DNA from: a virus
Virus record (IMG/VR): IMGVR_UViG_3300009164_002721
Span: 1 to 30,361 of that record
Length of the DNA stretch: 30,361 nt
Strand: one strand, 5' to 3'
Shown: piece after piece, positions 1 through 30,361 of the stretch
Numbering within the stretch: position 1 is the stretch's first letter
Layout: every line of letters starts with the position of its first letter
Notes under the pieces: model-generated
Told to the model about the DNA's origin: nothing
Seen by the model: only the letters and a program-made list of their open reading frames with translations
Databases searched by the model: none
Translations under genes and position numbers: made by a program

Positions 1-107
1 AAAATAGGTGCCAAGATTATGCCTTGTATAAGTTTATATCGCTGTTCCGCTTCTTTCTCTTTAGATCTCTGGCGTTCAACTTCTATTTGTCTTTGAGTTG
101 AATACAT
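1..107 (-). CDS. Partial small hypothetical protein (N-terminus only)
   Basis: The reading frame begins at the ATG at 107-105 and is still open at the left edge, giving the first 35 residues (MYSTQRQIEVERQRS...). A strong ribosome binding site, AGGAGG, lies about ten bases upstream, which supports the start. The visible part is a charged, Gln/Glu/Lys/Arg-rich stretch likely to be helical, followed by a hydrophobic run (LIQGIILAPI) that may begin a membrane segment. It is the last visible gene of the curli-type transcription unit and follows the zinc-finger mini-protein by 20 bases. No family is recognised and the function is unknown. Confidence 0.6.
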   Translation of the reverse strand, partial: MYSTQRQIEVERQRSKEKEAEQRYKLIQGIILAPI

Positions 108-127
108 ATAATTTGTCCTCCTGGCAA

Positions 128-271
128 TTATTTATCCTGTGGAATCAATCCATACCAGTGTCTACGGCAAGTAAGCATATAACGTATATTATCACCCTTT
201 TTAGATAATATAGAAGCACCTTGCTTACAATCGGGTACCTTACATACTGGTTGTGTATTTGTTGGAGTCAT
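128..271 (-). CDS. 47-aa putative zinc-binding mini-protein
   Basis: This is a short frame of 47 codons starting at the ATG at 271-269, one base after the stop of the upstream curlin-repeat gene (TAA-T-ATG), so translation is probably coupled. The protein has two Cys/His pairs, C10-x4-C15 and C35-x2-H38, separated by about 20 residues. That pattern fits a single zinc finger or ribbon like the ones at the edge of HNH nucleases, but no catalytic HNH core is present. It lacks a signal peptide, unlike its upstream neighbours, so it should stay in the cytoplasm. The role is unknown; a small regulatory or nucleic-acid-binding protein is one possibility. Confidence 0.6.
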   Translation of the reverse strand: MTPTNTQPVCKVPDCKQGASILSKKGDNIRYMLTCRRHWYGLIPQDK

Positions 272-272
272 A

Positions 273-860
273 TTAAAATTTAGTATAGGACCAACCAGAG
301 CCGCAGGGATTACATTGAATATTCATACCACCTTGGTCAGGTGTTGTTGGATTAGTTTGATTAATAGTAACTCCTGCACCAATTGCACCATTGAATTGTA
401 AATCAAATCGTTTATCGGCACCTACTCCACCGGTTTGTGTAGATGTCACAGTGTTACCGTTGTTAGTTGCATTATTAGGATTGGTAATATTTAATATATG
501 GCTGCCGGCGCCTTGTTGTGTTAAATTAACGTTGTTGCCTGACCCGATCATATTTTGTATGGCTGCGGTATGATTACCAGTACCGTCTTGTTGAATGGAA
601 AATGTATTATTAATTCCAGATTTAAGTTCTATGCCTGCTGTTTTATTATTACCTTGCTGTGATATACTAAAGGTATTATAATCAACCGCACTACTTGTGC
701 CTGCTATAACATTGGCAGTATTGCCACTACCATCTTGAACTATTGTAGTTGTGTTGCCGCTGCCTATTTGATCAATGATAATAGTATTGTCAGCCGCTTT
801 TACATCAGTACATCTGAACCCAGCCATAGATATAATCATCGCAACTATTAGTAATTTCAT
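273..860 (-). CDS. Curlin-repeat (CsgA/CsgB-like) secreted protein, 195 aa
   Basis: The first ~23 residues form a Sec signal peptide (LLIVAMIISMAGF, then ...VKAAD). The mature part is built of imperfect repeats of the curlin type, Q-x-G-x-G-N-x5-Q, for example DQIGSGNTTTIVQDGSGN near the N-terminus, and further QQGNN, QQDGTGN and QQGAGS units. These Gln/Asn/Gly repeats are those that form the amyloid cross-beta core of CsgA and CsgB in curli. The C-terminal ~40 residues diverge and contain two cysteines (IQCNPC). The start codon overlaps the stop of the FecR-domain gene (TAATG). A CsgG/CsgF export pair is encoded upstream, so this is likely a substrate of that pore. Whether it nucleates (CsgB role) or forms the fibre (CsgA role) cannot be told. 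Confidence 0.8.
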   Translation of the reverse strand: MKLLIVAMIISMAGFRCTDVKAADNTIIIDQIGSGNTTTIVQDGSGNTANVIAGTSSAVDYNTFSISQQGNNKTAGIELKSGINNTFSIQQDGTGNHTAAIQNMIGSGNNVNLTQQGAGSHILNITNPNNATNNGNTVTSTQTGGVGADKRFDLQFNGAIGAGVTINQTNPTTPDQGGMNIQCNPCGSGWSYTKF

Positions 861-1987
861 TATTTTTGTATCAACGTAATAACTGTTGATCCTCCGCTGT
901 TAACACGATTCTTAATTGTGTCCATTGCACCTTGTGACATGTATATAGTAGTATTCTGGGTTGTAGGAGTCGTCACGCTCATCACATTACTGCCATCATC
1001 ACGGCTTAAAGTTATTTTTGGTTCTTGTATATCAACAATAATACCAGTCAATGCATTGTAGTCAGGTAGCAATCTATTACTAGTTGTGTTTAATAAGTTT
1101 AATTGTGCTTTCATTTGAGAATCTATTATGTCAAGTATGTTAGCAAGGAAATTTTGATCAAGAAAATTACGTGCTAATTTGTCTTGATATATTTCTTTTT
1201 CTTGTTGATCCAACGCATTAGCCAACCCTTGTTCTTTAAGAAAGTCCATATCTAAGGCATTTCTCATTTCAAGTTTTGTATTTGTCTTATGTTGGTCCTG
1301 ACCGTTTATTTCTTTAGGAGGTGCAACAATTAGCATATTGTTGATTGCTCCTTCACTAAGTTTTAAAATAACAGGTGGGCTTGGTGGCATATTACGACTC
1401 TCAACTCTAGTAGCCTGGAATGGTTTGGTTAATATTACTTGACCTGCATCGCTTTCTACAGTAATTTCGCCTGTCTTACAATTAGTTTCGATGTCACTAA
1501 TAGTTCTAGTGCTACGATCATTTGGACAGCTAGGTAATAAAATAATAGTACTACGACCCAACTCATCTACTGTGGCTGTAAAATCGGTACCCCGTACACT
1601 TACTGTAGCAGTCGGTGTGTTAACTGATACAGCGTTAGGATTATTGTGAGCGATTGCACCACTAGCATATCGAACAGTTCCTAATGCCATATTCAAAGCT
1701 ACTTTGCCAGTTTTACTTTTTGGGTCGTAAACAAAGTCATCAATTACTAGCTTTGAATTTTCGTTAACCTGCACCTTTGTTTCGTCAGCAAATGTTATTC
1801 CAACCTTGCCCTGGGTCGTCCGAACTGTGTCATTCATCTCCATACCTGTGCCTTTGGCACCAGTTAATGTTTGACTTTTACGTTGTATACTTGGAGCCGC
1901 ATTTAGTTGCTCAGTTATAGTTCCAATAGCCGCGTAGCTCTGCGATGTTGCTAACAGAGCTACGATACATATTAAAAACTTAAACAT
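860..1987 (-). CDS. FecR-domain exported protein, 375 aa
   Basis: A Sec signal peptide covers residues 1-19 (LICIVALLATSQSYA). Residues ~40-150 look like a FecR domain: a segment describing activation by a threshold (GMEMNDTVRTTQGKVGITF), ADETKVQVNENSKLVIDDF, and GTVRYASG followed by TPTATVSVRGTDFTATV. In FecR-family proteins this beta domain is periplasmic and usually part of sigma/anti-sigma signalling. Here there is no N-terminal cytoplasmic anti-sigma region and no membrane helix, so classical signalling is unlikely. The C-terminal half is Asp/Gln/Asn-rich and partly helical. The gene is sandwiched between two curlin-repeat genes with 1-base gap or overlap on each side, so the product probably works with the secreted repeat proteins, perhaps as an assembly or anchoring factor (inference). 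Confidence 0.75.
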   Translation of the reverse strand: MFKFLICIVALLATSQSYAAIGTITEQLNAAPSIQRKSQTLTGAKGTGMEMNDTVRTTQGKVGITFADETKVQVNENSKLVIDDFVYDPKSKTGKVALNMALGTVRYASGAIAHNNPNAVSVNTPTATVSVRGTDFTATVDELGRSTIILLPSCPNDRSTRTISDIETNCKTGEITVESDAGQVILTKPFQATRVESRNMPPSPPVILKLSEGAINNMLIVAPPKEINGQDQHKTNTKLEMRNALDMDFLKEQGLANALDQQEKEIYQDKLARNFLDQNFLANILDIIDSQMKAQLNLLNTTSNRLLPDYNALTGIIVDIQEPKITLSRDDGSNVMSVTTPTTQNTTIYMSQGAMDTIKNRVNSGGSTVITLIQK

Positions 1988-1988
1988 A

Positions 1989-2927
1989 TTACGGAGTACG
2001 TGTAGGTAACGTTAGTAACGGTACACTCATACCTTGACTAATATTAACACTATTACCACTACCGTTAATTTTTACGTTAGCAGATTGTCCACCGTATGTT
2101 GAGCCAGACCCTTGATTAATACCAACATAGTTTGTGCTTCCAGATATACCTAAGTTAGCAGTATTACCATCACCGTTCTGTACAATTTGGATCTGGTTAT
2201 CATTTCCATTTAATGTTGAACCGCTTGCATAACCACCAACACTAGCAGTATTGCCATATCCTGCTTGTAGGACATTAAACAGGTTTCCTGTTCCGCTAGT
2301 AGTGATACCTATATCGTTAGTACCTGTTCCTGATTGATCAAGTATTGCTTGGTTCGATCCGCCTGTTCCGCTGAACATAATACTAGCTGTGTTAGTATCG
2401 CCGCGCATTTTAGACTGTACATCGTCGCCTGGCCCAGCTGTAGTGACACTTAACGTACTTCCGCTGCCTTGCACATCTGCTTTGAAGTTTGATGTGCCGC
2501 CGGTCTGTTCAACCCCAATTATAATATTACTTGCGCTACCTTGACCGCTAGCATTAACATCAATAAGTGCCGTAGATCCTTGGCCTGTTACACTATATAC
2601 AATGTCGGCAGACCTGCCAGTTGCAACTGTAGCGTTTACACCCAATGCTAGGCTGTTACCAGATCCAACTTGCGACACAGCGATATTGGTGTTCATTGCT
2701 CCGATAGTTGCCGCATCTACTCCTCGGGTACCAGGTGCTCCATTTACCACGCCCTTAACTGTATTACCTGCACCGTCTTGAGTGATATTAATTACAGCAT
2801 TATCACCTGTTTGATCGATGTAGATACTATTGTCAACAGCATAGCCCAGTGACGACATTGCAGCCATCACAAGAATTGCAATTAATTTTCTCGACAAATT
2901 GCCAACGCCTTTTAGACTTTTTTTCAT
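1989..2927 (-). CDS. Curlin-repeat (CsgA-like) secreted protein, 312 aa
   Basis: The N-terminus is a long signal peptide (basic start, then LIAILVMAAMSSLGYA, with cleavage likely before VDNSIYID). The mature protein is very rich in Gly, Ser, Asn and Thr and carries curlin-type units at both ends: DQTGDNAVINITQDGAGN near the N-terminus and QNGDGNTANLGI, QAGYGNTASV and NISQG near the C-terminus. The middle is a more degenerate G/S/T repeat. At 312 residues it is about twice the size of E. coli CsgA. It is the first gene after a 219-base gap downstream of csgG and is coupled to the FecR-domain gene (TAA-T-ATG). The probable role is an amyloid-forming extracellular subunit exported through the phage CsgG pore. 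The start has only a weak GAAG ribosome binding site. Confidence 0.8.
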   Translation of the reverse strand: MKKSLKGVGNLSRKLIAILVMAAMSSLGYAVDNSIYIDQTGDNAVINITQDGAGNTVKGVVNGAPGTRGVDAATIGAMNTNIAVSQVGSGNSLALGVNATVATGRSADIVYSVTGQGSTALIDVNASGQGSASNIIIGVEQTGGTSNFKADVQGSGSTLSVTTAGPGDDVQSKMRGDTNTASIMFSGTGGSNQAILDQSGTGTNDIGITTSGTGNLFNVLQAGYGNTASVGGYASGSTLNGNDNQIQIVQNGDGNTANLGISGSTNYVGINQGSGSTYGGQSANVKINGSGNSVNISQGMSVPLLTLPTRTP

Positions 2928-3146
2928 GCTTCAAAGAATTAGGTTGGAACATCTTGTTTGTAATTGTTTACAAACGCTTAGTTTATTCCCTAACTCCGCT
3001 CCTTGGTCATTGACCATTAATGTGTTCTCGCTACGCTCTTTCCTTTCACTCTTATTTAAAACTATTTGATGCAAAGTTAAACTCTGCTGTTATTTTTCCG
3101 TTATATACTACTGTTAAAAAAATAACACTGTTAAAAAATTTACACC
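2928..3146 (-). promoter_or_regulatory. Leader region of the curlin/FecR genes: late-type promoter and hairpin
   Basis: This 219-base gap separates csgG from the first curlin-repeat gene. A TTTAAATA octamer (3060 to 3053) resembles the T4 late promoter and would give a leader of about 120 bases. Within that leader are a perfect 8-bp hairpin (2956-2975, arms GTTTGTAA/TTACAAAC) and a possible 28-codon frame (3017 to 2931) whose TGA stops three bases before the curlin ATG. The part nearer csgG contains two near-identical T-rich repeats (TTTTTTAACAGT) around a weak hairpin, which may act as a poor terminator. The gap would allow the substrates to be expressed separately from the pore genes. Confidence 0.4.
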
Positions 3147-4370
3147 TTACTTCGCTTCATCTAAATGCTCAGTGCGAATCCATCCACCTCGCATTTCACT
3201 ATCTGTTACTTTAAACCATCCTTCACTTCCTACTTGCCTTATGTCTACTACTGTGCCTTTCTTAAACAACCACTTCTTAATACTTGTATGATCTTGTTCT
3301 GAAAATAGGTACGTATCTTCTTTTAATTTACGTTGTCCAAATAATGATCTAGCCATCGGTTGAACTATTTTTGTTTCGACTGGTTTAACTTCTACTTTCT
3401 TTTCCTCTGCCTTTACTTCTGCGGGGGCAGGGGGTAAGGTTTCTGTTTTTGTTTCGGGCACGGCTTGCGGTTGAACCACGACATCTTTCTTCTCCTCTGC
3501 TTCTTTCTTAATCTCGCTACTGATTACAGGAGCTTTCTTTTCAACTATTGGCAGATGTATTGGTACTACAGGATCTGGTTTATATTCCCATATACCTTTC
3601 TTAACACCCTCTTTAATAAGTTCAACTACTGCCATTTCAACAGCGGCTTTAGTAGCATACGTTCCAGGCTCGTTAATTGTTAATCCTGCTTCTGCTTCAA
3701 ATGCCTGTGTTCCTTGATCAAAGAATTTCAATGCTGTCATGCTGTCCGCTGTTGATAAAATAGTTTTTTGTACAGTCACAGTAGCTAATACCTTACCTGT
3801 GTTAACACTAACTGCACGTAGGCTAACTGTTACAGTATCCTGACTCCATTGTGTTTGTTTGCCAATACCAAAGATACGCATACCTGCGCCACCACTGGTA
3901 ATAGTAGAATCATATCCTACTAGTCCACCTTCCATAATAATACCGGCAAATTGCATAGGCATTAATGGCTTAGCATCTTTACCTTCATATGCTTCGCGCA
4001 TCTGTTTAATAATAGTGCGTTCTTTAACTAGATTATCAATTCCTACACGTTCTACTACATCAAACCATTGCCCTCGTCCAACACCTTGTAGTGCTTGTAT
4101 TAAGAATGTTTCAGCACCCTGTGTAACTGCGGTTGACAAACTAGCCACGTTAGCCTGTGGGCGACGTTGTCCTGTCTTGTCTGCAAAACTATACACTGCT
4201 ACGCTAACTGGTTTACCAGCTGATGGCGCAGGAATATTATCAAATTCTTTTTTGACTCCGGCACGTTGGGTTGTTAGAGTAGGGTCAACTTCATTCAAAC
4301 CGGTGCTTTGGATGACTGCACATCCACTTAACATTAAAACTATAGTAAGTGTTAGTAAAGTCTTTTTCAT
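3147..4370 (-). CDS. csgG: CsgG-family outer-membrane curli secretion pore with C-terminal SH3-like domain
   Basis: CsgG forms the nonameric outer-membrane channel that exports curli subunits. Residues 1-17 are a lipoprotein signal peptide with lipobox LSGC. The CsgG core spans ~18-270 and aligns by eye with E. coli CsgG: TGQ then LSTAV, GIDNLVKER, GLVGYDSTITSGGAG, FGIGKQTQ, VSVNTGKVLA and KGIWEYKPD. E. coli CsgG is 277 residues; this one has 407. The extra part is a Pro/Lys/Glu/Val-rich linker (~270-341) and a domain at ~345-405 (GTVVDIRQVGSEGWFKV, GGWIRTEHL) that looks like a bacterial SH3 domain, which could touch peptidoglycan. The pore-constriction residues of E. coli (Tyr51, Asn55, Phe56) are not conserved; the Phe position is Leu78. 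The start follows the csgF stop by one base (TAA-C-ATG). Confidence 0.9.
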   Translation of the reverse strand: MKKTLLTLTIVLMLSGCAVIQSTGLNEVDPTLTTQRAGVKKEFDNIPAPSAGKPVSVAVYSFADKTGQRRPQANVASLSTAVTQGAETFLIQALQGVGRGQWFDVVERVGIDNLVKERTIIKQMREAYEGKDAKPLMPMQFAGIIMEGGLVGYDSTITSGGAGMRIFGIGKQTQWSQDTVTVSLRAVSVNTGKVLATVTVQKTILSTADSMTALKFFDQGTQAFEAEAGLTINEPGTYATKAAVEMAVVELIKEGVKKGIWEYKPDPVVPIHLPIVEKKAPVISSEIKKEAEEKKDVVVQPQAVPETKTETLPPAPAEVKAEEKKVEVKPVETKIVQPMARSLFGQRKLKEDTYLFSEQDHTSIKKWLFKKGTVVDIRQVGSEGWFKVTDSEMRGGWIRTEHLDEAK

Positions 4371-4371
4371 G

Positions 4372-4818
4372 TTATTGGAACTGGAATTGGCTTAGTGGTA
4401 TTACTACCGTTGTTTGGTTTCCGGTAACATCAGTTACAGTCATCGTAACCGCAGTTCCGTCTTTACTCCAGAATATAGTGTTGCCTTCAAAGTTTAATGT
4501 TCCGCTAGTTGAGCCGCCATTGGCAAACATAGCAGTGGCTAGATTTTGACTAATTTGTGCGTAGATACGACTTTCTAAGTTGTTTAAAAACTTTGCCAAA
4601 TTTGTATTTGCCTTGTCGGCTTTGGCTTTATCTAATGCCGCTTGTACATCCTTTTCCACTTGTACTCTACGAGTAAACTCTTGGTTCTCAATTGTAAGTA
4701 CGTGAGAGCTATAACCTACACCGTTAAAAGATGGGCTTTTGAATTGATAGTCGCCAATAGGCGCTGCCGTTAAGTATGCCGGCAGAAATAGCAGTAATGT
4801 AACTACTAATTTTGACAT
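4372..4818 (-). CDS. csgF: CsgF-family curli assembly factor
   Basis: CsgF is secreted, inserts its N-terminal peptide into the CsgG barrel to form a second constriction, and links the pore to the nucleator. Residues 1-18 are a Sec signal peptide (LVVTLLLFLPAYLTA). The mature N-terminus IGDYQFKSPSFNG matches the E. coli CsgF pattern F-Q-F-R-N-P-N-F-G-G, the pore-inserting part. A helical middle (FLNNLESRIYAQISQNLA) and a C-terminal beta region (VTMTVTDVTGNQTTVVIPLSQF) also match the family. The length of 148 aa is close to the usual ~138. It is the first gene of the unit; a GTTAAATA late-type promoter and a GGGAG ribosome binding site lie just upstream. CsgE, the periplasmic adaptor, is not in the window. 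Confidence 0.88.
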   Translation of the reverse strand: MSKLVVTLLLFLPAYLTAAPIGDYQFKSPSFNGVGYSSHVLTIENQEFTRRVQVEKDVQAALDKAKADKANTNLAKFLNNLESRIYAQISQNLATAMFANGGSTSGTLNFEGNTIFWSKDGTAVTMTVTDVTGNQTTVVIPLSQFQFQ

Positions 4819-4835
4819 GGTTTCGCTCCCACTAG

Positions 4836-4843
4836 GTCTTATT
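4836..4843 (-). promoter_or_regulatory. Late-type promoter octamer GTTAAATA upstream of csgF
   Basis: The octamer reads GTTAAATA on the minus strand and differs from the T4 late consensus TATAAATA at two positions. The predicted transcript starts 5-6 bases downstream and leaves a leader of about 13 bases containing GGGAGCG before the csgF ATG. The same variant occurs upstream of the genes starting at 27783 and 28652. Confidence 0.45.
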
Positions 4844-4909
4844 AATATTTAACCCCGTGTGAGGCGAAATTAAGTTAGTGTTTAATTAACTACGTAGATT
4901 ACTAACTGA

Positions 4910-6454
4910 TTAAAAGTATTTGTAAAGTAGTTGATCAACTAGTCTAAGAGCTTCTTGAAGTTCTTTCTTCTCTTTAGTAGTCTTGGGAGTGTTGTGCTTA
5001 AATGTTACATTACCTGGTCTTTCTCTAAAATCAAGTAAGCTAGTAATGTGTATGATTCTATCATCAATCAACTTACGCATGGTATCATGATTGGCAGTAC
5101 ACGCAAATGTTAATGTAGGTATGTTCATTGTCATCAGCACATCGTGCTTGTTAACAATTTTGTAATACTCAGATGCTAACATACCAGCGGCACCTCGCAT
5201 TTCTTCAATATTTAATTCACCAGAGTCGGGGATAGTTCCAACAAATTCTTCAATTGGATCAGCCATGTCGTCACTAGGATACACTGTAGAAAACACTTGT
5301 CTAAACATGTTCTGTACAGACCCTGGATCTTTTTGGTTCATTTCTGCAAAGATAGGGTTAAGATATAATAAGTTTTTAGCGTTGATTTGTGGAATGCGCT
5401 TAATTTTTTTGCCAGTGATTGCTTCAATAGCGTTAAACATTTTTCCACCTGCTTTTTTTACATCTAATATCGCACCTAATGTAAAGTCAGTTACTGCTGA
5501 TTTTGATTTACCTTGACCAGAAGCTTTTAATTCAACTTGTCGGTCTTCGCCGTTTACTTTTACGATAATATCGCCGGGATTCGCTTTAAAAGTATCCTTA
5601 CCAATCATAACAAGCAACCATTCGCCTTGACCCGTTGATGCGCCGGTAAATGGTTGTACTGTTGATAAGTTTCTTAGGATTTTTTCATACTTTTTTGCAT
5701 CACCGCTTAAGACAGAACCTTTATCTTCGTTTGAAATGATAGCAGGTAAATCTATTAATCGATTAGCACTAGAGCATATATTAATAAAACTAAAAATTTC
5801 TTCATGATCTATGCCTTGACCTAGCAGTCCAACAAATCGATCTTGAAAAATTCCTTTAATTTCGTCCTGGCCTTCTAACTGTGGTAAACTGTTTAACGAA
5901 TCTTTTATACGCTCTTTAAATTCTTCAATCTGTTTTCCTAAAGGTTGCCCAGCTAATGCTTGCCCAGATTTAAATCCCTTACGTATACTTTCTGCTTCAA
6001 GATCACTTATCTGCTTTTCTAAGTCTGATATTTGTCCTAAAATCGGATTCATTATCACATCAGCATTTGGCAGTTTACCTATTTCGTCAAGATAGATTTT
6101 TAAAGTGTCTACAGTTTGACGTAGTTTCTCTTTAACATCTTCTTGAAGGGGTTGTTCTTCTTGAGGTTGTTGGGGTGCTATTGCTGGTTCGACTGGTTGT
6201 TGTACAGGGCCATTTGGTTGTCCTGGATACGAGTCTGTTGCATCATTATATTCTTGATCAACTTGGGGTTGCACTGGCTCTGGTTTAGGAGCCTTTTTTA
6301 AGAGCTTTTTGATGTTGTTAATAATTGAATCTAACCCACGTTTGGCCATTTGGGCGGCTTTGGGATTAACTTCAGCAGACTGCACAATAGATTGCAGATC
6401 AGAATTAACGTCGGAGTTTTCTTGGGATTCTAATAAAATGTCAATTACACGCAT
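4910..6454 (-). CDS. 514-aa phage protein with possible capsid-targeting N-terminus and nuclease-like core
   Basis: No family is recognised with certainty. The N-terminus MRVIDILLE|S resembles the capsid-targeting peptides of T4 internal proteins, which end in a (L/I)-x-E cleavage site. Residues ~55-105 are a Pro/Gln-rich linker and ~107-190 are helical with coiled-coil character. Residues ~250-345 contain GEWL (E278), GDIIVKV (D295) and VELKAS (E308, K310), an order of E, D and E-x-K that resembles a PD-(D/E)XK nuclease core. The following GKSKSAVTDF could continue such a fold. The start has no ribosome binding site, and a TATAAATA promoter ends 7 bases upstream, so the mRNA would be almost leaderless. 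A DNA-modifying or DNA-degrading protein packaged in the head is possible but unproven. Confidence 0.55.
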   Translation of the reverse strand: MRVIDILLESQENSDVNSDLQSIVQSAEVNPKAAQMAKRGLDSIINNIKKLLKKAPKPEPVQPQVDQEYNDATDSYPGQPNGPVQQPVEPAIAPQQPQEEQPLQEDVKEKLRQTVDTLKIYLDEIGKLPNADVIMNPILGQISDLEKQISDLEAESIRKGFKSGQALAGQPLGKQIEEFKERIKDSLNSLPQLEGQDEIKGIFQDRFVGLLGQGIDHEEIFSFINICSSANRLIDLPAIISNEDKGSVLSGDAKKYEKILRNLSTVQPFTGASTGQGEWLLVMIGKDTFKANPGDIIVKVNGEDRQVELKASGQGKSKSAVTDFTLGAILDVKKAGGKMFNAIEAITGKKIKRIPQINAKNLLYLNPIFAEMNQKDPGSVQNMFRQVFSTVYPSDDMADPIEEFVGTIPDSGELNIEEMRGAAGMLASEYYKIVNKHDVLMTMNIPTLTFACTANHDTMRKLIDDRIIHITSLLDFRERPGNVTFKHNTPKTTKEKKELQEALRLVDQLLYKYF

Positions 6455-6461
6455 AGTGTAA

Positions 6462-6469
6462 TATTTATA
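6462..6469 (-). promoter_or_regulatory. Perfect T4-type late promoter TATAAATA, nearly leaderless
   Basis: A perfect TATAAATA octamer lies across the stop codon of pcyX. The next gene's ATG begins 8 bases downstream, so a transcript starting 5-6 bases after the octamer would carry at most two or three bases before the ATG. No ribosome binding site is present. Confidence 0.6.
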
Positions 6470-7145
6470 CTATTTCGGGGAACAGGCATTCCTGTATGAA
6501 ATGTGTAACATCGTCCTCGCTCAGCCCTAAACTAACCATTACACGCGGTGTATGTGGGTTACATTTCTGATTTTGTGCGTAGTAATTCTGTGCGTCAGTA
6601 GTATTTTCAGCAGTATTGTTAGTTTCAGCTACTGTGCTTAGATAGTGTGCTACTGTAGTTCGTGCTAGATTTGTTATTTGTTCTAGTTCTGTTTCATCTT
6701 GTACATTGGCCGCGGCCACCATACTACCGCTAAAAATGTTAGTGGCCCACTCGGGTAAAGCACGTTCTCTGCGCCACTCTAGTTTGCTAACTTCATCGTG
6801 AAACCATTGCATCATCGGATGATCAGCATCGCCTGCTTTTGAGTAATCATGGAAACAGCCAGTAATCTTATTCTTACCAGCTATAACGTCAAAGCCGTAA
6901 ATTGGAGCAGGGTTGTGAATATGTGGAAAGATACAACAGTGCATCATCCATAGTCCTTTGCTTTCACGGGCATCTACAACATCAACGTGAGCACGACGAT
7001 AAGCGTCACTAGTCCATACACGATTAACCCAACCGGGCTGATTAAACCGATCCATGCCGGGTTCAAAGACTTCATCGCCGGTTGCATCAAAATTTTCTTC
7101 TAGTAAATGTTGTATACCTATTAAGGTATCCCAGACTTTACTCAT
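6465..7145 (-). CDS. pcyX: Ferredoxin-dependent bilin reductase, PcyX-like
   Basis: Bilin reductases of this family reduce biliverdin IXalpha with electrons from ferredoxin. The protein aligns by eye along its length with cyanobacterial PcyA: LWMMHCCIFPHIHNPAPIYG with PcyA's ILHCVMFP...MFGCDL, RALPEW with RELPEW, NYYAQNQK with NYCSKQQQ, and a C-terminal FIQECLFPEIV with YMTTVLFDLPE. The PcyA catalytic residues Glu76, His88 and Asp105 correspond to Asp55, His69 and Asp86 here. A Glu-to-Asp change at the first site and a marine phage setting next to a heme oxygenase fit PcyX, described from uncultured ocean viruses as making phycoerythrobilin. At 226 aa it is slightly shorter than PcyA. It overlaps the heme oxygenase gene by 8 bases. 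The PcyX assignment rests on memory of the family and needs a phylogeny. Confidence 0.85.
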   Translation of the reverse strand: MSKVWDTLIGIQHLLEENFDATGDEVFEPGMDRFNQPGWVNRVWTSDAYRRAHVDVVDARESKGLWMMHCCIFPHIHNPAPIYGFDVIAGKNKITGCFHDYSKAGDADHPMMQWFHDEVSKLEWRRERALPEWATNIFSGSMVAAANVQDETELEQITNLARTTVAHYLSTVAETNNTAENTTDAQNYYAQNQKCNPHTPRVMVSLGLSEDDVTHFIQECLFPEIV

Positions 7146-7692
7146 CTTTGTATTCTACTAGAGTCATCATCTCTTTGAAAAACTCTGCGGCAAATTCGAA
7201 ACATACTTTTGCTTCGTCGGCCATGTCATCACTAATTCTCTCACGAATAAGTGTCTTTAGTGTGTCAGCATCTTCAAACTTATACATACGACCTTCACCT
7301 GGTACCTTTTTAGCGATCATTTGGCCGCCTGCAAGATCACCCATATGTCGTACATAGATATGCGCCATTAGTTTTTTCGGATCATCTTTAATGCTCATGA
7401 TATGATCCATGTATCGTTTGACTACTGGGAGGATTTGTGGGTCTTCTTCATCGTCGCCCCATAGTTCTATAAAGTCTGCAAGAATGTGGGGTGCTCTACG
7501 GACATCTGGCATTCCGGATAATAGTCCAGGATGCATCATTGCACAAACTTCTACTAGTTCGTATTGTGGATGCTGATTTTTTAGATAGACAGCATACAGT
7601 TTAGGATTGATAGTTCCTGAAAAAAGAATTTTAACAAATTCCTGACGTTCAGCATTAGTATGTGCTTCTTTGGTTAGATCACGTAAACTCAT
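7138..7692 (-). CDS. Biliverdin-producing heme oxygenase
   Basis: Heme oxygenase opens heme to biliverdin IXalpha, CO and iron, using ferredoxin or another reductant. The N-terminus LRDLTKEAHTNAE contains the proximal heme ligand His11 in the classic TKEAH-T-x-A-E setting. The distal helix motif GDLAGGQ at 118-124 matches GDLSGGQ of HO-1. The length of 184 aa suits a compact single-domain enzyme. It lies between clpS (ATGA overlap) and pcyX (8-base overlap), so the two pigment enzymes are probably made in step and biliverdin passes directly to the reductase. No chromophore lyase or phytochrome apoprotein is visible in the window, so the fate of the bilin is open. Confidence 0.9.
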   Translation of the reverse strand: MSLRDLTKEAHTNAERQEFVKILFSGTINPKLYAVYLKNQHPQYELVEVCAMMHPGLLSGMPDVRRAPHILADFIELWGDDEEDPQILPVVKRYMDHIMSIKDDPKKLMAHIYVRHMGDLAGGQMIAKKVPGEGRMYKFEDADTLKTLIRERISDDMADEAKVCFEFAAEFFKEMMTLVEYKDE

Positions 7693-7994
7693 TCTTCTTC
7701 CAATTTAATTTGTAATGGGTGCCCGTTAGTACGTGCAAGGTTTGTTGCTTCAACTGCTTTTGCTTCAGCTATTTCAAAACTATAGATTCCAGCTATGCCG
7801 GAGCCAGTTTCGTGTACTTGAATCATGATATCCTTAGCAGTTGCATCTGTGTGTTTGAATGTTTCAATCAGTAAGGCAATTACAAATTCCATAGGGGTAA
7901 AATCATCGTTAAGAAGAATAACCTTCCAACGCTTTGGTTCTGAAACAGTTACTTTGATCTTTTCTTCTAATTGGATATCTGTTGTCGGCATCAT
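7689..7994 (-). CDS. clpS: ClpS, N-degron adaptor of the ClpAP protease
   Basis: ClpS binds proteins with bulky hydrophobic N-terminal residues and hands them to ClpA/ClpP, and it blocks other ClpA substrates. The core is canonical: WKVILLNDDFTPMEFV carries the N-degron pocket residues (Asn-Asp-Asp, Thr, Met), followed by the conserved His in MIQVHETGSG and a C-terminal NGHPLQIKLEEE. I prefer the ATG at 7994 (MMPTTDIQLEEK), which is preceded by AAGAAAG. An upstream in-frame ATG at 8030 would add 12 residues encoded by a GC-rich hairpin, and it sits exactly at the predicted start of a late-type transcript, so a leaderless 113-aa form remains possible. Start overlap with heme oxygenase (ATGA) suggests coupling. 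A phage ClpS could redirect host proteolysis after infection. Confidence 0.9.
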   Translation of the reverse strand: MMPTTDIQLEEKIKVTVSEPKRWKVILLNDDFTPMEFVIALLIETFKHTDATAKDIMIQVHETGSGIAGIYSFEIAEAKAVEATNLARTNGHPLQIKLEEE

Positions 7995-8010
7995 TTTCTT
8001 TCTTAGTGTT

Positions 8011-8028
8011 GGGGGAGTTGCCTCCCCC
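8011..8028 (-). promoter_or_regulatory. GC-rich hairpin with GCAA tetraloop in front of clpS
   Basis: The minus strand forms a perfect 7-bp stem, GGGGGAG/CTCCCCC, closed by a GNRA-type GCAA loop, which is very stable in an AT-rich genome. It starts two bases after the predicted start (8030) of a transcript from the ATTAAATA octamer at 8043-8036. No T-tract follows, so it is unlikely to be a terminator. It probably protects the mRNA 5' end, or the 3' end of hsp20 mRNA. Confidence 0.6.
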
Positions 8029-8034
8029 ATGTGT

Positions 8035-8457
8035 TTATTTAATTGTTATCTGACGTGGTTTTAATGCTTCTGGAACCATACGTTCAATCTTAATGATCAA
8101 CATACCGTCCTTAACTTCAGCATCTCGAATTTCCATATATTCGGCTAGAGTATATGCTTGTTCAAAATCACGGCTAGCAAGTCCACGATGAAGATATTCT
8201 TTACCATCTGCATCTACAGTTGTTTGAATACCCCGAACAATTAATTGATCTTGATCTACTTCAACTGTAATTTCGTCTTTGCTAAAACCAGCTACTGCAA
8301 TTTCAATAGCATAATCTCTATCACTATACTTCACAATGTTATGTGGAGGATAGTTGCTGTTGTTTACACGAGCATTAAAGATATGATCGAAACCTACTAG
8401 TGCTCTACTTAAATTGGCAAGAGCTGCCGCGTCTATAGTTCTTAGTTGCATTGTCAT
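8035..8457 (-). CDS. hsp20: Small heat-shock protein Hsp20/IbpA family
   Basis: Small heat-shock proteins hold unfolding proteins in a refoldable state for DnaK. The alpha-crystallin domain runs from ~37 to ~130: YPPHNIVKYSDRDYAIEIAVAGF, then ITVEVDQDQLIVRG, YLHRGLASRDFEQAYTLAEY and the end of the domain DGMLIIKIERMVPE. The A-x-x-x-n-G-v-L-class signature is replaced by DAEVKDGMLIIKI, as in IbpA-like proteins. The length of 140 aa is normal. The start is supported by AAGGAG eight bases upstream. Transcription probably starts from a perfect sigma70 promoter inside the end of dnaK, and the leader begins with a hairpin. Confidence 0.93.
   Translation of the reverse strand: MTMQLRTIDAAALANLSRALVGFDHIFNARVNNSNYPPHNIVKYSDRDYAIEIAVAGFSKDEITVEVDQDQLIVRGIQTTVDADGKEYLHRGLASRDFEQAYTLAEYMEIRDAEVKDGMLIIKIERMVPEALKPRQITIK
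8036..8043 (-). promoter_or_regulatory. Late-type promoter octamer ATTAAATA upstream of clpS
   Basis: ATTAAATA overlaps the 3' end of hsp20. The spacing to the hairpin at 8028-8011 and to the upstream ATG at 8030 (5 bases) matches the arrangement of the other late-type promoters in the window. Confidence 0.4.
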
Positions 8458-8486
8458 AATTTTCTCCTTATATTAAGCAAGAACTT

Positions 8487-8513
8487 TGTAGGGCCCTTTT
8501 AAGGCGCCCTACA
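8487..8513 (-). promoter_or_regulatory. 5'-terminal hairpin of the hsp20 mRNA
   Basis: The arms TGTAGGGC/GCCCTACA give an 8-bp stem, with further CCTT/AAGG pairing in the loop. The predicted transcription start (8512) falls on the first bases of the stem, so the RNA would begin with a closed hairpin. It is followed by TTCTTGCTTAATATAAGGAG, nearly identical to the sequence after the dnaK leader hairpin (TTCTTGCTTAATCAAAGGAG). The TTCTT could pair weakly with the GGAGA ribosome binding site. Confidence 0.6.
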
Positions 8514-8524
8514 TGTTTATTATA

Positions 8525-10429
<1,905 letters not shown>

Positions 10430-10458
10430 AATGATCTCCTTTGATTAAGCAAGAAAAA

Positions 10459-10483
10459 TGTAAAACCCTTACGGCGTTTCACA
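10459..10483 (-). promoter_or_regulatory. 5'-terminal hairpin of the dnaK mRNA
   Basis: The minus-strand arms TGTGAAAC/GTTTTACA form an 8-bp stem with one G-U pair. Its first bases coincide with the start (about 10482) predicted from the TATAAATA octamer. Loop (GCCGTAAGG versus GCCTTAAAAGG) and downstream sequence resemble those of the hsp20 leader, so the two leaders appear related. Confidence 0.55.
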
Positions 10484-10487
10484 AATT

Positions 10488-10495
10488 TATTTATA
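10488..10495 (-). promoter_or_regulatory. Perfect T4-type late promoter TATAAATA upstream of dnaK
   Basis: TATAAATA is followed by AATTT and then the leader hairpin; it overlaps the last codons of the MazG-like gene. No -35 box is visible at the right distance, as expected for T4-type late promoters. Confidence 0.65.
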
Positions 10496-10781
10496 CCTGT
10501 TCGGTGTTATTTTTAAAAATATTGGACCAAATTTTAAGTTTTTCACGCTTGGCTTTTGCGGCCGCTTCGATATTAGTCCAGCTAACTACATCTAGTTCTT
10601 GCAGGATTTCAATCATAGCATACAAATCGCCGAGCTCTTCTTCCAAGTGTTCCCTATTAGTTTTGGGTTTACCTGGCTTAAGATTATCTAGTCCAAAGCG
10701 GCTGATTTTACTTACCGCTTGTATTACTTCAGCACATTCTTCTTGGAGAATATCCATTACTTCTTTAGTCTGACTGTCCAT
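10491..10781 (-). CDS. MazG-like nucleotide pyrophosphohydrolase
   Basis: The 96-residue protein carries the all-alpha NTP pyrophosphatase (MazG/dUTPase-like) signature: EECAEVIQAVSKI supplies the E-x2-E metal pair and EELGDLYAMIE supplies the E-x-x-D pair, with Leu/Ile-rich helices between. Enzymes of this fold hydrolyse (d)NTPs to (d)NMPs; phage versions are thought to modulate nucleotide pools or ppGpp, though the substrate cannot be predicted here. I chose the ATG at 10781 (MDSQTKEV), preceded by AAAGG, because the longer frame lacks a ribosome binding site and its extra 37 residues lie inside the exonuclease gene. The stop falls inside the dnaK promoter octamer. Confidence 0.75.
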   Translation of the reverse strand: MDSQTKEVMDILQEECAEVIQAVSKISRFGLDNLKPGKPKTNREHLEEELGDLYAMIEILQELDVVSWTNIEAAAKAKREKLKIWSNIFKNNTEQV

Positions 10782-10785
10782 TTTA

Positions 10786-11367
10786 TTACCTTTGATGTGC
10801 AAATGGTGCAATGTAGTCACCGTTTTTTGTTGTACTGGTACGCAAGGTATTGTACACGTTTTGAATACCAACTGCTTGATTGTATGCGTCATGTAATGCG
10901 TGATGGGCTGTTACGGGCGGACGTTTAGGATCTATACCGATATCGAATGCTGTACGCACATCACGAATTTGCCAAAACTGCCAAGGAACTGCTTTGCCAA
11001 TCTTTTTAAACACATGCTCACAGATCATAATGTCAAATACACTGCCATTGGACCAAACACGTTTTGCACCCCAACAGAACTTGTACAATTGGATAAATGC
11101 ATCCGTAATTGGAATACGATTTTTCTCTCCAAATGCTTCGTCTTGTGCTTCTTTGCTTTGATTGGCCCACCAAGCGATGGTGTCATCGTTAGTTACTAGG
11201 CCTATGTTGTGGCAACTGTCGAGATCCACTCTAACATAAAAGCTATCCATTGCTGGTTCCTCTATGTCTTTTCCAAACGGATCAAACTTAACAGCACCTA
11301 TTGTAAGAATAGCCGCATCGGTTGATGTTGCCAGCGTTTCTAAATCTATCATAATGTCAGTATTCAT
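10786..11367 (-). CDS. DEDDh 3'-5' exonuclease (Rv2179c/DexA-like)
   Basis: The four acidic residues and the histidine of the DEDDh exonuclease family are visible: MIDLETL (D8, E10), the GSVFD segment (D112), and HHALHDA (H155, D160). The fold region and 193-aa length fit the Rv2179c-like exoribonuclease group that also includes T4 DexA-type phage proteins. It degrades RNA or DNA from the 3' end; the substrate is not predictable. A perfect sigma70 promoter ends 6 bases before the ATG at 11367, making the ATG's A the predicted first transcribed base, and there is no ribosome binding site. A start at the second Met (11352) would give a 15-base leader, also without a binding site. Confidence 0.85.
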   Translation of the reverse strand: MNTDIMIDLETLATSTDAAILTIGAVKFDPFGKDIEEPAMDSFYVRVDLDSCHNIGLVTNDDTIAWWANQSKEAQDEAFGEKNRIPITDAFIQLYKFCWGAKRVWSNGSVFDIMICEHVFKKIGKAVPWQFWQIRDVRTAFDIGIDPKRPPVTAHHALHDAYNQAVGIQNVYNTLRTSTTKNGDYIAPFAHQR

Positions 11368-11373
11368 ACAAAC

Positions 11374-11402
11374 ATTATAGCAGACTTAATCGTAAATGTC
11401 AA
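11374..11402 (-). promoter_or_regulatory. Perfect sigma70 promoter giving a leaderless exonuclease mRNA
   Basis: TTGACA (11402-11397), 17-base spacer, TATAAT (11379-11374). Six bases (GTTTGT) separate the -10 box from the exonuclease ATG, which is the usual distance from -10 box to start site, so the mRNA should begin with AUG. The -35 box overlaps the stop region of the S21 gene. Confidence 0.85.
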
Positions 11403-11632
11403 TACAATTTTTTAGGTAATTGTTCTTTTTCGAGCTTCTTTTTCCAACGGGCTTTGGCAGCGCCTTTGGCTTTCTTCCTGGCTGTAGTAGGTTTTTCGTA
11501 AAACTCTTTGGCACGCAAATCTTCAAGGATCTTTGCATCCTCAATCTTACGTTTAAATCGTCTTAGAGCTTGGTTGATATTCTCACCATCCCTTACGGTA
11601 ATTCCGGTCCCTTTATTCTTCTGGGGTATCAT
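11399..11632 (-). CDS. rpsU: Ribosomal protein bS21
   Basis: S21 sits on the 30S platform near the 3' end of 16S rRNA and helps mRNA binding during initiation. The family pattern is clear: [19 protein letters not shown], then [17 protein letters not shown], followed by a basic tail AKARWKKKL. In E. coli S21 the matching segments are FDVALRRFKRS and [14 protein letters not shown]. With the ATG at 11632 ([10 protein letters not shown]) the protein has 77 residues against the usual ~71. AGGAGG lies 12 bases upstream. The gene overlaps the 3' end of the preceding hypothetical by 20 bases. Phage S21 genes are known from marine phages; replacement of host S21 on ribosomes is the likely action. Confidence 0.93.
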
Positions 11633-12026
11633 CGTCGTTGTCTTCCTCCTGTTTAATTTGTTCGACAATCCAATCTAAATCATATATTCTGTTTCTACTT
11701 ATCAATTGATAAGGAGTCGTTTCATCTTTTGTTAGATAGTGTGCATTTGGATGGGTTAGCATCATTGATACAAATTTATGTGTCATTGGATCACAATTAT
11801 CCACATCGATAATTACTACATCGACTTGTTGTAGTACACTTAACATCCAACCAATATCGTGATCATCGTTATCAAAAATGAAAACATTTAGATCATCAAT
11901 ACTATGGCTTAAAATTGTTTGAAATTGTTCTTTAACATAGTTGCTAGGTTTAACCAACAAATAACTTAAATTTAAATTAAACAGTTTATCCGGCGGAGTT
12001 ATTAGAGTTATTTTTCCTAAGTTCAT
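11613..12026 (-). CDS. Hypothetical protein, 137 aa, acidic C-terminus
   Basis: No family is recognised. From the ATG at 12026 the sequence starts [17 protein letters not shown] and alternates hydrophobic strands ([20 protein letters not shown]) with helices, suggesting an alpha/beta fold. The [11 protein letters not shown] strand is rich in Asp, and the C-terminus is strongly acidic ([12 protein letters not shown]). A TTG at 12041 would add five residues. The start overlaps the end of a -1 reading frame that extends the preceding membrane protein, and its own end overlaps the S21 start. This position suggests translational coupling to S21 but says little about its role. Confidence 0.6.
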
Positions 12027-12312
12027 GTATTCGTTCTTCAAAGTAAGATATTTTTTCTAGTGGATAATCACTAAATCTTGGACCATGTTTTTTTGTTTCT
12101 TCAACAAAAGCATACAGCTCAGGTTCAGTGTTATCATTAACTGTAAAGTCTTCAAACTTATGATCTGCATAATCTTTATAAAGCTGATCAATAGGATTAA
12201 GACCGTGCAGTTTGCCCCATATACTATCGGCAGTCTGTTCAGCATTCTGAACATAGCCTATTCCCTGTTCTTGAGTTGTATCTGTCCCTGTTCGTTCTTG
12301 ATCATGTAAGTC
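11986..12312 (-). CDS. C-terminal extension of the 12258-13373 membrane protein in the -1 frame, no own start codon
   Basis: This open frame of 108 codons (from GAC at 12312 to TAA at 11986) has no ATG, GTG or TTG near its beginning, yet it looks like real protein: GYVQNAEQTADSIWGKL, then LYKDYADHKFEDFTVND and [17 protein letters not shown]. It is the -1 frame relative to the upstream 371-aa gene and overlaps its last codons. A run of nine A's at 12321-12313, read as TCA-AAA-AAA-AAG, is a good slippery site at the junction. Either a programmed -1 frameshift makes a ~462-aa protein, or a single-base indel has split the gene. One extra A near the zero-frame stop (GGGAATAGG) would also join the frames as KNRE-I-GYVQNAEQ. 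Confidence 0.6.
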   Translation of the reverse strand, partial: DLHDQERTGTDTTQEQGIGYVQNAEQTADSIWGKLHGLNPIDQLYKDYADHKFEDFTVNDNTEPELYAFVEETKKHGPRFSDYPLEKISYFEERIHELRKNNSNNSAG

Positions 12313-13373
12313 TTTTTTTTTGATTCTTCGGTTTCTGGAAGGTCTGCTTCCAAAGTAACTTCTGTGCCTTCGTTAGTTATATATGTTTCGCCTTTAGCTA
12401 CACGCTCTTCAACTGTGGAATCTGGTTGAGCGACCGCTTTCTCAGCCTCTTCAATCATTTTATTCCATTTATCAAGTTCGTTGATAGGTTCTTCTTCAAC
12501 TTCTGTAACAGTAGGTTCGACGTTAATTACATCGTTTGTTTCTTCGTTAGGAATGTGTTCTGTAGGTTGCGGCACAAAGTCATCGATGCTTGCAGGCTTA
12601 ACAGGTTCTGAGTCTTCACGTTTCCAACCAAATGTCATTTGCGCGGCTAGTAACATAATAACTGCTAAGGGATCAAACACAACTACAATGAGTACAATAA
12701 TCCATGTTACTGCTTTTTCTAACATGTTCTCATCTGCGCCATGTTCACCGTAAATGAACTTGGCAATATATTTGATTGGTCCTACTTCAGCTTCGACCTT
12801 GCGTACTTCTGCCGCGATTGGAGAACGCTCTTCGCTAACGGTGGCAATAACCTTCTGTTCGGATGCGATCTCAGACTGAAGCCTTGCACGTTCCTTTTGC
12901 TGACTACGTCTAATGGCAACAGCTTTTTCGGCACCTTTTTCATCACTGCTTCGGCCCATGACTTGGTCCACAGCTTCATCCATTTGTTTAAGAGCTTTGC
13001 GGTTTGCATCTATATTATCTCTGCTTGTTTTGATCTTTTCATCGTAGATAGCAATTTTACTTTGTACATCGCCTGACACTAAGTTTTGGTCGTTGTGTGC
13101 TTTGGAAAGGAATCCAAAGATACCCATTGAGGTAATGAGCATTAACACCATTACTGCTAGTATCATATAATACTTCATGAAACGTGGAGCACGTTCCCAA
13201 TTAGCCTTAAGCCAGCTGGCACAAACTAGTTTACCAACTTCAAGGGCAGAGCCCATGATGATGATTGGAATGGCCGCCGCTGAAAAGATAGCGGTCAAAC
13301 CTACTACAGAATAGTAGATTGCGACCGCCGAAATTGTTAAACCAGTGAGTAGTAGTAGATACGCTAATATCAT
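12258..13373 (-). CDS. Membrane protein with four transmembrane helices and a coiled coil, 371 aa
   Basis: Hydrophobic segments lie at ~1-22, ~26-48, ~68-90 and ~222-247. Between the third and fourth is a highly charged region (~100-200), probably a coiled coil outside or inside the membrane (KIKTSRDNIDANRKALKQMD, RRSQQKERARLQSEIASE). The C-terminal third is acidic and Pro/Glu-rich. I recall similar proteins, starting with an ILAYLLLLTGLTISAVAIYY-like helix, from marine T4-like phages, but I know no function. In the zero frame it ends ...GQIQLKNRE, but an unstarted -1 frame continues with protein-like sequence (see 11986-12312). The gene begins 15 bases after the stop of the upstream virion-type gene, with a poorly placed GGA as ribosome binding site. 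Confidence 0.75.
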   Translation of the reverse strand: MILAYLLLLTGLTISAVAIYYSVVGLTAIFSAAAIPIIIMGSALEVGKLVCASWLKANWERAPRFMKYYMILAVMVLMLITSMGIFGFLSKAHNDQNLVSGDVQSKIAIYDEKIKTSRDNIDANRKALKQMDEAVDQVMGRSSDEKGAEKAVAIRRSQQKERARLQSEIASEQKVIATVSEERSPIAAEVRKVEAEVGPIKYIAKFIYGEHGADENMLEKAVTWIIVLIVVVFDPLAVIMLLAAQMTFGWKREDSEPVKPASIDDFVPQPTEHIPNEETNDVINVEPTVTEVEEEPINELDKWNKMIEEAEKAVAQPDSTVEERVAKGETYITNEGTEVTLEADLPETEESKKKTYMIKNEQGQIQLKNRE

Positions 13374-13388
13374 CCTAAGCCATTTCTA

Positions 13389-14075
13389 TTAGACCGGGGT
13401 GCCGGCTAATGTTGTTCCGCTAATTTGAGTAACAGCGACAGTGCCAAAAGTTTGGGCGGCTGTAGCAACAGGGGATATGATAGTAACTTTAACTTGCGAG
13501 TCACCAGTATTAGCCGGATCGTACACTCTCCAAGAGCGCACATAGGTACCAGATATTAATGCGTTAGTGACAATGTCTTGTAGTGCAATGGCCAATGTAG
13601 TAACTGCGGTTCCGCCAACACCTACATAAGCTGTAAATGTTAGACTGCTGTCGGAATTGGTATAAGTGCCGCTAGATGATTTGCCTATCGATTTTAAGTA
13701 GTTGTTCCATTGTCCAAGGATACCTTGATCACGATCAAATACTACAGTAAATGCAAGCCCAGTTGGTTGAGATGTTGCATCAGTAGTTGTTGTTGCAGTA
13801 ACTACTACGTTTTCAAAACGGCAGTCTGCAATCGCAGATAATGACTCAATGATACGTTGCCAGCGGAGGTTTCCTTGTGCTAGCACTAGAGCTTGTGCGG
13901 CTGTTAGCGTTGTTGCGTTTGTGTAAACTGGATTTGTCCAGTCGTATGGCCAAACTGCTCCGCTAGCTGTGTTAGCTGTCGCTGTTGGGAAATAAGTTCC
14001 GTTGCTCATTGTAAGAACAACACGGTACATTCCCGGTGTAATTTGATTTGTATCTTGATTGTATCCTGAGGCCAT
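13389..14075 (-). CDS. Putative virion structural protein, 228 aa
   Basis: No specific family is recognised. The composition (Thr/Ala/Ser/Val-rich, few Lys, few Cys) and beta-rich pattern, such as VVVTATTTTDA and LAFTVVFDRDQ, are typical of phage tail or head decoration proteins. The N-terminus SGYNQDTNQITPGMYRVVLT and the C-terminal SQVKVTIISPVATAAQTFG suggest an immunoglobulin-like or jelly-roll beta fold (inference). AAGGAG lies ahead of the ATG at 14075, and a GATAAATA late-type promoter is 23 bases upstream, consistent with a late structural gene. It precedes the frameshifted membrane protein. Confidence 0.55.
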   Translation of the reverse strand: MASGYNQDTNQITPGMYRVVLTMSNGTYFPTATANTASGAVWPYDWTNPVYTNATTLTAAQALVLAQGNLRWQRIIESLSAIADCRFENVVVTATTTTDATSQPTGLAFTVVFDRDQGILGQWNNYLKSIGKSSSGTYTNSDSSLTFTAYVGVGGTAVTTLAIALQDIVTNALISGTYVRSWRVYDPANTGDSQVKVTIISPVATAAQTFGTVAVTQISGTTLAGTPV

Positions 14076-14098
14076 TATACCTACTCCTTGTTATAAGA

Positions 14099-14106
14099 TA
14101 TTTATC
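14099..14106 (-). promoter_or_regulatory. Late-type promoter octamer GATAAATA
   Basis: GATAAATATC is shared, to ten bases, with the promoter of the tail-spike gene at 23627-23618. Transcription from here would give a ~18-base leader containing AAGGAG before the ATG at 14075. Confidence 0.55.
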
Positions 14107-14110
14107 ACTA

Positions 14111-14147
14111 AAACACCTTATTTGCTTATTGTACAGACAAGGTGTTT
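14111..14147 (-). terminator. Hairpin between the holin-like gene and the structural gene, possible weak terminator
   Basis: Arms AAACACCTT/AAGGTGTTT form a perfect 9-bp stem with a 19-base loop, followed on the minus strand by TTTTAG. The short T-run and large loop make it a weak terminator at best. The 5' arm (CACCTTGT) could alternatively pair with ACAAGG in the ribosome binding site of the next gene, so an attenuating or masking role in read-through RNA is possible. Confidence 0.4.
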
Positions 14148-14166
14148 AAAGTGCAATCTTATTGGT

Positions 14167-14514
14167 TTATTTAAAAATTATCATGGCCATCAAGCCTGCT
14201 TGCACAAAGAACCCAAAACCGATGGTTACAATGTTTAAAAAGTCCTTTTGGATAGCGGCTTTGATAAAAAAGCAGAACAATCCTGCCCATGCAAACAGTA
14301 CTAGGTCTACAGGTGGCATTTTTTCAGTCAACCCTGTTAAAACTGCTAGCAGAGTAGGAATTGTAGCCATATGCATTAGAATTGCGGCTACCCAACCTAC
14401 AGTTTCGGCACTCACATGCGGTGCGTGTTCTTTAATGTTTTTAACTAACAAATCCAAATCAAAGAAATTGTGGATTTTCAATTTAACTGTATTAATAATT
14501 GCGTGTGCGTTCAT
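14167..14514 (-). CDS. Small membrane protein, candidate holin, 115 aa
   Basis: The protein has three hydrophobic segments: ~39-62 (VGWVAAILMHMATIPTLLAVL), ~70-88 (VDLVLFAWAGLFCFFI) and ~93-114 (FLNIVTIGFGFFVQAGLMAMII). The N-terminal ~35 residues are amphipathic. Size, three membrane helices and position 12 bases downstream of the SleB-type endolysin gene fit a class I holin. No sequence family is recognised, so this is inference from topology and context. AAAGGAC precedes the ATG. If lysis uses the phage CsgG/CsgF pore, this protein could instead have another membrane role. Confidence 0.5.
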   Translation of the reverse strand: MNAHAIINTVKLKIHNFFDLDLLVKNIKEHAPHVSAETVGWVAAILMHMATIPTLLAVLTGLTEKMPPVDLVLFAWAGLFCFFIKAAIQKDFLNIVTIGFGFFVQAGLMAMIIFK

Positions 14515-14526
14515 GATAGTCCTTTA

Positions 14527-15231
14527 TTAATCATAAAAAATGTGTCGACCAATTTTAGCAACTGGTTTCTTGTGCCACCCTGGTTGTACATAGTCCCCGT
14601 GAAAATAAAGGGCTTTCTTCAGATCCGGAAGGCGAAAACCTTCCAGCAGTACCTTTTTAGCTACTTCCATACTTTCTGTGTACATTGGGCCGTTCATCGG
14701 CTTTAACACTGATGCTTTATTGCAATACCAACTGAATTGGCACATTACTTTTTCGTACACTATATTCTTCTGGTAGACTACTTGACAGATGTCGCTCGGA
14801 AAAGCGCCAGATTCTGTACGATTGATTGTAACCTGAGCAACTGCTACTTTACCTTCAAAAGGTTCGCCGCCGGCTTCATGGTATATATTACGAGCTAGAC
14901 AATCTAATTGTGTTTGTCTCATTTGTGCTGTAATTGGACTCGATACTTCTCGAGCTTCTTTAAGTCTTTCGAACTTACTATTTACTGCTGTCTGTACTGC
15001 TATAACTACTGCCACTAAAACTAGGCAGTTTAAAACTATTTTGATAATGCGTATCATTTTTGTCTCCTTTACGCTGGATGAGGTATCGCTAGTACCATCA
15101 TTATTAATTAATGGGCGGTTTCCGTTTCTCCTTAAGTTAGCCGTTTTTCTGATTGCCCCTAAACCCTTAGGGGACAATATATAGTTATCCTCTGTGTGTG
15201 CTGGTAAAACACTATTATTATAAACAGGCAT
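14527..15231 (-). CDS. SleB-type cell-wall hydrolase (endolysin) with signal anchor and two in-frame starts
   Basis: Residues ~108-230 match the Hydrolase_2/SleB family: ARNIYHEAGGEPFEGKVAVA resembles ARVIYGESRGEPFEGQVAIG in SleB, with Glu119 as the likely catalytic acid. SleB enzymes are lytic transglycosylases that cut the glycan strands of peptidoglycan. A weakly hydrophobic segment at ~60-82 (IRIIKIVLNCLVLVAVVIAV) could be a signal anchor, allowing Sec export without cleavage (SAR endolysin model). There are two in-frame starts: the ATG at 15231 with GAGGAGAT, and the ATG at 15057 (MIRIIKIV) with AAAGGAGA at ideal spacing, giving 234- and 176-aa forms. The longer one adds a basic, Asn-rich cytoplasmic tail. 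Confidence 0.85.
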   Translation of the reverse strand: MPVYNNSVLPAHTEDNYILSPKGLGAIRKTANLRRNGNRPLINNDGTSDTSSSVKETKMIRIIKIVLNCLVLVAVVIAVQTAVNSKFERLKEAREVSSPITAQMRQTQLDCLARNIYHEAGGEPFEGKVAVAQVTINRTESGAFPSDICQVVYQKNIVYEKVMCQFSWYCNKASVLKPMNGPMYTESMEVAKKVLLEGFRLPDLKKALYFHGDYVQPGWHKKPVAKIGRHIFYD

Positions 15232-15233
15232 AT

Positions 15234-15620
15234 CTATCTCCTCATTTTGGAGATGTCTACCGCCTCTTCATTGCTAAAAACCGGTACAGCGTTGCTCTTA
15301 TGCATGGTTGCAATGCCTTTTACCATTGTTCCGGTATATACTTTTGGCTCGGGCATTGCACATGGTCCACCGGTAAATGGTAGACTAGGATGCTTGACAT
15401 CTGTGCCATACCTGCTAAAAGGTTTGTTATCAGGCTTCCAAACTTCAGCGGTCAACCCACGCTTGCGTTTCTTTTCTTCTGCTTCAATGCCCCAACGCTT
15501 TTGTAGCTCTTTCCAACTTTCTTCCTGCTCACGTGCTTTTCTAGCATGATCTGCTGAAGCGAATTTCTTCTTGCCTTTCTTCTTGCCAGTGGTACTGAGC
15601 CACGGACCTTCTAAATGCAT
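15234..15620 (-). CDS. Conserved phage hypothetical protein, 128 aa
   Basis: The N-terminal half is highly charged and Lys-rich (GKKKGKKKFASADHARKARE) and probably helical. The C-terminal half has a conserved-looking motif series: HPSLPFTGGPC, EPKVYTG and IATMHKSNAVPVFSNEEA, ending SKMRR. I recall comparable C-terminal motifs in many environmental phages, but no function. I chose the ATG at 15620 (MHLEGPW) with GGAG 12 bases upstream; a TTG at 15638 would add six residues. A perfect sigma70 promoter lies 38 bases upstream of the ATG. The stop codon (ATG-AGG-AGA-TAG) forms the ribosome binding site of the endolysin gene, so the two are coupled. Confidence 0.7.
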   Translation of the reverse strand: MHLEGPWLSTTGKKKGKKKFASADHARKAREQEESWKELQKRWGIEAEEKKRKRGLTAEVWKPDNKPFSRYGTDVKHPSLPFTGGPCAMPEPKVYTGTMVKGIATMHKSNAVPVFSNEEAVDISKMRR

Positions 15621-15657
15621 TGTCAATTTAAACTCCAAAATTGTTAGTAATATGTAT

Positions 15658-15686
15658 ATTATACACTAAATTTTGAGCTGTGTCAA
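15658..15686 (-). promoter_or_regulatory. Perfect sigma70 promoter upstream of the hypothetical/endolysin/holin genes
   Basis: TTGACA (15686-15681), 17-base spacer, TATAAT (15663-15658). It lies in the short gap after iscA and probably starts the unit 15620 to 14167. The transcript would have a leader of ~31 bases before the ATG at 15620. Confidence 0.82.
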
Positions 15687-15688
15687 GT

Positions 15689-16021
15689 CTATTGTTTTAC
15701 TCGAAAACTTTCGCCGCATCCGCATCGATCTGACTCGTTTGGATTAATGAAATCAAATCCCTCGTTGAGTCCGTTGCGAACCCAATCCATTGTTAGCCCG
15801 TTTAAATATCCTAGGCTTTTAGCATCTACTAACAGTATAAAGTCTTTGTGCCCAAAGTTAGTTACACCCACTTCGGCTTGGTATTCGTCAACGTATTCTA
15901 ATGTGTAGGCTAATCCACTACATCCGGTTGTGCGTACCCCTAAACGTATACCTACACCTCGACCACGCTTTTCTAGATTTTGTTTAATCTTTTTATATGC
16001 TGTGTCTGTTACGGTAATCAT
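15689..16021 (-). CDS. iscA: A-type Fe-S carrier protein (IscA/ErpA/HesB family)
   Basis: A-type carriers bind Fe-S clusters or iron and pass them to target enzymes. The three conserved cysteines are present: Cys34 in TTGCSGLAYTLEY and Cys100/Cys102 in DRCGCGESF. The spacing and length (110 aa) match E. coli IscA (107 aa) and ErpA. The signature F-x-F-x-N-P-N is also present (GFDFINPN). The start at 16021 lies inside the end of iscU (29-base overlap), so the two are translated together. Separating IscA from ErpA or SufA by eye is not possible. Candidate phage clients in this window are few (ferredoxin-dependent reactions, host ferredoxin). Confidence 0.9.
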   Translation of the reverse strand: MITVTDTAYKKIKQNLEKRGRGVGIRLGVRTTGCSGLAYTLEYVDEYQAEVGVTNFGHKDFILLVDAKSLGYLNGLTMDWVRNGLNEGFDFINPNESDRCGCGESFRVKQ

Positions 16022-16376
16022 TTACGGCCGCCTTGATAGCATCTTCTGCCAATATACTACAGTGTATCTTAACTGGGGGTAATGCTAGTTCTTCGGCAAT
16101 TTGGCTGTTTTTAAGATTAAGAGCATCGTCAATGTGCATACCCTTAACCCACTCTGTAACCAAGCTCGAACTGGCGATTGCTGAACCGCATCCATATGTC
16201 TTGAAACGAGCATCTCTAATAATACCATCCTCGTCTACCTTTATTTGTAGTTTCATTACATCGCCACATGCAGGAGCACCGACCATACCAGTACCCACAG
16301 TAGGATCATCTTTTTCAAATGATCCTACATTACGGGGGTTTTCGTAGTGGTCGAGTACTTTATCTGAATATGCCAT
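15993..16376 (-). CDS. iscU: IscU Fe-S cluster scaffold
   Basis: IscU is where IscS-derived sulfur and iron are built into [2Fe-2S] clusters. The whole 127-aa protein tracks E. coli IscU: AYSDKVLDHYENPRNVGSF, GAPACGDVMKLQIKV, FKTYGCGSAIASSSLVTEW and LPPVKIHCSILAEDAIKAA. The ligands Cys37, Asp39, Cys63, His105 and Cys106 are intact. The LPPVK motif (99-103), the Hsp70 (HscA) binding site, is unchanged. No IscS, HscA or HscB is visible. The ATG is fixed by homology, yet it has no ribosome binding site and lies in the arm of a hairpin that contains a TATAAATA promoter. Confidence 0.95.
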   Translation of the reverse strand: MAYSDKVLDHYENPRNVGSFEKDDPTVGTGMVGAPACGDVMKLQIKVDEDGIIRDARFKTYGCGSAIASSSLVTEWVKGMHIDDALNLKNSQIAEELALPPVKIHCSILAEDAIKAAVNDYRNRHSI

Positions 16377-16392
16377 ACTATATTTATAGTAT
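16375..16392 (-). promoter_or_regulatory. Start-codon hairpin with an embedded TATAAATA late promoter (iscU)
   Basis: ATACTAT-AAAT-ATAGTAT is a perfect 7-bp hairpin whose 3' arm overlaps the first two bases of the iscU ATG (16376-16374). A perfect TATAAATA octamer occupies 16388-16381. In RNA read through from upstream the start codon would be partly paired. A transcript starting 4-6 bases after the octamer would begin at or beside the ATG and lack the 5' arm. Confidence 0.6.
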
Positions 16393-16583
16393 TATTTTGC
16401 TTCTTTACGAGTGTTCTTAACTGATGTAACATCGTTACGTGTTTCTTTGCACAACTTAGCTAATTCTTGTAAGTGCTTGCGAACACGAGTTCCTGCCGCA
16501 CCGACTTCTTTATCGTAGAACTTTTCGAAGTCACCTTCCATTGATTCTACTAGTGCTGTGAATTCTGCGAATTTATTTGCCAT
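16392..16583 (-). CDS. Histone H1-like (Hc1-family) DNA-binding protein, 63 aa
   Basis: The sequence ALVESMEGDFEKFYDKE followed by GAAGTRVRKHLQELAKLCKE matches the Hc1/histone H1-like small bacterial family, whose typical pattern is L-x-x-L-V-x-S-x-E-x-D-x-x-K-F-Y ... A-A-G-T-R-V-R-K-x-L-Q-E-L. Such proteins are short helical DNA-binding or nucleoid proteins. Unlike chlamydial Hc1 it lacks a long Lys/Ala/Pro tail; only TRKEAK ends the chain. AAAGGAGAAG precedes the ATG. It lies between a structural-type gene and iscU, sharing its stop region with the iscU hairpin. A role in compacting phage or host DNA is plausible but inferred. Confidence 0.7.
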   Translation of the reverse strand: MANKFAEFTALVESMEGDFEKFYDKEVGAAGTRVRKHLQELAKLCKETRNDVTSVKNTRKEAK

Positions 16584-16603
16584 TTTTACTTCTCCTTTGA
16601 TAA

Positions 16604-17482
16604 TTATGGTAATTTTGTAACACCCTTGAGGATGTTCTTGAGTGTTGCTAGTTCTGCTGGTAATGAAGCTAGCCCTGCAACAAGTTTTGTTAGCTCTTCT
16701 GGATGTTCTGAAAAATATGCATACTGTGTTGCCTTATCTACTAAGGTGTAGGGATCTACGGTATGAATACCTTGATTATTAGCCATATTAGCTAATGCGC
16801 TTACGTCAGCTTCTAATGTGTTTAATGAATGTGCCATTGCAGAGAAACCACCGGCGCATGCTATTAGTGCTACAGTTCCTTTTTGCGGAACACTGACATA
16901 GAATGAGCTAGCAACTCCTGGAACTACATAGTCTACAATAAATGTACCAGGTAATATACCTTGTCCTGACAGTAGCATGCCCGGACGGGGATCAGCTTGT
17001 GCTAATGGGATTGGGGGAGTACAAGTTAGTAACCCATAACCTCCAGCCATAAATGTCACAGGCCCGTCGATGTTAGGATATTGTGTAGAAACAGTAATCG
17101 ATGTTGGACTATTAATTGCGGCAATTTTAGCCAGGCCGCTGAACCAACCGGTAGCAGGGACTGGTGCTGGAGTCAAGTTAGTCAATACCATTCCAGGCAG
17201 CATAAGTGCCACGGTTGCTGGATTTAATCCGGATACTACTGAACCACTTAAAATTCCTACTACACTTGCTAATAACGCTACTGGTTGTACAGGAACAAAT
17301 ACGCCTGCCAATATATATGTAGTTTCGGATAAGTTTTCTAATGATGTAGCAATACGTTCTAGATAAGCGTGATATGAATATGCTGGAAGTGCCGTTGTCG
17401 GTGGTACTAGGGACGATGCCGCAGTCAGTGCATCCGAGGCAACGGTTGTCAGCATGGTAGGTGCAATCGATCTTGTATACAT
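16604..17482 (-). CDS. Hypothetical Ala/Leu/Pro/Thr-rich protein, 292 aa, possibly virion-associated
   Basis: No family is recognised. The protein is poor in charged residues and rich in Ala, Leu, Val, Pro, Gly and Thr, with many short hydrophobic stretches (VFVPVQPVALLASVVGILSG, FMAGGYGLLTC) but no clean membrane helix pattern. The segment PGMLLSGQGILPGTFIVDYV is like repeats seen in phage tail or adhesin proteins, and a similar piece (GYFVTGSGIPNNTTVTTI) occurs in the tail spike at 21680-23599. The start overlaps the stop of the upstream 96-aa gene (TAATG). Its likely role is as a virion or cell-surface protein, on composition alone. Confidence 0.5.
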   Translation of the reverse strand: MYTRSIAPTMLTTVASDALTAASSLVPPTTALPAYSYHAYLERIATSLENLSETTYILAGVFVPVQPVALLASVVGILSGSVVSGLNPATVALMLPGMVLTNLTPAPVPATGWFSGLAKIAAINSPTSITVSTQYPNIDGPVTFMAGGYGLLTCTPPIPLAQADPRPGMLLSGQGILPGTFIVDYVVPGVASSFYVSVPQKGTVALIACAGGFSAMAHSLNTLEADVSALANMANNQGIHTVDPYTLVDKATQYAYFSEHPEELTKLVAGLASLPAELATLKNILKGVTKLP

Positions 17483-17772
17483 TATACTAATTTAATCCCT
17501 GTAGTATTTTGAATATATGTATCCGAAGCATCTTTGCCAGACGGTGCAAGTACCATAATAGTCGCACGTGAAATCTGTATATTTGCGTCTGGATCTGTGG
17601 TGAACAAGAACGGAACAAGTGCTATTCCTTTTTGTCCAGCGGTTAGCACTAATGGCTTACTCACAGTAATTGCCATTGGATTTTCTTCAACTAGTTTAGC
17701 GACAATCTCTTCGCCCGCAGTTGTTTTAATTGTTACTACTTCACCTGGTGTAATACCTTTATTGATTATCAT
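17482..17772 (-). CDS. Small beta-rich hypothetical protein, 96 aa (Sm-like fold suspected)
   Basis: The N-terminal half, GEVVTIKTTAGEEIVAKLVEENPMAITVSKPLVL, reads like the five-strand Sm/Hfq-type barrel (V-x-I-x-T-x-x-G-x-x-I-x-G/A...). The rest is a second set of strands (GIALVPFLF, ISRATIMVLA). No RNA-binding Sm2 motif can be confirmed, so the Sm link is only a structural impression. AAGGAT precedes the ATG at 17772, which lies inside the end of the glutaredoxin gene (14-base overlap), and its stop overlaps the next start. It therefore belongs to the nrdA-nrdB-grx-96aa-292aa transcription unit. Confidence 0.5.
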   Translation of the reverse strand: MIINKGITPGEVVTIKTTAGEEIVAKLVEENPMAITVSKPLVLTAGQKGIALVPFLFTTDPDANIQISRATIMVLAPSGKDASDTYIQNTTGIKLV

Positions 17773-18004
17773 GTTTATCCTTTTCGAAATGTTTCTTCAA
17801 CTCTTGGAAGCCGCCTATTAATTTATCGTCTAAAAATATTTGCGGTACAGTTCTGGCATTAGGTACGGCTTCCATTAGCTGTTCTTTAGTCCAATCTTTA
17901 CTTACATTACGTTCTTCGTAGTCAATGCCTTTCATTTTGAGTAGACCTTTTGCTTGATCGCAAAATGGACAGGCATTTTTACTCCACACTATTGCTGTTG
18001 TCAT
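17759..18004 (-). CDS. Glutaredoxin, dithiol CPFC type
   Basis: The 81-aa protein has the redox motif SKNACPFCDQAKGLL near the N-terminus, the cis-Pro segment ARTVPQIFLDDKLIGG for glutathione binding and the GGFQEL helix start. This is a complete class I glutaredoxin. Placed 17 bases after nrdB, it is the likely electron donor for the phage ribonucleotide reductase, as in T4 (NrdC) and E. coli (NrdH, Grx1). AAGGAA lies before the ATG. A TATAAT with a poor -35 (TAGACT, 18-base spacing) overlaps the nrdB stop and might add transcription. Confidence 0.92.
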   Translation of the reverse strand: MTTAIVWSKNACPFCDQAKGLLKMKGIDYEERNVSKDWTKEQLMEAVPNARTVPQIFLDDKLIGGFQELKKHFEKDKHDNQ

Positions 18005-18021
18005 TCTAATTCCTTTTCTTA

Positions 18022-19122
18022 TTATAACACAGGTAAAGAGTCGTAGTCTATAGCTTCGCCCATAACTCCGATGACATAGTTTGTCGATTCATTTTCCTGT
18101 AGTGCTGTTTGTTTTTTACTAGTATCGCTATGTTTGTTGAACCAAGGGATCGGTGTTGACTTTGGCGCAGGACTATTATACTTGATACCGATATCTTTAA
18201 GAGCACCTAATGCTGTGTAGTCTACAAAGTCTTTCAGGATGTTAGCATTAAGCCCGATAACTGGTCCTTTTTGGAACAAGTAATCTGCCCAGTCTTTTTC
18301 TTCACGTATAACGTCCATATACAACTGATATACTTCTTGCTCGCATTCTGCCTTAACTTCGGCAAAGCGGGTGTCTTCCTTAACAACTTGATTGATGAGG
18401 AAAGCAGTCCACCCTTTGTGTAGCAATTCGTCTTGTAGAATCAAACTGATGATGTTGCCGTTACCAATAAAAATCTTATTTTCAACCATTGCTAAACTTG
18501 TAGCAAAGCTCACCATAAAGCGGAAGGCCTCTAACGCATAACTCGCATGTAGTGCCATCCAAATTGCTTTGATGTGTGTCTTCTCGTTAATCTTTTCACC
18601 ACATTCTTTACGACAGTTGATAACATGTAGCGCATCGTAGTAGTTACCTACAGAGCTTGCCATGTCTACAATTTCTCTAGTGTCATGAATCGTGTTAAAC
18701 ACTTCCTTTGGCACATTGTAGATGTTACGGATAATATGGCTATAACTACGACTATGAATGTTAGTTTCAAAGAATGTCCAATTATAGATTAATGCTTCTA
18801 GTTCTGGAAGACTACATACTGGAGTGAACACCTGACTAGGTGCTCGACCTTGCAGACTATCCAGTGCAGTTTGTCGTAGTAAGTTACTAGTGAAGATATG
18901 TTTAATAGCATCGCTAGCATCTTTAAAATCATTGCTATCTTTGTTTAAACTGATCTCTTCTGGTACCCAAAAGAAACCACGTGCAGTTGTTTCAAAGTCT
19001 GCAATTTTTTTATACTTAACTTCTTCAAAACGTTGAATAGTTACTGGACCGGCTGGGTCCAAGAACATCTTACGATTAAGATAGTCTGTCTTTGTGTTTA
19101 AGTTATACTGAGCTTGACTCAT
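18022..19122 (-). CDS. nrdB: Ribonucleotide reductase class Ia small subunit (NrdB)
   Basis: NrdB carries the diiron-tyrosyl radical needed by NrdA. The radical Tyr127 is in NIHSRSYSHIIRNIY, and metal ligands are Asp88 (TALDSLQGRAP), Glu198 (YALEAFRFMVSFA), and Glu232/His235 (QDELLHK). At the first Glu/His pair the order is E119-T-N-I-H123, one residue longer than E-T-I-H in E. coli and T4 NrdB, which would shift a ligand. Length 366 aa is normal, and the C-terminal SLPVL-type tail after GEAIDYD fits docking to NrdA. The start overlaps the nrdA stop by four bases (ATGA). Confidence 0.95.
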   Translation of the reverse strand: MSQAQYNLNTKTDYLNRKMFLDPAGPVTIQRFEEVKYKKIADFETTARGFFWVPEEISLNKDSNDFKDASDAIKHIFTSNLLRQTALDSLQGRAPSQVFTPVCSLPELEALIYNWTFFETNIHSRSYSHIIRNIYNVPKEVFNTIHDTREIVDMASSVGNYYDALHVINCRKECGEKINEKTHIKAIWMALHASYALEAFRFMVSFATSLAMVENKIFIGNGNIISLILQDELLHKGWTAFLINQVVKEDTRFAEVKAECEQEVYQLYMDVIREEKDWADYLFQKGPVIGLNANILKDFVDYTALGALKDIGIKYNSPAPKSTPIPWFNKHSDTSKKQTALQENESTNYVIGVMGEAIDYDSLPVL

Positions 19123-21458
19123 AGTTTACATGCCTCGCAATCATCTTCTAAATCTTCTGTGCTGTGTCCGTTGTAGCCATTTAATGATTGCTCAATCGGA
19201 GGCAGCTCGTCTGTTGCCTTACTACCTGCTTTGTTAATCAAACTGTAGTAGAATGTTTTCAAACCCCATAGCTGAGCCTGCATTAAGTTTTTAACAATTA
19301 GTGTAGTTGGAACTTTGCGATCAGCCCAATGTGCTGGGTTGTAGAATGTGTTAGTACTAATGCTTTGATCAACATATGCGGCTAGAACACTTGCGGTTTT
19401 TAAATACCCACCGCAATCTTTCTGTTCCCACATCATTTGATACTTGTTCTTAAGTTTATGATACTCAGGAACAACTTGTACAAATGAACCTGCTTTACTT
19501 TCCTTCACACTGATTAAGCTCATAGGCATCTCAATCCCATTAGTGCTGTTTATAACAACACTTGAGCTCTCCACAGGTGCAATGGCCATTAAGGTTGCAT
19601 TGCGTACACCGTACTGTTTCATATTAGTACGTAGAGTTTCCCAATCAAGTTCTGGAGTAAAGTCAGCAAGTTCATTTGAACCCTTGGCACGTAATTCCCA
19701 AGGAAATATACCCTTGCCGTATCTAGTATGTTCGCTGTGTAGACAAGGTCCACGTTCTTTGGCCAATTCAACTGTTGCTTCTGTTAAGTAGAATGCTTGA
19801 TGTTCAATCCAGCTTTTAACATCTTGTAGTGCATCTTTCTCACCATAGCGTAGGCCACGCTTGGCATGCCAGTAGGCTAGATTAGTAACACCAATACCCA
19901 ATGGTTGAATTTCATCGTTGCTTAATTTGCTTTGAATACTTAGAAAATCTTGATAATCAAGTATATTGCACAGACTACGCTGTAGAATACGGCAAGCACG
20001 GCGCATATCTTCGGGATTCCTGAAAGCTCCCCAGTTGATACTGCCAAGTGTGCAGAGCGCGATACGTCCTTCCGGATCGTCAAGTCTCTTAAATGATTTT
20101 GTTGGTAAAAGTATTTCACAGCATAGGTTACTCTGGTAGATGGTATGATATTCAGGATCAAACGGGCCTTGATTTTGTACGTTGTCGATAAACACAAGAT
20201 AGATGCGACCAGTGTCAGTACGCTCTTTTAGTATACCGCTCTTGAATACTTCTTCAGCACTCATTGTTTTTTTGCGTAGACCTGATTGCTTTTCGTACTT
20301 GACATATAGCTCTTCAAATCGTTTTGTATTTTTATAAAATGCTTCATATAGGTCCGGTACTTCATTCGGATCAAAGAAAGTTATAGTTTCCTTATTTCGA
20401 AATCGTCTCCAGAAGAAGGCAGACAATACCACTCCATAGTCCATATGTCGAACCCGAGTTTCTTCTGTTCCTTGGTTATTCTTAAGAACAATAAGATCAT
20501 CAAACTGATGATGCCAAATGGGATAAAATACAGTAGCACTTGCATTACGGATACCTCCTTGTGAGCAACTACGTAAGTCGCCGAACCATTTCTTAAGGAA
20601 GGGGATCATGCCAGTGTGCATGATTTCCCCACCTCGTATAGGACTCCCTAATGGGCGCAAACGACCTATCTCTAGACCAATGCCAGCACGTTTGCTAGCA
20701 TACTTGGCCATCATCTCACCAGATGCAAATATACTATCCAAGTCGTCATCTGAACGGATAAGAACACAGCTACTAAATTGCTTGGTAGGAGTACCGAGAC
20801 CGGCCAACACAGGAGTAGCAAGAGTAAACAAGCCGTCACCCGCGGCATTGTAGTATTCCTTAATATAACGCATACGGGCTGTATTGGGTTCTTCTTTATG
20901 GAAGACTGTTGCAGCCGCAATAATATATCTAATCTGTGGGGTCTCATAAATCTCCTTAGTGGCACGATTTTTAACCAGGTACTTTTCAATTAATTGTTCA
21001 ATGGCTGCATATGAATAAGTTTCATCCTTTTCATGATCTAGCATGTCGTCCATCTTATTCCAGTCTTCTTCAGTATACCACTCGAGAAGTTCTGGTGTAT
21101 ATAATCCTGTTGCTACATTTTTTTGTACAATAGTATAAAGGTGGGGAACCGCGTACTGTCCGTATACATCCTTACGTAACATCGACAAACGCTGTTTGCC
21201 TGCTACGTATTGATAATTCACATGTCCTAAATCTGGGTTCGATTCGACATCAATAAGGTCAACTATTGCTCGAAGAGTAATTTCATCAATTTCGTTTGTT
21301 GTAATGCCGTCATAGAAATGAGGTTGACTTTTGATTTCAATCATTGACTGACTAACATCAGCTATACCTTTACAAACTTTACTAATCTGGGCTTGCCATT
21401 TTTCAATAGTCAACGGCTCTTTGCTCCCGTCCCGCTTTATAACTGTGATTTTTGTCAT
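19119..21458 (-). CDS. nrdA: Ribonucleotide reductase class Ia large subunit (NrdA)
   Basis: NrdA reduces ribonucleoside diphosphates to deoxyribonucleotides. Residues 1-~95 form an ATP-cone (ITVIKRDGSKEPLTIEKW), implying allosteric activity control. Catalytic motifs are visible: FSSCVLI (first redox Cys), NLCCEILLP (active Asn, radical Cys, Glu), ALCTLGSINW (second redox Cys) and MAIAPVESSS. The C-terminal CEACKL gives Cys774/Cys777, the pair that is re-reduced by glutaredoxin. The length of 779 aa is normal. The leader contains an AATAAATA late-type octamer and a TATAAT box without a good -35; the ribosome binding site is weak (AGAAGAGAAG). Followed by nrdB and glutaredoxin. Confidence 0.97.
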   Translation of the reverse strand: MTKITVIKRDGSKEPLTIEKWQAQISKVCKGIADVSQSMIEIKSQPHFYDGITTNEIDEITLRAIVDLIDVESNPDLGHVNYQYVAGKQRLSMLRKDVYGQYAVPHLYTIVQKNVATGLYTPELLEWYTEEDWNKMDDMLDHEKDETYSYAAIEQLIEKYLVKNRATKEIYETPQIRYIIAAATVFHKEEPNTARMRYIKEYYNAAGDGLFTLATPVLAGLGTPTKQFSSCVLIRSDDDLDSIFASGEMMAKYASKRAGIGLEIGRLRPLGSPIRGGEIMHTGMIPFLKKWFGDLRSCSQGGIRNASATVFYPIWHHQFDDLIVLKNNQGTEETRVRHMDYGVVLSAFFWRRFRNKETITFFDPNEVPDLYEAFYKNTKRFEELYVKYEKQSGLRKKTMSAEEVFKSGILKERTDTGRIYLVFIDNVQNQGPFDPEYHTIYQSNLCCEILLPTKSFKRLDDPEGRIALCTLGSINWGAFRNPEDMRRACRILQRSLCNILDYQDFLSIQSKLSNDEIQPLGIGVTNLAYWHAKRGLRYGEKDALQDVKSWIEHQAFYLTEATVELAKERGPCLHSEHTRYGKGIFPWELRAKGSNELADFTPELDWETLRTNMKQYGVRNATLMAIAPVESSSVVINSTNGIEMPMSLISVKESKAGSFVQVVPEYHKLKNKYQMMWEQKDCGGYLKTASVLAAYVDQSISTNTFYNPAHWADRKVPTTLIVKNLMQAQLWGLKTFYYSLINKAGSKATDELPPIEQSLNGYNGHSTEDLEDDCEACKL

Positions 21459-21480
21459 TGTTCGCTACTTCTCTTCTTTA

Positions 21481-21627
21481 TTAAATTAGTTTTATATTAT
21501 ACTTACGTCTGTCTAGGAAGTATTTATTAGATAAAACACAGTGTCCAAATCTTATTGAGAGACAAGGACTTAGGCGCCATTTTAATGGGTCAAACGGTGA
21601 TTTTTTCTCTCGTACTAATCTTATCAT
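21481..21627 (-). CDS. Possible 48-aa protein upstream of nrdA
   Basis: A frame of 48 codons runs from the ATG at 21627 to the TAA at 21481, inside the 221-base gap between the tail spike and nrdA. The product is basic (MIRLVREKKSPFDPLKWR... ending DRRKYNIKLI) with two cysteines and no recognised family. A good sigma70 promoter (TAGACA-17-TATAAT) ends 13 bases before the ATG, which would leave a leader of about 6 bases and no ribosome binding site, like other near-leaderless genes here. The coding claim rests on that promoter and an open frame only. Confidence 0.4.
   Translation of the reverse strand: MIRLVREKKSPFDPLKWRLSPCLSIRFGHCVLSNKYFLDRRKYNIKLI
21521..21528 (-). promoter_or_regulatory. 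Late-type promoter octamer AATAAATA upstream of nrdA
   Basis: One mismatch to TATAAATA. It lies 62 bases before the nrdA ATG and inside the possible 48-aa frame. Together with the sigma70-type promoter at 21669-21641, it would let nrd genes be read in more than one phase of infection. Confidence 0.4.
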
Positions 21628-21640
21628 GACAACAAATAAA

Positions 21641-21669
21641 ATTATATACGCATTTATTGTTGATGTCTA
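21641..21669 (-). promoter_or_regulatory. Near-consensus sigma70 promoter upstream of the 48-aa frame and nrdA
   Basis: TAGACA (21669-21664, one mismatch), 17-base spacer, TATAAT (21646-21641). It follows the tail-spike gene and is the likely early promoter of the nrdA-nrdB-glutaredoxin unit. Confidence 0.72.
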
Positions 21670-21679
21670 GAGAATTGAG

Positions 21680-23599
21680 TTAAAAAATTGAAGTATAGGT
21701 GTAGTTGAACACGCCGGTATCACCGGATAAGTTATTTCTATAGCTTATCACAATAGTCCATGGGTTCGTTGTAGTCACAGCACCTGTTATATCAAGGAAC
21801 TGCACTTGGAAATCTAATCCTAAAGAATTAGTGTTACTTGGATCCGAACCTGCAAAATCAAATTCGTCGGATAATTGAATTTTTACATTAAGTACGTCTG
21901 CTGATATTGTTAGAACACCGCGTCTAGTAAATGAGTTTGCTAGACTGTTGTAGAAATAGTTTATTGAGTATGTAGTTTGTGCAGTTGGGCCTGTTGTTCT
22001 ATCTGCCGGAGATGCTAGCCACGCAACCGGTAACTTTATAATTTGCTGAAATGATCCTGTTTGAACAAGTTGTATGTTTCGAGTGCCGTTAAGAGAAAAC
22101 ATGCCGTGACCACTAACTTCTGGGACATACGGTATTAATGCAAACGTAGGGTTTGTAGCTGAACTAGGATTACTTAAATCGCCGTGCCGATCCGAAAAGT
22201 CATCTTGGCTAGCATTTCCGTAAGTGGCAAAATATACCTGCGGATATTGGCTAAGAATATTACTACCGCCGTTGTTGCCGACACCTACATACTTGCAGTT
22301 TCTAGTAAAGTTTCCAGTTCCAGTTCCGATAAGCACTGCCTGTTGTTTAATGTTATAAAATTTACAGTTAACGATAGCAGTTTGGCGTGGACCAAACGGA
22401 TTAGCTTGCGTAACTGCGCCACCAAGACCTAAATTAAATCCCTGTAGCGAGTTCGTAAAGAAACCGTCTTCAAAGGTATTATTTAAAATATCAAGTTGTG
22501 AATATACACAATAATTAAATCCATCGATAACTACATTTGCAAAAATGTTATGCTCACAGGTTACTAGTGAGCTTACTGCGGTCATGCTAATACCAATACT
22601 ATAATTTGCTGGTACTCCAGCCCATCCGCCTAGTAATTTAATATTTTCAAATATACCATCGCGCACTGAATTTAATTGTAACAACGTATTGAGCCCAGTT
22701 GTTGTCTGCACAGTTAAGTTTCCAACGTACACCTTACGTGCCTGGGTAGTACTTTGTGCAACACTTGGATCTCTTGATGTTAGAGTAGAACTATCGTTGA
22801 CAAACTGGAATGCTGGCTTAGGCGATGTTACTACAAAGGTACCATTAGTAACTCCTTGATTAACAGGAACTGGATTACTCAATGTAATACTAACTCCTGG
22901 ATTAATTGTTGTTACAGTTGTGTTATTAGGAATACCGCTGCCTGTTACAAAATAACCGACCATGCTACTTACTGCTGTTATGGTTGTAATGATTGGTGAA
23001 TTACTACTGCTTGTACCAGTAAGCGTAATTGCTGTAGGTTGATAATCGATAATAGTTTTATCTATGCCAGCACCAGTCAGCGTTGCATAGCTAGGTATAT
23101 ATAGGGTACTAGTAGTTTTGAATTTACCCGGTGGTAATTGTAATGTTACTCTATTCTTAACTGAGGCTGCTAGGTTGGCTGGGTTGCTAGGATTTAAAAA
23201 TAATTGATCGATAGCACGTTGAATTGCTAGAGTATCATCAACTGCGCCGTCCCCTACTGCACCGAAATTATACAAATTCGTTAGGTCATCTAGTCTACGC
23301 AGAATTGATCTGTATGAAGGAGTATTTGAATTTGGGCCTGTAGTAATTGTAGCATCGTCTGCTTTGTATACATATTGCACGAGACCAAGAAGGTTACCCT
23401 GTATACTTAAATCCTGCTGTGTAATTACTTTTACGTTGCCGACTGCTGGAGCACCTTCGCTCACACTACCACTGCCAATATACAGTTCTTGCGTATCAAT
23501 AGCCCAAGCCATTTCACCGCTGGCTAACTGTGGTAGTCCTGTACCTGCAGTCGCTTGTCCGCGCCGTATTTGAATTCTTGAGATTTGGTAAACAGCCAT
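21680..23599 (-). CDS. Tail fibre/spike with right-handed beta-helix (pectate-lyase-like) domain, 639 aa
   Basis: The N-terminus, residues ~1-60, has the phage fibre motif found in major-tropism-determinant-like proteins: RIQIRRGQATAGTGLPQLASGEMAWA followed by ELYIGSG. Residues ~108-140 (LYNFGAVGDGAVDDTLAIQR) are the standard opening of a pectate-lyase-like beta-helix of phage tailspikes, and SYATLTGAGIDKTII continues it. Repeating short strands with Asn turns run to ~490 (GIFENIKLLGG, NTFEDGFFTNS, AIVNCKFYNIKQQAVLIG). The C-terminal ~150 residues look like a separate beta-sandwich. The likely job is receptor binding and possibly polysaccharide cleavage at the host surface; catalytic residues cannot be picked out. 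The start is controlled by a hairpin overlapping a late promoter. Confidence 0.85.
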   Translation of the reverse strand: MAVYQISRIQIRRGQATAGTGLPQLASGEMAWAIDTQELYIGSGSVSEGAPAVGNVKVITQQDLSIQGNLLGLVQYVYKADDATITTGPNSNTPSYRSILRRLDDLTNLYNFGAVGDGAVDDTLAIQRAIDQLFLNPSNPANLAASVKNRVTLQLPPGKFKTTSTLYIPSYATLTGAGIDKTIIDYQPTAITLTGTSSSNSPIITTITAVSSMVGYFVTGSGIPNNTTVTTINPGVSITLSNPVPVNQGVTNGTFVVTSPKPAFQFVNDSSTLTSRDPSVAQSTTQARKVYVGNLTVQTTTGLNTLLQLNSVRDGIFENIKLLGGWAGVPANYSIGISMTAVSSLVTCEHNIFANVVIDGFNYCVYSQLDILNNTFEDGFFTNSLQGFNLGLGGAVTQANPFGPRQTAIVNCKFYNIKQQAVLIGTGTGNFTRNCKYVGVGNNGGSNILSQYPQVYFATYGNASQDDFSDRHGDLSNPSSATNPTFALIPYVPEVSGHGMFSLNGTRNIQLVQTGSFQQIIKLPVAWLASPADRTTGPTAQTTYSINYFYNSLANSFTRRGVLTISADVLNVKIQLSDEFDFAGSDPSNTNSLGLDFQVQFLDITGAVTTTNPWTIVISYRNNLSGDTGVFNYTYTSIF

Positions 23600-23601
23600 G
23601 A

Positions 23602-23627
23602 AAATATCCTCTTATAGGATATTTATC
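23602..23627 (-). promoter_or_regulatory. Ribosome-site hairpin with an embedded GATAAATA late promoter (tail spike)
   Basis: AAATATCCT-ATAAG-AGGATATTT is a perfect 9-bp hairpin that buries the AGAGGA ribosome binding site of the tail-spike gene. The GATAAATA octamer (23627-23620) lies across the 5' arm. A transcript starting 5-6 bases downstream would begin in the loop (about 23614), lack the 5' arm and expose the site. Confidence 0.65.
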
Positions 23628-24342
23628 ACATTTGTTTGTAGTATTGTTCGACCTTATCCCACCACTTGGCTTCCCAGTAGCTGAAATCTTCGGGTTTTAA
23701 GATAAATTCCTGATATGTGGGTTCTCCCCAGACTAACGGACTAATTTCCGGAGGCTTTACGCACATAAGTACTACACCTTTGCGTATATTTGTACCATGT
23801 ACTGCATTGTGTGCTAGTGCATATGCGGTAAGCTGTAGATAGTATTCTTCAATCCACTCTTCTTTCTTAGGCTTATTACTTTGTTTGTAATCTAAGATAC
23901 TCTCGTCGTTTAAGTGTAAACCGCATCCATCAGTAGTTCCCGCATATATACCGGGATAATATAAGGGCACTTCTACTCCCCATACTTCATTGACATTTTT
24001 AAGTCCGTGTTCAATGACATGCTTGGCCATTTTGTGGCTTTGTATTGAGTACGGGTTAGTTCCAGGTTCGTTTATAACACCTTGCTTGACATAGTCCTCT
24101 AGGAACTTGTGCATTCGTGTGCCACGCCCTGCGGCTTCAGTTACGATCTCCTGTGCCTTAGCTTCGCCTACACGTTTTTTCCAATTGTTAAGAGCATCAA
24201 TCTTGTCTTGTGATTTAGTCTTGTCTAGTATGGTAGTAACTGAGGGAACTTTGGAGCCATCTGGCAAAGCGTACAGTCTTTTACCTTCTACGCTTTTGCG
24301 GTCTATTGGGGTATAGACAAACCGTTCTTTTAGTAGAGTCAT
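23626..24342 (-). CDS. PD-(D/E)XK exonuclease, MGME1/RecB-like
   Basis: The order of conserved elements fits the RecB/Cas4-like nuclease fold: a helix with GRGTRMHKFLEDYV, then EVPLYY, AGTTDGCG (Asp), ILDYKQSNKPK (Asp-x-Lys) and the closing helix YYLQLTAYALAH (Gln, Tyr). MGME1-like members degrade single-stranded DNA ends and are common in marine T4-like phages. From the ATG at 24342 (MTLLKERF) the protein has 238 residues. A TTG at 24372 would add ten residues, but a TTGACT-17-TATACT promoter ends exactly 6 bases before the ATG, so the ATG is the predicted first transcribed base and decides the start. No ribosome binding site is present. Confidence 0.82.
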   Translation of the reverse strand: MTLLKERFVYTPIDRKSVEGKRLYALPDGSKVPSVTTILDKTKSQDKIDALNNWKKRVGEAKAQEIVTEAAGRGTRMHKFLEDYVKQGVINEPGTNPYSIQSHKMAKHVIEHGLKNVNEVWGVEVPLYYPGIYAGTTDGCGLHLNDESILDYKQSNKPKKEEWIEEYYLQLTAYALAHNAVHGTNIRKGVVLMCVKPPEISPLVWGEPTYQEFILKPEDFSYWEAKWWDKVEQYYKQM

Positions 24343-24348
24343 AGAGCA

Positions 24349-24377
24349 AGTATATGCTAACTTGCTACACAAGTCAA
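24349..24377 (-). promoter_or_regulatory. Strong sigma70-type promoter giving a leaderless nuclease mRNA
   Basis: TTGACT (24377-24372), 17-base spacer, TATACT (24354-24349); each hexamer differs from consensus at one position. Six bases separate the -10 box from the ATG at 24342, the same distance as for the exonuclease gene at 11367. Confidence 0.75.
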
Positions 24378-24713
24378 TTAATTAAACGCTCGTTTTGTTG
24401 CGGCCATGGCCATTTGATTAACACCGCTAGGTTTTGGTTGTCCTTGGACTTCAGGTTGGTCGCCTTCGGAGTCTTGAGTTTTAATTACAAGTCCTCTACC
24501 ATCGAATTTATCTACTAGTTTCTTTAGGATTTGATCTTCAGGCGCTTGCGAGTCCCAACGTGCGGCAAATCGACGATAGTCAATATCCGGGGCGCCGTAC
24601 TGTTGTCCTGCTTGATTGAGTGCTTCCCATGACATGGGAGCTGATGATTGTTGATTATCTGCGGCAGCTTGCATCGCCCTTAGTGTTAAAACTAAGGGGT
24701 CAGCACTTTCCAT
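24378..24713 (-). CDS. Hypothetical protein, 111 aa
   Basis: No family is recognised. The N-terminal half is helical and Ala/Gln-rich (LTLRAMQAAADNQQSSAPMS), the middle has YGAPDIDYRRFAARWDSQ, and a polar Gln/Pro/Gly-rich segment precedes a helical tail NQMAMAATKRAFN. The middle segment recurs as a conserved-looking unit but I cannot name it. The start overlaps the stop of the upstream 327-aa gene by one base, so the two are coupled. The end lies next to the leaderless promoter of the nuclease gene. A virion-associated or scaffold-associated role is possible from its neighbours. Confidence 0.55.
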   Translation of the reverse strand: MESADPLVLTLRAMQAAADNQQSSAPMSWEALNQAGQQYGAPDIDYRRFAARWDSQAPEDQILKKLVDKFDGRGLVIKTQDSEGDQPEVQGQPKPSGVNQMAMAATKRAFN

Positions 24714-25696
24714 TACTTTTTTTTTGAGTTTAACAAGATGCCTAGTCTGCGGCTGTAATCAACGCTTTCACGCTTTTCACGTCCTGCTTCACCGCCTGGT
24801 ACTGGAGGTAATTCTTCTCCACCCATATCTGGTTCTCCGCCCATATCTGGAACTGGAGGTAATTCTTCTCCGCCGCCCAGTCCGCCTGCTTCTGGTGCTG
24901 GTGCGCCCATTGTTGGAGCCTCTCCGCCTGATACAAGTGCTAATGCGCCTGATAAGCCTTGACGACTTGTTTCTAATGTTGTATAGATTGATTCTAGTGC
25001 AGGTTTAACTGCTTGTTCATATTTGCTAGCAACATCACTGCCTAGTGTTTCTCTTATAGAGTCCATTAATTCTAGTAGATGTTCAGCTTTTAATTGAGCT
25101 GTATCTTCCAGCCAGCCTGTAATTTGGTCGACCATGTCTTTAGTTGCCATGATTACAGAAGCTTTTGTCTCTTCGCCTTCTGCGAGATATACTATGTGTT
25201 CTGCTACGCTTTCTCTTAGATCGTAACGTGTTGTTAATTCGGATACTAGTTCTTCTTGATCTGATTCGCCTACATTGATACGGTTGATTGCTGAGTCGAT
25301 CCAACTTTCTGGAACTGAATGATCTTCTGCCTTTTTACGCATTGATGCAAAATAGATTTGTTTAGTTTTTGCTTCGTCAGTTTTTTGTTTTTGTACTTCG
25401 GCCTTTGAAGGTTTCTTTTTAGTAACTTCTTCTTTCGGATTCATTTCGCGTTCCATGATCTCTTGATTAATAACATCTAGTAGTGCGCGAGTCTTTTGAT
25501 ATTTTTGACTGCCATTTACACTGTCAAAACTTTCGCTAACTTCTAGCTGGCTGATTTCTGTACGTAGTTTGTTTCGTACATCTTCAAGCTGAGCTTCATT
25601 AAATTGCTCTAAGTTAAGTTTGTATCCAAACTTCTTTGCTAGGCTCTCGTTGAGTGCCTTGCTAGTTACTGGTTTTGAAATTTCTCTAATTTGCAT
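24713..25696 (-). CDS. Hypothetical 327-aa protein with possible capsid-targeting N-terminus and Gly/Pro/Glu repeats
   Basis: The protein starts MQIRE|ISKPV, with an (I/L)-x-E site five residues in. Residues ~25-100 are helical (FNEAQLEDVRNKLRTEISQLE, then YQKTRALLDVINQEIMERE), followed by a Lys-rich stretch and two more helical domains (~115-170 and ~180-250). Residues ~262-305 contain Gly/Pro/Glu/Met repeats (GGEELPPVP twice, DMGGEPDMGG). Late genes of this type in T4-like phages include prohead core proteins, but no homology is evident. A perfect TATAAATA octamer ends 27 bases upstream of the ATG, indicating late expression. Function unknown; scaffold or packaged protein suspected. Confidence 0.55.
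   Translation of the reverse strand: MQIREISKPVTSKALNESLAKKFGYKLNLEQFNEAQLEDVRNKLRTEISQLEVSESFDSVNGSQKYQKTRALLDVINQEIMEREMNPKEEVTKKKPSKAEVQKQKTDEAKTKQIYFASMRKKAEDHSVPESWIDSAINRINVGESDQEELVSELTTRYDLRESVAEHIVYLAEGEETKASVIMATKDMVDQITGWLEDTAQLKAEHLLELMDSIRETLGSDVASKYEQAVKPALESIYTTLETSRQGLSGALALVSGGEAPTMGAPAPEAGGLGGGEELPPVPDMGGEPDMGGEELPPVPGGEAGREKRESVDYSRRLGILLNSKKK
24801..24871 (-). repeat. Imperfect direct repeat coding for GGEELPPVP units
   Basis: The 20-base string actggaggtaattcttctcc (plus strand) occurs at 24801-24820 and 24852-24871, with cccatatctgg repeated between them. It encodes the Gly-Gly-Glu-Glu-Leu-Pro-Pro-Val repeat of the 327-aa protein. Copy number may vary between related phages by slippage. 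Confidence 0.8.
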
Positions 25697-25723
25697 GGTA
25701 GTTTCCTAAGCGTCTCTTATTCT

Positions 25724-25731
25724 TATTTATA
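25724..25731 (-). promoter_or_regulatory. Perfect T4-type late promoter TATAAATA upstream of the 327-aa gene
   Basis: TATAAATA, beginning at the last codons of the preceding gene, is followed by AGAATAAGAGACGC; the ATG is 27 bases downstream. No -35 box is visible. Confidence 0.6.
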
Positions 25732-26185
25732 CAAAACTCCACTTAAACATTGTAGAAATCTCTTCCTTGTAATGTTCAGTTAAGAATGTTGTGTGTTCTA
25801 ATTTATTTAACAAAACTAAAAATCTATTGTAATCTTTAGCAGTTTTGATGTTGTGTCGATATATCATTTGATCGCAGTAGTTAGCCCAGTATCTGTTATC
25901 TAATCGTTTGATTTCAAAGAATTTATCTAAATGCGTGTTATTATATGCCTTAGCTGCCATTATTGCGCAGGTTTTTAGATAAAATTGATCTACTTCGTCC
26001 TGACTGCCCTTACGGTAAAGTCCCCAATTTTTATGATGATTGAGTTTTACGCAGTAGTCTTTATAGGTAACACTCCCATCAGAGCTAACTGTTATAGGTA
26101 GTGTCTTTTTTAAGTCTGTTTCAAAATGCTCTGCTAGCTCTTTGATAACTCGACCTTGTGGTTTTTTATGTTTATTGTTTTTCAT
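25727..26185 (-). CDS. Hypothetical protein, 152 aa
   Basis: No family is recognised. The N-terminus is basic (MKNNKHKKPQGRVIKELAEH), and a beta-rich segment (LPITVSSDGSVTYKDYCVKLN) leads to a helical C-terminal region with many aromatic residues (RYWANYCDQMIYRHN, YKEEISTMFKWSFV). I chose the ATG at 26185; a TTG two codons earlier is less likely. It overlaps the end of the upstream 67-aa gene by 14 bases. A charged helical protein of this kind could bind nucleic acid, but nothing proves it. Confidence 0.55.
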   Translation of the reverse strand: MKNNKHKKPQGRVIKELAEHFETDLKKTLPITVSSDGSVTYKDYCVKLNHHKNWGLYRKGSQDEVDQFYLKTCAIMAAKAYNNTHLDKFFEIKRLDNRYWANYCDQMIYRHNIKTAKDYNRFLVLLNKLEHTTFLTEHYKEEISTMFKWSFV

Positions 26186-26375
26186 TTGCAACTACGGTAG
26201 GATTGTGTTGTCCTACTTTAGTTACCAAACTTTTACGAATCATGGCCTGGATTCTGAACTGATCGTGCTCACTTAGCGAACTTAACCTAACGGGATTTTT
26301 AAGCTTCTCAAGAAGCTGGGCTTCCTCGTTAGTAGTCCAGATCTTAAAATCCTGGATTAGTTCGTTTATTTTCAT
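26172..26375 (-). CDS. Small hypothetical protein, 67 aa, with targeting-peptide-like N-terminus
   Basis: The protein starts MKINE|LIQDFKIW, similar to the MKI/MRI-type N-termini of its neighbours, with an I-N-E site at residues 3-5. The rest is helical (EEAQLLEKLKNPVRLSSLSEHDQ, then RIQAMIRKSLV) and polar. The ATG overlaps the stop of the 239-aa gene by four bases (ATGA). Its short length and coupling to packaged-looking neighbours suggest a small internal head protein, but there is no homology to support this. Confidence 0.55.
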   Translation of the reverse strand: MKINELIQDFKIWTTNEEAQLLEKLKNPVRLSSLSEHDQFRIQAMIRKSLVTKVGQHNPTVVANEKQ

Positions 26376-27091
26376 CTAAGCCCAGCGATCATACGCATTT
26401 TTTCTAGTAGCTCGTCATCTGCTGATTTTGATACCGATCTTGACTCGTGCTTGTTGTATTTTTCAAAATCTTTGTCGCGTACATCGTTAATAAATGCATC
26501 AGTGCCGTCACCATGCGAAGGGCCGCCGACTTCTCCGCCACCTTGTGCGATAGTGTCTTTATGCTCTTCTTCCATGCCAAATGCACCTTTGATTTTATCA
26601 ATCATACCCGGCTGCTTCATTCCTGGTGGAAGGGCATCGTAAGGCATGTCTTGTACAATGCTTGGATTTTGTTTAATCCATTTCACTGGATCTGGTTCAA
26701 CTGGTTTTAAGTTGCCGTTTGCATCTAATGGTGCGCCCATACCTGCGCCCGGCTCACCTGCTAGTGAGTGTTGATCTTTGAGATAGTTGATACGGTATGC
26801 ATAGAACTTTCTCAACCAAGGTTCTCTAGCTTGATTCATTAATTGTGTTAGTTGAGCTGTTTGTGGATCGTTACCAGTATCTTCTGGAGTCGCTGTATCG
26901 CCACTATTAACAGTCATACCTGGACGTATTTCACCATGTTCGGGTGGCTTAACACTTACTGAATTATTTGGGCCTGGCATTAGATCTGAGGTTTTAACCT
27001 GTGTGTCTTTACCTGCTAGATTTACTACTGCGGAATCTCCGCTAATACTTTTAATAGTATCGTCTTCACCTAATATGTCTTTAATTTTCAT
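26372..27091 (-). CDS. Hypothetical 239-aa protein with targeting-peptide-like N-terminus
   Basis: The protein starts MKIKDILGE|DDTIKS, a short amphipathic helix ending in L-G-E, like T4 capsid-targeting peptides. Residues ~18-60 form a small beta domain (GDSAVVNLAGKDTQVKTSDL, HGEIRPGMTV), then ~85-110 a basic helix (REPWLRKFYAYRINYLKDQHS). The remainder is Gly/Pro/Asp-rich and disordered-looking, and it ends with ELLEKMRMIAGLR. It overlaps the nucleotidyltransferase gene by one base and the 67-aa gene by four. Function unknown; packaged internal protein suspected. Confidence 0.55.
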   Translation of the reverse strand: MKIKDILGEDDTIKSISGDSAVVNLAGKDTQVKTSDLMPGPNNSVSVKPPEHGEIRPGMTVNSGDTATPEDTGNDPQTAQLTQLMNQAREPWLRKFYAYRINYLKDQHSLAGEPGAGMGAPLDANGNLKPVEPDPVKWIKQNPSIVQDMPYDALPPGMKQPGMIDKIKGAFGMEEEHKDTIAQGGGEVGGPSHGDGTDAFINDVRDKDFEKYNKHESRSVSKSADDELLEKMRMIAGLR

Positions 27092-27783
27092 TATTGTTCC
27101 TCGAGGCTTAATTCAGCACTGGTTAGTTTATCTATGTATTTACGCAATTTTTCAATTTGTCCGCGAGCTCTGAGCAGTTTAAATGCTAGGTTTTCCACGC
27201 TTTGTTCGCCATTTGACTCTAGACCAGCTTTGCGTAGACGTTTTAGCTCGTCCATAACTAGCTTGCATTGTTCAATGTCCTTGCCACGCATGGCGCTGTT
27301 GATCTTAGCAGAGTAGCTACGTGCTTTATTCTTGATAGCCTTCGGCTCAACTGTAGGCTCAGTGTGTTCTGGCTCAGATACCCAACGGTCTCGCTTAACG
27401 CTGTAAATTCCGTTGCTAACATGCTTTTGTTCTGCAGGCTGTACATACAACTCTACTGGTATATCTTTTATGCTTAGTTTATAAGTTGTGTTGTATTGAT
27501 TTTTCTTAGCTGAAAATAGTTCTTCGTCTTTGCTACTAACATCCTTGACAATTAGATGTAGATCTATGTCGCTGTAGTCGCTGTAATTATAGCCAGCACT
27601 AGAACCACTTAGGGTTATATCAGTCAGTCGTAGGTTAGGAATATTAAGATAGTCTATAAAATGATTGGCTATCTTTAGAAGTTTTGTGCGAACTTCGGGC
27701 CGCATCGAATTGTCATTCCAAATCTCAGGATTTAGATGATGGTGGTGCGGATTAGGGTCAACTGAAAGTTCTTGGAATTGCAT
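27091..27783 (-). CDS. Nucleotidyltransferase (Pol beta/MNT superfamily), 230 aa
   Basis: The defining motif G-S-x9-S-D-I-D-L is present as LSGSSAGYNYSDYSDIDLHLIV (Gly, Ser, and the two metal-binding Asp). A third acidic position is probably the Glu in IPVELYVQ. Such enzymes transfer nucleotides to proteins, RNA or small molecules; the substrate here is unknown. Upstream of the motif lies ...PEVRTKLLKIANHFIDYL, and the C-terminal ~90 residues are a helical, basic domain (KNKARSYSAKINSAM, RARGQIEKLRKYIDKL). The N-terminus MQFQE|LSV weakly resembles targeting peptides. A GTTAAATA octamer ends 5 bases before the ATG, so the mRNA is predicted to be leaderless. Confidence 0.8.
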   Translation of the reverse strand: MQFQELSVDPNPHHHHLNPEIWNDNSMRPEVRTKLLKIANHFIDYLNIPNLRLTDITLSGSSAGYNYSDYSDIDLHLIVKDVSSKDEELFSAKKNQYNTTYKLSIKDIPVELYVQPAEQKHVSNGIYSVKRDRWVSEPEHTEPTVEPKAIKNKARSYSAKINSAMRGKDIEQCKLVMDELKRLRKAGLESNGEQSVENLAFKLLRARGQIEKLRKYIDKLTSAELSLEEQ

Positions 27784-27788
27784 TCATG

Positions 27789-27796
27789 TATTTAAC
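27789..27796 (-). promoter_or_regulatory. Late-type octamer GTTAAATA five bases before the nucleotidyltransferase ATG
   Basis: GTTAAATA-CATGA-ATG: the A of the ATG lies at the position where a T4-type late transcript would begin. No ribosome binding site is present. Confidence 0.45.
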
Positions 27797-27800
27797 TGAA

Positions 27801-28148
27801 TTACAATCCTAGGAACTTTAATAAGTGTGGCAGATTCATAGTATTGATCCAACCAGCACCTGCCGCAAACGCCATGGCGGCCAGTGCGTACTTGACCCAT
27901 TTGTCTTTGGTAGTTTGTAGGTCTTTGATTTTGTCAGCTAGATCTGAATGTTGACTGTTGCTGGCTTCTGCCATTTCACACAGTTTTTTATCTAGTAGAT
28001 CGCGGGTAATATCCAAACAGTCATGCATTTCTTTGACGTCGCCTTTGAGGTCGTCAAGTTTTTCTTCTATCGCATATACTTTGGTTTCTACTATTGCTAC
28101 TCGCTCTGGTAGCATAGCTAATTGTGCTACAGCTTCTTTTGTCGCCAT
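27801..28148 (-). CDS. Coiled-coil protein with C-terminal membrane helix, 115 aa (XhlA-like topology)
   Basis: Residues ~1-80 are a long coiled coil (VAIVETKVYAIEEKLDDLKG, then LDITRDLLDKKLCEMAE). A single membrane helix follows at ~85-105 (VKYALAAMAFAAGAGWI), with a short hydrophobic tail (LPHLLKFLGL). This layout resembles XhlA/hemolysin-type accessory lysis proteins and some phage membrane-anchored proteins, but sequence identity to XhlA is not evident. GGAGAG lies ahead of the ATG at 28148. The leader contains a 6-bp hairpin and a GCTAAATA late-type octamer further up. A second lysis or membrane-remodelling role is possible. Confidence 0.6.
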   Translation of the reverse strand: MATKEAVAQLAMLPERVAIVETKVYAIEEKLDDLKGDVKEMHDCLDITRDLLDKKLCEMAEASNSQHSDLADKIKDLQTTKDKWVKYALAAMAFAAGAGWINTMNLPHLLKFLGL

Positions 28149-28175
28149 CTTGGCTCTCCAATGTTTTAAGTCAGG

Positions 28176-28190
28176 GACTCGCTCCGAGTC
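28176..28190 (-). promoter_or_regulatory. Leader hairpin GACTCG-GAG-CGAGTC
   Basis: A perfect 6-bp stem with a 3-base loop lies 28 bases before the ATG at 28148. No T-tract follows, so it is not a clear terminator. A GCTAAATA octamer at 28259-28252 could start a leader that includes it. Confidence 0.4.
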
Positions 28191-28250
28191 ATGTGCCTAG
28201 TGTATGATTGAATGCCTAAGTGTTAATGTGTGCTAAATTTGCCTACAACT

Positions 28251-28652
28251 TTATTTAGCGAAGAATGAAATATTTCTGCCTGGATCTTCGGTATTAAACA
28301 CTGCGTATTTTTGTTCCATAGCTTCGTCAAGACCCGATATATAAGGAACTAGCACGAAGTCGCTGATTAGATGGCCGACTGGGTCTGTGTCAGTGGCGTA
28401 GACATAATCACGTTCAGTACTAAAATCAAAACGCCAAACTCGAATAATTTTTTTAGTGTCAAAGCCTACTAGGTGGCCGGCAACTTCAGTAACAACCGGT
28501 CCTTGATTATAGATAATGTTACTTCTGATACCTAATGTTTGTATAACTGTCTGAAAGTTCTGTTCTTTCCATCGTGCGATTTCCTTGCCCGATTCATTAC
28601 GAGTTTGACCGGTGTGCGTGATATCGACTAGAGTATATAGTTTGTATTCCAT
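28251..28652 (-). CDS. Conserved-looking phage hypothetical protein, 133 aa
   Basis: No family can be named. The sequence is mixed alpha/beta with several sharp motifs: YKLYTLVDITHTGQ at the N-terminus, GKEIARWKEQNFQTVIQTLG, and IRVWRFDFSTERDYVY. These look like strongly conserved positions (His, Trp, Arg), and I recall similar proteins in environmental T4-like phages. I use the ATG at 28652 (MEYKLY); another ATG two codons upstream (28658) lies inside the GTTAAATA octamer, whereas the ATG at 28652 is exactly five bases after it, so a leaderless transcript would begin there. No ribosome binding site is present at either. Confidence 0.6.
   Translation of the reverse strand: MEYKLYTLVDITHTGQTRNESGKEIARWKEQNFQTVIQTLGIRSNIIYNQGPVVTEVAGHLVGFDTKKIIRVWRFDFSTERDYVYATDTDPVGHLISDFVLVPYISGLDEAMEQKYAVFNTEDPGRNISFFAK
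28252..28259 (-). promoter_or_regulatory. Late-type octamer GCTAAATA
   Basis: Two mismatches to TATAAATA. It overlaps the 3' end of the 134-aa hypothetical gene and would produce a ~98-base leader for the coiled-coil gene. Confidence 0.3.
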
Positions 28653-28657
28653 GCACA

Positions 28658-28665
28658 TATTTAAC
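28658..28665 (-). promoter_or_regulatory. Late-type octamer GTTAAATA five bases before the 28652 ATG
   Basis: GTTAAATA-TGTGC-ATG has the same spacing as the nucleotidyltransferase gene. It comes 11 bases after a strong terminator, so the gene must have its own promoter. Confidence 0.5.
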
Positions 28666-28670
28666 CCAAC

Positions 28671-28693
28671 AAAAAAGGACTCCGAAGAGTCCT
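28671..28693 (-). terminator. Rho-independent terminator after the 168-aa gene
   Basis: The minus strand reads AGGACTC-TTCG-GAGTCCT followed by TTTTT: a 7-bp stem, a very stable UUCG loop and a T-run. This is the clearest intrinsic terminator in the window. It ends transcription from the TATAAATA promoter at 29320 after the single 168-aa gene. Confidence 0.92.
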
Positions 28694-28733
28694 GATTTGC
28701 TTCCCATCCCTGAGAATAAACTTAATTTACAAA

Positions 28734-29240
28734 TTATGCAAATGTGTTTAAGCCAGCACCAACAAAGAAGTTAGGGTAAGCGGCTGTACCACTTGCTGTA
28801 ACTGTAACTGTAGTTGCTGTACCAGCGGCACCTGCACCCATGGCTGCTGTACGATTGTCAATGATTGACTTTAGTTGAGCTTCCATAGCACCGTATGTTG
28901 TACCTGCAACGTTGCTTGCCGCGGCAGCGTCGTTGATTGTATCACCAGCTACTAGAGCTAAGAATGATGTTGAGTCTGGTTGTCCAACTACAAAGATTTC
29001 TGCAGTTTGTTGTAGACCAGCAACAACTTTACTAAACAAGCTGTTTGCATCAGCGTAGGTACCAGTTGCGTTACCGTCAGCGTATGTTAGATCGTTTAAA
29101 GAACCGCTTGATATAACAACTTTCAATAGACGTAGTGAACGTGTACCAAAGCTAGTAAAGGCTGGGCCTGTACCGTATGTATCTTGGGCTGTCATTTTGC
29201 CGTAGTTAGCGGCGACTGTTGTGTTTAATAATGATGGCAT
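28734..29240 (-). CDS. Probable abundant virion protein, 168 aa
   Basis: The product is Ala/Thr/Gly/Ser-rich with few charged residues and beta-prone stretches (SLRLLKVVISSGSLND, AGTATTVTVTASGTAAYPNF), typical of a tail or head decoration protein. No family is recognised. It forms a single-gene unit: a perfect TATAAATA late promoter, two hairpins in the leader, a strong AGAGGAG binding site before the ATG at 29240, and a strong terminator after the stop. Such an isolated, well-equipped unit suggests high late expression, as for a major structural protein. Its N-terminus (PSLLNTTVAANYGKMTAQD) has no signal peptide. Confidence 0.6.
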   Translation of the reverse strand: MPSLLNTTVAANYGKMTAQDTYGTGPAFTSFGTRSLRLLKVVISSGSLNDLTYADGNATGTYADANSLFSKVVAGLQQTAEIFVVGQPDSTSFLALVAGDTINDAAAASNVAGTTYGAMEAQLKSIIDNRTAAMGAGAAGTATTVTVTASGTAAYPNFFVGAGLNTFA

Positions 29241-29266
29241 TTTAGTTTCTCCTCTTTTACCATACT

Positions 29267-29301
29267 GCTCACACTCTGTGAGCGACTTACTACATGTAAG
29301 C
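29267..29301 (-). promoter_or_regulatory. Two tandem leader hairpins at the 5' end of the 168-aa mRNA
   Basis: Hairpin one (29301-29285) has arms GCTTAC/GTAAGT with an ATGTA loop; hairpin two (29283-29267) is a perfect GCTCACA-GAG-TGTGAGC. They start about six bases after the start predicted from TATAAATA. The following leader is unpaired up to AGAGGAG. Confidence 0.6.
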
Positions 29302-29312
29302 CTTCGTAATAT

Positions 29313-29320
29313 TATTTATA
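29313..29320 (-). promoter_or_regulatory. Perfect T4-type late promoter TATAAATA upstream of the 168-aa gene
   Basis: TATAAATA-ATATT-A; predicted start about 29307; leader about 67 bases. No -35 box is visible at the right distance. Confidence 0.65.
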
Positions 29321-29374
29321 ACTTTGGGTAAAAAATGGCTAGATATGCCTAAATTACACGATATTACTTTGAAA

Positions 29375-29632
29375 CTATTGGGAGTTTTTGTCTTCTTGGA
29401 TGCGCTTGATGCCGCGCTTAAACTTAGTAGGATCAGCACCTTTGATGCTGTTGATAAAACGGCGCTCTAATTCAGAGGCAGTTTCTACATCATAGTTTTC
29501 ACGTATCATATTAAGTAGGTTAATAGCACTCTGTATGATGTTAGATCCGCGACTTTCTATGACTAGGTCCGTGTCACGGCTAAGTCCAATGTCGCTGAGT
29601 TCCTGTAAGATACTACGTGTGCTTTTACGCAT
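29375..29632 (-). CDS. Hypothetical helical protein, 85 aa
   Basis: No family is recognised. The protein is mostly helical: MRKSTRSILQELSDIGLSRD at the start, then NIIQSAINLLNMIRENYD and a basic C-terminal helix (FKRGIKRIQEDKNSQ). The Glu-rich helix ASELERRFINSI is typical of small DNA-associated or packaged proteins. I chose the ATG at 29632 because a TTGATT-17-TATAAT promoter lies between it and an upstream in-frame ATG at 29704, which would otherwise add 24 residues. AAAGAGAC lies before the chosen start. The 130 bases after it hold a weak GGC/GCC hairpin with a T-run, then the next late promoter. Confidence 0.6.
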   Translation of the reverse strand: MRKSTRSILQELSDIGLSRDTDLVIESRGSNIIQSAINLLNMIRENYDVETASELERRFINSIKGADPTKFKRGIKRIQEDKNSQ

Positions 29633-29659
29633 ATTATGTCTCTTTGCTTTATTTATTTG

Positions 29660-29688
29660 ATTATACACACTCGCTGACAGTAAATCAA
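29660..29688 (-). promoter_or_regulatory. Near-consensus sigma70 promoter for the 85-aa gene
   Basis: TTGATT (29688-29683), 17-base spacer, TATAAT (29665-29660). An AAATAAATA late-like string directly follows the -10 box, so early and late transcription could start almost at the same place. Confidence 0.7.
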
Positions 29689-29777
29689 GAGCCGGTTTAA
29701 TCATTCTGTAATACTCTACACACTAAATACTCAGTAGAAACCATAAGTAACTACACACACTTACAGAGGAAAGTACA

Positions 29778-29954
29778 ATGAAATTCTTATCAGAAAAGAT
29801 GCTGGCCATCTTGGAACGGTTATCAGAAATGTTTCCAGGTAGCAGTTATCAATCAAGCCTGGATGCATATCTAGCAGACAAAGGCATTACCGATGCCGCC
29901 CAGTTGGAAAATTACATCCGACAATTCAACTCTCAAAAAGAAAGATATCTATGA
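29778..29954 (+). CDS. Small hypothetical protein, 58 aa, plus strand
   Basis: The frame runs from the ATG at 29778, preceded by AGAGGAAAG, to a TGA at 29954. The product (MKFLSEKMLAILERLSEMFP..., QLENYIRQFNSQKERYL) is helical and polar with no known family. It begins the only plus-strand unit in the window and overlaps the next gene by four bases (ATGA). A CTAAATAC string about 50 bases upstream is a possible late-type promoter. The tight coupling and good binding site make it very likely a real gene. Confidence 0.65.
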   Translation: MKFLSEKMLAILERLSEMFPGSSYQSSLDAYLADKGITDAAQLENYIRQFNSQKERYL

Positions 29955-30070
29955 AAACAATCATCAATGCAGTCTGGTCAGTATTAGTGGCTATTGGCGA
30001 AGCACGTCATGCGGCCTATCTTGCACGTCAAGGTCGTGTAGCAGAAGCTAAAGCTGTATACGGATCTTAA
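29951..30070 (+). CDS. Small hypothetical protein, 39 aa, plus strand
   Basis: The 39-residue product starts MKTIINAVWSVLVAIGEARH and ends RVAEAKAVYGS. It is an amphipathic helix with hydrophobic residues at the start (AVWSVLVAI) and Ala/Arg-rich repeats after it (HAAYLARQG). It may be peripheral to a membrane. Its start overlaps the upstream stop (ATGA). The stop is followed by an ACGAAC/GTTCGT hairpin and a T-run 12 bases later. No family is recognised. Confidence 0.6.
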   Translation: MKTIINAVWSVLVAIGEARHAAYLARQGRVAEAKAVYGS

Positions 30071-30071
30071 A

Positions 30072-30106
30072 CGAACAATTTAGTTCGTAAAGTAGTTGCT
30101 TTTTTA
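30072..30106 (+). terminator. Possible weak terminator after the 39-aa gene
   Basis: A 6-bp hairpin, ACGAAC-AATTTA-GTTCGT, follows the stop codon; the TTTTTT run comes 13 bases later and overlaps the next promoter. The distance makes efficient termination doubtful. Confidence 0.3.
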
Positions 30107-30124
30107 ACTAAAGGCATATATACT
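30096..30124 (+). promoter_or_regulatory. Sigma70-like promoter for the phasin-like gene
   Basis: TTGCTT (30096-30101), 17-base spacer, TATACT (30119-30124). The -35 box is weak, the -10 good. The predicted start (about 30131) falls on a hairpin. Confidence 0.5.
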
Positions 30125-30127
30125 AAC

Positions 30128-30149
30128 TGTAACAGCAAATGTTGTTACA
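30128..30149 (+). promoter_or_regulatory. 5'-terminal hairpin of the phasin-like mRNA
   Basis: Arms TGTAACAGC/GTTGTTACA form a 9-bp stem (one G-U pair) with an AAAT loop. It lies at the predicted 5' end and about 20 bases before the AGGAGA binding site, as in the dnaK and hsp20 leaders. Confidence 0.55.
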
Positions 30150-30181
30150 AACACACAAACATTACACACAGGAGATTTAAA

Positions 30182-30361
30182 ATGTTTAATCAAGCAATCG
30201 ACGCCATTCAAACTGGCAAGAAGACAATCGTTAACACCTTCGTTACCGACAAAGAAATCCAATCAAAATTGGTCACACTGATTGAAGCACAAACTAAGTT
30301 TTATCAAGGTTGGGTTGACACAACTCTAACACTTGCACAAACACTAGTTGCCAATGCTAAA
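30182..30361 (+). CDS. Phasin-like protein, N-terminal part (runs off the window)
   Basis: The frame opens at the ATG at 30182, seven bases after AGGAGA, and is still open at the right edge (60 codons seen). The sequence FNQAIDAIQTGKKTIVNTFV, then KLVTLIEAQTKFYQGWVDTT, resembles the amphipathic helices of phasins, which coat polyhydroxyalkanoate granules in proteobacteria. The pattern A-Q-T-x-F-x-x-x-W/A near residue 40 also fits the family. The similarity is modest and the C-terminus is missing. If correct, it points to a PHA-storing host and to phage control of carbon reserves. Confidence 0.55.
   Translation, partial: MFNQAIDAIQTGKKTIVNTFVTDKEIQSKLVTLIEAQTKFYQGWVDTTLTLAQTLVANAK

Follow-up and report, generated by a model that had tools for sequence, protein, structure and literature searches.

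A phage-encoded curli-type module with two putative fibre substrates, an extended CsgG and a FecR-domain protein

The viral DNA analyzed here (the window, a fragment of 30,361 bases) carries a five-gene block that probably constitutes a phage-encoded type VIII (curli) secretion module, by which the infected cell would secrete an adhesive curli-like fibre. The block occupies positions 273-4818 of the minus strand and, by ORF coordinates and Pfam matches, is transcribed in the order csgF, csgG, curlin-1, FecR, curlin-2 (Table 1). It holds the characteristic parts of a type VIII system, namely a CsgG-domain lipoprotein pore, CsgF, and substrates with curlin repeats, in the pelagiphage-type order csgF-csgG-curlin-FecR-(curlin) (PMC9599517). 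The data speak for a functional export system for curli-like fibres rather than for a pore alone. A sequence-only reading of the same DNA had argued for real secretion of an amyloid-type or adhesive protein, and this remains the best reading, since substrate genes are found in every relative with room for them and are under purifying selection; a solenoid-like model of curlin-1 and the fusion of PA14 or F5/8 type C (F5/8C) domains to curlin-2 in relatives lend further support.

Curli genes in phages have been described before. In pelagimyophages, csgF, csgG, two hypothetical genes and a curli-associated protein were reported, and "sibling capture" was suggested (PMC7029224, 2020). Podo- and myoviral pelagiphages were then found to carry csgF-csgG-csgA/B-FecR-(csgA/B)-(adenylate cyclase) in conserved order, with expression in metatranscriptomes (PMC9599517, 2022). 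The phage Melnitz was said to lack csgA/B, and a lysis role was proposed (PMC9004378, 2022); in its GenBank record (MZ577097), a pair of curlin-repeat proteins, FecR and a cyclase are annotated, arranged as in those pelagiphages, and HTVC008M (KC465899) has the same csg block. Phage curli substrates are therefore already known, and the novelty that the sequence-only reading saw in substrates beside the pore falls to the 2022 report (PMC9599517) and to the Melnitz record. At issue in the literature is whether phages have turned CsgGF into a lysis pore (PMC9004378) or use it as a real fibre exporter.

The five proteins score at or above their Pfam family cut-offs, so that the named set of CsgF, CsgG, two curlin-repeat proteins and a FecR-domain protein is confirmed profile by profile; the PF07012 score of curlin-1 sits exactly at the cut-off. 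All five begin with a hydrophobic signal segment and have no transmembrane (TM)-like stretch further on, and the lipobox of CsgG reads LSGC. The tight spacing described earlier is borne out by 1-base gaps between csgF and csgG and between curlin-1 and FecR, and by a 1-base overlap of FecR and curlin-2, but not between csgG and curlin-1, where the gap is 219 bases. Nor does the block start at position 128, as had been proposed, since only a small ORF of no matched family lies there. CsgE and CsgC had been called absent, and neither was matched among the approximately 35 ORFs scanned in the window. Past curlin-2 the contig runs for 272 bases only, and the position that the adenylate cyclase occupies in relatives thus lies beyond it. 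Neither curlin belongs to a PHROG family, an Rfam search of the window gave no match, and no tRNAs were found in it.

Table 1. Features of the csg block and its flanks in the window.
Feature	Position	Strand	Description
csgF	4372-4818	minus	148 aa, signal peptide; PF10614 E 9.4e-13 over entire length; phrog_35372 2e-60
csgG	3147-4370	minus	407 aa lipoprotein; PF03783 E 2.8e-46; lipobox PF08139
CsgG C-terminal extension	3147-3576	minus	K/E/P low-complexity linker, then SH3b-like domain, residues ~348-404
curlin-1 (CUR1)	1989-2927	minus	312 aa, signal peptide and curlin-type repeats; PF07012 E 4e-4
FecR-domain protein	860-1987	minus	375 aa; PF04773 E 1.3e-11
curlin-2 (CUR2)	273-860	minus	195 aa; PF07012 E 2.4e-9; NCBIfam CsgB-like 1.6e-8
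TTAAATA element	4846-4852	minus	34 nt upstream of csgF; resembles T4-type late promoter
small ORF	128-271		47 aa, no Pfam family matched

Relatives were gathered with CsgG as the sole bait, which avoids bias towards curlins, and comprise 33 distinct viral loci. The csgF gene directly precedes csgG in all 33. Where the contig is long enough, csgG is followed downstream by curlin-1 (29/29), FecR (23/23) and curlin-2 (22/22), and a search for relatives with csgGF but without curlins returned none, curlin-1 being present in all 29 with room. The unrelated neighbors that would have set csgGF apart from the repeat genes were thus not encountered. A cyclase consisting of a CHASE2 sensor domain and a nucleotide cyclase domain was found in 17 of 21 relatives; it lies immediately after the block in L001, L042 and L002, and three genes later in L047. 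In the comparisons that allowed it, Nei-Gojobori dN/dS was 0.04-0.31 for FecR, the two curlins, csgF and the core of csgG, and the extension of CsgG gave 0.17-0.45; the ratios are rough because dS is near saturation. These values indicate that the five module genes are kept as functional proteins. Chance or spurious ORFs were rejected as an account of the block on the same purifying selection, which acts on all five genes.

The core of CsgG (residues ~1-264) is a homologue of the outer-membrane secretion pore, and its best PDB matches are CsgG structures, including that of E. coli (profile E 1.1e-69). CsgF is a homologue of the pore-associated extracellular chaperone type (Pfam PF10614, phrog_35372). 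CsgG runs about 140 residues beyond the conserved core, through a variable K/E/P-rich linker into an SH3b-like domain. The window's own tail matches SH3_4 just under the Pfam cut-off (E 0.0012), and the tails of relatives exceed the cut-off for bacterial SH3 families (L042 3.4e-9, L002 1.4e-8, L040 1.2e-6, L048 1e-5). An HMM of the tail domain built here matched 30 of the 78 CsgG ORFs from phages, near-duplicates counted, and not one of the 80 best CsgG loci from bacteria. In E. coli the CsgG C-terminus lies in the periplasm, and for this reason a peptidoglycan tether formed by the tail is plausible; in the jumbo-phage lineage described below, the SH3b tail probably holds the pore to peptidoglycan. 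A CsgG with a linker and SH3b domain appears to be a novel feature.

Both candidate substrates carry strict Q-x-G-x-[GDN]-N motifs, four in curlin-1 and three in curlin-2, where 0.10 are expected and none of 5000 shuffles reached the count. Curlin-1 shows a hydrophobic periodicity of 11 residues. Its AlphaFold2 (AF2) model, built from 30 sequences (mean pLDDT 80, pTM 0.78), contains a succession of short strands, about 20 in all, at a spacing of mostly 11-16 residues that matches the periodicity. The model fits a curlin-like solenoid, so that the earlier expectation of a beta-solenoid held up in prediction. AF2 readily builds solenoids from repeat sequences. A Foldseek search of the curlin-1 model against the PDB gave nothing significant; the best E-value was 0.03, and the top entries were mostly beta-helix proteins. 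Curlin-1 is the probable major fibre subunit.

Across relatives, curlin-1 spans 210-327 aa versus 186-852 aa for curlin-2. The long curlin-2 proteins carry additional domains at the N-terminus, either PA14 (L055 1.2e-10, L077 7.7e-14, and the cultured phage HTVC008M, AGE60352, 2.7e-6) or F5/8C (L045 2.9e-12, L018 2.4e-10). The modules of L052 and L055 are nearly identical in csgG (97.7%), CUR1 (98.8%), FecR (98.0%) and the curlin half of CUR2 (96.5%), whereas their curlin-2 N-terminal domains are merely 34.6% alike; by sequence comparison, this is a clean domain swap between otherwise ~98% identical modules. Domain exchange is what binding subunits usually show, and the swapping in curlin-2 points to it as the protein that bears adhesive specificity. 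The exchangeable PA14 and F5/8C domains on curlin-2 of some relatives appear to be a novel feature; PMC9599517 mentions neither PA14 nor discoidin domains. The window's curlin-2 is of the short type, a signal peptide and curlin repeats with no added binding domain, and therefore any adhesion brought about by this phage would depend on the fibre alone.

The FecR-domain protein consists of a signal peptide, a FecR domain (residues 53-146), a helical region and a C-terminal strand segment. FecR regulators are marked by a cytoplasmic anti-sigma part, a single TM helix and an adjacent FecI-type sigma gene. Here, no TM segment was found after the signal, and no sigma factor gene, FecI-type included, was found among the adjacent and scanned ORFs of the window; the protein therefore lacks the defining traits of FecR regulators. 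A role as a sigma-factor or iron regulator was set aside on these grounds and is judged unlikely from the sequence. The AF2 model (mean pLDDT 68) is weak outside the FecR domain. Its sole PDB match below 0.001 was the PupR signalling domain (CSSD, E 5e-4), and the next was a "cell surface anchoring domain" (PDB 5ix9; 62 residues, rmsd 1.2 A, 31% identity, E 0.013). The FecR-domain region is also homologous to large adhesin-like alphaproteobacterial proteins, near their N-terminus (E 1e-31 to 1e-38); three such ORFs that were inspected are 1152-5659 aa long, with RTX or cadherin-like repeats. The phage protein differs from these in being stand-alone, 375 aa long and apparently Sec-exported, without RTX repeats. 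An anchor or assembly role thus fits better than iron regulation, a view held with modest confidence because the remainder of the model is poor. The evidence that a "FecR regulator" may be a secreted, anchor-like protein appears to be novel.

In a CsgG tree of 95 rows, the window falls inside a clade of 30 phage sequences with 100/100 support, apart from the pelagimyophages and the podoviral-type group. The closest long contig to the window, G001 (265,680 bases; DnaK 93%, tail-spike-like protein 58%), shares with it the run hsp20-clpS-haem oxygenase-bilin reductase-514-aa ORF-csg block. Its terminase is T4-type and comes closest to those of PA5oct-like (52%) and Sinorhizobium Phosso (51%) jumbo phages. 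From this relative we infer that the window derives from a jumbo T4-like phage, and a separate CsgG clade linked to such phages appears to be novel. Upstream of the window's csg block lie the uncharacterized 514-aa ORF and genes for bilin reductase, haem oxygenase, ClpS and Hsp20; the histidine kinase found upstream of the podoviral version of the module was not found in the window. The pelagiphage module (PMC9599517; HTVC008M and Melnitz) is like that of the window in its five genes, their order and strand, and the curlins flanking FecR. It differs in CsgG sequence, the window CsgG being just 42-44% identical to those of HTVC008M and Melnitz, and the window is further distinguished by the CsgG linker and SH3b domain, the separate clade, the jumbo-phage lineage and the neighboring genes.

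Elements that resemble promoters suggest when the module would be expressed. The coding strand has 10 copies of the T4-type late promoter core NATAAATA and the opposite strand none; for nine of the 10, an ORF begins 12-80 nt further downstream. TAAATAC precedes csgF in 24 of 54 relatives' regions, versus 1.1% background. A hairpin around TAAATAC is not above chance in the window, though striking in some relatives. From the TTAAATA element before csgF and the TAAATAC of relatives, late expression of the module is therefore likely.

The following scheme of secretion, fibre formation, anchoring and ecological purpose is proposed from the observed gene content, order, conservation, purifying selection and domain architecture. 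Sec would export all five proteins during infection. The CsgG lipoprotein would form an outer-membrane pore capped by CsgF, and its SH3b tail would, in this lineage, probably tie the pore to peptidoglycan. The secreted curlin-1 would be the main subunit of the fibre, and curlin-2, secreted as well, would act as a further subunit, its nucleator or tip. The FecR-domain protein would be secreted too and have an accessory part, most likely in anchoring or assembly and not in iron regulation. The infected cell would thereby come to bear an adhesive fibre of curli type, most likely to keep or attract other cells or to shield the surface; the fibre may instead attach cells to particles. A fuller version is offered tentatively. 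In it, the virus would make an adhesive amyloid fibre whose shaft is curlin-1; curlin-2, with PA14, F5/8C and other domains exchanged between near-identical phages, would bind glycans or nucleate; FecR would be the anchor, an SH3b tail would tether CsgG to peptidoglycan in the jumbo-phage clade, and the cell would become a sticky trap or shield. Two of its parts are concrete and open to test, namely the anchor-like FecR protein and the fusion of CsgG to SH3b. If true, viruses encode cell-surface adhesive amyloids that alter the aggregation of infected cells, a matter of relevance to how phages spread and genes are exchanged in dilute waters.

The same secreted fibre could serve mainly in superinfection exclusion, as a coat that masks receptors or traps rival phages and does not gather hosts. 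This option was raised in PMC9599517 and fits a conserved secreted fibre equally well, and an adhesive domain could bind the surface polysaccharide of the cell that made it; in some relatives, however, the exchange of PA14 and F5/8C domains looks more like a response to changing external ligands, and we hold exclusion as the chief purpose to be doubtful. Several observations sit uneasily with the proposed adhesive fibre: clumping was absent in Melnitz-infected cultures (PMC9004378), the window's CUR2 has no binding domain, CsgE is absent, and curlin-1 has no significant PDB match.

A fibre exporter is also to be weighed against a device that times lysis, in which CsgGF opens a hole in the outer membrane, in the manner of a pinholin or secretin, to aid virion release and the curlins are incidental or form a plug. 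Such a role was proposed for Melnitz from gene position and structure (PMC9004378), and no holin was identified in the window. A bare pore, however, needs neither curlin nor FecR, yet both follow csgGF under purifying selection in every relative with room; the window's own cell-wall hydrolase (PF07486, 14527-15231) lies far from the module, and the CsgG pore is much too small for virions (PMC7029224). We regard the lysis role as improbable, and nothing specific was found for the earlier suggestion of a pore plugged by its own substrate. The full co-conservation of both substrates in a third, distant phage lineage, together with domain swapping in curlin-2, favors the exporter.

Slightly less credible still is an import or permeability device, proposed in PMC7029224 and PMC9599517, in which an ungated CsgG pore admits large nutrients or siderophores and FecR is an iron-linked regulator. 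The absence of the periplasmic gate CsgE and the Fe-S and haem genes near the module agree with it, but it leaves CsgF and two conserved curlin genes unexplained, and FecR appears to be wholly secreted, with no TM segment past its signal and no FecI-type sigma gene in the scanned ORFs. Least probable is a virion coat of secreted curlin or FecR protein that helps attachment to cells or particles: late-promoter-like elements before the module in about half of the relatives would let its products coincide with virion assembly, but Sec-type signals on all parts would carry them out of the cytoplasm, where virions assemble, and no structural genes adjoin the module.

Bacterial curli systems provide the wider comparison. 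With the enterobacterial CsgBAC/CsgDEFG systems the window shares the CsgG core and CsgF domains and the profile match to E. coli CsgG structures; unlike them, it has no matches to CsgD, CsgE or CsgC, its substrates are longer and divergent, FecR is added and CsgG is extended. CsgE is also missing from alphaproteobacterial curli systems and is not defining outside Gammaproteobacteria (PMC9599517). The alphaproteobacterial operons resemble the window in their CsgF-CsgG-curlin order and several curlin proteins. FecR and the cyclase are not part of bacterial curli operons (PMC9599517), and an HMM built here found FecR in six of the 80 best bacterial CsgG loci. The CsgGs of all six fall within the phage-type clan, in which the phage-type CsgGs and eight sequences from bacterial assemblies group with 100/99 support. 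Only one of the six, L085 (Hyphomonas sp. TMED17; csgF-csgG-curlin-FecR-CHASE2 cyclase), lies on a long contig (705 kb) with ordinary chromosomal neighbors. To see whether the FecR/cyclase arrangement arose in phages, full-length phage-type FecR was sought more widely; it was found in one of 105 genomes of the family of L085, and in the same genome only among 385 class members sampled. Given this rarity, L085 represents either a cellular source that is seldom met or an acquisition from a phage. The branches joining L085 and the phages in the CsgG tree are long and accommodate either direction of transfer. Matches in Rhodobacteraceae, Pirellulales, Pelagibacter and Flavobacteriaceae bins, mostly on short contigs, are probably phage contigs in bins.

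On the 705-kb contig of Hyphomonas sp. TMED17 (L085), which is chromosome-like in character, csgF, csgG, a curlin gene, a FecR-domain gene and a CHASE2 cyclase gene lie together at 6477-12500. This bacterial locus contradicts the published statement that FecR and the cyclase are no part of bacterial curli operons (PMC9599517). Phage-type csg modules were also found in bacterial MAGs, in bins that include Pelagibacter and Pirellulales (L081, L082, L083, L084, L086 and L089); their contigs are mostly short, and these are likely misbinned phage contigs.

Between the phage modules of L052 (4038-5423) and L055 (3327-4637), the N-terminal domain of the second curlin-repeat protein is swapped, while the remainder is near-identical. 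Locus L011 encodes an additional secreted protein 3' of its second curlin gene (9803-11836); this protein and similar ones in L054 and L075 have ~640-680 aa. The L011 protein carries an autotransporter beta-domain (2.6e-14), which is unusual for a phage.

The bilin genes of the window (see table) belong to a type of cassette already known from aquatic phages (HO/FDBR; PMC11480375), in a paper that mentions neither curli nor ClpS. Two relatives, L018 and L021, have two bilin reductases. The coding strand of the window carries ten NATAAATA elements and the opposite strand has none. Nine of the ten sit shortly 5' of ORF starts, and these elements are likely T4-type late promoters. The scaffold, PF01521 protein and glutaredoxin constitute a phage Fe-S and redox set, and the 371-aa ORF possibly encodes a multi-pass membrane protein.

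Further features of the window
Feature	Position	Strand	Remarks
Haem oxygenase, PcyA/PcyX-like bilin reductase	6465-7692	-	a short way upstream of csg block; adjoining ClpS and Hsp20
371-aa ORF	12258-13373	-	tetraspanin-like match, sub-threshold
IscU/NifU-type scaffold, Fe-S biogenesis protein (PF01521), glutaredoxin	15689-16376, 17759-18004	-	close to ribonucleotide reductase genes
Tail-spike-like protein	21680-23599	-	pectate-lyase-like domain; Mtd_N match slightly under Pfam cut-off
NATAAATA elements (examples)	6469, 10495, 14106, 16388, 23627, 25731	-
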